Source of the DNA: a virus
DNA length: 55,408 bases
Virus record (IMG/VR): IMGVR_UViG_3300036398_002939
Location: 1 to 55,408 of that record
Strand: one strand, 5' to 3'
Shown piece by piece: positions 1 through 55,408 of this stretch. Each line of letters starts with the position of its first letter. Within the stretch, counting starts at the first letter, position 1. A program made the translations under genes and the position numbers. Under the pieces are notes generated by a model. It saw only the letters and a program-made list of their open reading frames with translations. It was not told where the DNA came from and did no database searches.

Positions 1-152
1 CTGGTAAACCCAATGGACGCAAAACAACATGGACATCATCTGATGGAAAGAGAGTTTCTATCGCATCCATGAATGTTGGCTATCTTCGCAATGCACTTGC
101 TTCTATCGTTACCCCATCCGGTAAGTTTAGAACAAGTACAACATCACGCTAA
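1..152 (+). CDS. C-terminal end of an unknown protein (5' truncated by window)
   Basis: An open frame enters at the window edge (first full codon at base 3) and runs 49 codons to TAA at 150-152. The visible part is basic and rich in Ser, Thr, Arg and Lys, with a short non-polar stretch (MNVGYLRNALASIV). The start is outside the window. I do not recognise the family. Confidence 0.6.
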   Translation, partial: GKPNGRKTTWTSSDGKRVSIASMNVGYLRNALASIVTPSGKFRTSTTSR

Positions 153-166
153 TCATGCGTGGTGTT

Positions 167-375
167 GATAGGTGAACCTAAGAGGACTCTAAGAGTCAAT
201 GGTTGGCAGTAACCTATCTGGTCGGACATGATGGAAGGCAAGTATTACGGTTTCGTTTACTGATGGTTTCGATTACCTCCATGTCCGCAAATGAACTCCT
301 TAGAAAACAATACCGGTGTAGACGGCACGGCTGATGGCTCCCCTGCCACAATCTATAAGGCTTCTTCATCGGTAT
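167..375 (+). ncRNA. Candidate structured RNA in the gap between genes
   Basis: The 255-base gap 153-407 has no convincing gene but holds several consecutive self-complementary segments: GATAGGT (167-173) with ACCTATC (212-218), enclosing hairpin GACTC (185-189)/GAGTC (193-197); CGGACATG (223-230) with CATGTCCG (280-287); and ATACCGGTG (310-318) with CATCGGTAT (367-375), nine pairs counting one G-U. The local GC content is higher than in neighbouring gaps. It lies just upstream of a small gene at 408. I cannot match it to a known RNA class; it could be a phage ncRNA or a structured 5' leader. RNA folding and conservation would be needed. Confidence 0.35.
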
Positions 376-407
376 TTCTTTTTAATTTACCGTAAGGAAT
401 AACAACC

Positions 408-545
408 ATGAGCAAGAAGAAAGAGAAGAAAGAAGAAACAAAGAAAGAGAAGAACTATGAAGCAGAAGTAGTATATTGCTACTTTAGCGATTTAATCCCC
501 AGTGGTGGCAAACAACCATTCCATACAATTAAGATAAGACGGTAA
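408..545 (+). CDS. Small lysine-rich protein, 45 aa
   Basis: ATG at 408 follows AAGGAATAACAACC, the same ribosome-binding leader used by the next gene and many others here. The first 16 residues are almost all Lys and Glu (MSKKKEKKEETKKEK), followed by a short mixed segment ending in IKIRR. No known family; probably a small cytoplasmic phage accessory protein. Confidence 0.55.
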   Translation: MSKKKEKKEETKKEKNYEAEVVYCYFSDLIPSGGKQPFHTIKIRR

Positions 546-579
546 CTATATTACATATACAGTATAAGGAATAACAACC

Positions 580-1569
580 ATGTCCAACGGAATCTATCTA
601 ACTCTTGAACAATACAAAGACAAAGACTTACCCATTACAATAACGATCAATGGGCATACATACCATTCTCAATTTGCACTTGCCACTACACAAACTACTT
701 GGTTTGAAATGGGGAAACAACATGGTATGGAATTGGGTAGTGACAATACCTATTCCGATAATGAAATGTCTAATATGCATGATGCATGGTTTGACGAAGG
801 ATATACGAAAGGATATGAAGCCGGATATGACGCTGGCATAGACCATGGAATTGAAAAGACACTACAAGACGATCGTGTGAAAGAAGAATTGGAACGAACT
901 AAACAGACATGGTATGCTAAAGGAAAGGAAGAAGGATATGAAGCCGGTAAGTGGGATTTGCCGGCAGGTGATTCAGGAGTGGAGAATCTGACATACAAAC
1001 ATGGATGGTCTTGCGGATACAATGAAGGATTTGAGATTGGTAAGAGTGCAGGATACAATGATGGATTTGAAGAAGGTAAGAGTGAAGTATTTGAAGAAGG
1101 TAAGGAAGCAGGATATGGTGAAGGATATGAAGCCGGTAAGGTAGAAGCCCTTGCAGAAATAGAAGTGGAGTTTCCCACATACAAACATGGATGGTCTTGT
1201 GGTTACAATGATGGATTTGAAGAAGGTAAGAGTGAAGGATATGATGAAGGATATGAGATTGGTAAGAAAGCCAACGGTATCAGTAAAAAAGAAATACCCG
1301 GTGAATACCTTTCCCGTATAGAAGAAGCATACGATGATGGATATAAGGAAGGATATACGGATTGTAGAGAAGTGGCAAAGATGCTGAATAAATACGGTAT
1401 AGATGAAGATGGTCCCTGCAATGACTGTAAAGAAGAACCAGGTAGGGATGAAGAAGATGGTGATTATGTTGGTCCCGAACATCCTGAATACGATAAGGGA
1501 TATTACGCCGGTTGGGAAGATGGGAAGAACCATATTATGCAATTCATTGGAAATGAAAGTAGTCGATAA
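580..1569 (+). CDS. Acidic protein built of GX3 repeats
   Basis: 329 aa, start ATG 580 with AAGGA seven bases upstream. From about residue 70 to 240 and again near 260 and 305 the protein is a chain of G-x3 repeats of the form EGYEAGK or DGFEEGK, resembling the deca-GX3 helices of Yae1/Lto1 and the GxxxG repeats of FliH. Two longer internal repeats begin with TYKHGWSCGYN (near residues 138 and 201), and the DNA repeats match. The far C-terminus has a CNDCKEE motif. GX3 arrays usually form tightly packed helical hairpins in protein-protein contacts. No enzymatic motif is visible and I infer no specific function. Confidence 0.75.
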   Translation: MSNGIYLTLEQYKDKDLPITITINGHTYHSQFALATTQTTWFEMGKQHGMELGSDNTYSDNEMSNMHDAWFDEGYTKGYEAGYDAGIDHGIEKTLQDDRVKEELERTKQTWYAKGKEEGYEAGKWDLPAGDSGVENLTYKHGWSCGYNEGFEIGKSAGYNDGFEEGKSEVFEEGKEAGYGEGYEAGKVEALAEIEVEFPTYKHGWSCGYNDGFEEGKSEGYDEGYEIGKKANGISKKEIPGEYLSRIEEAYDDGYKEGYTDCREVAKMLNKYGIDEDGPCNDCKEEPGRDEEDGDYVGPEHPEYDKGYYAGWEDGKNHIMQFIGNESSR

Positions 1570-1926
1570 TATACTGTATATGTGAATGACATACCATTCG
1601 GTAAGTGAGTATATCGGTGTTAGTGAATGAGACATCATACGGCAATGGTGTTCCCTGGAAGGTAGAGCCAGTCTGTTATGCGCGTATGCGCGAGGCAGGA
1701 CAGGAGGACAGGGCTGATCACACACCAGTTCCAATTTCTCCCACATTCACCCACAGTATCATACTTACTACCCACAGGTGTCATATTCATAAATGCCGCA
1801 ATAACAAAAACACTAACACATTATCTTTTATTTACATATAGGTAAATGATTGATTGGGCAGTGCTAAAATAATAGTTATGTAAGTATTTGGTCAGTATCA
1901 TAAAACTATTATTTTGGAGTATTCCT
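1570..1926 (+). other. 357-base gap without a convincing gene; hairpins present
   Basis: A 78-codon open frame (1605-1841) has no ribosome-binding site and an atypical composition, so I do not call it. The gap contains a GC-rich patch with hairpin GCGC-GTAT-GCGC (1680-1691) nested inside CTGT (1673-1676)/ACAG (1700-1703) and AGCC (1666-1669)/GGCT (1712-1715), which could be a small RNA. Nearer the next gene, AAAATAATAGTT (1866-1877) pairs with AACTATTATTTT (1904-1915), a 12-bp stem that ends right before the GGAG ribosome-binding site at 1916 and might modulate translation. Confidence 0.3.
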
Positions 1927-2103
1927 TTGGAAGTATTAAGCATATTGCAGATTGGTGGATGGATTAGTTTGTTATTTTGGTATTGTTATAGATGGATGTG
2001 GAGGAGTAATAATCGTATAGGTCTTCGTTGGACTGTTCTATCGTATCTTCTTATCCTTATTCTTGTATGTGGGTATAGTATGTATCGTTTGATATTCATA
2101 TAG
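1927..2103 (+). CDS. Small membrane protein, 58 aa
   Basis: A TTG start at 1927 is chosen because GGAG (1916-1919) lies seven bases upstream; another TTG at 1888 has no such site. The protein has two hydrophobic segments (around residues 3-20 and 34-54) separated by an Arg-rich linker (YRWMWRSNNRIGLR), so a two-pass inner-membrane protein is likely. No family recognised. Confidence 0.5.
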   Translation: MEVLSILQIGGWISLLFWYCYRWMWRSNNRIGLRWTVLSYLLILILVCGYSMYRLIFI

Positions 2104-2123
2104 TATCTATATCTTATCCATAT

Positions 2124-2154
2124 TTTGATCTTATATCTGTATTCCTTATATTAG
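2124..2154 (+). promoter_or_regulatory. Host-type (Bacteroidota sigma) promoter
   Basis: TTTG at 2124-2127, a 19-base spacer and TATATTAG at 2147-2154 match the Bacteroidota -33/-7 consensus TTTG-N19-TAnnTTTG with one mismatch. TTTGATCTTAT is shared with the stronger promoters at 5.6-6.3 kb. It precedes the small-gene series starting at 2197. Confidence 0.6.
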
Positions 2155-2171
2155 CATATACAGTATTTTTA

Positions 2172-2199
2172 TTTTATGTACCGTTGGAGTTTTGTTATG
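2172..2199 (+). promoter_or_regulatory. Repeated translation leader TACCGTTGGAGTTTT-n-ATG (first copy)
   Basis: The leader TTTTA-n-TACCGTTGGAGTTTTGTT ends in a start codon. Close copies precede the starts at 2435, 2814, 3059, 3547 and (diverged, GATACCGAAGGAACC) 3822. GGAG is the ribosome-binding site, but the conserved upstream TACCGTT exceeds what that role needs. A related minus-strand form precedes 32074. It probably marks a co-regulated gene set or reflects gene duplication with its leader. Confidence 0.5.
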
Positions 2200-2409
2200 G
2201 TTTTGTTTGAAACAATAAATCCCTATAATAATATGGTGTCTTACATAAATCCAGAATACATTATGGATATAGGAGACTACCGTGATAGTGTCAATAAGGT
2301 ATATGCCGGTAGTAAGATTCATGTACAAGGTGCTATGATTACAACTTACTATGATTATCGTACACCACAAGAGATAGCAGAAGCTATCAACAAATTACAT
2401 GGAAGATAA
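2197..2409 (+). CDS. Small protein, paralogue of the 3059 gene
   Basis: 70 aa from ATG 2197, chosen because it follows the repeated TACCGTTGGAGTTTT leader. The core (INPEYIMDIG, SKIHVQGAM, YYDYRTPQEIAEAINKL) aligns with the product of 3059 (INPQYIVSIQ, SRIRVHGGG, YHDYRKPEELLELL). The pattern resembles small phage beta-sandwich proteins with a final helix. No known function. Confidence 0.6.
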   Translation: MVLFETINPYNNMVSYINPEYIMDIGDYRDSVNKVYAGSKIHVQGAMITTYYDYRTPQEIAEAINKLHGR

Positions 2410-2434
2410 TTTTACATACCGTTGGAGTTTTGTT

Positions 2435-2464
2435 ATGTCTTGGTTTACAAATAAAAAAAATTGA
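2435..2464 (+). CDS. Nine-residue leader peptide
   Basis: A full copy of the repeated leader (2412-2434) ends at ATG 2435, but this frame encodes only MSWFTNKKN before TGA at 2462-2464. The next gene starts three bases later at 2468 and has no ribosome-binding site of its own. This suggests translational coupling through a leader peptide, or a remnant of a lost gene. Confidence 0.4.
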   Translation: MSWFTNKKN

Positions 2465-2467
2465 TTT

Positions 2468-2743
2468 ATGAATAAAGAACAAAAAGTAAATTACGTAAAA
2501 TGTTGGTTACAGAAATTTGGTAATCGAGATAATGAAACATTTAACACTGAAGTAGTAGTGGGTGAAACCACTTGGAGAATATCACTTCAATACAACTTTG
2601 ACGATGAAGGTGACCAATGTGACCCATATGACTGGTGTAGTCGTGGTTTCAAACACGTAAATGATAACCAAATTTCAGATAGAACAGATGAAGAGTTGGA
2701 TGAGATAATAAATCAATTAAAATCAAAACAATTTTTTTATTAA
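2468..2743 (+). CDS. Small acidic protein, 91 aa
   Basis: ATG 2468 directly follows the nine-codon leader peptide, on which its translation may depend. The protein is acidic, with a WRISLQYNFDDEGDQCDPYDWCSRGF central part and a C-terminal helix ending in LKSKQFFY. No signal peptide or membrane segment. Family not recognised. Confidence 0.55.
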   Translation: MNKEQKVNYVKCWLQKFGNRDNETFNTEVVVGETTWRISLQYNFDDEGDQCDPYDWCSRGFKHVNDNQISDRTDEELDEIINQLKSKQFFY

Positions 2744-2813
2744 CCATATACACGATACTAACATTAGTCAATACACAATTACAATTATTTTTTTAGTTAC
2801 CGTTGGAATCCTT

Positions 2814-3026
2814 ATGAAACACAAACTCATTGGTTATGGATTGGCCATAGCAACATTGACCGTATTCTATATTGTGCCTGCAACAAGTGGGTGGAATGTC
2901 CTAACAGGTTTGGTATGTCTCATTGCCGGAGCATACTATATCTATAAGAGTGAAGCCATATTGGGAAACATATTGTTATTGATTTCATTGATGGTTAATA
3001 TAGTATTTAATTGGTATGTAGTATAA
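2814..3026 (+). CDS. Small membrane protein, 70 aa
   Basis: ATG 2814 follows a leader copy (TTACCGTTGGAATCC). Hydrophobic segments near residues 5-24, 29-43 and 48-68 indicate three membrane passes with only short loops (TSGWN, KSEA). Likely an inner-membrane protein of unknown role. Confidence 0.6.
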   Translation: MKHKLIGYGLAIATLTVFYIVPATSGWNVLTGLVCLIAGAYYIYKSEAILGNILLLISLMVNIVFNWYVV

Positions 3027-3058
3027 GCATTATTTTAGTTACCGTTAGGATTTTAGTT

Positions 3059-3289
3059 ATGAAGTTTTTTACAATAAGACTAACCCCATCCGGCAGTGTT
3101 GGTGTTGTTAATATCAATCCACAGTATATTGTATCTATACAACCGGCAGGTCTAGCAGATAACAATATAGGCAGTAGAATCCGTGTGCATGGTGGCGGAG
3201 GTGACTTATACCACGATTACCGTAAACCAGAAGAACTACTGGAGTTATTGAGTTCGTATCATCACCAATCAAGTTTCCTTTCCCTATGA
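3059..3289 (+). CDS. Small protein, paralogue of the 2197 gene
   Basis: 76 aa from ATG 3059, placed by the leader copy TTACCGTTAGGATTT. It shares its core with the 2197 product (INPQYIV, GSRIRVHGGG, DYRKPEELLELL). The stop overlaps the next start as ATGA (3286-3289), so the two genes are translationally coupled. Function unknown. Confidence 0.6.
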   Translation: MKFFTIRLTPSGSVGVVNINPQYIVSIQPAGLADNNIGSRIRVHGGGGDLYHDYRKPEELLELLSSYHHQSSFLSL

Positions 3290-3513
3290 AAGAGTTTCCG
3301 AAACAATGGCGGATTTGGAAGATAAGAAGTAGACCGGTTCATTTCCCTTATGAATGGAATAAGGATGAAGTCATGGACTGGCTTAATGATAGTCAGTATA
3401 GAATATGTCCGTTCTGCAATAGAAGGGATGTTAAGTATGACCATTTCAATATATGTGATCCAGAAGAAGAAAGAATACATAGATTGAATAATAATATGAA
3501 TGAAGGTCTCTGA
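3286..3513 (+). CDS. Small putative zinc-finger protein
   Basis: 75 aa, coupled to the gene before by ATGA. Cysteines and histidine in CPFCNRRDVKYDHFNIC (C-x2-C-x8-H-x3-C, about residues 45-61) could bind one zinc ion. The N-terminus is basic and Trp-rich (KQWRIWKIRSRPVHFPYEW). A nucleic-acid or protein contact role is possible but not shown. Confidence 0.55.
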   Translation: MKEFPKQWRIWKIRSRPVHFPYEWNKDEVMDWLNDSQYRICPFCNRRDVKYDHFNICDPEEERIHRLNNNMNEGL

Positions 3514-3546
3514 TAGTTTTATTTTAGTTACCGTTGGAGTTTTGCT

Positions 3547-3789
3547 ATGGATATTAGAGAAGAAGTAAACAGTTGTTTAACGAAAAACAAACACGGTTTC
3601 ACCCGTGATGAATATATGAAACTGCTAGAGAACTATCCTGGCATAAACATGGACAGATTTTGGGATGCACTCAATGGTATTACCTGCATGAGTATTGATG
3701 GCGAAACCGTTGTGTTCCACCGTGATATTGAGTTGGCTATCCGTTGTGGTATGGAAGATAGAAGTCCAACCATATCAGAATGGGATTGA
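3547..3789 (+). CDS. Small acidic protein, 80 aa
   Basis: ATG 3547 is placed by a leader copy (TTACCGTTGGAGTTTTGCT). Predicted mostly helical in its first half (MDIREEVNSCLTKN, RDEYMKLLENY) with a short beta segment (MSIDGETVVFH). No membrane segment or known motif. Confidence 0.55.
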   Translation: MDIREEVNSCLTKNKHGFTRDEYMKLLENYPGINMDRFWDALNGITCMSIDGETVVFHRDIELAIRCGMEDRSPTISEWD

Positions 3790-3821
3790 TTTTTATTTTA
3801 GATACCGAAGGAACCATAACC

Positions 3822-4079
3822 GTGAACAGAACTATAAAGGATTTCATTACAAATAACTCTATGCACCTGTTTCTCGGTTATCATGTCCCCGGTTCCTTGG
3901 CAGACCGTTATGTTTCCTACATGGGAAAGACATACGAGAAGATGGCAGACAGAAGAAGACAGAACACGATAAACTATTTCAATGGTGATGGTGAACATAT
4001 TGCAACCATTGTCCGTAATAGTGAAGGTATTTTCAAAATGTATTTCGATGATATTACAATAATTCAAATTGAGGAATAA
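3822..4079 (+). CDS. Small protein of unknown function, GTG start
   Basis: GTG 3822 is preferred because GATACCGAAGGAACC upstream is a diverged copy of the repeated leader with GAAGGA correctly spaced; an in-frame ATG at 3780 inside the previous gene has no such site. 85 aa, basic N-half (MADRRRQNT) and a C-terminal beta-rich stretch (IFKMYFDDITIIQIEE). Unknown family. Confidence 0.5.
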   Translation: MNRTIKDFITNNSMHLFLGYHVPGSLADRYVSYMGKTYEKMADRRRQNTINYFNGDGEHIATIVRNSEGIFKMYFDDITIIQIEE

Positions 4080-4084
4080 CAACC

Positions 4085-4609
4085 ATGAGTGAAAAACAAA
4101 CATTTGAAGTTGAAGTTGGCGTTAGTTGGGACGGTGGTGAAACTGTTTCAATAGTTGTGATTGATGGAGACACCTACGACTATGATGACATTGTATCAAC
4201 GGCATTCAAAGATGCCAAAGACAATGGTGAACTTGATGGGTTTGAACATATATCAGAAGACGATTGTAAATATGATATTCGGATAACCGATGGTTATTTG
4301 AATGACATCGGTATAACCAATTCGGATGAATTAAAAGACTTTGGTGATGTATTCTATTCCGATGATAATTACCACGATATAGATGTATTTGAAGCGGCGT
4401 ATGCTTGTGATATTCCATTCGAGGATATTGACGAATGCTACAACGGTGCTTGGGATAGTGACGAAGACTTTGTTCAAGACTTGTTGGAATCAACAGGAGA
4501 CTTACCAAGTGATTTACCGCACTATATTCACATTGATTGGGAAAGCACTGCCCGTGATATTATGATGGACTATTGTGAACACAATGGTCATTATTTTAGA
4601 ACGAATTAA
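4085..4609 (+). CDS. ardA: ArdA-like antirestriction protein (DNA mimic)
   Basis: 174 aa, ATG 4085 behind GAGGAATAACAACC. ArdA proteins are acidic DNA mimics that bind and block type I restriction-modification enzymes in the host cytoplasm. The C-terminal third, ECYNGAWDSDEDFVQDLL and then LPHYIHIDWESTARDIMMDYC plus GHYF, follows the ArdA pattern (YxGxYxSxEDFA, then a tyrosine/aspartate-rich helix and GHVFR). The whole protein is strongly acidic as expected. The N-terminal third is less typical, so it may be a divergent or shortened ArdA. It lies just before a restriction-endonuclease gene, making a defence/counter-defence pair. I infer an early role. Confidence 0.65.
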   Translation: MSEKQTFEVEVGVSWDGGETVSIVVIDGDTYDYDDIVSTAFKDAKDNGELDGFEHISEDDCKYDIRITDGYLNDIGITNSDELKDFGDVFYSDDNYHDIDVFEAAYACDIPFEDIDECYNGAWDSDEDFVQDLLESTGDLPSDLPHYIHIDWESTARDIMMDYCEHNGHYFRTN

Positions 4610-4618
4610 GAAACGGTT

Positions 4619-4728
4619 AGTTAGGTGGCGTAATTGGTTAAACGCATGGACAGTAGGGTGAGATAGAATCAACCCCAGCTTATGAAAGAGGCTCCCAAAC
4701 TTTGCAGGTTCAAGTCCTGCCCTAACTA
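4619..4728 (+). tRNA. tRNA-like gene with about 30 extra bases; possible Phe (GAA)
   Basis: Acceptor AGTTAGG (4619-4625) pairs with CCTAACT (4721-4727); D stem GCG/CGC (4628-4630/4643-4645) has a GG-containing loop; the T arm GCAGG-TTCAAGT-CCTGC (4704-4720) is perfect. An anticodon-like arm AGCTT-ATGAAAG-AGGCT (4677-4693) would give anticodon GAA (Phe). However 31 bases separate the D and anticodon arms, including a possible hairpin GGGTGA/TCAACCC, and the total is 110 nt. It may be a tRNA with an insertion, a tRNA with a tiny intron, or a non-decoding tRNA mimic. CCA is not encoded. Confidence 0.5.
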
Positions 4729-4750
4729 CAAAATAAAAGTTAAAAAATAT

Positions 4751-5521
4751 ATGATAGTAAAATATACTGATTTGATTCATAGTGTAAAGGGATTAGGTGT
4801 ACCGAAACCATTATCTGGAACTCTATCTGGCCATGCAGCCGGAGAACCCTTTGATAAAAGAGTCTATACGGAAATAAAAAATAAATTTCCTAAAAATACA
4901 TTCAGACAGTATGAATATTTAAATAAGTTATACATTGAAAATCAAAATGTAATATCGTATAAAGATAGAAAAGAATTATTTGAATCTTCAGTTATCCACT
5001 TTTTACTTACAAGAGGAAAGGATGCAACAAAAAAATGGAGAACAGATAATCTTTTTGAAGAAAAACAAAACGATACCGCAGATATATTAGTTGTAAAAGA
5101 TGGTTTATATGAGATAATAGATATTAAAACTCGTAATATTTCTAAGAAAGCACAACCACCAAATATAATTTCTGCATTCAAATTGGCACAAATGTGTTCT
5201 ATAATGATTGATGATAAAAAATTTAATGAGTTTACCATCAATTATTTTCAAGTTGATTGGAAGTTGGTCAAAGATGAATTAGTATGTACTGATGCATACA
5301 ATGCTTGTCTATTCAAGACAAACCCCAAAAATCTATACATAAATTGGGCAGCTGCTATGCAAATACAATTTCATGTATCTGAATTGGACCAATCTTTTCC
5401 AGGAACTATGGAAGATTGGGCACACACCTATCTTGAACATTTTGTCAGTCATGTGTACAAAAGATCTGAATACATGGTAAATAAATTTGCAAAACCCTTT
5501 GAAAATAAAGGACTTACATAA
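4751..5521 (+). CDS. HincII-like type II restriction endonuclease
   Basis: 256 aa (HincII is 258). Long blocks match HincII as I remember it: SGTLSGHAAGEPF (residues 22-34), QYEYLN (53-58), NLFEEKQNDTADIL (100-113), IDIKTRNISK (123-132), NIISAFKLAQ (138-147) and LYINWAAAMQIQFHV (195-209). The PD-(D/E)xK catalytic residues are Asp111, Asp124 and Lys126, and Gln135 sits where HincII Gln138 intercalates into DNA, so the enzyme should be active, cutting GTYRAC. The start at 4751 gives the HincII-like N-terminus; an upstream ATG at 4682 lies inside the tRNA-like element. No methyltransferase gene adjoins it. It may destroy host or competitor DNA. Confidence 0.9.
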   Translation: MIVKYTDLIHSVKGLGVPKPLSGTLSGHAAGEPFDKRVYTEIKNKFPKNTFRQYEYLNKLYIENQNVISYKDRKELFESSVIHFLLTRGKDATKKWRTDNLFEEKQNDTADILVVKDGLYEIIDIKTRNISKKAQPPNIISAFKLAQMCSIMIDDKKFNEFTINYFQVDWKLVKDELVCTDAYNACLFKTNPKNLYINWAAAMQIQFHVSELDQSFPGTMEDWAHTYLEHFVSHVYKRSEYMVNKFAKPFENKGLT

Positions 5522-5535
5522 ATCGATAAGTCCTT
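5508..5535 (+). repeat. AAGGACTTA inverted repeat, related to repeats at 12.7 kb
   Basis: AAGGACTTA (5508-5516) and its inverse TAAGTCCTT (5527-5535) can form a 9-bp hairpin spanning the end of the endonuclease gene. The 18-mer TTGAAAATAAAGGACTTA (5499-5516) recurs exactly at 12686-12703, and AAGGACTTA again at 12730-12738. In both places AGTCTAAATA and a host-type promoter follow about 60-100 bases downstream. This could be a terminator hairpin or an operator repeat. Confidence 0.4.
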
Positions 5536-5610
5536 ACAAATCAAAGACTTACATAACCCTCCTTATTTAGATTCAGTCTAAATATAAATTTCATTCCCAT
5601 AAAATAATGC

Positions 5611-5641
5611 TTTGATCTTTCATGCCAACGCCTTATATTTG
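5611..5641 (+). promoter_or_regulatory. Host-type promoter A
   Basis: TTTG (5611-5614), 19-base spacer, TATATTTG (5634-5641): a perfect match to the Bacteroidota sigma consensus. It is preceded by AAAATAATGC, shared by all members of this promoter family. It drives the 5665 gene. Confidence 0.8.
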
Positions 5642-5664
5642 TATTGTAAGTTAAGGTGAATGAT

Positions 5665-5880
5665 ATGAAACAATGTATAAAATTCTTTCCATTAGCAATA
5701 ACAGTAGGCGTATTGGTTCTTCTTGGTTTGGGTTACCAGAAACACGAATTGCCTAACTTGTTGAACCTCAACGACTTAAACAAAAAACTCCGTGTCCTCC
5801 AAACTACTTCTCGTAAGTCATTGGTAGATAATGAGTTAGCAGAACAGTTGGTAGAACAAAAAAATTATTCGTCAAAGTAA
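5665..5880 (+). CDS. Small membrane-anchored protein, 71 aa
   Basis: ATG 5665 lies eight bases after TAAGG; a GTG at 5656 is an alternative. One N-terminal membrane segment (about residues 6-23, PLAITVGVLVLLGLGY) is followed by a charged, Leu-rich probable coiled coil (NDLNKKLRVLQTTSRK, ELAEQLVEQ). It sits between host-type promoters A and B, so early expression is likely. Family unknown. Confidence 0.6.
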   Translation: MKQCIKFFPLAITVGVLVLLGLGYQKHELPNLLNLNDLNKKLRVLQTTSRKSLVDNELAEQLVEQKNYSSK

Positions 5881-5888
5881 AATAATGC

Positions 5889-5919
5889 TTTGATCTTAAT
5901 GCGCAATTCCGTATATTTG
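5889..5919 (+). promoter_or_regulatory. Host-type promoter B
   Basis: TTTG (5889-5892), 19 bases, TATATTTG (5912-5919). The region from AAAATAATGC through the spacer to the -7 box is identical to promoter F at 12.79 kb apart from the last bases of the -7 box. The stretch 5920-5983 between B and C holds only short frames that I do not call. Confidence 0.75.
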
Positions 5920-5983
5920 TATTGTAAGTTAAGGTGGTGGTAATTGAGACCAAAAACAATTCCACAAAAATAAAAAATAATGC

Positions 5984-6014
5984 TTTGATCTTACAAAAAA
6001 AGTTCGTATATTTG
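5984..6014 (+). promoter_or_regulatory. Host-type promoter C
   Basis: TTTG (5984-5987), 19 bases, TATATTTG (6007-6014), followed by TGTAAGTTAAG as in promoters A, B and D. Drives the gene at 6049. Confidence 0.8.
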
Positions 6015-6048
6015 TAATGTAAGTTAAGAACAACCAAAGGAAACAACC

Positions 6049-6273
6049 ATGTTATTCTCGAAAACACTAACCGATAAACTATCAGATGCTTGGTCTGACT
6101 ATTCAAAGCTCATCCGTGAAAGAGAAACCCGCGTCAATCCAATGACATTAGAGGAATCAATGGACTATATGGACCGCAAGGAATCAGTCTTGTATCGTAT
6201 TGCTTTATTGTCCGAAGCCGTGGACATAGTAAAAAATGGTGCAGGTATTTCATCTTCAAAAATAATGCTTTGA
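6049..6273 (+). CDS. Small helical protein, 74 aa
   Basis: ATG 6049 follows AAGGAAACAACC and promoter C. The sequence is mostly helical and charged (LSDAWSDYSKLIRERE, YMDRKESVLYRIALLSEAVDIV). Its stop codon lies inside the -33 region of promoter D, showing very compact packing. No family recognised. Confidence 0.6.
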   Translation: MLFSKTLTDKLSDAWSDYSKLIRERETRVNPMTLEESMDYMDRKESVLYRIALLSEAVDIVKNGAGISSSKIML

Positions 6274-6299
6274 TCTTATCTAAAAATTCCGTATATTTG
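6269..6299 (+). promoter_or_regulatory. Host-type promoter D
   Basis: TTTG (6269-6272), 19 bases, TATATTTG (6292-6299). It overlaps the stop codon of the preceding gene and is followed by the common GTAAGTTAAGG, which doubles as ribosome-binding site for 6322. Confidence 0.8.
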
Positions 6300-6321
6300 T
6301 AAAGTAAGTTAAGGACACAAA

Positions 6322-6444
6322 ATGAAACGCTTAAAACACATTCTCAAAGAGACTGTAATCATTACCGGTATCATCCTGTTTGTTCTCATTGCATCCAGTA
6401 TTGATAGTCTCCTCGATATTGCTATGAATCATTTTTGTAAATAA
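6322..6444 (+). CDS. Small single-pass membrane protein, 40 aa
   Basis: ATG 6322 follows AAGGACACAAA directly downstream of promoter D. Basic N-terminus (MKRLKHILK), one hydrophobic helix (about residues 11-26, TVIITGIILFVLIASS) and a short tail ending in HFCK. Likely an inner-membrane peptide acting early in infection; function unknown. Confidence 0.6.
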   Translation: MKRLKHILKETVIITGIILFVLIASSIDSLLDIAMNHFCK

Positions 6445-6460
6445 CCACAAGGAAACAACC

Positions 6461-6667
6461 ATGAATAACCCCAATCACATTCGCGAATATGTAGTCACCG
6501 TTTCTGGTGTTTACAATAACAAAGTAGTTTCAATTCCAGAACGCAAGATTCATGCCTATAGTTTTGGAGAAGCCAGTGACATTGCAAACGCTTCGTTCCA
6601 ACAAATCTTCGGTGTAGAAAATTCGATCACATCTAGTATCTATATCAATACATACAACAACCAATAA
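6461..6667 (+). CDS. Small protein, 68 aa
   Basis: ATG 6461 behind AAGGAAACAACC. Beta-rich N-half (REYVVTVSGVYNNKVVSIPE), then a helix (FGEASDIANASFQQIFG) and ITSSIYINTY. The pattern resembles small phage alpha/beta proteins, but I cannot name a family. Co-transcribed with 6322 from promoter D. Confidence 0.6.
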   Translation: MNNPNHIREYVVTVSGVYNNKVVSIPERKIHAYSFGEASDIANASFQQIFGVENSITSSIYINTYNNQ

Positions 6668-6679
6668 GGAACAAAAACC

Positions 6680-6850
6680 ATGAGCACACTTGATGCAATT
6701 ATGAATATAGAATGCAACCCAGAATGTACTGAAGAACTATGGATCCAATCATTTCAGTCACTAATTGATAGTGGCGATGTTTGGGGATTGCAGGGCTGGT
6801 ATCGTAGAATTGCAGTTACATTGATTGATGCCGGTATTTGTACACGATAA
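6680..6850 (+). CDS. Small protein with WGLQGWYRR motif, 56 aa
   Basis: ATG 6680 follows AAGGAACAAAAACC. The C-terminal half (SGDVWGLQGWYRRIAVTLID) resembles a short motif seen in many phage proteins (LQGSYGRTAxxLIExG), usually annotated as hypothetical. Two cysteines lie near the N-terminus (ECNPECTEE). Probably a conserved phage accessory protein. Confidence 0.6.
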   Translation: MSTLDAIMNIECNPECTEELWIQSFQSLIDSGDVWGLQGWYRRIAVTLIDAGICTR

Positions 6851-6875
6851 ACTATAAACTATAAGGATAACAACC

Positions 6876-7118
6876 ATGATAATGACATATAAAATGAGAG
6901 CCGAAGGCGTCAATGATGTTTTTGAATTTGTGAGAATGTTTAGTAAAAATATCAAAGAATACCGCATCATTGGTAATACTATCATTCCAGATGTTGAATT
7001 TGAATTTGAAACCAAAAAAAGTTTACATATTGTCTTGAAAACTTTGCGTCAAATTCCTGACAGTCATGTAATGGTAGAAACAGTCAAACCAATTTCAGAA
7101 TATACAGGAGTTAGATGA
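6876..7118 (+). CDS. Small protein, 80 aa
   Basis: ATG 6876 behind AAGGATAACAACC. Alternating helix and strand (VNDVFEFVRMFSKN, DVEFEFETKKSLHIVLKTLRQI) with no recognised motif. The stop overlaps the next start as ATGA (7115-7118). Confidence 0.6.
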   Translation: MIMTYKMRAEGVNDVFEFVRMFSKNIKEYRIIGNTIIPDVEFEFETKKSLHIVLKTLRQIPDSHVMVETVKPISEYTGVR

Positions 7119-7477
7119 TAAATATGAATAAAATTATTTTTGTGTGTCTAATTCTATTGGGCACCATAGGACTAACCAATGTTATAGAATCAAAATCCTA
7201 TACAATCATTACTGTATCGGGAACTGTTACAGACTACAAAACAAAAAAACCAACAAGTGTTACTATATCATTCTATGATTTATACAATAAACGGATAGGT
7301 TGGTCAAAAAGTAATTCAAAGACTGGCTCCTATTTAGTTACCGGATTAAAGCCAGGTGAGGCATACATAATACGCATTGAATCCATTGACTATATGAGAG
7401 ACGAGTATGAAGTAATAATGCCAAATGTCAATAGTCATATAGAATTAAATAAAGATTTTGAAGTTATACCGAGATAA
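7115..7477 (+). CDS. Secreted carboxypeptidase-regulatory-like domain protein
   Basis: 120 aa, coupled to the previous gene by ATGA with AGGAG just upstream (ATG 7124 is an alternative). Residues 4-22 form a hydrophobic signal peptide. The rest matches a CarboxypepD_reg/CNA-B type beta-sandwich: VSGTVTDYKTKKPTSVTISF, then SKTGSYLVTGLKPGEAYIIRIE and a beta-rich end (NKDFEVIPR). Such domains are abundant in Bacteroidota cell-envelope proteins. In a phage it probably acts in the periplasm or at the outer membrane; acquisition from the host is plausible. Confidence 0.65.
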   Translation: MINMNKIIFVCLILLGTIGLTNVIESKSYTIITVSGTVTDYKTKKPTSVTISFYDLYNKRIGWSKSNSKTGSYLVTGLKPGEAYIIRIESIDYMRDEYEVIMPNVNSHIELNKDFEVIPR

Positions 7478-7502
7478 TTTAAAAACGAACAAGGAAACAA
7501 CA

Positions 7503-7862
7503 ATGAATACAACAACTCAAACACCCAGTCTTGTATCTGCTATTGGGTTTTTAGTAAACCACAAACTACCAGAACTTGATACAAACAAAACATGGATGTA
7601 TTCAGTCCAATACGGAAACAAGTATGCTAAGATTATTTCAGAAACTAACCGTGGTCCTGCCGGCGGAGTAAAGTCTGTTTGGGGTTTTGTTGCCCTACAA
7701 GACATGACTGTGAGTGGCATACCATACAAACGAGGAGACTTGCTCAAAGCTGCATCATTCAAGGCACCTGCAAAACACGCTCGTGGTAATCTGTTAGAAG
7801 GAACAGCCGAATACGATCTATACGGACCCGCTTACCTAAACAACCCGAGGTCATCATGGTAA
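7503..7862 (+). CDS. Protein of unknown function, 119 aa
   Basis: ATG 7503 follows AAGGAAACAACA. The centre reads WMYSVQYGNKYAKIISE and VKSVWGFVALQD, then a Lys/Ala-rich part (LKAASFKAPAKHARGNLLEG). This pattern recurs in phage hypothetical proteins but has no function known to me. Its stop lies within the start region of the next gene. Confidence 0.6.
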   Translation: MNTTTQTPSLVSAIGFLVNHKLPELDTNKTWMYSVQYGNKYAKIISETNRGPAGGVKSVWGFVALQDMTVSGIPYKRGDLLKAASFKAPAKHARGNLLEGTAEYDLYGPAYLNNPRSSW

Positions 7863-8092
7863 GGAAACCGCATATCCGAGACAAACGATCCCACCATGTT
7901 AAGCGTGGCACCAGATTCCAATGGTATTGTCCAAGTAGGGGCAAGTGGATTGACTGCACTGTGACTGGAACAAATCGTTCTTGGGTGCGGTATATTGAGA
8001 ATCACCGAACCGGTGCTGCATTCGATGGTGAATTTAATTTTACCCGCAGAGACTTTAATGAATTTACGAATATCAAAATTACCCAATGGTGA
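7856..8092 (+). CDS. Small basic protein, 78 aa
   Basis: ATG 7856 overlaps the end of the previous gene by seven bases. Basic N-terminus (MVRKPHIRDKRSHHVKRG) then WYCPSRGKWIDCTVTG, RSWVRYIE. The layout resembles a small beta-barrel (SH3-like or Tudor-like) domain with a basic tail; nucleic-acid contact is possible. Not a recognised family. Confidence 0.55.
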   Translation: MVRKPHIRDKRSHHVKRGTRFQWYCPSRGKWIDCTVTGTNRSWVRYIENHRTGAAFDGEFNFTRRDFNEFTNIKITQW

Positions 8093-8095
8093 ACC

Positions 8096-8341
8096 ATGTT
8101 TTTACAAGATGACCATGCATACGAACTTGCAACAGACTTGTTGGTAAAGTATCACAATGCTAGTGAAACCTATGATGCATTGAAGGATATTCTGAACCAC
8201 GAAGAACCCGATACGGAAAGGTATGAACTTATCCGTAGGGAATACCTGAAGGCAGCTGAATACGCAAAGATAAGACATACACACGCGATGATTATATCAT
8301 GTGACATTATACAATCTATACAAGAATACCGTTGGAATTAA
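8096..8341 (+). CDS. Small helical protein, 81 aa
   Basis: ATG 8096, three bases after the previous stop. Nearly all helix (YELATDLLVKYHNASETYDALKD, RREYLKAAEYAKIRH). It ends in QEYRWN, and the final codons carry TACCGTTGGAATT, a copy of the leader motif seen at 2.2-3.8 kb, here inside coding sequence. Function unknown. Confidence 0.55.
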   Translation: MFLQDDHAYELATDLLVKYHNASETYDALKDILNHEEPDTERYELIRREYLKAAEYAKIRHTHAMIISCDIIQSIQEYRWN

Positions 8342-8366
8342 ACATTAACAATTAAGGAATAAAACT

Positions 8367-8792
8367 ATGTCTATGCCGCATCCATCACAAATTGATTGGC
8401 AAGGAATTGAGAAGAAAATGAATGAACTAAAGACTACGCCTACTCACAGTAACGGTGAGGAATGGCGAGAAGGTTATACAAAGATTGAACATCCCGAATG
8501 GGGAACTGCATTTGTCCGTAGGATTGAAAGGGCAAAGGCAATCGATACATTGCGTGAATGGAACTCAGAGAGATTTAATCCATACGATATAGATGTTCAC
8601 GATATGATAGAATACTATCTTGATATGATGGAATCTGGTGTCAAAGGTTGGGTGGAATATACCAACGAAGAACTTGCTGAGGAACTGAATAGAATGAACA
8701 CGGATGCTGACTGGCTCTATGAAAATGAAGAAGATGAAAACGGTGAGGAATGTCCAGTTATTTTTGAAGTTTACAATGGGGAACATAGATGA
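8367..8792 (+). CDS. Acidic protein, 141 aa
   Basis: ATG 8367 after AAGGAATAAAACT. Acidic and helical, with WREGYTKIEHPEWGTAFVRR and an Asp/Glu-rich C-terminus (NEEDENGEECPVIFEVYNGE). No motif recognised. The stop overlaps the next start as ATGA (8789). Confidence 0.6.
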   Translation: MSMPHPSQIDWQGIEKKMNELKTTPTHSNGEEWREGYTKIEHPEWGTAFVRRIERAKAIDTLREWNSERFNPYDIDVHDMIEYYLDMMESGVKGWVEYTNEELAEELNRMNTDADWLYENEEDENGEECPVIFEVYNGEHR

Positions 8793-8995
8793 TAAATACC
8801 TATCAAGAATGGATGGTCATACTTGAAGATGACCACCAGGAACTGTTTACCTATGCAACTTGGGCATCTTGTGAGAGAGACGCCGAAGAGGATGCGGTAT
8901 TCAACACGAACTTACAAGGTGTCCGTAATGTGACTGTAATACCAATGGATCGTTATAGACTTGCAATGAGGACAACACATGAAATGGGAACCTAA
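8789..8995 (+). CDS. Small protein, 68 aa
   Basis: Coupled by ATGA to the gene before it. Contains WMVILEDDHQELFTYATWA, followed by a Cys/Asp segment and VRNVTVIPMDRYRLA. It overlaps the next gene by 17 bases. Unknown family. Confidence 0.55.
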   Translation: MINTYQEWMVILEDDHQELFTYATWASCERDAEEDAVFNTNLQGVRNVTVIPMDRYRLAMRTTHEMGT

Positions 8996-9536
8996 AATAC
9001 TGGCGGTATGCATATTTTATTTTTTGTCTGTTAGTAATTGTTTATTTGGACAACAACTATCTGACGAAGAAACAAAACTATATGACATGATAATGGAATA
9101 CCGTGCATCCAAAGGATTGCCACCCATACCATTATCAGAAAAACTAAATTATGTTGCAAGAACTCATGCACAAGATTTATTCCACAACAGACCAGATACA
9201 GGAGAATGCAACTTACATAGCTGGTCTAACAAAGGAAACTGGATATCAGTATGTTACAAATCAGACCACACTGGTTCAGAATATGCAAGAATGAAAGGAC
9301 GAGAAATCATTGGCTATTCTGGATCATCTTATGAAATTGTGGCAAAACTTATCCCAACAAATGATATTGGTGTAAATATAACGGCAGAAATTGCTCTTGA
9401 CGGATTCAAAAAAAGTCCACCACATAATGCTGCTATTGTAAATTTAGATAATTGGAATGACAATTATTGGAAAGCGATTGGCATTTCAATCTATGCCAAC
9501 TATGCGTGTGTTTGGTTTGGTGAATATAAAAAATAA
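8979..9536 (+). CDS. Secreted CAP-domain (SCP/PR-1) protein
   Basis: 185 aa with an N-terminal signal peptide (residues 7-24, ILAVCIFYFLSVSNCLFG). The mature part follows the CAP fold: MIMEYRASKGLPPIPLSEKL (38-56), the HAQDL helix (63-67), NLHSWSNKG (79-86), YEIVA (118-122) and KSPPHNAAI (145-153), with His80, Glu119 and His149 as likely cavity residues, ending AIGISIYANYACVWFGEY. Bacterial CAP proteins act outside the cytoplasm, binding or cutting peptides, lipids or peptidoglycan. It overlaps 8789 and ends at promoter E. A phage copy exported by the host Sec system is unusual and was probably acquired from a Bacteroidota host. Confidence 0.75.
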   Translation: MKWEPKILAVCIFYFLSVSNCLFGQQLSDEETKLYDMIMEYRASKGLPPIPLSEKLNYVARTHAQDLFHNRPDTGECNLHSWSNKGNWISVCYKSDHTGSEYARMKGREIIGYSGSSYEIVAKLIPTNDIGVNITAEIALDGFKKSPPHNAAIVNLDNWNDNYWKAIGISIYANYACVWFGEYKK

Positions 9537-9539
9537 TGC

Positions 9540-9570
9540 TTTGATCTCATAGAAAGATTACTTATATTTG
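9540..9570 (+). promoter_or_regulatory. Host-type promoter E
   Basis: TTTG (9540-9543), 19 bases, TATATTTG (9563-9570), again preceded by AAAAAATAATGC. It begins about 30 bases upstream of the next ribosome-binding site (AAGGATAACC). Confidence 0.75.
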
Positions 9571-9592
9571 TATAACAATAAAGGATAACCGA

Positions 9593-9838
9593 ATGGAACA
9601 CTACATTGAAGAATACTATGATGTTGGACAGAAATACAAAGATTATTTCATAAAGGAAAATGAATGTCCAGAATGTCATTCGGATGGGGACATTGAATAT
9701 CTTGATAGTGGTATCGGTGACGAGTTTTATTTCTATGAAATGGAATGTGGTTGCGGTGCCCGTTGGACAGAATTTCACAGACTTGTTTTTGACAGTATCA
9801 GAATTGACCAGCCCGTAAATAACACAGAAACAGAATAG
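9593..9838 (+). CDS. Small zinc-ribbon protein, 81 aa
   Basis: ATG 9593 follows AAGGATAACCGA and promoter E. Two cysteine pairs, CPECHSDG (residues 23-30) and CGCGARW (about 53-59), with FYFYEME between them, make a typical zinc ribbon. The rest is acidic. Phage zinc ribbons often contact RNA polymerase or nucleic acid; here that is only a possibility. Confidence 0.6.
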   Translation: MEHYIEEYYDVGQKYKDYFIKENECPECHSDGDIEYLDSGIGDEFYFYEMECGCGARWTEFHRLVFDSIRIDQPVNNTETE

Positions 9839-9877
9839 TCGGTATCATTTTTTATTTTTACTTAAAGGATTATCTTT

Positions 9878-10228
9878 ATGCCAAAAGGAATTTTTTACAA
9901 CGGAATGAGCAAGAAAGAAGTTGCTCACAACACTGCTGTTTTCACTATCATTCTATCGAATGAAGAAAATGCATTGACAAAAGGCCTAATGAAGTTAGGT
10001 AGTTTTGCAAATAAATTGTGGACATCCGAAGAAGATGAATTGCTAAGTTTATATCAAGAGTATCGTGATAAGGTTGTTGATAAATTAGCAGAATTGAACT
10101 CGAAAAGAATGCCCACAACCGCTTTGAGTGAAATAATCAAAAATGGTTATGTTGGTATCACAGATTGGAATGACAATGAAATCATTGAGTTTGCTATGGA
10201 CAATTACGATGAAGTAAAACAAAATTAA
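9878..10228 (+). CDS. Helical protein, 116 aa
   Basis: ATG 9878 after AAAGGATTATCTTT. N-terminal helical region (EVAHNTAVFTIILSNEENAL), middle helices (EEDELLSLYQEYRDKVVDKL) and an acidic end. No recognised domain. Confidence 0.55.
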   Translation: MPKGIFYNGMSKKEVAHNTAVFTIILSNEENALTKGLMKLGSFANKLWTSEEDELLSLYQEYRDKVVDKLAELNSKRMPTTALSEIIKNGYVGITDWNDNEIIEFAMDNYDEVKQN

Positions 10229-10243
10229 ACTTTGAGGATAAAC

Positions 10244-10525
10244 ATGAAACATGAAAACGAAAAGAACTTTCATCATGGTCACACAAGACAAGAGATAGTG
10301 GATGCTATCATTGACTTTGAATTGGACAATGATATTCTACCCGATTGGCGTGAGATATTGGAATATGGTTGGGCTGGATATGCTTATACCGATGAAGATG
10401 CCCTCCGTGAACTGTATGATGAATACTTTACGGAACCTGAAAGGGTTGCTGAGGAATCACCTGAGGATTCATGGTGGTACGATGATCTCGGAACCGCAAC
10501 CGATGGCCGAGGTAATCATGTTTAA
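10244..10525 (+). CDS. Acidic protein, 93 aa
   Basis: ATG 10244 is chosen because GAGGA lies seven bases upstream. Acidic, with HTRQEIVDAIIDFELDNDIL and YDDLGTATDGRGNHV at the end. The phrase WREILEYGWAGYAYTDEDAL is typical of phage hypothetical proteins. It overlaps the next gene by eight bases. Confidence 0.55.
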   Translation: MKHENEKNFHHGHTRQEIVDAIIDFELDNDILPDWREILEYGWAGYAYTDEDALRELYDEYFTEPERVAEESPEDSWWYDDLGTATDGRGNHV

Positions 10526-10730
10526 CCCAAGTCTCGAATATCTTATCGGATTGTCAAAGCTCTCCGGTCGTTCATTTAATCAAACGATGGCGAGAATCAT
10601 CGAAGGTCTTCCGGAAGCCGATAGACCACATCTCTTTGTCCGTGACGATGACGGTAGTCTTATCTCAGCTCAACAAGTGCTTCAAGAACATTTTGCACCC
10701 AAGCCCATTGGGTTTATCACCAATCAATAA
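10518..10730 (+). CDS. Small protein, 70 aa
   Basis: ATG 10518 lies within the last codons of the previous gene (CATGTTTAA) with GAGG upstream; the longer open frame reaching back to 10302 is a shadow of that gene. Sequence MFNPSLEYLIGLSKLSGRSF, then a helical part and APKPIGFITNQ. Unknown. Confidence 0.55.
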   Translation: MFNPSLEYLIGLSKLSGRSFNQTMARIIEGLPEADRPHLFVRDDDGSLISAQQVLQEHFAPKPIGFITNQ

Positions 10731-10741
10731 GGAATCATATA

Positions 10742-10933
10742 ATGGAATATCTAACATTCACCTTACTCTTTATCGCAGCATGGGCGGGTGTCTCCGCAAC
10801 CGTACTATCTATCATCCAATACATTAAACCAAGATTGACTTGGACACAAAGGGCAATATGGATTCACGCGGACATTTGTAAGTATGCACTTTGGGCTTCT
10901 ATCCCAACCAGTATATTGGGGTTATACCTATGA
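10742..10933 (+). CDS. Small membrane protein, 63 aa
   Basis: ATG 10742 after AAGGAATCATATA. Two hydrophobic segments (residues 3-24 and about 44-62) flank a basic linker (KPRLTWTQRAIWIHA). It overlaps the next start as ATGA. With the next gene it may form a two-component membrane unit. Confidence 0.6.
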   Translation: MEYLTFTLLFIAAWAGVSATVLSIIQYIKPRLTWTQRAIWIHADICKYALWASIPTSILGLYL

Positions 10934-11103
10934 GTGAACTAGTATCATCCGTTCTGCTCACGATTGCACTTGTCTTGGGTGTAACAAGTTTCATTGATTG
11001 GATAAATCGTGTTCGTATTCTTTGGAACACCAAACGAAAGAGTGGTAATCAAACCCATACGGATTGGGAATTTATTAAACATATTTTAAGGAGGCACCGA
11101 TGA
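10930..11103 (+). CDS. Small single-pass membrane protein, 57 aa
   Basis: ATG 10930 overlaps the previous stop (ATGA). One N-terminal membrane segment (VSSVLLTIALVLGVTSFID, residues 4-22), then a basic cytoplasmic part (NRVRILWNTKRKSGN, ILRRHR). A spanin-like role cannot be claimed, because there is no lipoprotein partner here. Confidence 0.55.
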   Translation: MSELVSSVLLTIALVLGVTSFIDWINRVRILWNTKRKSGNQTHTDWEFIKHILRRHR

Positions 11104-11237
11104 AAGTCTATGTGCTTTACAACCAAAGATTTTGTGAGATTCGTGGTGTTTATTCATCACACGATTTGGCCATGGAGAATGCAGAATACGGAACAGACTT
11201 TGTATTTGAATGTGAACTTGACGAGGTTTTCGCATGA
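11100..11237 (+). CDS. Small protein, 45 aa
   Basis: ATG 11100 overlaps the previous stop and follows a strong AGGAGG. Sequence MKVYVLYNQRFCEIRGVYSS, then an acidic end (FECELDEVFA). It matches a common short phage protein pattern (strand, helix, strand). Overlaps the next start as ATGA. Confidence 0.55.
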   Translation: MKVYVLYNQRFCEIRGVYSSHDLAMENAEYGTDFVFECELDEVFA

Positions 11238-11380
11238 ACAGACAAGATGATAATAGAGACGAAAGAATAACAAACTGGATAATTGGTTTAGGTATTGCGT
11301 CCGCAGTTATATGGATATTCAATGCATATAATTTGGTGGAACTATATCGTCAGATAGTAAAAATATTTATTATGGAATAA
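11234..11380 (+). CDS. Small single-pass membrane protein, 48 aa
   Basis: ATG 11234 overlaps the stop before it. Charged N-terminus (NRQDDNRDERITN), hydrophobic helix WIIGLGIASAVIWIFNAY (residues 15-32), then LYRQIVKIFIME. Function unknown. Confidence 0.55.
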   Translation: MNRQDDNRDERITNWIIGLGIASAVIWIFNAYNLVELYRQIVKIFIME

Positions 11381-11383
11381 CCG

Positions 11384-11713
11384 ATGAAAAATATTTCCGC
11401 AGATACAATTCGTAATTGGATTGACCAATGTGATTCTCAACTGAAACTATTACAGAACGCAAAGGATTTCATTCATCGTGAATACTACGAGAAGGATTCT
11501 ATAACATATTCGGTAGAAGAAGGTTTACAGTTTTATTTCGGAAATCTTATTCGTGACCATAAGACAAAGAAGCAAATCTTGGAGCAGATGTTGATTCATT
11601 GTGAAACTGAAAACATTGTGGAAATGTTTGGTTATGTATTCGAGGACAAGATAGTGGATAAACTTCCCGAATACTTACGGAAAGAATTTTACAATTTCGT
11701 ATACGAGATTTGA
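11384..11713 (+). CDS. Helical protein, 109 aa
   Basis: ATG 11384, three bases after the previous stop. Mostly amphipathic helix (IRNWIDQCDSQLKLLQNAKD, KTKKQILEQMLIHCE) ending in YLRKEFYNFVYEI. It directly precedes the tRNA-Leu gene. No family recognised. Confidence 0.55.
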   Translation: MKNISADTIRNWIDQCDSQLKLLQNAKDFIHREYYEKDSITYSVEEGLQFYFGNLIRDHKTKKQILEQMLIHCETENIVEMFGYVFEDKIVDKLPEYLRKEFYNFVYEI

Positions 11714-11719
11714 TTGGAT

Positions 11720-11802
11720 GGTCCGGTGGCGAAATGGCAGACGCACAAGACTTAAAATTTTGGGAAGGCAACTTCGTGTGGGTTCGAGTCCCACCCGGAC
11801 TA
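11720..11802 (+). tRNA. tRNA-Leu (anticodon TAA)
   Basis: Acceptor GGTCCGG (11720-11726)/CCGGACT (11795-11801, one G-U); D stem GCG/CGC (11729-11731/11742-11744); anticodon arm CAAGA-CTTAAAA-TTTTG (11746-11762) with anticodon TAA; class II variable arm GAAG-GCAA-CTTC (11764-11775); T arm GTGGG-TTCGAGT-CCCAC (11778-11794). CCA is not encoded, as is usual in Bacteroidota. It would support UUA codons, which are frequent in this AT-rich genome. Confidence 0.92.
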
Positions 11803-11808
11803 CAATCA

Positions 11809-11837
11809 ATGGGCAGTGGTTTTTAATCACTGCCCAT
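11809..11837 (+). terminator. Hairpin after tRNA-Leu
   Basis: ATGGGCAGTG (11809-11818) pairs perfectly with CACTGCCCAT (11828-11837). The following ATTTATTATG is T-rich but not a clean T run, so this may be a weak terminator or a 3' processing hairpin for the tRNA transcript. Confidence 0.6.
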
Positions 11838-11843
11838 ATTTAT
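11836..11843 (+). promoter_or_regulatory. Candidate phage late-promoter element ATATTTAT
   Basis: ATATTTAT lies 40 bases before the holin start. The same octamer, read in the direction of transcription, occurs in short gaps before 15020 (14980-14987), 18434 (18422-18429), and on the minus strand before 30314 (30359-30352), 31613 (31634-31627), 34812 (34854-34847) and 51441 (51474-51467). It resembles the -10 element of T4-type late promoters in size and AT content but not in exact sequence. Start sites are unknown. Confidence 0.4.
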
Positions 11844-11882
11844 TATGGTAGTTATGTTTTATTTATTATATGAGGTTATATC

Positions 11883-12146
11883 ATGTTAGATACCTTAAAG
11901 ACATTTACACCATTACTTGTTTTGTCCGTCATCGCAATCGGTGCAACATTTGGGGATGGTAACTTCAGCACATTCGCTGTTGGTTTAAGTAAGTATGCAC
12001 TTGCCGTTGGAGCTGCATGGTTTGTTGATTCATTCTTGATTAAGGAGGTGAAGACTCGTGAGATACTTGCAGAAAATCCTGTTGCTTACGCTATTTGGTT
12101 GTTTGCTAACATCCTCACCGCTGCTCTCTGCTTCTCAAACAGTTGA
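11883..12146 (+). CDS. Putative holin, 87 aa
   Basis: ATG 11883. Three hydrophobic stretches (about residues 10-25, 31-52 and 67-84) with a short charged loop (KEVKTREILAEN) fit a small three-pass membrane protein. The endolysin gene starts inside it, 89 bases before its stop, in a different frame, with AAGGAGG placed in the holin coding region; this is a classic lysis-cassette layout. Holins form the inner-membrane lesion that times lysis. The call rests on size, topology and neighbour. Confidence 0.65.
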   Translation: MLDTLKTFTPLLVLSVIAIGATFGDGNFSTFAVGLSKYALAVGAAWFVDSFLIKEVKTREILAENPVAYAIWLFANILTAALCFSNS

Positions 12147-12639
12147 ACAGACAGACGGTGAAAGGGTTAGAAACATTGCTTACGGATTCGTTGGAACGAA
12201 AGAGGAAGGAAACAACGGAGGATATTGGGTAACTCGTTATCTAAAATCAGTTGGACTGAGACCTGGAAATCCTTGGTGTGCAGCATTCGTTTCATTTTGT
12301 CTTGATAGTGCTAAAATAAAAACTATGCGTGTTCGTTCTGGTTTAGCCAGACACTTCATCACGAAGAACAAGACAATCCGTGCTACGAAAGTTATGAACT
12401 CAAACATGGACATTCCTACCGGAACCGTAGTGGTTTGGCGTAGGGGAACAACAACATTTGGTCATGTTGGGTTTGTTGATAAATGGAAAGGTAAAGCCGG
12501 AACAACGATTGAAGGCAATACCAGTTCCGGTCGTAGTGGTAGAGAATGGGATGGTGGTGGTGTATGGTATCGTAAGAGAACAATCAATCCATACAATCAT
12601 TTCAGAATAACAGATTTTGCCCTATTAGACCAAAAATAA
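12058..12639 (+). CDS. Sec-exported CHAP-domain endolysin
   Basis: 193 aa, GTG start at 12058 behind a perfect AAGGAGG. Residues 1-26 (ILLLTLFGCLLTSSPLLSA) form a signal peptide, so the enzyme should cross the membrane by the Sec system rather than only through the holin. The CHAP amidase/endopeptidase core has Cys74 in NPWCAAFVSFC, His136 in FGHVGFVD and Glu152/Asn154 in IEGNTSS, the expected catalytic set. It cuts peptide bonds of peptidoglycan. It overlaps the holin gene by 89 bases and is followed by a strong terminator. Confidence 0.85.
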   Translation: MRYLQKILLLTLFGCLLTSSPLLSASQTVEQTDGERVRNIAYGFVGTKEEGNNGGYWVTRYLKSVGLRPGNPWCAAFVSFCLDSAKIKTMRVRSGLARHFITKNKTIRATKVMNSNMDIPTGTVVVWRRGTTTFGHVGFVDKWKGKAGTTIEGNTSSGRSGREWDGGGVWYRKRTINPYNHFRITDFALLDQK

Positions 12640-12644
12640 TCATA

Positions 12645-12668
12645 GGGGAGCCCACGCTCCCCATTTTT
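12645..12668 (+). terminator. Rho-independent terminator after lysis genes
   Basis: GGGGAGC (12645-12651), loop CCAC, GCTCCCC (12656-12662), then ATTTTTATT. Closes the tRNA/holin/endolysin transcript. Confidence 0.88.
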
Positions 12669-12685
12669 ATTCCAGTCGTAACCCC

Positions 12686-12738
12686 TTGAAAATAAAGGAC
12701 TTAGGCCCGGTCGTAACTCTTTGCGGGATAAGGACTTA
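12686..12738 (+). repeat. AAGGACTTA direct repeats, shared with 5.5 kb
   Basis: TTGAAAATAAAGGACTTA (12686-12703) duplicates 5499-5516, and AAGGACTTA recurs at 12730-12738. Downstream come AGTCTAAATA and promoter F, as in the 5.5 kb copy, so a block of about 130 bases has been duplicated and has diverged. The gap 12669-12789 holds no gene. Confidence 0.4.
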
Positions 12739-12789
12739 GCACTATTTATATCCAGTCTAAATAAGAATTAGCGGTAAATAAAATAATGC

Positions 12790-12820
12790 TTTGATCTTAA
12801 TGCGCAATTCCGTATATTAG
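12790..12820 (+). promoter_or_regulatory. Host-type promoter F
   Basis: TTTG (12790-12793), 19 bases, TATATTAG (12813-12820). Identical to promoter B through the spacer, then diverging in the last bases of the -7 box. Drives the lipoprotein gene. Confidence 0.7.
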
Positions 12821-12862
12821 CACTATAAATTAATCAACAACCACATTATTATAGGTTTATTT

Positions 12863-13285
12863 ATGAAAAACATCACATTAAACATCGTCTTTTTGATGAC
12901 ATTGTTCACATTTATTGGTTGTGAACAGTCACCAATTTCACCCATAACAGAGACTAATTATAGTGTAACTGTTGGTGAAAACCAAATAGAAAATATTGTT
13001 GTAAACAAATCAACAGATTCGGTTAGAGTAGTTATTGATTGTTTGAATTTAACACGTGATCAACATATTCGTATTATGATTATAGTGACAGAGTATGAGG
13101 GAATGATTCAATGGTTAAAGGCAAAACAAAAAAATACAACACCAACAATAAATGAAATGTATAAATCAATAAGAATTATTTTATCACCAGAACAACAAAT
13201 ACTATGGGATAATTGGGTTGCAACCGGTACTATCCCATGTGAAATAAAACCAGATATTTACAAACAACAAACGGTATCAAAATAA
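12863..13285 (+). CDS. Putative lipoprotein, 140 aa
   Basis: ATG 12863 downstream of promoter F; no strong ribosome-binding site. Residues 1-19 form a signal peptide ending in the lipobox FIGC, so Cys20 would be lipidated and the protein anchored in the envelope. The mature part has a beta-rich N-half and a helical C-half (MIQWLKAKQKNTTP, LSPEQQILWDNWVATG). Early-expressed phage lipoproteins often mediate superinfection exclusion; that role is only inferred here. Confidence 0.65.
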   Translation: MKNITLNIVFLMTLFTFIGCEQSPISPITETNYSVTVGENQIENIVVNKSTDSVRVVIDCLNLTRDQHIRIMIIVTEYEGMIQWLKAKQKNTTPTINEMYKSIRIILSPEQQILWDNWVATGTIPCEIKPDIYKQQTVSK

Positions 13286-13287
13286 AC

Positions 13288-13614
13288 ATGGAACATTATT
13301 TTTCAGTACACATCTGGCGGATTCGTTCACTACAACGGGGCCCCAAAAAAACTAAAAACTCATACATCGGTTGGTTTCGTTCACACGATTCATCATATCC
13401 CGATTGGGAAGGGGCGATAGCCCGTGTTCAATCCCTTAAAGATTTTCTTCGTGGTGAGGCCGGTGATTTTTCGGATGAACAGATTATTACCGCCCGTGGT
13501 GGTTCATATAACTGGTCATGGCGGAATGTGAGTAACGATTGTATCATTGAGATTACAAAGATAGATTTTGGGAGGGTGTATGATTGGGACGATGTAGGAC
13601 CTGGTGTTGGGTAA
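13288..13614 (+). CDS. Protein of unknown function, 108 aa
   Basis: ATG 13288, two bases after the previous stop. Contains FSVHIWRIRSLQRG, YIGWFRSHDSSYPDWEGA and RGGSYNWSWRNVSNDCIIEI. Trp-rich and basic in the middle. A second frame starting near its end (13604) looks protein-like. Confidence 0.5.
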   Translation: MEHYFSVHIWRIRSLQRGPKKTKNSYIGWFRSHDSSYPDWEGAIARVQSLKDFLRGEAGDFSDEQIITARGGSYNWSWRNVSNDCIIEITKIDFGRVYDWDDVGPGVG

Positions 13615-13711
13615 CGGGAACTATTTGAACTGTGTATATGTTGTGGGTATGTTTGACAATCCGACTTGTTCGGAATGGGAAACATACCTTAAACATTTTT
13701 TACTTGACTAG
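13604..13711 (+). CDS. Possible 35-aa protein overlapping the previous gene
   Basis: In the +1 frame relative to 13288, GTG 13604 (or TTG 13607) follows AGGA (13596-13599) and reads MLGNGNYLNCVYVVGMFDN, then PTCSEWETYLKHFLLD to TAG. The composition is like a folded protein segment. It could be a separate small gene, or the original C-terminus of 13288 separated by a frameshift. Confidence 0.35.
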   Translation: MLGNGNYLNCVYVVGMFDNPTCSEWETYLKHFLLD

Positions 13712-13734
13712 TATCTAAAAATTTCGTATATTTG
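13703..13734 (+). promoter_or_regulatory. Weak host-type promoter G
   Basis: TATATTTG (13727-13734) is a perfect -7 box, and ATCTAAAAATTTCG before it matches promoter D, but the -33 box is only CTTG (13703-13706, spacer 20). Precedes the gene at 13763. Confidence 0.45.
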
Positions 13735-13762
13735 TTCATCATTCACATTACGACAGAAAACT

Positions 13763-14047
13763 ATGGCAAAGATGAATTGGGAGAAGGCAAAACGATATAG
13801 GCCGACACAAGAAGAACTTGAACGATGGAAAAGAATAAAAATGGAAAAGGAGAAACTGAAGGCATCTCGCAAAAAAAATAAACCGATTAAAAAACCCGGA
13901 ATGGCGACTCCAAAACAAATGAGATTTCTCCGTAGGAATAAACTGATAAAACCTACAACAAAAGAAGTTTCTTTTGGAACTGCAAGTAATCTTATAGATA
14001 GATTCATCAGAAAACAAAAAAATATTTTGAAAAATAAAAAGGTTTAA
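13763..14047 (+). CDS. Very basic small protein, 94 aa
   Basis: ATG 13763. About a third of the residues are Lys or Arg (ERWKRIKMEKEKLKASRKKN), with a central motif GMATPKQMRFLRRNKLI that resembles the TPKQxxFL motif found at the ends of several phage and plasmid DNA-associated proteins. Likely a nucleic-acid-binding protein; the exact role is unknown. Confidence 0.6.
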   Translation: MAKMNWEKAKRYRPTQEELERWKRIKMEKEKLKASRKKNKPIKKPGMATPKQMRFLRRNKLIKPTTKEVSFGTASNLIDRFIRKQKNILKNKKV

Positions 14048-14051
14048 AGTT

Positions 14052-14597
14052 ATGATTTATTATTCCATTCCATATTCATTAGATAAGAATATTGGAAATT
14101 ATTACAATTCAGTTATGGAATCCATACCAAACGATGATGATTTTGTTTGTTTCGTGGATGGTGATACAATTTTCACTACAAATAATTTTGGAAGTCAAAT
14201 TGCATCATCCGTAAAAAGATATCCAGAATGTAAATTTTTTACCTGTTATACAAATAGAATATCATCAACAACACAAAATTTACCAAATGTAGATAAAAAT
14301 AATAATGACATTCACTACCACAGAATTTTGGGAAAAAATTTACAGGAAAAATACTGGGATGAATGTTTTAATATTGGTAATGATATGAAAGACGCAATAA
14401 GTGGTGTACTAATGTTAATACGAAAAGATTTGTGGAAAGCAGTTGGTGGTTTTAAAACAGAAGGAATGTTAGGAGTTGATAATAACTTTCATATAAAATG
14501 TATACAAATAGGAGAACCAGTTTATATTATGAAGGGCGTTTACATTTATCATTGGTATAGATGGCCTGATTATACAAATAAAGATCACTTGATATAA
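14052..14597 (+). CDS. Glycosyltransferase family 2-like protein
   Basis: 181 aa from ATG 14052. FVDGDTIFT (about residues 34-42) is the DxD metal/nucleotide-sugar motif; GVLMLIRKDLWKAVGGF (about 119-135) and GVDNNFHIKC (about 140-149) are the typical acceptor-side elements of GT-A family 2 enzymes. It is short (full GT2 domains are 220 or more), so it may be a minimal or specialised transferase. Located far from the main glycosylation island, close to another GT2 at 15705. Confidence 0.7.
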   Translation: MIYYSIPYSLDKNIGNYYNSVMESIPNDDDFVCFVDGDTIFTTNNFGSQIASSVKRYPECKFFTCYTNRISSTTQNLPNVDKNNNDIHYHRILGKNLQEKYWDECFNIGNDMKDAISGVLMLIRKDLWKAVGGFKTEGMLGVDNNFHIKCIQIGEPVYIMKGVYIYHWYRWPDYTNKDHLI

Positions 14598-14613
14598 TTA
14601 AAAGGAGATAAAA

Positions 14614-14970
14614 ATGGCAAGACCAAAAACAATAATACTCGACATAGACGGAACACTAGTGGAACACGCACCACCTAATGTTGCACAAGGTTACAATCAT
14701 TGTATGACACTATTGGATGGAACGATAGAGAAATTGATAGAGTGGGACAAGAAGGGCTATAATATAATTCTACTTACCGGCAGGCGTGAATCACTACGAC
14801 AACAAACAGAAAGACAACTCACGGAGGTTGGAATTTTTTACGACCAATTAATTATGGGTGTTGGTGGTGGATGCCGTGTATTGATTAATGATAAGAAGCC
14901 AGATGGTGAGGTCACATCTATTGCCTTTAATCCAGAAAGGAATGAAGGAATTTCAGATATTGAAATTTAA
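14614..14970 (+). CDS. HAD-superfamily phosphatase
   Basis: 118 aa, ATG 14614 after AAAAGGAGATAAAA. HAD motif I is ILDIDGTLV (Asp10, Asp12), motif II is LLTGRRES (Thr55), and the LINDKKPDG region (90-98) supplies the Lys/Asp of motifs III and IV. The short cap-less form resembles capsule/LPS-linked phosphatases and polynucleotide kinase 3'-phosphatases. Lying between two glycosyltransferases, a sugar-phosphate substrate is possible. Confidence 0.75.
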   Translation: MARPKTIILDIDGTLVEHAPPNVAQGYNHCMTLLDGTIEKLIEWDKKGYNIILLTGRRESLRQQTERQLTEVGIFYDQLIMGVGGGCRVLINDKKPDGEVTSIAFNPERNEGISDIEI

Positions 14971-15019
14971 AAATAATACATATTTATAGATATGTTTTAG
15001 TGTTATGAGTTAGTATGTT

Positions 15020-15715
15020 ATGAAAGGAAAAAAAGGTAGACCACCTTTGATATTAACGGAAGCACAAATCCGTTATGCAATGCAAAACAGTTTCGGTAAT
15101 AAAGATGCGTCAAGATTTCTTAAAGTTGATTATAGAACATACAAGAAATGGGCAAAGGAACATATCGACAGTGAAACTGGTAAGACTTTGTTTGAACTAC
15201 ATTCAAAGATTGGTATTCCACTCACAAGAGAAAAGAAAGATGACAAGTGGAATGGTAAATCATTTGATTGTAACAAAGGTTACAAAGAAAGATTAGAGGA
15301 TATTCTAGATGGAAAGTATCCTGGTTATGATTCAAGAAAGTTACGAAAAAGATTATTACTATCAGGATGGATTCCGTGTGTTTGTGCAGCGTGTGGTTGG
15401 GACGAACCACGAATGACTGATGGTAATTATCCCCTACTGATAGACTTCATTGATAACAACTGGCGAAATACTCACCTAGAGAATCTTCGTCTGTTATGTT
15501 TTAATTGTTACTTCAATCTTGTAAGGACACCATCGACATCATATCAAGGATGGACATATGGAACAGTATCAAAGACACCCTGGTATGGTGAGAAACGTCC
15601 AAGAGACGGCAGATACCGTAGAAGATTAGAGGAACGAATCAGACAACAAGAGGAAAAGAAAAAACAAGAACAAGAAAAGTTTTTTGATTGGAAGGATAAT
15701 GAAAATGATAACTAA
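15020..15715 (+). CDS. HTH plus HNH-like zinc-binding protein (degenerate HNH)
   Basis: 231 aa, ATG 15020, preceded by an ATATTTAT element at 14980. A helix-turn-helix (KDASRFLKVDYRTYKKWAKE, residues 28-47) is followed by an HNH-type treble clef: CAAC (122-125), LLIDFIDNNWRNTHLENLRL (139-158) and CFNC (160-163). The usual DH pair is Asp142-Phe143, so the catalytic His is missing and nuclease activity is doubtful. The C-terminus is a charged coiled coil (RIRQQEEKKKQEQEK). It could be a DNA-binding regulator or an inactive homing-type nuclease. Confidence 0.65.
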   Translation: MKGKKGRPPLILTEAQIRYAMQNSFGNKDASRFLKVDYRTYKKWAKEHIDSETGKTLFELHSKIGIPLTREKKDDKWNGKSFDCNKGYKERLEDILDGKYPGYDSRKLRKRLLLSGWIPCVCAACGWDEPRMTDGNYPLLIDFIDNNWRNTHLENLRLLCFNCYFNLVRTPSTSYQGWTYGTVSKTPWYGEKRPRDGRYRRRLEERIRQQEEKKKQEQEKFFDWKDNENDN

Positions 15716-16316
15716 TAGCGAAACAAAAATAACATTTATATTACCAACAATAGCAAGAGTATCACTATATTGTGCCGTTGATTCTTTGTTAAAACAATCA
15801 AATCCAAATTGGAAATGTGTAATAATTTTCGATGGAATGGATGTAATAGATGGATTGGCTCACGAAGATAATCCTCCGATAACATTGATAACAGATGAAA
15901 GATTCACACTTGTCAGTACACCCAAAACAGGTGCGTTTCATAAATTCGGTGGAAACGCAAGTTCAGTTAGAAATGTTGGATTGGATTATGTAACAACAGA
16001 ATGGATTGGATTTTTAGATGATGACGATACATTACATCCTGATTATGTTCAAACATTATACGAAAAATATCAAAACTACGATGTTGTTGTTTGGCGAATG
16101 AAATATAGAAATGGATCAGTTCTACCCCCACATGATTTAAATGAAATCATAGGCGGGAAGGTTGGGATTTCATATTGCTATAAAAACCAACCAGATATGA
16201 GATTCATAGATACAAACGGTTCAGAAGATTATCATTTCTTAAAAAAATTGGTAGAAAATAAAAACAACTATGTAATAACCGATGAAGTATTCTATAATGT
16301 TGAACATTATTTTTAG
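15705..16316 (+). CDS. Glycosyltransferase family 2
   Basis: 203 aa. ATG 15705 is preferred (GAAGGA about eight bases upstream); it overlaps the end of the HNH-like gene by 11 bases. N-terminal ITFILPTIARVSLYCAVDSL and the metal motif FLDDDDTLHPDY are typical of GT2; ASSVRNVGLDYV supplies the nucleotide-binding helix. Acts on nucleotide sugars in the cytoplasm; the acceptor is unknown. Confidence 0.75.
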   Translation: MITNSETKITFILPTIARVSLYCAVDSLLKQSNPNWKCVIIFDGMDVIDGLAHEDNPPITLITDERFTLVSTPKTGAFHKFGGNASSVRNVGLDYVTTEWIGFLDDDDTLHPDYVQTLYEKYQNYDVVVWRMKYRNGSVLPPHDLNEIIGGKVGISYCYKNQPDMRFIDTNGSEDYHFLKKLVENKNNYVITDEVFYNVEHYF

Positions 16317-16408
16317 GAACTAATATGAAAGTAACAAAAATTACCGGAGACGGTAAAGTATCACAACAATACATAAATGATTCAGTAACAATTTACAAAG
16401 GAGGTAAT

Positions 16409-16702
16409 ATGGGAATCTCGCCCCTATATGACAGAGTTTTGATTAAACCATCAAAGCCAGAAGAAGTTAGTTCCGGAGGTATTATTATTCCAGATACCGC
16501 TAGAGAAGGTTCAATTCGAGGAGAAGTTATTGCAGTTGGTGAAGGTAGAGTAAATCAAGATGGAACAATCTCACCATTGAGAGTTAAAGTTGGTGACAAT
16601 GTAATTTATTCAAAAAACAAATTCGATGCATCAAATATAATGATTGATGGTGAAGAATTTGTTGTTATGAGAGAAATAGAAATAATTGGTATTGTACAAT
16701 AA
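16409..16702 (+). CDS. groES: GroES-like co-chaperonin
   Basis: 97 aa from ATG 16409, the normal GroES length, behind a strong AAAGGAGG. Motifs: LYDRVLIKPSKPEEVSSGG, the mobile-loop region IIIPDTAREGSIRG, EVIAVGEGR, and VKVGDNVIYSKN. An in-frame ATG at 16325 (with AGGAAC upstream) would add 28 residues not found in GroES, so two start sites may exist. Works as the lid of the GroEL encoded just downstream (21-base gap) and probably folds phage virion proteins. Confidence 0.9.
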   Translation: MGISPLYDRVLIKPSKPEEVSSGGIIIPDTAREGSIRGEVIAVGEGRVNQDGTISPLRVKVGDNVIYSKNKFDASNIMIDGEEFVVMREIEIIGIVQ

Positions 16703-18364
<1,662 letters not shown>

Positions 18365-18386
18365 AACATCAAATTTGATTGTCAAA

Positions 18387-18413
18387 AGCCCCTATCAAAT
18401 AGGGGCTTTTTTT
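18387..18413 (+). terminator. Rho-independent terminator after groEL
   Basis: AGCCCCTAT (18387-18395), loop CAA, ATAGGGGCT (18399-18407), then six Ts. Separates the chaperonin operon from the next one. Confidence 0.9.
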
Positions 18414-18433
18414 ATAGCACCATATTTATTGGT

Positions 18434-18664
18434 ATGATAAAACTAATAGACATATTGAATGAAAGTAGAGAGTATGTTCGTAACAATACTGGCAAAGTAA
18501 TAGGCCATGTAACAAAAGGTTCGGATGGTAAATTTATTTTTAGAGATACCGAAGGAACTTTGTTGGGAACATATGATTCAAAATACAACTACACAAAAGA
18601 TAGAACTGGCAAAGTTGTTGGTAGAGGCAACATATTGGGTTATTTGATTAAGGCATACAAATGA
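18434..18664 (+). CDS. Small protein with LxE capsid-targeting-like N-terminus
   Basis: 76 aa, ATG 18434, twelve bases after the ATATTTAT element (18422). The N-terminus MIKLIDILNE ends in LNE, the (L/I)xE type cut by T4-like prohead proteases, and is shared with four following genes and 30000. The rest contains GKVIGHV, GKFIFRDTEGTLLGTYD and GKVVGRG repeats, a beta-hairpin-rich pattern. First gene of a five-gene operon with 1-4 base overlaps. I infer that it is packaged in the capsid. Confidence 0.6.
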   Translation: MIKLIDILNESREYVRNNTGKVIGHVTKGSDGKFIFRDTEGTLLGTYDSKYNYTKDRTGKVVGRGNILGYLIKAYK

Positions 18665-19575
18665 TTAGATTGAAACCATTGTTAGAACAAACACTATTAC
18701 GGGAATATGTAGACACCGACATAGTAAAACTGTGGAAGTATCTTGATGGGACATTGGACAATACTTTTGGTAAGTTCGGTAGGTTTGGTGAGGTTGCAAG
18801 GAAGATAGGTTATCGGAACATGATGGAGTATTTCATAGAAAATTCAGATGATACATGGTGGGGTAGTTATGATTTCTCCGATGAAGGAACTCTCAGCACT
18901 ACTTTAATCAGGTATTCAACATTCAAAGAATTAGAAACAAAAAAGAAACGTGTCTATAAGTTGGTGCTCAAGTGGTATGAAGATGTGTTTGATAACAAAC
19001 CTGGTTATATTCAGGAACTATATTCATTATACGGTGGTGGTGCAGAGTATATGCCATCATGGATATTCTTGAAGAATCCAGAATTAGTTAAGAATCAATG
19101 GTTAGTTCATGGAACAAGAATGATAGATGGTGCAAGGATGGCAAGTCAAGGATTCATTAGGGGTGTAAAGGATTTTAAAAAATTAGGATTGACTACATTT
19201 TGGACAGGTGAACAAGCTGAAAAGAAAGCAGGTGGATATAACTTTGCATTTACACCCACTGATTTTGCTATGTATGGTATGGATGAAAGTGATCCAATTT
19301 ATGGTGATGGAACACTATTAGTATTCCGTGCTTCTGGTATACGGTCTTATCATGTATCAGACGACCAATATCAAACTATATTCAATGGTAAGACTGCAAC
19401 AGACATTGTTCTGATATATGAGACAATGGGAACTTATACGATATATTCCAAAGATAAAAAGAAATTATTTCAGACATCCACCGAAGGTCAAAGTGGGGCA
19501 ATAGAAGCGATAAATTGGGTGATCAATAATTATGATCAATATAGACAATCAATAGGATGGAATAAACCGGTATGA
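18661..19575 (+). CDS. ADP-ribosyltransferase-fold-like protein with LxE N-terminus
   Basis: 304 aa, coupled to the previous gene by ATGA. N-terminus MIRLKPLLE ends in the LxE form. The C-terminal half begins WLVHGTR (147-153), then MASQGFIRGVKDFKKLGLTT (160-179), YNFAFTPTDFAMYG (193-206), LLVFRASGIRSYHVSDDQYQ (219-238) and IVLIYE (249-254). HGT, the F/Y-rich middle strand and a late Glu fit the PARP/KptA-like ART core. Similar domains occur in phage hypothetical proteins. T4 Alt is a packaged, injected ART, so an analogous role is inferred; activity is unproven. Confidence 0.55.
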   Translation: MIRLKPLLEQTLLREYVDTDIVKLWKYLDGTLDNTFGKFGRFGEVARKIGYRNMMEYFIENSDDTWWGSYDFSDEGTLSTTLIRYSTFKELETKKKRVYKLVLKWYEDVFDNKPGYIQELYSLYGGGAEYMPSWIFLKNPELVKNQWLVHGTRMIDGARMASQGFIRGVKDFKKLGLTTFWTGEQAEKKAGGYNFAFTPTDFAMYGMDESDPIYGDGTLLVFRASGIRSYHVSDDQYQTIFNGKTATDIVLIYETMGTYTIYSKDKKKLFQTSTEGQSGAIEAINWVINNYDQYRQSIGWNKPV

Positions 19576-20189
19576 TAAAATTAAAAGACATACTAACCGA
19601 AAGAATATCAGATATAGTATATCACTTCACTACAACAGAAGCGGCAAATCTTATCATCGGAAAGAACAAGTTTAAGTTACAACCTATTCCGGTTGAAATG
19701 AATGTTGAACCTGGCAAGAAGTATCAAGACGGTTACTATATGTCCGTTGCAAGAACAAAGATTGAGGGTTATACAAGAGATACAAGTGACTTCCAATGTT
19801 ACTTTGTTCGTTTTGAATTAGATGGTGGTAAGTTAAACAATAACCTTAAAGGCGGTGCTTACAATTACTTTCAACATCAACATGGAGACGATGACTATGA
19901 AGAATACGAAGATAGAATATATTCACGAAAGCAATACATAGACAATGCAATTAGATATATCAAGAGAATGGATGTTGATGTCAGTCGGAAATGTAAATCC
20001 TTTAATAACGGACTCTACTCACGTCAAACGGGATTTAATACATCTAATCTGATTAAAACTGCACTATCATCCGGTATTCCAACATTTCTATTCCCAAGTA
20101 GAGAAAAGTGGGGGCAACAATCCGGCGGTGTTGGTATTAAAAGTTTAGATGACTATAAAAATTTTTTACAATCTATCGGTAAAAAATAA
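19572..20189 (+). CDS. Second ART-like protein with LxE N-terminus
   Basis: 205 aa, coupled by ATGA. N-terminus MIKLKDILTE is followed by IVYHFTTTEAANLIIG (15-30) with His18, YMSVARTK (56-63) and YEEYEDRIYS (109-118). The YHFT, S-x-x-R and E-x-E-D-R pattern recalls phage proteins with an ADP-ribosyltransferase-like fold. Overlaps the next gene as TAATG. Probably packaged and injected if the N-terminal peptide is a targeting signal. Confidence 0.5.
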   Translation: MIKLKDILTERISDIVYHFTTTEAANLIIGKNKFKLQPIPVEMNVEPGKKYQDGYYMSVARTKIEGYTRDTSDFQCYFVRFELDGGKLNNNLKGGAYNYFQHQHGDDDYEEYEDRIYSRKQYIDNAIRYIKRMDVDVSRKCKSFNNGLYSRQTGFNTSNLIKTALSSGIPTFLFPSREKWGQQSGGVGIKSLDDYKNFLQSIGKK

Positions 20190-20947
20190 TGAATATGCCT
20201 AAACTAAAAACTCTATTGGAAAATACTAATCTATCTGGTAATGTTACCGATACGATAAACTATCTATCATCAAAGAAAGATAGTAAGGTGTTATTCATAA
20301 CAACATCAACTCGTTATCCTTTCAATACCGGTTATGACAAAGGTGGAGTGGATGATGAATTACCAAAATCAACTGAACTTGCACTACACATTAAAAAATC
20401 TATACCGAATAAATCTAAATGGATTGATATACCACAGTTGAAAATTCTACCATGTGAGGGCAATGTATCACATAAAAGTGGTAATTCTTGTGGTGTAATG
20501 GACGCCAAATTGAATAGCAAGGACAAAAACCCCACAGGCCACCACAGATGTTGGGCAAGCGTAAATGACTCATCAGATCAACTTTGGCAAGTCTCCAGGG
20601 ACATATTTAACTCAAATATTGTCCTATTTTTCTCCTCTATCCGTTGGGGACAGACTAATTCCGAATACCAAAAGTTGATTGAAAGATTGACTTGGATAGA
20701 GAATCGTCATAGCACTTTGGGTGAAGATAATATCATCGGTGATAAAGAAGCCGGTTTTATTTGTGTAGGACAGAATTGGAACGGGACAAATGTTGTTGGT
20801 GTTCAAAAGAAAGTTTTAAACTTTTATGGTTTCAAAACTCCAGATAACTTATTTTGGAACTGGCAGTATACAGACAATCCAAAAGATGAAACACAAGAAT
20901 CATATAAAAAATCATATAATGTATTTAGAAAGGAGATTGGGAAATGA
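20189..20947 (+). CDS. Flavodoxin-like fold protein with LxE-type N-terminus
   Basis: 252 aa. N-terminus MNMPKLKTLLEN carries LLE. Then VLFITTSTRYPFN (34-46), KSTELALHI, IDIPQLKILPCEG, IVLFFSSIRWGQTNSEYQKL with a following IERLTWIE helix, and AGFICVGQNW. This order (strand, phosphate loop rich in Ser/Thr, W/S-rich loop, dimer helix) fits the NAD(P)H-dependent FMN reductase branch of flavodoxin-like proteins. Overlaps neighbours by 1 and 4 bases. Substrate unknown; an injected redox or nucleotide-binding enzyme is possible. Confidence 0.5.
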   Translation: MNMPKLKTLLENTNLSGNVTDTINYLSSKKDSKVLFITTSTRYPFNTGYDKGGVDDELPKSTELALHIKKSIPNKSKWIDIPQLKILPCEGNVSHKSGNSCGVMDAKLNSKDKNPTGHHRCWASVNDSSDQLWQVSRDIFNSNIVLFFSSIRWGQTNSEYQKLIERLTWIENRHSTLGEDNIIGDKEAGFICVGQNWNGTNVVGVQKKVLNFYGFKTPDNLFWNWQYTDNPKDETQESYKKSYNVFRKEIGK

Positions 20948-22101
20948 TTAAATTAAAAAGTTTATTGAAAGAAGATACCAAATCAATGCAAGACAGAAAA
21001 ACTAAATATCGTAGAATAAATGAAGGTGATGTTGAAGTTGAATTGAATGGTGTGCAAATAAAACAAATTGATAAGATGTTTTCTAGATTCGGATTCGATG
21101 TTAATACTGCTATTGATACTCAACTCGAAGAAAAAGAAATGAACTATACTCAAATGTCTCAGGAAGAATTAGAGAATGTAAAAGGGGTTTTGAAAGTAGA
21201 CGAATCAATCATGGATGGTATTGAAGAATTGCTAGAATTGGGCGGTGAAGCAAAATCTTGGTATGCTGAAATGAATAAGACTATATTAGAAACATTCGGT
21301 GATACGGAAGGAACAATATTTTTAACGTTACTTGCTATATTTTCACCGAGAAATCCTTTGAAACAAAATTTCAAATTGGCTGCTCAAACATTTCGTGGTC
21401 TCAAAAAAGATTTATCGGATGAAAGTAGTAAGACAAAGTTAGAAGAAATGATGGAGATTGAACCAACAACATTATACAAAATGATGAAAGAACAAGATGC
21501 ATACAAAGACCTTGCAACTGTTCGTGGTATGATAAAAGGAAACATGGGTGTTAATACATACTTACCAAACATTCTTCGTTTCTTGAAACTGTTAAAGGCG
21601 AATAACTATGAACTATCAAGAGATATTGCAGTTCAAGAAATTGCTAAACATATTAAACCAAGTGGTGCATTACAAGATTCATCTGTTATATCCGCTGAAA
21701 AAGTATTTTCTTTTACACTCAATCTTTTGGATCCAAACTACAAGTTTGAAGATTTAGGATGGGTTCCAGTAACAATGGACACATGGATGGCATCATTCTT
21801 CTATCCACAGTTGGATAAGAAACAAAAGAACAAAGTATTGGCAAAGACACCGAACTATGTTTATATTGCAAGACTGACACAGCAATGGGCAGAAAAATAT
21901 GGGATGACACCACCTGAATTTCAAGCTGCTATTTGGGTTGGTATGATTAAAAAGGCAAAGGGTGAAAACTATGACAATACATTCCTAACTGCAATAGATA
22001 ACAACTTAAAAAAACTAAACATAAAAATAGAAGAAATAAAAAATGCAGATAACTTCTTCAAACGGGCAATAGCAATAGTTGGTGATAAAGGAATCAGATA
22101 A
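20944..22101 (+). CDS. Protein of unknown function with LxE N-terminus
   Basis: 385 aa, coupled by ATGA. N-terminus MIKLKSLLKE carries LKE. The main domain is helical: AKSWYAEMNKTILETFGDTE, LLAIFSPRNPLKQNFKLAAQ, IKGNMGVNTYLPNILRFLKL, VTMDTWMASFFYPQ and MTPPEFQAAIWVGMIKKAKG. These motifs recur in phage hypothetical proteins with a helical fold that suggests a nucleic-acid enzyme, but I cannot assign it. Last gene of the operon, before a shared terminator. Confidence 0.6.
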   Translation: MIKLKSLLKEDTKSMQDRKTKYRRINEGDVEVELNGVQIKQIDKMFSRFGFDVNTAIDTQLEEKEMNYTQMSQEELENVKGVLKVDESIMDGIEELLELGGEAKSWYAEMNKTILETFGDTEGTIFLTLLAIFSPRNPLKQNFKLAAQTFRGLKKDLSDESSKTKLEEMMEIEPTTLYKMMKEQDAYKDLATVRGMIKGNMGVNTYLPNILRFLKLLKANNYELSRDIAVQEIAKHIKPSGALQDSSVISAEKVFSFTLNLLDPNYKFEDLGWVPVTMDTWMASFFYPQLDKKQKNKVLAKTPNYVYIARLTQQWAEKYGMTPPEFQAAIWVGMIKKAKGENYDNTFLTAIDNNLKKLNIKIEEIKNADNFFKRAIAIVGDKGIR

Positions 22102-22104
22102 AAC

Positions 22105-22128
22105 AAACCCCTCGAAATCGAGGGGTTT
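22105..22128. terminator. Bidirectional terminator between convergent operons
   Basis: AAACCCCTCG (22105-22114), loop AAAT, CGAGGGGTTT (22119-22128), flanked by T on the right and A on the left. Only 31 bases separate the convergent genes ending at 22101 and 22133. Confidence 0.9.
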
Positions 22129-22132
22129 TTTA

Positions 22133-24784
22133 TTATATGTTTAATTTTACTTTTACAACAAATTCTGTATCTGATGATTTCTTTATTGGTTTACTTAACT
22201 TAGCAACAGCAAGTAAATCATCTTCATCATTATACAAACCAATGGTAGTTACGTATGTGAATGGATTTGAATTGTTTTTTAATTTATCCTTTACTATCAA
22301 TCTATCCTCATCAAAATAAAAACTCGGATTAAATGTATTGTTAAATTCACCATTTCCTATATTTAAAAAACAATACGTTGGGGACATAACCTCTACTGTT
22401 TTTGCAGTAAATGGTTTACCAACAGACATTGCTCCACTGATAGATGTAAACAAAACATCGGCATTAGATGATGTATAAAATGCACCACTTGCAGTTGGTT
22501 CCGTTCTTCTGGTTTTTATAGATGCTGAAGCTAATAGTAGTTCACCGTTTAATACTATCAAACCGTGGTACGGGTAAATTAATCCATACGGCTGTGTTTT
22601 TGCACTACTATGTATTCCATTTTGTAAACTACCACTATAAATTCCATAAACAATGGAAGTATTATTTGTTGGAGAATATATTGGATATTCGTCTGATGTT
22701 CCGATTAGATCAACAGTTTCATCTACAAGTGTTGTTATTTTAGTTGTATCTGCTATTGGATTTCTATTTACATCATAATCTACTCCCGCCAAAGATAACT
22801 CCCACGAACCCGCATTTAATTTATCTCTGAAATTTTTTCTTGGGATGTTTATTACATAAATATCTTCTGACTTAATACTGGTTCGTCTGTTGTCCACTTC
22901 ACCTATTGATGCAAAAGTCATAAATTGACTTGTTGCTACATTTGTCCAACCTGTGATATTTGTTATTTTAGTTGGAGATGTATAGACATTAAGTGCACCT
23001 GAACCTCTACCTTGTTGATCATAATCGTTAGCACCCCAACCATATATTTCACTTGAGATTTTTTTTGCTATGGTGTAATTAAATCCACAATGAACTGATT
23101 CCCAATCTTCATCTGTTCCTATTTGTTCAGCAACTGTGTTTACAAAAAACGAACCACCTAATCCAAGTTCACTATAATTTGAATTGGCTCCCCAGCTGTA
23201 TAGTGTATTTGCACTATCCATTATTGCTATGATGAAACCATCTCCTGCTGAAACATCCTTCCACATAGGGTATGAATTATCACCCATAGGATCCATTAAA
23301 TATGGTTCTTTTTGTATTTCTGAGAAAGCTAAATCGGTACTTATTTTAAAGTTACTATTTGATCCCCAACCATACATCTGTCCATCTGTTTTAATTCCTA
23401 AAATAGTATGTTCGGTGGAAGATCTTTCTAAAACATTTGAAACGGTAATTTTTTTCCAAGTATCTGTTCCTATTCTTTCTGGAGTTGATCTGTTTGAATT
23501 ATCGTTAAATCCTAGTAATCCGGATTGATTGTAACCCCATGCATAAAGTTTTCCACCGTCTCTTAATCCAAAAGATATTTCGTTACCAGCAAATACGTAT
23601 TCCCAATCATTAAAGTTTCCAACCTTCGTTGGTGAATCAAATGTTTGATTTGAACTAAACCCAATACCCAACTCACCATAATAATTGAATCCCCAAGACC
23701 ATAAAGTTCCATCTTCTTTTATTGCAAGTTGGTGATTTGCACCAACAGATATTTGTTTCCAATTACCAGAAGATTCAAATAATTCCACATTTGGATAATT
23801 TCTAAATAAATTACCTTCCGAATTAATAAAATATATTTTCTGAACACCAACGTTGTGCTCTATTTCAGTTGAACGTATTCCCAAACTTTTTATCATGTTT
23901 AATCTATATGATTTAACATTTGGTATAGATACTCTGGTTGGTGAACTTAAAGATGTATTAAACAAATAATTAGTTGATCCCCAAATATAAGGACCAACAT
24001 CGGTATTACCCAATCCTCTAAAAACAAAACTTCCACTTATTAAAGTATTGGTTGTCTCGTAATCAGACAAAAGATTTCTATATTGAACATAGTTTGTATG
24101 TGATTCACGAGATTCAACCGTAAATGTTGGTGATACTTGTACGGAAATATCCTCGAACCTGACATCACCGGTGATTTGTTGTTCAACAAATTGAACTGGA
24201 ATGTCCCAATACTTATCTTGAACTGAAACTGGAGTTCCAGTTATTTTCCATATTTGATAATTTTCTTGATTTTCGTGGTCTCTTACAGTTATTGTTTGAC
24301 CAGATTTTATTTCTGCAAGAGTGTAGTAAATGTCATTTTTATTATTAAATATAAAAGTTTCTGGATCAAAAAAAGTAAATCTACTCAAACGAATACGAGT
24401 GGAATCTTGTATTGTGGTGTACTGATTCCAACCAATAGTACCATTTGTTATATCATTTGCATTTGTACTTCCAGTTGCATAATATCCAAATTTCAATAAT
24501 TCATCAGTATAATCTATTAGACCAAATGATGCTGTACTAGAACCACTGTTTAATATATTACCATATGCAATACTAAATTCAACATCCATGCTAGATGTGT
24601 TTATTTTATTTGAATAAACATTTCTATAATATATTTTCTGATGATGTGGTTGATTTGAACTAGTACATATTCCCAATAAATTTTCTTTATCGGTTGTCCA
24701 TAGTGGAGCAGTAACAACTTCTTTTCTATCATATAAGAAAGATGCTTCTTGGTCTATTTTCTTTTTTATGTAAGTTGAACTCAT
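22133..24784 (-). CDS. RCC1-repeat virion-like protein
   Basis: 883 aa, ATG 24784 with AAGG upstream. The middle (about residues 255-640) carries RCC1-type beta-propeller repeats: LWSWGFNYYGELGIG, LYAWGYNQSGLLGF, MYGWGSNSN, LYSWGANSNYSELGLG and IYGWGANDYDQQGRG, each followed by a GDxW or V-S-A-G step. The C-terminal about 45 residues (TTIGLYNDEDDLLAVAKLSKP, then VVKVKLN) match the end of the neighbouring paralogue and of T4-like structural proteins. A propeller on a tail or fibre could bind a surface ligand. No signal peptide. Confidence 0.75.
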   Translation of the reverse strand: MSSTYIKKKIDQEASFLYDRKEVVTAPLWTTDKENLLGICTSSNQPHHQKIYYRNVYSNKINTSSMDVEFSIAYGNILNSGSSTASFGLIDYTDELLKFGYYATGSTNANDITNGTIGWNQYTTIQDSTRIRLSRFTFFDPETFIFNNKNDIYYTLAEIKSGQTITVRDHENQENYQIWKITGTPVSVQDKYWDIPVQFVEQQITGDVRFEDISVQVSPTFTVESRESHTNYVQYRNLLSDYETTNTLISGSFVFRGLGNTDVGPYIWGSTNYLFNTSLSSPTRVSIPNVKSYRLNMIKSLGIRSTEIEHNVGVQKIYFINSEGNLFRNYPNVELFESSGNWKQISVGANHQLAIKEDGTLWSWGFNYYGELGIGFSSNQTFDSPTKVGNFNDWEYVFAGNEISFGLRDGGKLYAWGYNQSGLLGFNDNSNRSTPERIGTDTWKKITVSNVLERSSTEHTILGIKTDGQMYGWGSNSNFKISTDLAFSEIQKEPYLMDPMGDNSYPMWKDVSAGDGFIIAIMDSANTLYSWGANSNYSELGLGGSFFVNTVAEQIGTDEDWESVHCGFNYTIAKKISSEIYGWGANDYDQQGRGSGALNVYTSPTKITNITGWTNVATSQFMTFASIGEVDNRRTSIKSEDIYVINIPRKNFRDKLNAGSWELSLAGVDYDVNRNPIADTTKITTLVDETVDLIGTSDEYPIYSPTNNTSIVYGIYSGSLQNGIHSSAKTQPYGLIYPYHGLIVLNGELLLASASIKTRRTEPTASGAFYTSSNADVLFTSISGAMSVGKPFTAKTVEVMSPTYCFLNIGNGEFNNTFNPSFYFDEDRLIVKDKLKNNSNPFTYVTTIGLYNDEDDLLAVAKLSKPIKKSSDTEFVVKVKLNI

Positions 24785-24797
24785 GTTAATATAACCT

Positions 24798-27107
24798 TCA
24801 ATTTTTTATTCTTACTTTTACAACCAACTCTGTGTCTGGTGTTTTTCTTATTGGTTTACTCAATTTAGCAACTGCAATTAAATCTCTATTATCATCGTAT
24901 AAACCTATGGTTGTTATGTAAGAAATCCCATTACTATTTTTTGTAATATCTTTTCTTACAAAACTTGATTGTCCGGTAGTATATGATGGATTATTTGTGT
25001 AATTAAATTCGTCTGATAGTATTCTTACAAATGCGTATATGTATTCTGACCTTTCAAATGAAGTTGCTTTGAAAGGATATAATTCAGAATCAGTTTGAAT
25101 TGCACCATTTATAGCAGTGTATATCTTATCAATAGGTCTTTTAGATTCCTCATCGATAATTATTGGTGCAAATGAATGTAAAGATTTACCATTTAAAACT
25201 ATAATGCCATTGTTTGGATAGAATAATCCGTATGGTATGGAATATGATCCAGTGTATAAACCATTTGATATACTACCACTATAAATATTGTAAACATCTT
25301 TTCTATCTATTCTTTTGTCATATAGTATTGAATCATCTATCAAAGTTATTGGTTCAATTTCTTCTATAACGTTTGTATCTTTATCAACTGATTTCAATGA
25401 TAGCTCCCACATTCCAGGTTCGATACCATCTCTTAAATTTGAAGAATCTACGTTTATACAATATATGTTGTTTGAATCCGTATAATCTATTTCAATTAAA
25501 TCATATTCTGCCAAAAAAGAAAGTTGATAGTGTTGAACCATATTTGATATTTCATCGTAAAAATCTGAAACACTGACATATCTTCCTATCTGATTTGTAT
25601 ATTTTTCTTCGTATGGTTTGTAATTTAATAAAAATATTTGTGGAGCAAGTAAAGAATCGTTTCCCCATTTGTAAATAACGTTATTAGTTTTTATTCCCAT
25701 AGAGTTTTTTATGGAAGTATTTACAAATGACCAGTTGTCACCATCTAAACTATTTTTAGTAGGAGTAGTTATTGTTGCAGATGATAATTCTCCTAATGGA
25801 TTATTGATATTATACCCCCAACCATATAACTCTCCACTTGTTTTTACACCAAGACAGTGTGCAGATCCTACCGAAATCATTTTCCATTCATCACCATCTA
25901 TTAAAGTTGGTGTGTATCTATCGGTTGTATCATCCAATCCAAGCTGATACTGATCGTTTGAACCGAATCCCCAAATACTACCATCATTCAATATACCAAC
26001 TGCAAATCCATCACTTCCTGTTTGACAACTGGCATATATTTTTTCCCAATTTTCTCCCAATGCCTGTGCCGGAACTATGTTACTTGTTCCTGGAAGATTG
26101 TTACCCAACTGACCACGTGAATTATCACCCCAAGTCCAAAGTGTACCGTCTGGTTTTATTGCACATGAAAATCTATTTCCAGCTGATACAAAATTCCATT
26201 CATCTGAATCTATTAAGATTGGTTCATTTGAATCTGTCAATGTCCCATCACCCAACTGTCCGTAATTATTTCTGCCCCATGACCACAACGTACCATCTTT
26301 TTTTATTGCAAGTGTATGTTCAGGACCACAAGATAGCATTTTCCATGATTTTGAATAAGAAATTTCGGTTGGATAGTATAAAGATGAAATAGAACCTTGT
26401 GCTATTTTTCCGTAGCTATTATCACCCCAAGTTACTATTGTTCCATCTTTTTTTAATGCAGCAAAATAATTGTATCCAGAACCCATCATTTCATAGTCAT
26501 CCAATTTCATTGAATAATACAAATCTGTTTCTGTGCTATTACCGAAAGAACCACTAACATTTGTCCCAACAACATATATTCTTGAGCCAGTTGAAATAGA
26601 TTTTTCCCAAGATGGATAGTTAAATAAAAATTTTAATCTTTTTGGTTCATTTAATAAATTGTTATACTGTGAATAAATCACCTTTGATTCTAACATCTGT
26701 GTGTTTGAATTGGATATTGATTTTGTAGTATAATAAATTCCACTATAATCACCACAAGCGATACTAAATTGAATAGAAGAAGTAGATTCTGAATCAACGA
26801 ATACATTTTTAAAGAAAGAATCATTTGTTTGATTTGACTGTGTGAATACTGATTTCAGACTAGAAGAATTATTCAACCATAATCCATAAGTTAAATTCTC
26901 ATGTTTATCATAAATATAAGAGTTTATAGTTGAATCAGAACTCAACATTTTTTTGTATACAAGCGATTCCGCCGATAGCTGTAATGATATGTAATCCATT
27001 CTATTCAATCCGGTAGAATTTGGATCTGCAGAATCTTTGATTATATCAAGTAATGTTTTTGATTTTGGATCTTTTATGTTTGGATCTATTATATCAACTC
27101 GTTTCAT
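24798..27107 (-). CDS. Second RCC1-repeat virion-like protein
   Basis: 769 aa, ATG 27107. Repeats IVTWGDNSYGKIAQG, LWSWGRNNYGQLGDG, LWTWGDNSRGQLGN, IWGFGSNDQYQLGL and LYGWGYNINNPLG (about residues 220-440) define an RCC1 propeller. The C-terminal domain matches that of 24784 (TTIGLYDDNRDLIAVAKLSKP, VVKVRIKN), so the two are tandem paralogues. Only 13 bases separate them. Probably a virion surface protein, with ligand unknown. Confidence 0.75.
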   Translation of the reverse strand: MKRVDIIDPNIKDPKSKTLLDIIKDSADPNSTGLNRMDYISLQLSAESLVYKKMLSSDSTINSYIYDKHENLTYGLWLNNSSSLKSVFTQSNQTNDSFFKNVFVDSESTSSIQFSIACGDYSGIYYTTKSISNSNTQMLESKVIYSQYNNLLNEPKRLKFLFNYPSWEKSISTGSRIYVVGTNVSGSFGNSTETDLYYSMKLDDYEMMGSGYNYFAALKKDGTIVTWGDNSYGKIAQGSISSLYYPTEISYSKSWKMLSCGPEHTLAIKKDGTLWSWGRNNYGQLGDGTLTDSNEPILIDSDEWNFVSAGNRFSCAIKPDGTLWTWGDNSRGQLGNNLPGTSNIVPAQALGENWEKIYASCQTGSDGFAVGILNDGSIWGFGSNDQYQLGLDDTTDRYTPTLIDGDEWKMISVGSAHCLGVKTSGELYGWGYNINNPLGELSSATITTPTKNSLDGDNWSFVNTSIKNSMGIKTNNVIYKWGNDSLLAPQIFLLNYKPYEEKYTNQIGRYVSVSDFYDEISNMVQHYQLSFLAEYDLIEIDYTDSNNIYCINVDSSNLRDGIEPGMWELSLKSVDKDTNVIEEIEPITLIDDSILYDKRIDRKDVYNIYSGSISNGLYTGSYSIPYGLFYPNNGIIVLNGKSLHSFAPIIIDEESKRPIDKIYTAINGAIQTDSELYPFKATSFERSEYIYAFVRILSDEFNYTNNPSYTTGQSSFVRKDITKNSNGISYITTIGLYDDNRDLIAVAKLSKPIRKTPDTELVVKVRIKN

Positions 27108-27114
27108 ATTTCAC

Positions 27115-27396
27115 TTAGAATATATTTGATTTTAATTCATTTACAACAGAATTTAAATAATCAACTCCTCGTAAACTCAAACTACAATTATTTATTTTTA
27201 TATTATTTTTCATCATTTCTATTATTTTGTAATCATAAGATTTTTTATCTTTTATTTTGTACAACTTCAATATAACCCAGTCTAGTTTCTCAACAACTTC
27301 TTCTTTGTGTTCTTCTGATTTATACGGTTCGTCACTAATATACTGCATTATATTAGTTTCATCAATCTCTATACTAGACCAAAACGATTCTAACAT
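27115..27396 (-). CDS. Small helical protein, 93 aa
   Basis: ATG 27396 follows the stop of the previous gene directly (TAAT-ATG), so translation is probably coupled. Acidic N-half (EIDETNIMQYISDEPYKSEE), long helices (EEVVEKLDWVILKLYKIKDK) and NCSLSLRGVDYLNSVVNEL at the end. Possibly a small structural or assembly protein among virion genes. Confidence 0.6.
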   Translation of the reverse strand: MLESFWSSIEIDETNIMQYISDEPYKSEEHKEEVVEKLDWVILKLYKIKDKKSYDYKIIEMMKNNIKINNCSLSLRGVDYLNSVVNELKSNIF

Positions 27397-27397
27397 A

Positions 27398-29029
27398 TTA
27401 AACAGCTTTCAATTCTGAAACTTCTATATTAATTGCCTCACCTGCATATCTAAAATCGAGGGAAACTTTGTATTTGCTAACAGGTTTAGTTGATTTACTT
27501 TCATCTAGTTTTACAGTTGTAACAAATTCAACAAAAAATCCTTTACGATTGGGAGTATCACCTATAATTACTTTTTGTTTTTCATCCAAATTTAAAAATC
27601 CAGAACCATAAAATGTTTCCAAATGTGCAGTACCACCTTTTGAATTTCCAATCATCTTAAAAAACGTTGGCGATATTCCAGCCATCCCTATTGCATATGC
27701 AGTCATTGCAACGAATGCATTTTTTTCTTTGATTATAGTTTGATACACTTCTGGTATATTTAGTTTTTTACTATTAATACCGTCCAATACCCAAGCAGCA
27801 ACCATATAACATGATGTTTTTTTAAGAACAGTTTCGATATTCATAGATTTTAAATCTGGCGTTTGTGCTGGTATATCCATACCATTTTTTGTTAATACAC
27901 TTAAAAAATCTTTTCTCGATTTCCTATATTCTGTTTCTGATTTTTTTCTAACAGAGTCAAATAATTTTTTTATATTATTCTCAACACTACTCGGTATGAC
28001 AAATGAATTTAGATTTTTACTTGTAAATAACTCTCTAGTAGTATCTTTATCGTATCTACCTTTTGAATTTTTTATACTATTTAAATCTTTTGTACCAAAT
28101 GTTGTTTTTAATATTTTAAGTAAATCATTCTTAACTACATCGGCTTCTTTCAATTTTGATGAAAGTATTTCTGCGGAAGCGTGAGCAGTTGCAATATAAC
28201 CTATTGCCTTCTTTGCATCTTTTTCTACACTATTTAATGCTTGATTAAAATTATATGCAATGCTTAAAACATACTTTGAATTCCCAGTTAAAGCCGGTGC
28301 AGTTGGATAATTTTCTTCTCTCTTTAATGTTTTAAAAAAAGAAGTTGCCTTTCCGGCCTGTGCCTTTTCTTCTTTGAGAGAAATACCAATTAGCCCATCC
28401 GATGTGCTTTTTATATCAGATTGAAAGTAAGCATTAAAAGAATCGTCTCCAACATTTAATGTTTCAGCTGATAACATTTTTGATGCAACCGAATCATCAT
28501 TGTATATGTATATGTCTGCTGGACACCATTTATCTGGTGTTAATGAAATATCGTATCCGGTTTTTATCAATTCAACTGCTTTATTTCTCAATTTTGAATA
28601 TGTTTTATCTCCTCTGTCTGCCTGTACTGAACCATTAAATATTTCCTGTAATTTTTTTGAGACGGATAATGCATTGTAGTAGAATCCCTTTTCACTGCTT
28701 TTAACTATGTCATCTGATAAATGTTTAATCGCGGTTAATACAAGACCATAAGATTTTCCACCATAATATTCATCATCACTTGGTTCCGGCAGTGATATTT
28801 TTTTCTGATTTGTTTCTGGATTATTCAGTTTATCTTCAATCTGTTTCAGTTTTGCAGATGGTAGTGATGCGAAATAAACAACCAAACCCTCTTTAAATTC
28901 TGGAGTGTTTGTTTCTCTCAAAGTAGTTACTTCATCTATGATAGAATCTTTTGAAGATTCCTTCAAAATGTTTCGTATGGATTGAAGTATTATATTTTCA
29001 TTCTGTAAAAGATTTTTATAGTTACCCAT
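27398..29029 (-). CDS. Virion-associated protein with possible PD-(D/E)xK-like core
   Basis: 543 aa, ATG 29029 overlapping the previous stop. Residues 17-26 (SIRNILKESS) contain an LKE like the packaged-protein peptides. The centre has TPDKWCPADIYIYNDD (about 164-179) and, about 35 residues later, LIGISLKEEKAQAG, resembling the ADI...GISLK pattern seen in phage proteins with a restriction-endonuclease-like fold. The rest is helical, and the C-terminus is beta-rich (KYKVSLDFRYAGEAINIEV). Position among tail genes suggests a virion component. Nuclease activity is a guess. Confidence 0.5.
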   Translation of the reverse strand: MGNYKNLLQNENIILQSIRNILKESSKDSIIDEVTTLRETNTPEFKEGLVVYFASLPSAKLKQIEDKLNNPETNQKKISLPEPSDDEYYGGKSYGLVLTAIKHLSDDIVKSSEKGFYYNALSVSKKLQEIFNGSVQADRGDKTYSKLRNKAVELIKTGYDISLTPDKWCPADIYIYNDDSVASKMLSAETLNVGDDSFNAYFQSDIKSTSDGLIGISLKEEKAQAGKATSFFKTLKREENYPTAPALTGNSKYVLSIAYNFNQALNSVEKDAKKAIGYIATAHASAEILSSKLKEADVVKNDLLKILKTTFGTKDLNSIKNSKGRYDKDTTRELFTSKNLNSFVIPSSVENNIKKLFDSVRKKSETEYRKSRKDFLSVLTKNGMDIPAQTPDLKSMNIETVLKKTSCYMVAAWVLDGINSKKLNIPEVYQTIIKEKNAFVAMTAYAIGMAGISPTFFKMIGNSKGGTAHLETFYGSGFLNLDEKQKVIIGDTPNRKGFFVEFVTTVKLDESKSTKPVSKYKVSLDFRYAGEAINIEVSELKAV

Positions 29030-29636
29030 TTAAAATAACTCCGAGTATTTTTCCAAACTTGATGGTATATTTTATTCTGTCCTGTAAACCGTTTGTTCCA
29101 CCGTTTATTTTTTTGGTCAATTCGGTGATAACACTTTCATTTAATCCTTTATCTGATACGGAATTTAACTTATTTTTATGAAAAAACCAAGCAGCAGATA
29201 ATAAAGGATATTTTTTAGAAACCAAATCTGGATTGGATATTATATCATCTTTAACAAAAGTATCAAATGCAGAATAATTATTTTTTCCTGTTAATTGAAT
29301 ATATCCTCTGCCCCTAAATTTCCAACCATCATGTGTTCCTTCTGCACCATTTCCCATTCTATTAGCATAAACTCTTGATGCAATTCTCTCTGGATTTCTT
29401 GCATATGCCTCAGCAAGACCAGGTTGTTTAAAATACTTTGGGAAAACTGTAATCAAACCCTTTGAAGAATAGTTTAGATTTTCTGTATTAAATTTAAAGT
29501 TACCACTTTCGTGTGCACATTGTCCCAAGAAATGTGATAATCTTATTGAAGTATTTATTGTAAAAGTATCAATTACAGACTGTATTTCATTATAGACTGA
29601 ATCCGGTATCTGTCCTTTTAATTTTCCAACATCCAT
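29022..29636 (-). CDS. GH19-type lysozyme (chitinase-like muramidase)
   Basis: 204 aa from ATG 29636; a longer frame from a TTG at 29660 is less likely. Catalytic Glu43 is in LGQCAHESGNF; other family motifs are YANRMGNG (90-97), WKFRGRGYIQLTGKNNY (105-121), and INGGTNGLQDR (177-187). Cuts peptidoglycan glycan strands. Lying among tail genes and separate from the holin/CHAP cassette, it may be the virion lysozyme used during entry. It overlaps 29029 by eight bases. Confidence 0.85.
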   Translation of the reverse strand: MDVGKLKGQIPDSVYNEIQSVIDTFTINTSIRLSHFLGQCAHESGNFKFNTENLNYSSKGLITVFPKYFKQPGLAEAYARNPERIASRVYANRMGNGAEGTHDGWKFRGRGYIQLTGKNNYSAFDTFVKDDIISNPDLVSKKYPLLSAAWFFHKNKLNSVSDKGLNESVITELTKKINGGTNGLQDRIKYTIKFGKILGVILNG

Positions 29637-29637
29637 A

Positions 29638-30000
29638 TCAATCACCGGTCCAATGTTCAACTCTAACTGGAACTACTATCGTATCTTCGTTTTGTTCCGG
29701 TCTACCTGAACTGTAAGATGTGTTGTAGTTCTCTAACTTATCACATATATCTCTTGCAATTATAGATGCATCTTTAATAAGTTTATCTCTATTAAATTCA
29801 TCTGTCATACCAACAGACTTCAATCCAAATATGATTTGCATACGTGTTGTTCCTCTGTTAGAAGAAAATCCACCCTTATCGTGTTCTATTTTTAAAATAG
29901 TTAGTACCGGATGATTTATTTTGTAGTGTTCATCCGCCTTTGAAGGACCGGTTGGCATATCTGTATTATCTTCTTTTAATATATCTTTTAATTTAATCAT
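29638..30000 (-). CDS. Small structural-type protein with LxE N-terminus
   Basis: 120 aa, ATG 30000 behind AGAGAAGA. The N-terminus MIKLKDILKE is nearly identical to those of the 18.4-22.1 kb operon, though this gene is on the opposite strand among virion genes. The body has TILKIEHDKGGFSSNRGTTR, MQIIFGLKSVG and IVVPVRVEHWTGD. The stop lies just before the lysozyme start. Likely a head or injected protein processed after LKE. Confidence 0.6.
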   Translation of the reverse strand: MIKLKDILKEDNTDMPTGPSKADEHYKINHPVLTILKIEHDKGGFSSNRGTTRMQIIFGLKSVGMTDEFNRDKLIKDASIIARDICDKLENYNTSYSSGRPEQNEDTIVVPVRVEHWTGD

Positions 30001-30020
30001 AATCTTCTCTTTATTTTTAT

Positions 30021-30314
30021 TTAATCAAATTGTGGATATAAACCTTCTGTTGCAATATAGTATGGGATATATGGTTTTCCGTTATACATATCACCGGTAT
30101 TCAAGTGTATTGGATTACCATGTTCATCCTTTGGTCTTAAATCTGGAACAGCAAAGTGGTCACGACCATCGCCACCAAATTGAAATCCGATTAATGAAAA
30201 CAATGCCTCATGGTTTTTAACCGGTAAAACTTGTCCATTACAATGAGCCCAACCAATCAAATCTCTATTAACATAATATGCAAATTGCATTACTGTTCCG
30301 ATGTAAATATCCAT
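30021..30314 (-). CDS. Phage tail-collar domain protein
   Basis: 97 aa. ATG 30314 is chosen (GGAG upstream and correct domain start); a longer frame reaching 30425 is spurious. Motifs of the Tail Collar family: MDIYIGTVMQFAYYV, DLIGWAHCNGQVLPV, LFSLIGFQFGGDGRDHFAVP and DLRP. The protein ends soon after, so this is a minimal collar domain, normally part of tail fibres. Preceded by an ATATTTAT element (30359-30352). Confidence 0.85.
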   Translation of the reverse strand: MDIYIGTVMQFAYYVNRDLIGWAHCNGQVLPVKNHEALFSLIGFQFGGDGRDHFAVPDLRPKDEHGNPIHLNTGDMYNGKPYIPYYIATEGLYPQFD

Positions 30315-30440
30315 ACTATAACTCCATATATTAAATGTGAAACTAACACATATAAATATCAATGAAATACAAAATAAACAGAAATCGCCAGACATAATCT
30401 GGCGACTTCGTAACTCCATTAACACATGGTTATTGAGATA

Positions 30441-31613
30441 TTATTCTACAACTACCCAATCAGTTCCGTTGAACCAAAGTGTTCTGGATTGATTTGGCCA
30501 AAGTGTATAATCAAGGTTAGTATCAGTTCCCCAAACACTATCCTTAATAGTAAGATTGTTTGCAGTTGAACCATTGAAGATTGTTACAAGTTGTCCAGTG
30601 GTTGGTGAAGTGACAGTTGCAATATTGTAATCAACAGCAACACGACTTACGACCCAACGAGAATCACTTGGCAGTGATAGTGGAGCAGTAGTATAAACTA
30701 CAACACTATTTGTTCTATGTTGTGGATTCACTTCCCATGTGATTCCAAGTAAACCACGAGTGGCATAAGAACCGATTGGAGCAGTTAGACTACCTTCGAG
30801 TGATGAAAGTCTAACAGATTCAGGTTGAAAGTTACGATGTTCTATTGAATTATCAACTAACGTTTTTGCCGTATCTGCAAGGACTGAGCGAGCAGAGTTT
30901 GTTGCAAAGGCAGATGTGGATGCAAAATTTGCATGGTCTGCATCATAAGCGAATACTGATGTGTCTGCATCAAAAGAGTGACGTGCATCTAAAGCAAATC
31001 TTGATGTATCGGATTTAGCAGAATGTGCAGCCGTTGAGGCATAGGTTGCCAAGTCTGAAAGAGTTGCCTTACCAGCGGCTCTACTTGTATCTGAATATTT
31101 ACTTGTATTTGAATGATTACTGACTGCAGTTGAATCTGCAAATGTTGCAGTCACAGAAGAACCCGCATTTCTAGCAAAAGTAGAAGTATCAGCCTTCTCA
31201 GCGGTTTTTGCAGAAACTGCATTTGTTGCATTAGTTGCCAAATCCGCATTAGTTGAGAATTTCGATTTTAAAGCATAAGGGACTCTATACATAGGCAATC
31301 TACCAATTTTCTGTCCATTGACATACGCATAAACGAAAATATTAGATTGATTATCAACTAAAATATTATCCGGAATATCTTTTAATGTATAATTAACAAT
31401 TCCGTTTGAAACTTCAATATCAACGTTTTCTACATACCAAAGTGCAGATGCATTAAGATGTGAGTTTTCATCAAATGTATCGTCTGCCAAATAAACAGAA
31501 AACTTCGACTGATTAGGCGTTCCAGCTGGAACATGAGCTTGATATTGCAAGCTAGTTTGTGCAGAAAGATTTACTGCAAAGATAAACGAAAGTGCGAGAA
31601 TAAAATAACGCAT
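30441..31613 (-). CDS. Exported repeat protein, fibre-like
   Basis: 390 aa from ATG 31613 (GAGGA about eight bases upstream). Residues 1-19 are a signal peptide (YFILALSFIFAVNLSAQ). MYRVPYALKSKFS (near 107) begins a region of about 150 residues of Ala/Ser/Thr/Asp-rich repeats of the form ADTSxFAxxA (about 115-260), likely a trimeric coiled or beta-helical stalk. The C-terminus is beta-rich (LTAPIGSYATRGLLGITWEV, SLPSDSRWVVSRVAV, TLWFNGTDWVVVE). Similar repeat proteins are common in Bacteroidota genomes. A Sec signal on a fibre-like protein is odd for a phage; surface display on the infected cell is possible. Confidence 0.65.
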   Translation of the reverse strand: MRYFILALSFIFAVNLSAQTSLQYQAHVPAGTPNQSKFSVYLADDTFDENSHLNASALWYVENVDIEVSNGIVNYTLKDIPDNILVDNQSNIFVYAYVNGQKIGRLPMYRVPYALKSKFSTNADLATNATNAVSAKTAEKADTSTFARNAGSSVTATFADSTAVSNHSNTSKYSDTSRAAGKATLSDLATYASTAAHSAKSDTSRFALDARHSFDADTSVFAYDADHANFASTSAFATNSARSVLADTAKTLVDNSIEHRNFQPESVRLSSLEGSLTAPIGSYATRGLLGITWEVNPQHRTNSVVVYTTAPLSLPSDSRWVVSRVAVDYNIATVTSPTTGQLVTIFNGSTANNLTIKDSVWGTDTNLDYTLWPNQSRTLWFNGTDWVVVE

Positions 31614-31633
31614 AACTAAATTCCTCATAAATA

Positions 31634-32074
31634 TTAATTAAAAATTACTGTTGATGACTGAACTAAATTTTCTTTATTGGTAACACGAACAATATAAACT
31701 CCCTTATTAGGCAAAGTAATTGTTTCTCCAGAAAAGTTAAAATAACTAGCAACGACTTTACCATTCAGGTCAAATACCCGAACATCCTTAATGTTTTCTG
31801 CATTCAAATTGAATCCACCACTGTTTGTTGGATTCGGATATACAGAGACATTAAATTCTGACAGTTGGTAGTTTTCCTCGTTACCAACAGAAAGCGCAAC
31901 TTTACTCGGAATACGTATTCCAACATGGAATCCGTTAGAGTAACCACCAATCACTTGTCCAAGTGACGCATTTTTGTTTCCACCAACAACTATCTTTTTC
32001 AGAAGATGTGGTGATGTTTCATTTGATATACTTATCGTATAACAAATAAGAAGAGCAATGATATACTTCATCAT
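31634..32074 (-). CDS. Secreted protein with T9SS type A sorting domain
   Basis: 146 aa. Start ATG 32074 (or 32071) with GGAG upstream; the longer frame lacks a site. Residues 3-18 are a signal peptide (KYIIALLICYTISIS). After a short segment (NASLGQVIGGYSNGF, typical of Bacteroidota exported proteins), residues 73-146 form a Por-secretion C-terminal domain: FNVSVYPNPTNSGGFNL, VRVFDLNGKVV, ITLPNKGVYIVRV and a final VIFN. Such domains route proteins through the type IX secretion system to the cell surface. A host-type promoter lies 54 bases upstream, so expression may be early and independent of neighbours. Confidence 0.85.
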   Translation of the reverse strand: MMKYIIALLICYTISISNETSPHLLKKIVVGGNKNASLGQVIGGYSNGFHVGIRIPSKVALSVGNEENYQLSEFNVSVYPNPTNSGGFNLNAENIKDVRVFDLNGKVVASYFNFSGETITLPNKGVYIVRVTNKENLVQSSTVIFN

Positions 32075-32127
32075 TAAAACTCCATATTGGTTAATAATAC
32101 TGTAATTAATATGTTTTTGATTCAATA

Positions 32128-32158
32128 CAAATATATTGAATTTAGATGAATCTACAAA
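32128..32158 (-). promoter_or_regulatory. Host-type promoter on the minus strand
   Basis: Reading leftward: TTTG (32158-32155), 19 bases, TATATTTG (32135-32128), with AAAAAATGC upstream as in the plus-strand family. It points at the T9SS-domain gene and is one of only two such promoters I found on this strand. Confidence 0.75.
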
Positions 32159-32202
32159 GCATTTTTTTATATTTTTGGTTGGCAAAATATGTATATTTTG
32201 TA

Positions 32203-32535
32203 TTATGGGTTTGGGTTGGCATCTATTATTTTCTCACGAATCCAATCGTAAGTCTCTGATGATTGGCTATTAACTCTCCATTCTTTAACTTGTTTGTAAT
32301 CCAAATCGTTTGAACCAAATGGTCTAACATCGGATATTTGAACAGTCTGACCTCCTTCAAATTCTATTGTCCATGCACATTTTTCTATACCATCAAATTC
32401 ATCACCGTAGTCTGTACAAAATGTTGGTTGTCCAAATGCCTTTAATATGTGTCTGTATTCACACCCAATAACGCCTATTTGTGGTGCAAGTTTTACTGAT
32501 ACATTTTTGCTAACTCTGTGTTTTGGATAATTCAT
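32203..32535 (-). CDS. Protein of unknown function, 110 aa
   Basis: ATG 32535 with GAGGT upstream. Contains RHILKAFGQPTFCTDYGDEF, CAWTIEFEGGQTVQISDVRP and KEWRVNSQSSETYDWIREKI. This layout, a helix, two strands (W-x-I-x-F-E, T-V-x-I-x-D) and a final helix, is common in small phage proteins without known function. Confidence 0.6.
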   Translation of the reverse strand: MNYPKHRVSKNVSVKLAPQIGVIGCEYRHILKAFGQPTFCTDYGDEFDGIEKCAWTIEFEGGQTVQISDVRPFGSNDLDYKQVKEWRVNSQSSETYDWIREKIIDANPNP

Positions 32536-32542
32536 AATAACC

Positions 32543-32716
32543 TCAAATATTCATTTGTTTAAAAATTAAATTAGTTGCCATATTGATAAAATATATTCCT
32601 ATTGCAAATGGTAAGCCAAACAAAAATGTAAATAATATAACAGAAATAAAATATATTAAATATATTATCGGTGTAAATATACCATAAGAAATAAATTCAA
32701 AAAAACTATTCTTCAT
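32543..32716 (-). CDS. Small membrane protein, 57 aa
   Basis: ATG 32716 behind GAGGG. Almost entirely hydrophobic (IFTPIIYLIYFISVILFTFL, then FGLPFAIGIYFINM), predicting two membrane helices in a hairpin. Unknown role. Confidence 0.6.
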   Translation of the reverse strand: MKNSFFEFISYGIFTPIIYLIYFISVILFTFLFGLPFAIGIYFINMATNLIFKQMNI

Positions 32717-32723
32717 AAAACCC

Positions 32724-33017
32724 TCAATTCTTTGTAAGATAATCTATAACTTCTTTGTAATCTACTTTGTCCAAATCTAACATCTTTTTTAAGAATACTA
32801 GATCCAGTTTTTTCAATTCTGTTTTTATGAATTGCTTCATATGGTCTTTTAATATAGGAGTGAGTAGTTCCGCAAACGTATCTTCTGTAAATCTTTCGTC
32901 CCCATCAAATAACAAAAATTCTTCATCTATTGAAGATTGCATTTTTTCTTTTAAATTTACATCGAGATATATTAAATCCGTAACCGTTCTTGTATCAAAA
33001 TTCATAGTATTAATCAT
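32724..33017 (-). CDS. Small acidic helical protein, 97 aa
   Basis: ATG 33017 overlaps the end of the previous gene; ATG 33005 is an alternative. LIYLDVNLKEKMQSSIDEE, ELLTPILKDHMKQFIKTEL, LKKMLDLDKVDYKEVIDYL. No known domain. Confidence 0.5.
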   Translation of the reverse strand: MINTMNFDTRTVTDLIYLDVNLKEKMQSSIDEEFLLFDGDERFTEDTFAELLTPILKDHMKQFIKTELKKLDLVFLKKMLDLDKVDYKEVIDYLTKN

Positions 33018-33207
33018 GTGTCTTTTCAAACAAATAATCTTCTAAAACTGGAGTATTAGTTAGTAAAGTATAAGCTGCTATTTTTATATCACTATCGGTC
33101 ATTCCTCTTTTTTTAGCTTCCTTTAAATCTTTTTTTAGTATCTTGGTTTTATTACCGTTGTTACAATAAAGATTCAGTCCATCAATGAAAACAAAAAAAT
33201 CACGCAT
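33010..33207 (-). CDS. Small protein, 65 aa
   Basis: ATG 33207. N-terminus RDFFVFIDGLNLYC is reminiscent of the first strand of NYN/PIN-type nucleases (FIDGxNL), but the rest is too short for that fold (KKDLKEAKKRGMTDSDIKIA). Possibly a truncated NYN-like protein. Confidence 0.5.
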   Translation of the reverse strand: MRDFFVFIDGLNLYCNNGNKTKILKKDLKEAKKRGMTDSDIKIAAYTLLTNTPVLEDYLFEKTHD

Positions 33208-33216
33208 ACAAATACT

Positions 33217-33804
33217 TTATTTAATTAAAAAATCATCTTCATCTTCATCTTCAAATTCGTCTTCCTCAAAATCTTCATCATCCCAATCATAATCTTCATC
33301 GTCTTCAAAATCTAATTCATCTTCTTCAACATCATCCCAATCATAATCTTCATCGTCATATTCTAATTCATCATCTTCAATTTCATCGTTTTTCATATGA
33401 TTTTCTCCATTAAAATATTTTAAATAACCATTCACTGCCCGTAAGTAATCTTCGGCAATAGTGACTTTTGATTGTAACCAGTCTTCAAATGTATCACTTT
33501 CATCTATCATATGATAAATGCGTTCAGCATTCTCCATTATAGATAACAACTGTGCTTTAAGCATTTCACCTTCACCTTCAAAGGATTCGTTGTATTTTTT
33601 GTATTCTTTTTTCAAACGATTTTCAATTAACTTAACCACTTTACTTGCAGTTTCATATTTTTTTGAATTTACATTTTTTAAACTAGATGCCGTATTTACA
33701 GCTTCAACAAGTGTCTTATTTAAGTTATTTATTTTCATTCTAGACATTTCTTGATTTACTGCAGTCTGTATTTCATTCTGTAAAAATTCTTTTAATGAAT
33801 CCAT
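33217..33804 (-). CDS. Protein with helical N-half and highly acidic tail
   Basis: 195 aa from ATG 33804 (GGAG upstream). Residues 1-135 are helical (MDSLKEFLQNE, VVKLIENRLKKEYKK, AERIYHMIDESDTFEDWL). The last 60 residues are nearly all Asp and Glu, with two copies of DYDWDD from a 54-base tandem duplication (28-base identical cores at 33276-33303 and 33330-33357). Acidic tails occur in prohead scaffold components and DNA mimics. Function not assigned. Confidence 0.65.
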   Translation of the reverse strand: MDSLKEFLQNEIQTAVNQEMSRMKINNLNKTLVEAVNTASSLKNVNSKKYETASKVVKLIENRLKKEYKKYNESFEGEGEMLKAQLLSIMENAERIYHMIDESDTFEDWLQSKVTIAEDYLRAVNGYLKYFNGENHMKNDEIEDDELEYDDEDYDWDDVEEDELDFEDDEDYDWDDEDFEEDEFEDEDEDDFLIK

Positions 33805-33870
33805 TACTTTCTCCAAACATAGAATACCTCAAATAATATAAGGAATTTCTATTAAATTGCAAAATATATT

Positions 33871-34242
33871 TTATTCTTTTTCTTTTTCATCCGAAGATTC
33901 TTTCTTTTTGAAACCAATTATCTTTGTTTGTTTTTTGTAATCATCCAAATCTACTGTTGGTTCAAAATCGTTTTGAGCAACTCGTGTGTCCAAATCTACA
34001 AATGCATCAAGAAACTTATCTTTGTTTTTGGGTATTATAGATTTTTTATTCATAAGTGGTTCTACCGTATCAACATAATCTTGTTTTTCAGAATCAGAAG
34101 TAGGTTGAGATAATTTATTTTTTAATTTCGATGTATCTTTTGGTGAGTATGAAGTTACCCTATGACCAAAAACATCTTCCATCATTTTGATAATCTCTGC
34201 AGTTTCTTTTATTTCTTTGTCATATGTTTTATAGTTTTTCAA
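33871..34242 (-). CDS. Charged protein, 123 aa, probable TTG start
   Basis: The frame opens with TTG 34242 just after the previous gene, with AAGAG upstream; the first ATG is 19 codons further in. Lys- and Asp-rich, with little predicted structure in the middle (LKNKLSQPTSDSEKQDYVDT), ending GFKKKESSDEKEKE. Lies among virion genes. Confidence 0.5.
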   Translation of the reverse strand: MKNYKTYDKEIKETAEIIKMMEDVFGHRVTSYSPKDTSKLKNKLSQPTSDSEKQDYVDTVEPLMNKKSIIPKNKDKFLDAFVDLDTRVAQNDFEPTVDLDDYKKQTKIIGFKKKESSDEKEKE

Positions 34243-34245
34243 TTA

Positions 34246-34434
34246 TTAACTCTTATATGGAAATAAATCATTTAATTTCTGGCGTCTTTTATTACATCCA
34301 CAATCTTCTTTACCCATAGACTGTGCTATGTTTTCTGCAACTTTGTCCAACCCAACAGCATGAGTAACCTTTGCAATAGTATCGCCAAGACCTTTCGATT
34401 GCTCATTTTTTGTTTGTTCTGATTGTTCACTCAT
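34246..34434 (-). CDS. Small protein with CGCNKRR motif
   Basis: 62 aa from ATG 34434 (GGTGG upstream). LGDTIAKVTHAVGLDKVAEN is followed by DCGCNKRRQKLNDLFPYK at the end, a motif I recognise from small T4-like phage proteins of unknown function next to structural genes. The CxC pair may bind a metal ion. Confidence 0.65.
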   Translation of the reverse strand: MSEQSEQTKNEQSKGLGDTIAKVTHAVGLDKVAENIAQSMGKEDCGCNKRRQKLNDLFPYKS

Positions 34435-34455
34435 AATAACCACCTTCAATTAGTT

Positions 34456-34812
34456 TTACTTTAATGTAATTAAGTATTTAAGTTTATTAAATTCCGCTAA
34501 CATTTCATCTCTGATATTCAATAAGTCTGTATCTGTCTGTGAATCAAGTACGTTATCGAGATTCAATAAATATAAAACAGTTTCATCTATAAAAGAAACA
34601 ACATCTTTTTCATTTCTATTGTATACTTTGAATGGCAATGCAGGAACTCTACCGTATTTACCCATAAGAATTTCAACAAAACCATCAATTAAACCGTCCA
34701 TTGCATCATATGTCCCACCATATGCTTGATGACGAGCATATGATTTTGTTTGCCAATGAAAGAATCTTAATTGTGTTTGTATTGCAACTAGTGTGCTTGC
34801 TATTTCATGCAT
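34456..34812 (-). CDS. Dps/ferritin-like protein (DUF5856-type)
   Basis: 118 aa, ATG 34812, GGAG upstream; an ATATTTAT element lies at 34854-34847. QLRFFHWQTKSYARHQAYGG and YDAMDGLIDGFVEILMGKYG give the four-helix Dps-like signature with His/Asp/Glu positions at helices A and B. Such proteins are conserved in T4-like phages; DNA protection or metal binding is proposed, but the shell-forming part is short here. Confidence 0.75.
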   Translation of the reverse strand: MHEIASTLVAIQTQLRFFHWQTKSYARHQAYGGTYDAMDGLIDGFVEILMGKYGRVPALPFKVYNRNEKDVVSFIDETVLYLLNLDNVLDSQTDTDLLNIRDEMLAEFNKLKYLITLK

Positions 34813-34888
34813 TAAACCACTCCAAAATAAAAAATACCATACTCATATAAATATATGGTTTAAAAATAAAAATTGTTTATTATTATTT

Positions 34889-35713
34889 TTAACAAAAAGT
34901 ATTTAAACAATAGTTGTGAAAGTCCACAACAGTTTTCATAGACTTTTCATAAATATCATTTATATGATTCTTAACCAAATGTTTAGTTTCAATAGACCAT
35001 TTTTCATTTTCAAAACCATATGATATTCCATATTTTACAAATTCATTATCATAATATTGTTTAGGTGAAATATCTAAATCCGGTATAACTATACTTGTAC
35101 ACCCACACATAGCAGCTATAATAGAATAATATGTATGTACATCGTAGGAAATGAATCGTTCATATTTATTAAACGTATTCAATAAAAATTGATCAGTAAA
35201 TTCACCATGTAAAAACTCATCAATATAAAATCCTTCTATCCTATCAACCGGTTTGTGATTTCCTTTTTTTATCAAAAAACAATCACCATGCCTTTCATCC
35301 TTTTTATCATAAAAAAAATTTGTTTTTGTATCAAATATATTTAGTATGATATTATTGGCATATTTAGTACCGATGCCATATTCTTTATGATACAAAAAAA
35401 CGTGTTCTGTTTCGGAATACTCTTTTGTCCCACCATGTATTCCTGGATAATACAAAACCCATCTTACAACATTCTTTGCATTCAATATATTATGTAAAAC
35501 AACTTCTGGATATATTACAACACAATCTTTTTCAGAAGCAAGACGATATGAGTCATTGTGAGATATAACATTTGCCTTTGATTCATCAAATGTTTTATCA
35601 CAAACAACATATGTTTCTGAATTTAAACTCGATAGTACGTCAGCCAACTTGTGTAAAACTACTACACCACCCATGTTTTTATTGTAATCTAAACCATAAA
35701 CTAAATATTTCAT
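34889..35713 (-). CDS. Putative glycosyltransferase, 274 aa
   Basis: ATG 35713 with GAGA upstream. N-terminal MKYLVYGLDYNKNMGGVVVLHKLADVL is a GT-B-type opening (GG loop then helix). CVVIYPEVV, VVRWVLYYPGIHGG and FISYDVHTYYSIIAAMCGC-TSIVIPD fit WavQ-like LPS glycosyltransferases. Last gene of the glycosylation island in transcription order. Confidence 0.65.
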   Translation of the reverse strand: MKYLVYGLDYNKNMGGVVVLHKLADVLSSLNSETYVVCDKTFDESKANVISHNDSYRLASEKDCVVIYPEVVLHNILNAKNVVRWVLYYPGIHGGTKEYSETEHVFLYHKEYGIGTKYANNIILNIFDTKTNFFYDKKDERHGDCFLIKKGNHKPVDRIEGFYIDEFLHGEFTDQFLLNTFNKYERFISYDVHTYYSIIAAMCGCTSIVIPDLDISPKQYYDNEFVKYGISYGFENEKWSIETKHLVKNHINDIYEKSMKTVVDFHNYCLNTFC

Positions 35714-35722
35714 ATATTAATC

Positions 35723-37033
35723 TCATTTGAAAATACAAATTGGATCTTTAATCAAATAATTCCAATTCGGATTCATGTGTTTCAAATTATTTATTCTATT
35801 GTTCTTTTCATTTATTTGAAACCGAATACCTTCATATTCGTATAACCCAATGCTTGCATCGTGTATCATTTCTTGAATATTAAAAAATACTTTTGAATAT
35901 GAATCAAATGACTTAACTAAATTAGAATGTTTACAATATATCATTATATCATCTTTTATATCCGTTCCATCTGAAAATAGTATCTTATTTTTAAAATCCG
36001 TTGGATTAAACTTATGAGAAACACTATCCCAATAATCTTTTGAATAGTTCCACCTTAAATTACTATAATAGTTAGAATTAAATTCTAATGTATGTATCAG
36101 ATAATCAACAACAGATTTATCATTAAAATACAATCTTGATACATATGGCTCTATTGATAACACAAAATTTAAATCTACGAAAGAATCCATTTCTATAAAA
36201 CATCCAATTTCATATACGAAATCTATTTTATGACCGAACCTTCCCCATTTTCTAATGAACCGAAATACTTCTTGAATATCTGCATTTTTTTGTAATTCGT
36301 TTTTGTATTTAGAATCATCATCATTTTTATACCAATCTTTTCCTCTGGAAGAAACACAAGTAAAATGATAAACTATTGTTTTCCAAGATTGTATTAATTT
36401 TATATCATTTAATTTACATCTAACTACAAAATCTGAATCTTCTCTTGAACATCTAAACTGTGTATCGAATCCACTTACAACATCAAACCAAGTTTTTTTG
36501 AACAATGCAAATGGTGCAAAATATACATCATTCATAATAGTTCTATCTTCATTTTGAATATCTTTCACTATTCTATTGAATTTATCAAAATTAAATTCTT
36601 CTGGAGTTATACCAATATTCTCAACTATCTTTTCCGGAGAAGGTGGATGTAGCGGTGGTTCAATTCTTGTAAATGATAAAACAGTATTAACATCGGATAA
36701 ATCATTTCCAATGTGAACATCTAAATCCTTTCCAACTACCATATCGGATTGTAAATAACAAACTATATCATTTTTTGCTGCATCAAACATTACAGAAACA
36801 TTTCTTTGACTTCCAAATGGATAGCCAGTTTCATTACGATATATTTTCATATTTGGAAATGTCTGTTTCTTTTCTATTAAAGTATCGTATGTATTTTGAT
36901 TATCTGAATCTACAAAAATTAAAATCTCATGGTTTTCTATTTGAGTATTATTCTTTAAAGATTCTAACAATAAAATCGTATAATCTTTTTCATTATTTGC
37001 AGTCGGTATACAAAATGTTATCGGTTTAATCAT
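35723..37033 (-). CDS. Glycosyltransferase family 2, 436 aa
   Basis: ATG 37033 overlaps the previous stop (ATGA). ITFCIPTANNEKDYTILLLE, FVDSDNQ (about 41-47), GSQRNVSVMFDAAKNDIV and LQSDMVVG form the GT2 donor site; SGFDTQFRCSREDSDFVVRC is the ED motif. A further about 150-residue C-terminal domain (VYEIGCFIEMDSFVDLNFVL) is unassigned. Cytoplasmic, nucleotide-sugar dependent. Confidence 0.75.
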   Translation of the reverse strand: MIKPITFCIPTANNEKDYTILLLESLKNNTQIENHEILIFVDSDNQNTYDTLIEKKQTFPNMKIYRNETGYPFGSQRNVSVMFDAAKNDIVCYLQSDMVVGKDLDVHIGNDLSDVNTVLSFTRIEPPLHPPSPEKIVENIGITPEEFNFDKFNRIVKDIQNEDRTIMNDVYFAPFALFKKTWFDVVSGFDTQFRCSREDSDFVVRCKLNDIKLIQSWKTIVYHFTCVSSRGKDWYKNDDDSKYKNELQKNADIQEVFRFIRKWGRFGHKIDFVYEIGCFIEMDSFVDLNFVLSIEPYVSRLYFNDKSVVDYLIHTLEFNSNYYSNLRWNYSKDYWDSVSHKFNPTDFKNKILFSDGTDIKDDIMIYCKHSNLVKSFDSYSKVFFNIQEMIHDASIGLYEYEGIRFQINEKNNRINNLKHMNPNWNYLIKDPICIFK

Positions 37034-37878
37034 ATGGTTTCCTTTATCCTATTGTAAATTATTTTTATAGACTCCTGCAATCCTATAAATTTTATACCCA
37101 AATCAAAATAATTACCAACATAATCACCATTGGTTGAATTTATTTTGTTTATAGATTCATCTTCCATTGATACTATCTCAACTCGGTCATCATCTACATC
37201 ATTTATCATTTCTAATATTTCTTTCAATCTAAACGACTTTTCATAAACACAATCTATTGTTTTTGGAAAACGTGTGTAATCTATCAAAAATTCATCTATC
37301 ATTTTTGCTAAATCATCTATGTAAAAGAAATCCATCAGTCTATTTGAAAACAATGTCATTGGTAATCCATTTATTTTTTTTTCTATATTACCACGAATCA
37401 ATCTGTCTGAATTTTCATCAGTACCAAAACAATTAAATATTCTGAAATTATACATCTTATCTTCTATTAAACACAACTTACTTATTACACTTTTTGACAT
37501 ACCATAGTAATCTATTGGGTATCTATCTTTTGAATCGATGTTTATATCAAATCTTCTATCTAATTCTGCACCAGAACCAAATGTTATTATTTTATCAAAA
37601 CAATGTTTATTTGATAAAAGATTATATGTCATCAGAATGTTTTTGTAAAACATTTCTTCCGTATCTGGTTTAGTTCTTCTCCCACCCTCAACTGCAGTAT
37701 GTATTACTAAATCATATTGCTTATCTGAAAAGAATTTTTTTGTAGATTCGTAATCTGTTAAATCTAATTCATTTCTTGAAACCGTATCTATTTTATATTT
37801 TTCGGATAAAAGTTTTGATAAATTTCTACCAATAAAACCATTTGCACCAGTAATTAATATTTTATTTAGAACTTTCAT
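37030..37878 (-). CDS. NAD(P)-dependent sugar epimerase/reductase (SDR)
   Basis: 282 aa, ATG 37878 overlapping the previous stop. Rossmann motif GANGFIG (11-17), active-site Ser102 in FGSGAE, and Tyr125/Lys129 in YYGMSK. It resembles extended SDRs that act on nucleotide sugars, such as GDP-fucose synthase or YerF-type reductases. In the island with a 4,6-dehydratase, a 3-dehydrase and a ThDP enzyme, a final keto-reduction role is plausible. Confidence 0.75.
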   Translation of the reverse strand: MKVLNKILITGANGFIGRNLSKLLSEKYKIDTVSRNELDLTDYESTKKFFSDKQYDLVIHTAVEGGRRTKPDTEEMFYKNILMTYNLLSNKHCFDKIITFGSGAELDRRFDINIDSKDRYPIDYYGMSKSVISKLCLIEDKMYNFRIFNCFGTDENSDRLIRGNIEKKINGLPMTLFSNRLMDFFYIDDLAKMIDEFLIDYTRFPKTIDCVYEKSFRLKEILEMINDVDDDRVEIVSMEDESINKINSTNGDYVGNYFDLGIKFIGLQESIKIIYNRIKETI

Positions 37879-38402
37879 AGTTTTCTGGCAAAAATAACTT
37901 TACATTCACCATTAGTATGTGTCAAATCTATTTTGTCATATATTTCGTACCCACATGTAGTTAATTTATCAATAGCCATTTTGTATAATTCATCTCCGTG
38001 GGTTTCTATGTAGTATTGTTCTATCTTTGAAAATATTTCATCGGGAACAGAAAGTAGATGTAACTCACCACCTTCTATATCAGATTTGATAATATCTATA
38101 TCATTTTCTTCTATTAATTTTATCATAGTATCAACATTTGATATTAATGTATTTTGAATAGAAAACATATCTAAGTAATCATTCATATTACTTTTCATAG
38201 TTTCCACGTCTTGATTTGATCCATCTACGCCAATTACATAAATTGCACCAAGACCTAAAAAGTATTCCAAAGTTGATGGGTATGTTAAACCACCAATCCT
38301 ACCGAAATCACCACACCCTAAATCCAAAACTCTTTTACCTTTTACAAAAACAGATTCCCAATGTAAATGGGGTTCTTCGCTATTCACTAATCTAAATTCC
38401 AT
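37875..38402 (-). CDS. SAM-dependent methyltransferase (FkbM-like)
   Basis: 175 aa from ATG 38402 (GGAA upstream). SAM motif VLDLGCGDFGR (25-35), then IGVDGSNQDVETM and IIKSDIEGGELHLL, the latter typical of FkbM O-methyltransferases. Probably methylates a sugar product of the island. Overlaps the epimerase start by four bases. Confidence 0.7.
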   Translation of the reverse strand: MEFRLVNSEEPHLHWESVFVKGKRVLDLGCGDFGRIGGLTYPSTLEYFLGLGAIYVIGVDGSNQDVETMKSNMNDYLDMFSIQNTLISNVDTMIKLIEENDIDIIKSDIEGGELHLLSVPDEIFSKIEQYYIETHGDELYKMAIDKLTTCGYEIYDKIDLTHTNGECKVIFARKL

Positions 38403-38403
38403 T

Positions 38404-40164
38404 TTAATTCCTCTCAAAAATGTTTATATTCATGTCTGTCAATTCGCCTGGTATTATTTTTCCACTTGCATCTATCCCTTTGGCAACAACTTTTGGTTCG
38501 TGTTGTTCATTAGGATCGGAAAATACTTCTACTATTATTGGAAACAATTTCGTTTCACTGAAAACTCGATTTAATACTGTATCTATTTCTTTATTATTTT
38601 TTATTGAAAAATATTTAAACCCAAAAACATTTGAAAGCAAATCAAATCTTGGTATAGATACACCGGATGATATTTCTGATGCAACAAGATTTCCTTTGAA
38701 AAAAGAATTTTGTGTTAATTTTATTGACAAATAACCATCGTTGTTTATTATGAAAAGAATCATTGGTATATTATTATGACGCACAGTTTCTAGTTCTTGT
38801 AGATTCATCATAATACTGCCGTCACCTTCAATACATATCACTGGTTTATTACATCCATAATGTGCACCAATAGCCGCTGGTAATCCATAGCCCATGGGTG
38901 CCGTACCCTCATTACTAAAAAGTCTCTGATTTGATTTCAGGTTTATAGTTTTTAATGGAACAACATGAGCTGTTCCATCGCTTGTCACAATCACAGAATC
39001 ATCCGATAAATAACTTTCTAATCGTTTTGAAAAAACATAGGTACTAACATAATCTGTCAATAAATTATGTTTTTCTAAAACAAGTTTTTCTTTTGACCTA
39101 ATATCGAGAACATAATTTCTCCATTCGTCTATATTTTGTTTTTCTAAATTTCCATGCACGATTTGAAAAAAATCTTTCAAGTCAATTTCCCATTCAACCT
39201 TTGATTCAAATTTTAATTTTTTCATTTCGTTTGAATCAATATCTACTAAAAATTTTACAGCATTCGGAGCAAATTTACTTTGATCATAACCTATCATTTT
39301 TGGATTCAATCGTGAACCTATTGATATTACTAAATCACTATTTTGGATTATCCTATTCGATGTATATTGCCCCAATAAACCGAAACGACCTGCATAGTAT
39401 TTGTAATCCGTATTTACAACATCAACCGATGAATGTGGACCTGTCATAACAGGTATTTCCAAATCAAAAACAAATTGATTAAACTGTTTCGTAGTTAATG
39501 ATGATCTAACCCCACCACCAACAACTATAACAGGTTTTTTACTTTTATTAAGTAGTTCTTTTAGAGTTTGCAACTTTTCAATATGATTTGTAATCGAATA
39601 TGAAAAATCATTTCTCACTTGAAATCCATCTAACTCTGATGGGTTTATATTTGATGCCTGTATATCAAGTGGTATATCTATCCAAACAGGTCCTGGTCTA
39701 CCATTGGTTGCAAGATGATATGCCTTTTCTAATTCATACCGTATTTTATTTTTATCTGTGACTATGACAGAATACTTTGTCATATTTTTTACAGTATCTA
39801 CTATGTTAAATTCTTGTTGTCCGATTTGTCTACAACCGGTTCCATTTGATAACTGTTCAGTTGGAACTTGACCAGATAAAATAATCATTGGGATAGAATC
39901 TTGATATGCACATAAAACTCCAGTCAATGCATTTGTTCCACCGGGACCGGTTGTAACTAATATACAACCAGGTTTATCCGATGTTCTAGCATATCCTTCT
40001 GCAGCCATTGCACATGCCTGTTCGTGGTGATTGCATACATATTTTATCAATTCGTTTCTACCAAGAGAATCAACAAGGTGCATGCATCCGCCACCAGAAA
40101 CAGTAAAAACTGTATCTATATCTTTTGATGCAATAAAATTAAAAACATAGTCTGATAGTTTCAT
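38404..40164 (-). CDS. Thiamine-diphosphate enzyme, acetolactate-synthase-like (YerE-type candidate)
   Basis: 586 aa, ATG 40164. ThDP-enzyme hallmarks: catalytic Glu48 in NHHEQACAMAAEGYAR, GPGGTNALTGV (73-83), FAD/nucleotide-domain ARFGLLGQ-like GRFGLLGQY (259-267), and the ThDP-binding GDGS(447-450)...NN(474-475). The family decarboxylates pyruvate and transfers the two-carbon unit. In sugar gene clusters the homologue YerE attaches it to a 4-keto-3,6-dideoxy sugar (yersiniose). The adjoining dehydratase and 3-dehydrase genes support that reading over amino-acid synthesis. Confidence 0.75.
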   Translation of the reverse strand: MKLSDYVFNFIASKDIDTVFTVSGGGCMHLVDSLGRNELIKYVCNHHEQACAMAAEGYARTSDKPGCILVTTGPGGTNALTGVLCAYQDSIPMIILSGQVPTEQLSNGTGCRQIGQQEFNIVDTVKNMTKYSVIVTDKNKIRYELEKAYHLATNGRPGPVWIDIPLDIQASNINPSELDGFQVRNDFSYSITNHIEKLQTLKELLNKSKKPVIVVGGGVRSSLTTKQFNQFVFDLEIPVMTGPHSSVDVVNTDYKYYAGRFGLLGQYTSNRIIQNSDLVISIGSRLNPKMIGYDQSKFAPNAVKFLVDIDSNEMKKLKFESKVEWEIDLKDFFQIVHGNLEKQNIDEWRNYVLDIRSKEKLVLEKHNLLTDYVSTYVFSKRLESYLSDDSVIVTSDGTAHVVPLKTINLKSNQRLFSNEGTAPMGYGLPAAIGAHYGCNKPVICIEGDGSIMMNLQELETVRHNNIPMILFIINNDGYLSIKLTQNSFFKGNLVASEISSGVSIPRFDLLSNVFGFKYFSIKNNKEIDTVLNRVFSETKLFPIIVEVFSDPNEQHEPKVVAKGIDASGKIIPGELTDMNINIFERN

Positions 40165-40168
40165 GTGT

Positions 40169-41248
40169 TTACTTTATATTATTTTTTAATAATGGTTCAT
40201 CTTTTTTCATATCACATATCAAAACGGAATCCTTTTCTATGAAATCCCTCGATGAGATATGTCCTATTTCTTTTTGATATGGTATAGCACCATACAAGTC
40301 TTTAATTTCAACAACTTCACCGGATTTCATATCTCTTTTCAAATACAATCCTCTATAAAGTGATTCTAAGTAAATTGATTCTTTTTCATCAATAACTCTA
40401 CGAACATTAGATGATGTTCCACACATAATAACAGATTTTTTGTATGCCTTAAACCACTCGTCTATTTGATGTGGTAGAGAGCAATAATTTGAAACTTCTT
40501 TTTGTTCATGTCCTTTTGGATATGGAATATCTATATGTCTTTCCCATGTCCTTGCTCCCTTTGCATATGATATTAACATGGAAGAATGCCAATCGTGATA
40601 TTCATGTGTAGATAAACCAACAACCAATTTAGGATATTTCTGTTTTAAATAATCTATTTGATTTAGTTCCAATTCATCATCTTCACTTGGATATTTTGAA
40701 ACACAATGGTTTATTGCCAATGGAATGTTCCTATTAACAAAAAAAGAAACAACATCATCTATTTGTTTATCGTTAGCACCACCAGTTGATATTATTACCG
40801 GTTTTTTTGTTGATGCAATTTTATTCAGAAGAACCCAATCATTTATATCTGAACTTGCTATTTTTATTATTGGTAAATCTAATTCAACACAAAAGTCCAC
40901 GGACTTTTCATCAAAAGGAGTTGCCATTGGAATACAATCGTGTTTTTTTATGTATTCAATTAGCTCTTTAAATTCATCATAAGTCAATTTTGTTTTTGAT
41001 GTTTTTTGTATGTATCTGGTTCTTTTTTTCAAATTAGTTAGTTCTTGACCAGATCCCTCATCTTTGAATTTTTTATGTATAAAATTATCAACATCTCTAA
41101 ATTGTAATTTTATAGAAGCCTTGACTTTATTTTCCTTTACAACCTTTGCAAATTCTCTTATGATTTTCTTTCCTCTTTCAATCGAACCCCAATGGTTATT
41201 GGCCAATTCCAAAACAAATAAGTTTTCAAATATATCACTTCCTTTCAT
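40169..41248 (-). CDS. NeuB-family sialic/legionaminic acid synthase-like protein
   Basis: 359 aa from ATG 41248 (AGAGG upstream); a longer frame to 41329 is not supported. NeuB barrel motifs: FVLELANNHWGS (11-22), ASIKLQFRD, MATPFDEKSVDF, IIKIASSDINDW, ISTGGAND and VVGLSTHEYHD, with a C-terminal SAF domain (SLYRGLYLKRDMKSGEVVEI). Condenses phosphoenolpyruvate with an aminosugar to a nine-carbon acid. No NeuA or NeuC is visible in the window, so the pathway would need host enzymes or genes elsewhere. Confidence 0.8.
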   Translation of the reverse strand: MKGSDIFENLFVLELANNHWGSIERGKKIIREFAKVVKENKVKASIKLQFRDVDNFIHKKFKDEGSGQELTNLKKRTRYIQKTSKTKLTYDEFKELIEYIKKHDCIPMATPFDEKSVDFCVELDLPIIKIASSDINDWVLLNKIASTKKPVIISTGGANDKQIDDVVSFFVNRNIPLAINHCVSKYPSEDDELELNQIDYLKQKYPKLVVGLSTHEYHDWHSSMLISYAKGARTWERHIDIPYPKGHEQKEVSNYCSLPHQIDEWFKAYKKSVIMCGTSSNVRRVIDEKESIYLESLYRGLYLKRDMKSGEVVEIKDLYGAIPYQKEIGHISSRDFIEKDSVLICDMKKDEPLLKNNIK

Positions 41249-41273
41249 TAAAATACCTCTAATCAATGTAAAA

Positions 41274-42227
41274 TTACCATATAAATTTATTTCTATAAAA
41301 TTCCACAATATCTGCAATTTCTTCATCAAAATTCTTTACTGGCTTCCATCCTAGTGAACGCAACTTTGAATCATCTAATGCATATCTAACATCTTCACCC
41401 GGTCTACCTATTGAAAAATCTAAGTGTTCCATAATATCTTCACATTTATTATCATACAATTTAATGATTTTTTCAACAACTTCCAAATTATTTTTTTCTA
41501 AACCACCACAAATATTGTATATTTCGTTTTTTACATCAGATTCCATTATAGTTATCACGGCACTTGCGGTATCATTTGCATGCAACCAATTTCTCACCGG
41601 AGTTCCTTTACTATGTAACGGTATCTTTCTGCCAATACCGAGATACTTACAAGACTTTGGAATAAGTTTTTCTACATACTGACCTATTCCATAATTGTTT
41701 GTTGGTCTAACTATAACATATGAAATACCATAAGTTCTTGCCCACGCCTGTATTAACATATCTGCAGCAGCTTTTGTTGCAGAATACGGGTTGGATGGTT
41801 TTAATAAATCCGTCTCTGTGTGATCACCATCGGTTATGTCCCCATACACCTCGTCTGTGCTAAAATGTAATAAAATAGGTTTCTTATTATTTTCTTGTCT
41901 ATAATTTTTCAACAATTCTAATATTCTATGAACACCATTTATATTAGAATGAACAAAATCGTCACTCTTTACTATTGAGTTTCCAACATGAGTTTCAGCT
42001 GCCGTATTAATTATGTAGTCACAATCATATAAAAATTCCAAATCATTTATATCACATTGAGTAAATACAAAATTTTCGTATTTATTAAATTCATCCAATA
42101 AATCTCTATTAGCAGCATAAGTTACTTTATCAACCCCACGTACATACCACCCTTTCTTTAAACATTCTCTAGTAACATATGATCCAATAAAACCTAGACA
42201 TCCTGTTACATACACTATCTTTCGCAT
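41274..42227 (-). CDS. Nucleotide-sugar 4,6-dehydratase (RmlB-like)
   Basis: 317 aa from ATG 42227 (GGAG upstream). NAD motif GCLGFIG (9-15), catalytic STDEVYGD with Thr124, Asp125, Glu126, and Tyr148/Lys152 in YSATK; TNNYGIGQYVEKLIPKS and RNWLHANDTA also match dTDP-glucose 4,6-dehydratase. It makes a 4-keto-6-deoxy sugar, the entry to deoxysugar pathways. The nucleotide carrier (dTDP, CDP or other) cannot be told from sequence alone. Confidence 0.85.
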   Translation of the reverse strand: MRKIVYVTGCLGFIGSYVTRECLKKGWYVRGVDKVTYAANRDLLDEFNKYENFVFTQCDINDLEFLYDCDYIINTAAETHVGNSIVKSDDFVHSNINGVHRILELLKNYRQENNKKPILLHFSTDEVYGDITDGDHTETDLLKPSNPYSATKAAADMLIQAWARTYGISYVIVRPTNNYGIGQYVEKLIPKSCKYLGIGRKIPLHSKGTPVRNWLHANDTASAVITIMESDVKNEIYNICGGLEKNNLEVVEKIIKLYDNKCEDIMEHLDFSIGRPGEDVRYALDDSKLRSLGWKPVKNFDEEIADIVEFYRNKFIW

Positions 42228-42248
42228 ATATTCACTCCTTATCAAATG

Positions 42249-43826
42249 TTAATATGGGTTTGAACCATATAATTTATGTAAATTTTGTTTTTCTATTTGA
42301 GCTTTATCGAGTTGTGTTTTGCTTATGGTTTCTTCGTGATCAAGATAGATACAAAGAACTTCTGGTATCAATTTAAATCTTGAACCGTTTAAAGCAAATC
42401 TAATCCACATTTCCCAATCACCTATTGTATTAAATTGTTGATAGTTAAAATATCCAACCGCATCATGTAAAGATTTTCTCCACATAGGGTCTGGACCGGC
42501 ATAACATGCATTTAAAACATATTTTTCATATTCATCTGGATATTCTAACACATTTATTTTATTTAAATCTATGTTATCAAAATCCAATGATTCGTCTCTA
42601 GTTGGTGCATAATAACTGTATGTCATATCATATTCATTATTTTCCAACAAATCATATTTTATTTTTGTATTTATTGGATGACGTATATCATCTATATTCC
42701 AGTTTGTAATATATTTTGTTGTTGCGTTTTCTATTCCCAAATTCCAAGCGTTGTATACGCCAAGTTTTTCGTTTTCTTTAATAAACTTAAAATTTTCAAA
42801 TCCCTTCAATTCTTCAAATAAATCTGACCATTCGTTGTAAATTATGATATGTTCCGTTTCTTCAAATAGATGTTGCCTTTTCACATTATTTATGTATCTC
42901 GGTATAAATCGACCATATCTTTCCAAAGAACCTATTGCAGTTATTACAGAAACTTTAAATTTATTTATAGAATCTTCTGCATTATTTTTAATATTAAGTA
43001 TATCATATCCCCAATCCCCCAAATTTGGTATTGAATATTTTTCTGTCATTTCTTGTATAAAATCAATTCTGTAATTATTTTTTGTTGCAAGTTCTTCAAA
43101 AATCCAACTTGGTATTTTACACAAAGAGTTCGTATATTCTTCTTCCCAATTAAAATTGTTAATAGATTCATCATAAGCAGAATAACCAACTGTATTTGTG
43201 TTATGTTTGTTTTTTGTTAAATAATCAGTCACTTTCCAAAAATACTGTTTTATAGCAACAAATTTTTTATTCATCCATTGTAGATGTACAATATGTAAAT
43301 CCGAATCGTTAATCGTTAGATACTTTTCGGTTGGTGGTAAATGTGTTGAATGCATCTGTGTTTTTTTAAATTCATATCTTTTTGAATATGAACCAATTCT
43401 ATCTTTAAAATTATTCAGCCATGGACCATCCGTTCTAATTGTATTTACCGATGTGTATTGTCTCCATCTTAAATTAAAAACAGTGTCTTTATTATTTTCT
43501 AATAATGTTTCAAGTTCGTTCTTTTTTAGTTTACCATTCAAATATTCATCACCATCTAAACATATAATTTTATCCGAATACTTTAAACCGGCATCAAATA
43601 AAGTTTGACGCATATCTGTCTCAAATGTTAGATTCTCTACATCTCGTTTTATATGCATTATATCCAATATATTATATTCATCTTTGTATTCTTTCAGATA
43701 ATCGATAACAGAGTCATCACTCGTATCAACATAAAAAACAAATGCATCGGCGTATTCTTTCCATATTGGTAATAATTTTTTTAACAAAATCAAATCATTT
43801 CGTATCATTGAAATCTGAACTATCAT
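42249..43826 (-). CDS. Two-domain glycosyltransferase, 525 aa
   Basis: ATG 43826. N-domain (1-290): MIVQISMIRNDLILLKKLLP, IICLDGDEYLNG (DGDE metal site), HSTHLPPTEKY, as in GT2-like DUF4422/Glyco_tranf_2_4 proteins. C-domain (about 295-525): VSVITAIGSLERYGRFIPRY, LGVYNAWNLGIENATTKYIT, NIDDIRHP (DD site) and IGDWEMWIRFALNG, a second GT2. Probably adds two successive sugars. Confidence 0.75.
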   Translation of the reverse strand: MIVQISMIRNDLILLKKLLPIWKEYADAFVFYVDTSDDSVIDYLKEYKDEYNILDIMHIKRDVENLTFETDMRQTLFDAGLKYSDKIICLDGDEYLNGKLKKNELETLLENNKDTVFNLRWRQYTSVNTIRTDGPWLNNFKDRIGSYSKRYEFKKTQMHSTHLPPTEKYLTINDSDLHIVHLQWMNKKFVAIKQYFWKVTDYLTKNKHNTNTVGYSAYDESINNFNWEEEYTNSLCKIPSWIFEELATKNNYRIDFIQEMTEKYSIPNLGDWGYDILNIKNNAEDSINKFKVSVITAIGSLERYGRFIPRYINNVKRQHLFEETEHIIIYNEWSDLFEELKGFENFKFIKENEKLGVYNAWNLGIENATTKYITNWNIDDIRHPINTKIKYDLLENNEYDMTYSYYAPTRDESLDFDNIDLNKINVLEYPDEYEKYVLNACYAGPDPMWRKSLHDAVGYFNYQQFNTIGDWEMWIRFALNGSRFKLIPEVLCIYLDHEETISKTQLDKAQIEKQNLHKLYGSNPY

Positions 43827-43837
43827 TTTATCCCTTT

Positions 43838-44515
43838 TTAAATTTTATGATGAATCTTGTTTATATCAGAAAATAATTTTCTATTCTGATAAAGTAAATG
43901 GGGGTTTATTAAATAGACATTTTTTCCAGTATCTATTAAATGATTTATAGCATGGTCTCCCCAAAATTTCTTTTCTTTCAAAACATTAAACAAATCCAAA
44001 TAAACTTTTGAATTTATGGCAATACCATGACAACCTGCAACTAATGGGTTTATATCAGATGAATAATGTCTTCCTTCATTTATTATTTTTTTGAAAAAAA
44101 TTTCTTTTGAATTTTTTCTTGAATCATTGATTCCACCAAGTATAACAATATCCCAATCATCCGGTGGAACTAATAACGAAAAATCCAAATCTTCTTCCCA
44201 TTCGTAAAATATCGTATCATCGTCAAATGCCATGTGGCTTTCCGATTGTTTTGAAATCTCTTGCATTAAAATAAACTCTGATGTTAATTGGTTGCCATAA
44301 AATCCTGCAGAAGCAGGATATTTTATATGATGTCTTCCGTGCATAAAATTGTAATCAGTATCAACAAATTTTGTGCCATCTATTGCCTCTATTCTACTAT
44401 ATGATAATCCTATATTTTTAGCACTATCATCGAATGATTTCATTCTTTCATTTGAGTTATGCAAATTTTTAACATAAGCATTTCCAAATATTTTATTTAA
44501 TGCATTACCTATCAT
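43838..44515 (-). CDS. Glycosyltransferase family 25-like
   Basis: 225 aa, ATG 44515. YVKNLHNSNERMKSFDDSAK and YSRIEAIDG are the GT25 (LPS/procollagen galactosyltransferase) opening; AFDDDTIFYE is the metal site, and WDIVILGGIND, GCHGIAINSKVYLDLF complete it. Likely modifies a surface glycan. Confidence 0.75.
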   Translation of the reverse strand: MIGNALNKIFGNAYVKNLHNSNERMKSFDDSAKNIGLSYSRIEAIDGTKFVDTDYNFMHGRHHIKYPASAGFYGNQLTSEFILMQEISKQSESHMAFDDDTIFYEWEEDLDFSLLVPPDDWDIVILGGINDSRKNSKEIFFKKIINEGRHYSSDINPLVAGCHGIAINSKVYLDLFNVLKEKKFWGDHAINHLIDTGKNVYLINPHLLYQNRKLFSDINKIHHKI

Positions 44516-44524
44516 AATATATCC

Positions 44525-45517
44525 CTAAATTATTTTAAGCAAATCATCAAAATATTTTTTGAATGATGATAGACTAAAATGTTTTAAATAATTTTCTCTT
44601 GCAATTCTTGAACATTCATCATAAAATTCAGAATCATTCATTAGTTTATTTACCAAAACATTTGCAGAATGTATGTCAGATATATTCACAGACAATTCTG
44701 GAAAACAAATTCTTTGAGTATCTACATCTTTATTGCCTATACATGGTATTCCAAAATAAGCACAGTTCAGATAGAAAGTTCCAGCAGCAACAGTAGGCAT
44801 TAAATGAACCGCATATTTAAATTCAGATAATGATGTCATCCAATCTGTCCAACTTAATCTTGGAAGATGATTTAAATTATCTACAAGTTCCTCATTTTCT
44901 CTCATAGCATGAGAAGTCTGTGTCCATATAGGTAAATTAAAGTTAGAAGCAACTAAATAACTTTCAAACCCACCATACCATCTTGAAAAATTTCCACCAA
45001 CCATAACTTTATTTTCTCTTTTTGGTAAAGTATTTTTTATAGTTTCTTCTATTATCAATGATGGTATTATATTCACTTGTTTATTTTTAAAAAGACCTTT
45101 GTAATAATTAACATCAATTTCATTGTGAACAAATATCCCATCACATTCTGAAATCATATTGTAAAACATTATCTGATCTTCTATTTCATAATTCGTCCAC
45201 CACCAATGTGGACCCTCCTGCACATAAAATACTTTTGAATTATTATCTTTTAATTTTTTCAAAAAGTCTGAGTTGAGTATGTTACTAACAGGATTTACAT
45301 CCGATACCAATTTACTTCCCTCTGCACTTAAAAAGACTCTACCTTTTGGAAATATAATAAAAACAAAATCATAACCAACAATATTTTTGTAATTATAGAT
45401 ATTATCATGTTCTGCATTTAAGGCATTCATCCAAGCAAATTCCGTTCTCATATTTTTATGATGTGACGGAATTTTTCCAGTAAACCCCATTTCTGTTAAA
45501 AAAATAATTTTATGCAT
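44525..45517 (-). CDS. Glycosyltransferase-like protein, 330 aa
   Basis: ATG 45517. GT-B-type layout: KIIFLTEMGFTGKIPSHHKN, VFYVQEGPHWWWTNYE, CDGIFVHNEIDVNYYKGLF, and a C-terminal donor domain with YAVHLMPTVAAGTFYLNCAYFG-IPCIGN and ARENYLKHFSLSSFKKYFDDL. The usual EGFG motif is replaced by the TVAAGTFYLN region. Substrate unknown. Confidence 0.65.
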   Translation of the reverse strand: MHKIIFLTEMGFTGKIPSHHKNMRTEFAWMNALNAEHDNIYNYKNIVGYDFVFIIFPKGRVFLSAEGSKLVSDVNPVSNILNSDFLKKLKDNNSKVFYVQEGPHWWWTNYEIEDQIMFYNMISECDGIFVHNEIDVNYYKGLFKNKQVNIIPSLIIEETIKNTLPKRENKVMVGGNFSRWYGGFESYLVASNFNLPIWTQTSHAMRENEELVDNLNHLPRLSWTDWMTSLSEFKYAVHLMPTVAAGTFYLNCAYFGIPCIGNKDVDTQRICFPELSVNISDIHSANVLVNKLMNDSEFYDECSRIARENYLKHFSLSSFKKYFDDLLKII

Positions 45518-45524
45518 AACAATT

Positions 45525-46685
45525 TTATTTAGATATATTATTTAAATATTCTTTTATCTTATCACAGACATAATCTACATCGTCTGTTGTCATTCCATGA
45601 TGTGCACCCAAAAGAAATCCATCTTTCATTATGGTATCTGCATTAGAAAATGTTTCTAAATATTCTCTATAAACAGGATGACGAGTGATATTACCTGCAA
45701 ATGTAACACGAGTTTGAATATCGTTATCTTCCAAATAAGTTAGTAGACCCAATCTATCTTCATATTGAAGTGGGATTGCGAGCCAATTAGGTTTGATACT
45801 ATCGTCTGGAAGACTTATCTCTGAAATATCTTTTAGATTTTCAATATACCTTTCGATATTTTTTCTTCTTATATCAACAAACCTATCTAACTTTTCCATT
45901 TGAACCAAACCAAATGCTGCATTCATTTCAGATGATTTGAAATTGTAACCAAGAACACCATATAAAAATTTGAAATCATATGGTATTCCATCAACTTGAT
46001 GATTGAATCTTTGATCAACTTCCTCAGTATTATTTCCAATTCTGCCCCAATCTCTAAATTGCAAACAAACATCACGGAGTTTTTCATCATTAAACATCAC
46101 CATTCCACCGGAACCACCTGCAGTGATTACATGGGAGGCATAAAATGATGTAGTTGAAATATCAGTTTCTTCCGTATATGTCATTGTATCTGCAGAATCT
46201 TCAATCAATATAATATCGGTTCTACCAATAGAAATTATATGATCACGAATTGCCTTCCAATCTGGTTTATTGCCAATCAAATTTGGAATCATAATAACTC
46301 GTGTATCATCTGTTATTTTTTCCACAATCTGATTAACGGTTGGTACATATGTTGTAAGACCAACATCACAGAAAATTGGCTTTAATCCCAACTGAACCAT
46401 AGGTGCAACAGTGGTTGAAAAAGTACAGGCGGGTGTGATAATATGACTACCCTTTGGTAAATGTAAAGATGCAAGAGCAAGCAAACACGCAGAAGAACCA
46501 GAATTTACAAATACTCCATATTTTTTTCCAAAATACTTTGATACTATATTTTCAAATTCAATTGATCTAGGACCGAATCCAGCTATCCAACCATCACGCA
46601 AACATTGTTCAACTGCTTTAATTTCTTCTTCTCCGTATGATTCAAACTTATTTGGAGCATACCAAACTTTTTTTCTTAAATTCAT
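45525..46685 (-). CDS. DegT/ColD-type PLP enzyme: sugar 3-dehydrase (His in place of Lys)
   Basis: 386 aa, ATG 46685. DegT/DnrJ/EryC1 fold: GWIAGFGPRSIEFE, NSGSSACLLALASL (61-74), TPACTFSTTVAPMVQLG, and PLP-binding Asp163 in EDSADTM. At the position of the Schiff-base Lys the sequence is SFYASHVITAGGSGG, with His185. His here is the mark of ColD and RfbH/DdhC 3-dehydrases, which remove the C3 hydroxyl of a 4-keto-6-deoxy sugar instead of transferring an amino group. Works after the 4,6-dehydratase at 42227. Confidence 0.75.
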   Translation of the reverse strand: MNLRKKVWYAPNKFESYGEEEIKAVEQCLRDGWIAGFGPRSIEFENIVSKYFGKKYGVFVNSGSSACLLALASLHLPKGSHIITPACTFSTTVAPMVQLGLKPIFCDVGLTTYVPTVNQIVEKITDDTRVIMIPNLIGNKPDWKAIRDHIISIGRTDIILIEDSADTMTYTEETDISTTSFYASHVITAGGSGGMVMFNDEKLRDVCLQFRDWGRIGNNTEEVDQRFNHQVDGIPYDFKFLYGVLGYNFKSSEMNAAFGLVQMEKLDRFVDIRRKNIERYIENLKDISEISLPDDSIKPNWLAIPLQYEDRLGLLTYLEDNDIQTRVTFAGNITRHPVYREYLETFSNADTIMKDGFLLGAHHGMTTDDVDYVCDKIKEYLNNISK

Positions 46686-46695
46686 GTTTCACCTA

Positions 46696-47319
46696 TTAAA
46701 TATTTCTATAAAATTGATTTTGTTTTTCTTGTTTATCTATTGATTTTATATGATAAAAACAATATGCTTCTTCTTCTGGTAGAGAACTGTAAACCTCATA
46801 ACCCGATAATCTCTCGTGTACTTTATTTACCCAATTTATATTCTTTGAGTTTTTGTATATTCTTGTCTGATAATCTGGCCAATTAATTCGGCCTTCTTCA
46901 TCAAAGTTCCATCCCCATTTTTTTATGTGTTCATCAGTTATATCATCAACAACATTCCATCTTGGCACCAGAAACATATCTACTTGTGAATTTTCTTCTA
47001 GTAAAGAATGTATGTTTTCAATTAAGAATGTTGAAGGAACTTCGTCGGCATCAATATTCACTATCCATTCATTTGAACAATAATTTCTTATATTATTTTT
47101 AAAAGAAGAAAAATCATTTTTCAATGGAAATTTTATGTAAACAAAATTGTTAAACTTATCAATGAAATCTTCTATAACACTTTCAACATCTTCGGTAACT
47201 TTATCTGCATCAGATTGTACAACCACTTCGTCTACATCTTTAATGTATTTTAAAAGGAATGTTAATAGTAATTGTAGTTCATGTGCCTCATTGTAAACGG
47301 TGATAGTATAGCTTATCAT
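46696..47319 (-). CDS. Glycosyltransferase family 2, 207 aa
   Basis: ATG 47319. ISYTITVYNEAHELQLLLTF, WIVNIDADEVPS (DAD metal motif), and RINWPDYQTRIYKNSKNINW with VHERLSGYE, as in WaaE-like glycosyltransferases of LPS core synthesis. Ends at QNQFYRNI. Confidence 0.75.
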   Translation of the reverse strand: MISYTITVYNEAHELQLLLTFLLKYIKDVDEVVVQSDADKVTEDVESVIEDFIDKFNNFVYIKFPLKNDFSSFKNNIRNYCSNEWIVNIDADEVPSTFLIENIHSLLEENSQVDMFLVPRWNVVDDITDEHIKKWGWNFDEEGRINWPDYQTRIYKNSKNINWVNKVHERLSGYEVYSSLPEEEAYCFYHIKSIDKQEKQNQFYRNI

Positions 47320-47323
47320 AAAT

Positions 47324-48613
47324 TCAATCCGATATTTTATTTAATTTTGGTAATTTTATTTCAGATTTTACTGCGAATTTTGGAACATTTGTATTCATAA
47401 TGCTTTCAAATCTGTCATGCATTTTATTGTAAGACCATTTTGTTTTCATAGAAATTAATGCCAATTTTGATTTTTTCAAAAATGTATTGTACTTTGAAAA
47501 CACATCTTTCATTTTTTCCGATGCTTTTGTGTAATCAACATTAAACCAAGATGATCCTTTATTGATTACTGTTTCCCAAATTGCACTATCGTGAACTTCT
47601 TTTAACTCACCTTCTAGCAAAACATTCACATCTGATTCGATGAAATCTAGATGTCCACTCCATTTTGGAACCATTATTGGTTTTCCGGTTGTCATAAATT
47701 CTGCAATAGGTCTACCATAACCTTCACCTTTGGTAAAAGATATAAATGATTTAATCTTATCGTGGTGATATAACGTATTCATATCCGTTTCATCTAAATC
47801 ACCATTCAACAAATATATGTTTGGTAGTTTTTCCAATTTTACCATGTTTTTAATTGAATCTATTTTTCTTAATATTTCATTTCTTCCTGTTATAGAAAAT
47901 GTTCCCATTGATGTTTTTAATAAAAGTGCAGGTGCATTTTCTTTCCCAGCAAAAGTTTTTAGAAACGTGTAGATTAATCCAGATACATCTTTTCTATCGT
48001 TTCCAAAATCACCCTTTAACCAATGTCCAACAAACAAAAATACAAAATCTTCTTTTATATCATTCAACATATTGGTTACATTCACGTTTTGTTGTGCATC
48101 TTTACCGAATAAATCTGTTCTAACACCTTCATGCAAAACTTCTATTGGTTTTGTTATTCTGTGATTGTCTATCATCTGATTCGTTTGTTTATCCCTCTTT
48201 TCATAAACGGTATTAACAAAAACATCTTTTGCATGTTTTGATGGAACAATTATTAAATCCATTCGGTTACAACCTTCTACCCATTCTGGAGAACAAATAT
48301 TAGTTTCTATACCGGCTGTTATACCTATATTATATTTTCCGACTGGCTGAAACTCTGTTGGTATTGTACATTGAACCCAAATATCAGGTTGGCTAGTCAT
48401 CTGTTCTTTTGCAATTCTATTTAATATTTCTTTATGATCACTATTGTTTTCATCTAAAGCATTCATTGGAGTTTCACCCCAATTTATAGATATAATTTTT
48501 ACATTATATTTATCCATTTTTATTAAAGACAAAACCAAATCTCTTGCATGTGATCCATAACCACTAACAGTTGCAACTGGTCCACAAAATACCAATTCTG
48601 GCTTATTTGACAT
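47324..48613 (-). CDS. Glycosyltransferase family 4-like, 429 aa
   Basis: ATG 48613 with GAGGA upstream. GT-B fold: VFCGPVATVSGYGSHARDLV, GITAGIETNICSPEWVEG, IVPSKHAKDVF, FVFLFVGHWLKGD, and the donor site SFTKGEGYGRPIAEFMTTGK-PIMVPKWSGHLDF (E-x7-E equivalent). Overlap or near-contact with both neighbours suggests co-translation. Confidence 0.78.
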   Translation of the reverse strand: MSNKPELVFCGPVATVSGYGSHARDLVLSLIKMDKYNVKIISINWGETPMNALDENNSDHKEILNRIAKEQMTSQPDIWVQCTIPTEFQPVGKYNIGITAGIETNICSPEWVEGCNRMDLIIVPSKHAKDVFVNTVYEKRDKQTNQMIDNHRITKPIEVLHEGVRTDLFGKDAQQNVNVTNMLNDIKEDFVFLFVGHWLKGDFGNDRKDVSGLIYTFLKTFAGKENAPALLLKTSMGTFSITGRNEILRKIDSIKNMVKLEKLPNIYLLNGDLDETDMNTLYHHDKIKSFISFTKGEGYGRPIAEFMTTGKPIMVPKWSGHLDFIESDVNVLLEGELKEVHDSAIWETVINKGSSWFNVDYTKASEKMKDVFSKYNTFLKKSKLALISMKTKWSYNKMHDRFESIMNTNVPKFAVKSEIKLPKLNKISD

Positions 48614-48621
48614 ATCTATCC

Positions 48622-50046
48622 TCACGCTAATATTAATTCAAATTTATTTTTAGGTTTAAATACATTTAGTGTATTATCAATACTATCAACAATTCTATTT
48701 GCCATTTCTTTTTTACTCATACCAACTTTACTATCCATGATATAATCTCTACCCATTTCACCCATTCTCTTTCTTTCACTCTTAGGAGTAGTATACCAAG
48801 AATATAATGCATTACCAACTTCTCTATAATCGGCTCTATCATCAAAAATATAAGGAGTTGGAACTGATCCTTGTAATGATATATTTGAAGGCCAAACGGG
48901 TTTAACCCATTCTCCGTGTTTCAAATCAGACCATTCGTATCTATCATGTAGAGTGTGAACTTCAACATAATCCTCGGCTGTAAAATAATCATTTGTTTTT
49001 GGATTAATGAAACCACATTGGTCTTGTAACCCACCGGTGACATTTACTATAATAGGAACGCCGGCTGCCATTGACTCTGCCGTTGCTAAACCAAATCCTT
49101 CATTTGATGACATATTCAAAACAACATCCGCACAATTATATCTAACATTTAAATGTTCGGTTCCAACTATACTATTTGCGAAAATAACAGGATACTTTGG
49201 GGATAAATCACGAATAACGGCAGACAAATCCGTTCCATTATGATCAATTTCTACCGTATGCATATAAAGTAAACAATCATTTACTGCGTCACCACCGTTT
49301 TTATCAACGAGTTCACAAAAATGTTTATATGCCAATATAACATCACCTGGATGTTTTCTGTGGATATTTCTGTTGTTCCACATTATTATGAAACGATTTG
49401 GATTATCGGATCTTAATTCATTATTTTGTTTTGTATAATCATCCCAATATTTGTCACCCTCTTTTATCGGATAAAACATATCGGTATTTATTCCATGTGG
49501 AACATATGTTATTCTATTATTATCTACACTCTCACCCACCCTTTCAAGTATTCTTTTATTTATACCGTATGTTTGTTTTGAAATTGCCATCAATGAATCA
49601 CAACTAGAATATGCCTCTTTATTCCACATTGGATCGGTAGGTGTTCCACCAACAAGTCCTGCACCATCCCATATGTTCAAATACAATAATGGCATTTTAG
49701 TTCTAATTTCATGTTCCATATTGTATAACCATCCCCAAAATCTTGGATCAGTAAAATGTAAAATGGCATCTGGCTTTTCAATTTCAATTAATCGTCTGAT
49801 TAAAAGAGAATCACCATATCCATTGTTGCAATATATTTTTACATATGAATCGTTAATACCACTTATTTTGTTACAATCATCCGATAAATCTAATACCTTT
49901 CCTGAATCAGGATGATTCATCGCTGCACCAACTTGAACCCAATCATATTTATGAACAGTTCCTAATACAATATCTCTCGATACAGTTGCTATTCCAGATG
50001 TAAGTCTCAAATCGTCTGACAGTAATAATATCTTTTTCTTTGCCAT
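48622..50046 (-). CDS. Glycosyltransferase family 4, 474 aa
   Basis: ATG 50046. KKKILLLSDDLRLTSGIATV opens a GT-B domain; HFTDPRFWGWLYNMEHEI, SLMAISKQTYGINKRIL, YVPHGINTDMFYPI and the donor motif NEGFGLATAESMAAGVPIIV define GT4. A homologous layout to 48613 suggests successive steps on the same glycan. Confidence 0.8.
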   Translation of the reverse strand: MAKKKILLLSDDLRLTSGIATVSRDIVLGTVHKYDWVQVGAAMNHPDSGKVLDLSDDCNKISGINDSYVKIYCNNGYGDSLLIRRLIEIEKPDAILHFTDPRFWGWLYNMEHEIRTKMPLLYLNIWDGAGLVGGTPTDPMWNKEAYSSCDSLMAISKQTYGINKRILERVGESVDNNRITYVPHGINTDMFYPIKEGDKYWDDYTKQNNELRSDNPNRFIIMWNNRNIHRKHPGDVILAYKHFCELVDKNGGDAVNDCLLYMHTVEIDHNGTDLSAVIRDLSPKYPVIFANSIVGTEHLNVRYNCADVVLNMSSNEGFGLATAESMAAGVPIIVNVTGGLQDQCGFINPKTNDYFTAEDYVEVHTLHDRYEWSDLKHGEWVKPVWPSNISLQGSVPTPYIFDDRADYREVGNALYSWYTTPKSERKRMGEMGRDYIMDSKVGMSKKEMANRIVDSIDNTLNVFKPKNKFELILA

Positions 50047-50055
50047 GTGAAACCT

Positions 50056-51441
50056 TTATATGTTAAAAAACTTTTGTGTTGTAGTTGATGAAACACCGTT
50101 CATGTTAATAAGCATTTTACGGTACGGTTTGAATTTGTAACCCATTTGTTCTAACGAAGAATTAAACCAATCTTCCGAGTAATCATCTTTATTTCTTTTA
50201 CCGTTTGAAACTATTGTTTGCATATCACGAATAAAGTTATCAAGTTTGTTCATATCTCTCGTTAATCGTATCAATCTCAATCTTCGTCTGTTATATTCTT
50301 CTTCATCGTTCTCTAATCTTTGAATCTCTAATATAAGACTTTTTAACGAATTTTCCAAATCATTTATATCATACGATAAAACTAATTCAGCAAATTCTGT
50401 TCCCTTAAACAAATCAATATATGTTTTATCATAGATTGGAATTGTCATCAAGTTCTTCTCTATTTGAGCATATTCAAATCTTGGTGTAATAAACATCCCA
50501 AAGAAAGGCACGTTTGTATTTGTTGTTGATATACTGAATCTACAACCGGTTAAAAAGTCCATCATACTTTCCATCGTGTATGTTCCTGCAAGTATCATGG
50601 GTTTATGGTTATCAAAAACTTTGAATACGGTTGGATCCAAATCATAGTCTGGTAGGAATGTATCATTAAAAGTTTTACGAGAAACATTCGCGTGTTCTGA
50701 TAATATCTTTACATGATTGAAGTAATTTTCGGGTGAATATGTGTTTCCAATATGAACCAATTTCTTACCAGACAAGTCTCTCAGTCCCATCTTACCCATT
50801 GTTTCTACTATTGGTTTGAAGTTCCCATGGCCTTTGAATTTTGCATAGTAAGCACATTCTGAAATGTATGGTAATTCTTTTTTATTCTCCCATGATTTTT
50901 CAATCCACTTGTCATAAATACTCATGTCAATATAACCACCGACTTGAAAAGTATAGTTGGAAGTTCCCCTCATTCCAATATATTCTTTCAAGGCATCTAC
51001 AAAGAATGGTGTGTATGTTAAGTAGTAGTCACTATATTTTATGAATGCAGGAACACAGATAGTATTGAAATGCATGCCCTCATACGGGTATATCTCGTGG
51101 TCAAAGAATGCAGTTATAGTATTCAACTTACAATACATCTTTGCCAATTCGATCAGTCTTTCTCTATGTTCTGGTTTTCTTTTTTGAATACCATCAACAT
51201 CGTAGATAAATTTGTTTAGATTTAAAACAACAATATCATAACCATCTAACTTATCTTTCAATTCAGTTATTTCCATTTCCGAAATATCTATACAGTTCTG
51301 ATATTCAGATTTGAAATTGTTTGTTTCACTTGGGTTAAAATAAAAAGTATCAACACTATCAAGTGATGATATATTTTTAGTAAAGGTATGTATACCCCTA
51401 TAAACAGATAAGTCTATTATTGCAAGTTGAGCTATTTTCAC
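50056..51441 (-). CDS. GT-B-like glycosyltransferase, possibly T4 Agt-like
   Basis: 461 aa. GTG 51441 is chosen (AGGTG upstream; the frame extends to a TTG at 51456). KIAQLAIIDLSVYRGIHTFT, ITAFFDHEIYPYEGMHFN, YYAKFKGHGNFKPIVETMG, FLTGCRFSISTTN and a C-terminal helix (EEEYNRRRLRLIRLTRDMNK). The overall pattern recalls the GT-B alpha-glucosyltransferases of T4-like phages, which modify hydroxymethylcytosine in DNA, but the match is loose. It lies between the glycan island and replication genes. An ATATTTAT element precedes it (51474-51467). Confidence 0.5.
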   Translation of the reverse strand: MKIAQLAIIDLSVYRGIHTFTKNISSLDSVDTFYFNPSETNNFKSEYQNCIDISEMEITELKDKLDGYDIVVLNLNKFIYDVDGIQKRKPEHRERLIELAKMYCKLNTITAFFDHEIYPYEGMHFNTICVPAFIKYSDYYLTYTPFFVDALKEYIGMRGTSNYTFQVGGYIDMSIYDKWIEKSWENKKELPYISECAYYAKFKGHGNFKPIVETMGKMGLRDLSGKKLVHIGNTYSPENYFNHVKILSEHANVSRKTFNDTFLPDYDLDPTVFKVFDNHKPMILAGTYTMESMMDFLTGCRFSISTTNTNVPFFGMFITPRFEYAQIEKNLMTIPIYDKTYIDLFKGTEFAELVLSYDINDLENSLKSLILEIQRLENDEEEYNRRRLRLIRLTRDMNKLDNFIRDMQTIVSNGKRNKDDYSEDWFNSSLEQMGYKFKPYRKMLINMNGVSSTTTQKFFNI

Positions 51442-51500
51442 GAAACACCTAATCAAAACGTTTACTATAAATATCTAGTAATTTTAGAAAACGATAAATT

Positions 51501-52412
51501 TTAGAACGGTAACATATTTCTTTTTTCTTTCGGACAGAGTTCTTCTTTATCGTTAAACTCACAATATTTACAATTTGAATAATCACGACCTGATTCTGCA
51601 GTTTGTATAACATCCAAACGATATTCACCTTCTTCTGTAAAGTTTGTTGTGATAAATTCTGCAATTTCTTTTTTGATATTGTTCTGTGAAACTTTGCCAT
51701 TAGATGGTTCAAATCGTTGAACTCTTTGTTTCATCGCTTCATATTCCGCATCTTCAATTATTTTACGGCGAAGAATTAAATACTCAATATGTATATCTTC
51801 TGGACTAACATCATATTGTTTTGCATAGTATGTTTTGTAAAGTAACAACTGTGATGTTTTTACTTTATCTGCCTTTGCCCATTTGTTCCAACCATTTGTG
51901 CTGGTTTTAAAATCGTATATGTATATTTCACCGGTCTTTGTATTACGAATTACCAAATCAAGAAACCCAACCAACTTTACTGTTGGGTGAGTTTCAAGTG
52001 GAATTATGTTTATCGGAACTTCTATACCAACCAATTCGTAATCTTTCTTTTGGAAGAAATCTGCACGATGGGCTTTGAACCAATTAAGAATCTGAACACC
52101 ATCCGAATAGTATTCTTTTAATTCTCTATCACTAGAAAAATGTTTATCATTATTCTCCGTGAGTAATTTTTTGTATTGGTCACGAATTCCAGACTGTAGC
52201 ATTTCATTGAGGTCAAGTTTATTTGCCTCAACGATTGATTTCTCATAAATATTTTTTACATATTCTTGCAATACTTCATGCATTACCGTTCCGAAAAGAG
52301 CGGCAGTCGATGGTTGAAAAGTATAATGTTTATCTATGTAATTTAGTTTCCATCTATGAGGACATACTTTCCACATTTGATATTGTGAGAAAGATACTTT
52401 TCGGTTTGCCAT
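51501..52412 (-). CDS. Cas4/RecB-like PD-(D/E)xK exonuclease with iron-sulfur cysteines
   Basis: 303 aa, ATG 52412. FSQYQMWKVCPHRWKLNYI (Cys17), GTVMHEVLQE (His45), GFLDLVI (Asp152), IYDFKTS (Asp167, Lys169), a Gln-rich QLLLYKTYYAKQ helix, and C-terminal Cys281, Cys284 and Cys293 (CKYCEF...LCPKEKR). Four cysteines plus the nuclease core match Cas4/AddB-type 4Fe-4S 5'-3' exonucleases, common in phage recombination modules. It overlaps the next stop by one base. Confidence 0.85.
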   Translation of the reverse strand: MANRKVSFSQYQMWKVCPHRWKLNYIDKHYTFQPSTAALFGTVMHEVLQEYVKNIYEKSIVEANKLDLNEMLQSGIRDQYKKLLTENNDKHFSSDRELKEYYSDGVQILNWFKAHRADFFQKKDYELVGIEVPINIIPLETHPTVKLVGFLDLVIRNTKTGEIYIYDFKTSTNGWNKWAKADKVKTSQLLLYKTYYAKQYDVSPEDIHIEYLILRRKIIEDAEYEAMKQRVQRFEPSNGKVSQNNIKKEIAEFITTNFTEEGEYRLDVIQTAESGRDYSNCKYCEFNDKEELCPKEKRNMLPF

Positions 52413-52783
52413 TATTTACCCCACTTGCCAGACTGAACAAGTTGTGCAATAATACCATATACTGAAATATCTTTGAATGTATCATCAAGACTTTCACCAA
52501 CTGCATCTTGTGATCCAAACATAATCATTTGTTTGTAACGATTTATTTTATCATTGATACGAAAGAAAAGACCTTGTAGAGAAAGTTTACGGTCTTGTTC
52601 TTTTTCAAGTGTACTACCCATTGATATATTATCTGGACCATAGTTACTTTGCTTTGCACAAAACAATTCATATTGAACCTGTTGAATACGCTTAAATTCT
52701 GCAGTCATAACTGGAAACTTTTCTTCCATTTGTCTAACAACATCGGATTGTTTAACACTCAAATCTATTTCAGATATAGACAT
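52412..52783 (-). CDS. Nmad1-type (DUF1599) protein
   Basis: 123 aa from ATG 52783 (AGGA eight bases upstream). QYELFCAKQSNYGPDNISMG, then FFRINDKINRYKQMIMFG and ESLDDTFKDISVYGIIAQL with GKW match the nucleotide-modification-associated domain 1 family, found near DNA-modification genes in phages. Its chemistry is unknown to me. Lies between the Cas4-like nuclease and clamp loader genes. Confidence 0.75.
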   Translation of the reverse strand: MSISEIDLSVKQSDVVRQMEEKFPVMTAEFKRIQQVQYELFCAKQSNYGPDNISMGSTLEKEQDRKLSLQGLFFRINDKINRYKQMIMFGSQDAVGESLDDTFKDISVYGIIAQLVQSGKWGK

Positions 52784-52794
52784 TTTTATATTCC

Positions 52795-53247
52795 TCATTT
52801 TATATTTTTTAATTGTTTTTCAAACTTTTTAATATCATCTTCTTTTGTTCCGTACATTTTTAGTATTTCAATAAGTTCATCTGGATTCTCTTTTTTAAGA
52901 AAAACAATATACGGATATACTTCATTTCTACCCAATTCAAAGTGTTTACAAAATATATCAACAAACTCTGGTTCTATCTCAACACGAGTTTTTGATTTGA
53001 TATATTTTAAGAATATTGATTGTTTAGGTAGAACATCGAGTAAAAGTTTATAGTAATCTTTTGAAGTTAAATCACCATTTGAATATTTTTGAAATTCATT
53101 TATAGCTTCAACAAATTGGGATTCCATTGAAAAGAAACGAGCAATCATATAATTACTCCAAGATTTTTTATCTTCTTCTGTGAGTTCTTCCCATTTTGTT
53201 TTACGGAAAGTTATACCTTTAATATGATCAAATAAACTTTTACTCAT
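52795..53247 (-). CDS. Clamp-loader small subunit (T4 gp62-like)
   Basis: 150 aa, ATG 53247. YMIARFFSMESQFVEAINEFQ, YYKLLLDVLPKQSIFLKYIK and EILKMYGTKEDDIKKFEKQ follow the small, poorly conserved gp62 subunit of T4-like clamp loaders, and the gene lies close to a gp44 homologue, as expected. Acts with gp44 to load the sliding clamp at primer ends. Confidence 0.7.
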   Translation of the reverse strand: MSKSLFDHIKGITFRKTKWEELTEEDKKSWSNYMIARFFSMESQFVEAINEFQKYSNGDLTSKDYYKLLLDVLPKQSIFLKYIKSKTRVEIEPEFVDIFCKHFELGRNEVYPYIVFLKKENPDELIEILKMYGTKEDDIKKFEKQLKNIK

Positions 53248-53254
53248 TATATCC

Positions 53255-53518
53255 TCAATCGTTTAATTGTTGTTTTTTTGTTGGCATAAATTCTTCATTG
53301 ATATTTCCACATTCAAGACAGGCATAAGTTGGAATTGGAATAATACCTTCTTGTCCCGTTGGTGAAAGTAAAGCAGAAATCTTTTTGAAAAATGTTACTT
53401 CGTGAAAAAACTTATTACCGCAATTTGAACATTCAATATCAGTTGCTTGATTTATGTCAAGAGTCATTTGTTGCGGTTGTGGCTTTCCACCACCGTTAAT
53501 ATCATATACGCTCATCAT
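53255..53518 (-). CDS. Small zinc-ribbon protein, 87 aa
   Basis: ATG 53518 overlaps the previous stop as TAATG, with AGGAGG upstream. ECSNCGNKFFHEVTFFKKIS (CxxC at about 34-37), ALLSPTGQEGIIPIPTYACL and ECGN (second CxxC). This is a conserved small protein of T4-like phages located between clamp-loader genes; function unknown. Confidence 0.7.
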   Translation of the reverse strand: MMSVYDINGGGKPQPQQMTLDINQATDIECSNCGNKFFHEVTFFKKISALLSPTGQEGIIPIPTYACLECGNINEEFMPTKKQQLND

Positions 53519-54456
53519 TACCTCCTTTGGTCAATTTCCATAATAATTTGAATAAACATAGCCATGGCATTTATTTCATGGTCTACAACAAAACTGTCTT
53601 TATACTGTGCTTCAGCAATAATTAGAATAATTGTAGATACGAAACCATTAGCGTATGTATCAACAGTATCATAAAGATAACGAAACATTTGATTAAAGTC
53701 TCTAACATGATTGTCAGCAAGTAACTGACGAATACCATCAAACTTTTCTTTTTTATTTTTATTCGATTTTAAAACATCAACGATAGATGAAAGATAATTG
53801 TGTTCTACCAAAGTTGTTTCATCTAATTTTAAAACACCACCGATAACACATCGTTGAGTTGTGTTGATTACACGGCGAATATCTGGATAAGATTGATTGA
53901 TAATTGTTACAAGATTTTCTTTCTCATATTTTACACTTTCACCTTCAAGAATCTTTACAAGATGTGATGCAACTTCTTTCTTTGAGGGTGGAACAATATT
54001 GAATATCTGACAACGAGATTGAATTGGATCGATAATCTTATCTACATAATTACAAGTCAAAATAAAACGAGTAGTCTTACTGAATGTTTCGATTACATTA
54101 CGAAGTGCCGCCTGAGCGTTTGGTGTCATATAATCACACTCGTCAAGTATAATTATTTTTAGTCCACCGAAACCAATCGAAGATGCAAACTGTTTGATTT
54201 TATCACGAACAGTATCTACGGAGTTTTCATCTGATGCGTTGATGTAAATGTAGTTATCTTTTGCAATAGTATTTGCAACAATCTTAGCAAGTGTGGTTTT
54301 ACCACTACCGGCATCACCGTAAAGAAGTAGATGTGGAACATCACTGGTGTCAATGTATTGTTGAAACGTTGCCTTTACAGTATCATTTCCAACATAAGTG
54401 TCAAGTGTCTGTGGACGATACTTTTCGTTCCAAATTGTGTGTGAGGGGTTAAACAT
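53518..54456 (-). CDS. Clamp-loader large subunit (T4 gp44-like AAA+ ATPase)
   Basis: 312 aa, ATG 54456. WNEKYRPQTLDTYVGND (9-25), Walker A GDAGSGKTT (47-55), Walker B IIILDECDYM (101-110), sensor 1 TCNY (134-137) and the SRC arginine finger (147-149). Opens the sliding clamp with ATP in complex with the gp62-like subunit two genes downstream. A host-type promoter lies about 32 bases upstream. Confidence 0.93.
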   Translation of the reverse strand: MFNPSHTIWNEKYRPQTLDTYVGNDTVKATFQQYIDTSDVPHLLLYGDAGSGKTTLAKIVANTIAKDNYIYINASDENSVDTVRDKIKQFASSIGFGGLKIIILDECDYMTPNAQAALRNVIETFSKTTRFILTCNYVDKIIDPIQSRCQIFNIVPPSKKEVASHLVKILEGESVKYEKENLVTIINQSYPDIRRVINTTQRCVIGGVLKLDETTLVEHNYLSSIVDVLKSNKNKKEKFDGIRQLLADNHVRDFNQMFRYLYDTVDTYANGFVSTIILIIAEAQYKDSFVVDHEINAMAMFIQIIMEIDQRR

Positions 54457-54487
54457 AACATACCTTAATGTTTGATAAATTCATATA

Positions 54488-54519
54488 CTAATATACAAAA
54501 TTTTTAGATAAGAACCAAA
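54488..54519 (-). promoter_or_regulatory. Host-type promoter before clamp-loader operon
   Basis: Reading leftward: TTTG (54519-54516), 20 bases including ATCTAAAAATTTTG, then TATATTAG (54495-54488). The spacer part is shared with promoters D and G. Serves the genes from 54456 down. Confidence 0.55.
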
Positions 54520-55392
54520 TTATTTTTGAAAAACAAAGATTGGCTCTCTTTTATATCCTGCACCCATGACGGCAGATAGTATCAGTTGCAGGGTATCGGT
54601 GTGAGTAAAGCCAACTAAGTTGGCATACTTTATAGTCATTTCTTCGAGGTCTTTATACTTTGGTGTGTTGGCTATGTTGATTAACATATACCCACCCTTT
54701 TTTAGACCGTGGTAACAGTTCCGAAATGTTCCTTGTAAGAAACCAGAACCCCAATCTTCTCTTGTTGGAAACTTATTGTATGATTGAGTTTCTTCATCTG
54801 CATATTTCTCTGTATCAAAATATGGTGGTGAAGTAAAACATAAGTCTAATGTTTCTGCGTCTGGAAGATAATCTTCTGAACCCATCATTTTTAATTGAAT
54901 ATCCTTACCAAGATAAGCAAAGTCATCACGAAGTTTACATAGTCCTTCAAATGTTTTTGTAGATGGTTCTGTTCCGATATAAGTTTTGATATAGGGTGAT
55001 GCAAGAGCACCCACCAATCTTCCACCCCAACCGCAAGACATATCCCACATAACACCGTCACCACCAAAGTTTTTATAGATAACACCGGCGGCAGTTGGTC
55101 GGAAATTGGAAACACCTTGAACACCAGAATATATTTTAAGTGATTGACGCAAACGGTTTTCTTGAAAAGAACCACCCCAATGTTTTGATAACCATTTCAA
55201 ACATTTACGAATAGTCATTTTGAATGTTTGGTCATTCAAAAAATTATCCATAGGAGACATTTTAGAATTGCCACACTTTACTTCCATTGCATGAGGAAAG
55301 TATGACCACGCCAATCGAAGTCCATTCATGGTTTGAATTATATCACCGTCTTTGAAAATAGAATCATAATCAAACTGTTGAAGTTTTCTCAT
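54520..55392 (-). CDS. DNA methyltransferase with SPPY motif
   Basis: 290 aa, ATG 55392. SAM motif WDMSCGWGGRLVGAL (116-130), catalytic TSPPYFDTEKY (187-197) and a C-terminal GGYMLINIAN strand. SPPY marks N4-cytosine or N6-adenine DNA methyltransferases. Such orphan enzymes are common in T4-like phages. It is about 50 kb from the HincII-like gene and does not look like the HincII methylase, so it is not an obvious partner. Recognition sequence unknown. Confidence 0.8.
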   Translation of the reverse strand: MRKLQQFDYDSIFKDGDIIQTMNGLRLAWSYFPHAMEVKCGNSKMSPMDNFLNDQTFKMTIRKCLKWLSKHWGGSFQENRLRQSLKIYSGVQGVSNFRPTAAGVIYKNFGGDGVMWDMSCGWGGRLVGALASPYIKTYIGTEPSTKTFEGLCKLRDDFAYLGKDIQLKMMGSEDYLPDAETLDLCFTSPPYFDTEKYADEETQSYNKFPTREDWGSGFLQGTFRNCYHGLKKGGYMLINIANTPKYKDLEEMTIKYANLVGFTHTDTLQLILSAVMGAGYKREPIFVFQK

Positions 55393-55408
55393 GTGTTCAT
55401 GTTTTTCT

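Follow-up and report, generated by a model that had tools for sequence, protein, structure and literature searches.

A predicted HincII-family restriction endonuclease without an adjacent methylase in T4-like phage DNA lacking GTYRAC sites

We found an intact gene for a HincII-family type II restriction endonuclease, with no methylase beside it, in a stretch of apparent T4-like phage DNA (55,408 bases, hereafter the window) that contains no copy of its predicted target, GTYRAC. We consider it probable that a T4-like phage, likely of a Bacteroidota-type host, carries here a functional solitary GTYRAC endonuclease as cargo of an exchangeable slot, that the phage is safe through site loss that took place earlier in its lineage, most likely under host restriction, and that the enzyme is able to cut host, plasmid or rival DNA. 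A fuller reading is held more tentatively: a virulent phage may wield a captured bacterial type II enzyme against both host and rival DNA, protected by site absence and not by methylation, in a lineage that keeps a tRNA-side slot exchanging restriction-type cargo and in which a host-driven purge made the capture safe. Restriction enzymes are generally seen as defences against phages and as deadly to any carrier that lacks the methylase. Here, the cutter stands alone in a phage, together with a sequence-based reason for survival, the site being gone in this phage and retained in its sisters. The features discussed below are as follows.

4751 to 5521, plus strand: predicted type II restriction endonuclease of the HincII family, intact and 256 aa long, with catalytic residues D111, D124 and K126
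4731 to 5489: exchangeable cargo, bounded approximately by the conserved tRNA stretch on the left and the conserved flank on the right (blastn against L178, L187, L188, L219 and L221)
4619 to 4728, plus strand: tRNA gene forming the left border of the slot (Rfam RF00005, 41.9 bits), in a stretch 98% identical in L221
4085 to 4609, plus strand: ArdA-like antirestriction protein, a marginal match (PF07275, 27.8 bits, cut-off 27)
5490 to 5933: conserved right flank of the slot, 91–92% identical in L219 and L221
5611 to 5641: Bacteroidota-type promoter motif in the right flank
5665 to 5880: small conserved gene in the right flank
53518 to 54456, minus strand: T4-type clamp loader (phrog_168, 291 bits)
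54520 to 55392, minus strand: small N6/N4-type DNA methylase-like gene (PF01555, 27.0 bits)
1 to 55408: no GTYRAC site, where 18.9 to 32.7 would be expected

The endonuclease gene was assessed via family profiles, alignment and structure prediction. Its product matched Pfam family PF09226 with 401 bits (cut-off 23.7), residues 10–252 covering positions 3–245 of the 247 in the model, and PADLOC REase_II with 329 bits. HincII (1kc6) was recovered by phmmer over residues 5–252 (E = 3.3e-93) at an identity of about 58%. The reading frame is open, with no sign of decay. In an alignment with 78 homologues, the column of Asp111 held aspartate in 77, that of Asp124 aspartate in all 78 and that of Lys126 lysine in all 78, and each of these residues is kept in the phage protein. 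The Gln135 column was more permissive (glutamine in 67, methionine in 11). Gln135 and Asn138 correspond to HincII Q138 and N141, and the latter position was invariant in a 35-sequence alignment. Of the 65 columns with a conservation of at least 95%, 62 are retained, and none of the three departures is catalytic. The AlphaFold model was confident (pLDDT 93, pTM 0.88), and its best matches in the PDB were HincII structures, with a TM-score of 0.94 to 2gih_A. The length, the blocks of identity and the four residues Asp111, Asp124, Lys126 and Gln135, which an initial annotation had pointed out from the sequence alone, were thus all borne out, and the structural comparison that it had proposed returned the HincII fold. 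We conclude that the product is confirmed as a full-length HincII homologue, with a predicted specificity for GTYRAC.

The origin of the gene was less clearly marked. The sequences closest to it belong to Bacteroidota and nearby phyla, no donor was well supported in the gene tree, and no PHROGs family matched the protein. Compared with its nearest relative, the gene shows 81 synonymous codon changes over the 174 residues that the two share, in keeping with constraint at the protein level, although most of that branch may lie in bacteria.

We then compared the surroundings of the gene with those of its bacterial counterparts. A methylase of one family was present in the same locus as the HincII-type gene in 79 of 80 bacterial loci, usually just upstream of the nuclease gene and overlapping its start; the lone exception lay at a contig end. 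No methylase adjoins the phage gene, so the arrangement of a type II restriction-modification system, methylase adjacent to nuclease gene, is absent. The flanking genes are the ArdA-like gene, the tRNA gene and a small gene of 71–74 aa, as had been proposed for both upstream neighbours and for the lack of a methyltransferase on either side. When the HincII-type methylase of record L084 was used as a query, no M.HincII relative was detected in the window, nor in any of 24 related phage records, which reach lengths of up to 177 kb. The earlier claim that the enzyme has no companion methylase therefore stands as regards M.HincII relatives in these sequences, but it needs two qualifications: another N6/N4-type methylase-like gene lies at the right end of the window, and the window is a fragment, making up about one third of the full phage genome (the longest related record has 177 kb), so that the absence of a methylase applies to this fragment. 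The methylase-like gene is unlikely to be the partner, because full-length homologues (78–92% identical) are conserved in sister phages that retain GTYRAC sites; it is also not of the M.HincII type.

The fragmentary state of the window and the several N6/N4 methylase-like genes in related records leave some room for a restriction-modification system split across the genome, in which a GTYRAC methylase in the remainder would protect the phage. We consider this improbable, given that the 24 related records yielded no M.HincII relative and that a methylated genome has no need to lose its sites, yet the sites are gone.

The depletion of GTYRAC was evident both in the whole sequence and within coding constraints. 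The expected number of sites in the window was 18.9 at maximal order, 32.7 at order 2 and 42.6 at order 1, and none was observed. Of 105 Val-Asp and Val-Asn codon pairs that could spell GTYRAC, none did, compared with 12.8 expected from codon usage; such pairs formed two sites in other members of the clade (79.7 expected) and 74 in the sisters (105.4 expected). The suggestion that the phage spares its own DNA thus received a mechanism: self-sparing is apparently achieved through a missing recognition site, which is the new element of this case. Moderate avoidance alone is not peculiar to the phage, because bacterial HincII loci are also GTYRAC-poor (113 observed, 333 expected).

To place this depletion, related phages were found in IMG/VR and ranked by their clamp loader, with the clade defined by an identity of at least 93% and sisters by 87–89%. 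The observed and expected numbers of GTYRAC were 13 and 350.7 in 51 clade loci, 89 and 122.6 in 16 sister loci, and 64 and 80.7 in 13 more distant or partial loci. The larger records gave the same picture, both for the clade (G005, 3 vs. 69.0; G029, 2 vs. 45.1; G015, 3 vs. 68.4) and for the sisters (G039, 177 kb, 82 vs. 110.4; G038, 55 vs. 65.5; G033, 37 vs. 54.8). The non-palindromic forms GTCAAC/GTTGAC were observed 7 times in the clade (120 expected) and 114 times in the sisters (100 expected), the biggest contrast between clade and sisters among 1497 non-palindromic hexamer classes; for these asymmetric words, general avoidance of palindromes was ruled out as the cause of the loss. Of the GTNNAC words, only the YR forms were nearly absent in the clade. 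GTACAC/GTGTAC was lowered to 0.33, because GTAC itself is avoided.

It could be argued that the phage enzyme recognizes an altered sequence and that the missing GTYRAC sites have nothing to do with it. An identity of about 58% to HincII leaves room for such a change, and avoidance extends across the clade without the gene. We nevertheless consider this very unlikely: the columns of Q106, N138, N198 and Q204, which vary little or not at all within the family, are retained in the phage protein, and the avoided set of words is exactly the degenerate YR centre of HincII.

Importantly, the sequenced parts of G005, G029 and G015 lack a HincII-type gene, and these phages avoid GTYRAC too. Site loss as an adaptation to the phage's own endonuclease is thus unsupported, and the avoidance, being common to clade members without the gene, is no proof that the enzyme is active. 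A complete absence of sites is ordinary for this clade, as the clade rate predicts only about 1.2 sites in the window. The site-free genome probably preceded the nuclease, because gene-less members show the same avoidance, and restriction by HincII-type systems of hosts appears to be a likelier cause of the loss than the enzyme encoded here. Other sites were affected as well. The clade is nearly without TCATGA, AGTACT and GAATTC, while TTCGAA, GATATC, GGTACC and others are avoided by clade and sisters alike; such multi-site avoidance would fit pressure exerted by numerous host systems. A separate signal, far stronger than that for GTYRAC, concerned TATATA and TTATAA, which were absent from four clade records (the window and the L178–L193 range) where 396 and 315 copies, respectively, were expected; in the sisters, both occurred at about 0.9 of expectation.

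The position of the gene was examined by comparison with the same place in related records. The endonuclease gene is exchangeable cargo, since other records carry other genes there: a peptidase of the M15 family together with a protein whose match to GmrSD-N stayed below threshold in G005, a 295-aa protein with no family match in G029, and a protein of 181 or 229 aa in L219 and L221. In G015, the slot (L188, 858–3346) holds two N6/N4 methylase genes flanking a 227-aa ORF with a weak match to type II restriction endonucleases, an arrangement resembling a compact, phage-borne restriction-modification module. Restriction-related genes thus seem to recur in the slot, within a small sample of six genomes. 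A search for further slot neighbours with the ArdA-like protein as query gave no matches. The tRNA gene at the left border is 110 nt, longer than usual; it was matched by Rfam and missed by ARAGORN. No Bacteroidota-type promoter motif was found directly upstream of the endonuclease gene. Elsewhere, between 5600 and 12852, a repeat of about 74 nt that contains the Bacteroidota-type promoter motif TTTG-N19-TATATTTG occurs six times, upstream of small genes.

As the gene is seen at this slot in a single record, with no close relative found there, a bacterial gene might have been wrongly joined to phage sequence during assembly. We regard such a chimera as extremely unlikely: both flanks are sequence of the clade, the junctions fall at a slot that is variable in other records, and the gene came without the methylase found near nearly every bacterial copy. 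A captured gene that is unexpressed or inactive, tolerated as harmless to a phage without sites, is an unlikely explanation but deserves more weight. It agrees with the single record, the lack of a promoter motif directly upstream and the turnover of slot contents, and many of the solitary endonuclease genes known from bacteria are fragmentary or perhaps inactive (PMC3488263). It sits poorly with a full-length protein that keeps the active site and nearly all of the highly conserved columns; the synonymous changes also fit constraint, though perhaps constraint exerted mostly in bacteria.

We also looked for HincII-type genes in other phages. A tblastn search of 50,697 records of cultured phages gave no match. 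The only other carriers found in IMG/VR were L002 and L003, with the complete pair and prophage-like, and L084. The last belongs to a 169 kb phage record (G001) in which a terminase was found, and there (L084, 8371–10252) an intact HincII-type methylase lies beside an endonuclease remnant of about 56 residues. A neighbouring stretch of phage genes is repeated on both sides of this insertion. G001 has 41 asymmetric GTYRAC sites (50.8 expected), although GTTAAC is reduced (3 vs. 43.7). This phage seems to mirror the window: the shield, the methylase, was kept there, and the blade, the nuclease, here.

The identity of the phage was estimated from several markers. No terminase match was obtained in the window; terminase genes are present in larger related records. 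Bacteroidota-type promoter motifs occurred 13 times in the window (3.8 expected). The clamp loader, the terminases of relatives, the promoter motifs and the relatives of the endonuclease together point to a T4-like phage of a host in the Bacteroidota group, and its life style is probably lytic. Two further regions drew attention. Genes apparently encoding GroES and GroEL, judged by their translations, lie at 16325–18364, and 34889–51456 holds an unusually large number of successive genes for glycosyltransferases, aminotransferases and TPP enzymes; this run suggests synthesis of a surface sugar.

HincII-family enzymes cut unmethylated GTYRAC, and production of the enzyme in infection would therefore fragment an unmethylated host chromosome or a rival. 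The order of events that we propose begins with hosts whose HincII-type systems restricted the lineage until nearly every GTYRAC site was lost. This prior purge would have made a bare nuclease safe to acquire, and no methylase would be needed because the lineage had already lost nearly every site. The gene would then have been captured as cargo in the variable slot beside the tRNA gene, and the enzyme could be made during infection without harm to the site-free phage, cutting unmethylated GTYRAC in the host chromosome, in plasmids or in co-infecting phages. The intact gene with its predicted fold, the lack of a partner in the fragment, the site-free sequence, the contrast between clade and sisters and the variable slot are observed; specificity, activity, expression and target of the enzyme, and the cause of the avoidance, are what we infer. 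Use of the enzyme as a weapon, which the initial annotation had put forward, is plausible. Should the phage usually infect hosts with HincII-type methylation, the DNA of those hosts would be shielded from the enzyme, leaving rivals as its sole targets. Provided that the enzyme is active, site avoidance, seen as anti-restriction, and phage nucleases, seen as means of competition, would unite in one phage, and escaping a host enzyme would be what makes its theft safe.

Among known systems, the HincII/HindII system of Haemophilus influenzae (PF09226) shares the endonuclease family, fold, active site and predicted GTYRAC specificity with the gene described here, which differs in being phage-borne, with no methylase nearby and in a site-free genome. 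Type II enzymes of chloroviruses are likewise virus-encoded, with a presumed role in breaking down host DNA at an early stage of infection, but these belong to algal viruses with methylated DNA, and methylase genes are always adjacent (PMC7019647), unlike in the window. The homing endonuclease gp210 of phage PhiPA3 acts in competition with a co-infecting phage (PMC11620839); it is a phage nuclease for which such a role was shown, but it is an intronic HNH homing enzyme with one specific target and not a type II restriction enzyme. Avoidance of restriction sites in phages has been treated as escape from host enzymes (PMC6286503), and the phage described here, probably non-temperate and with nearly all copies of a type II site lost, agrees with this, except that it additionally encodes the enzyme. 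Our literature search, incomplete in coverage and thus weak evidence of absence, found no earlier case of a type II enzyme in a phage whose protection comes from lacking the site. The closest likeness is PacI of Pseudomonas alcaligenes, a solitary endonuclease whose genome is said to lack the recognition site (PMC3488263). Both are enzymes without a methylase in DNA without the site, in our case across all 55,408 bases of the window. PacI is bacterial and of an unrelated family, whereas the gene here is in a phage and the site loss is common to relatives without the gene. In the best reading of these data, this T4-like phage encodes a solitary restriction enzyme comparable to PacI, probably aimed at host or rival DNA.
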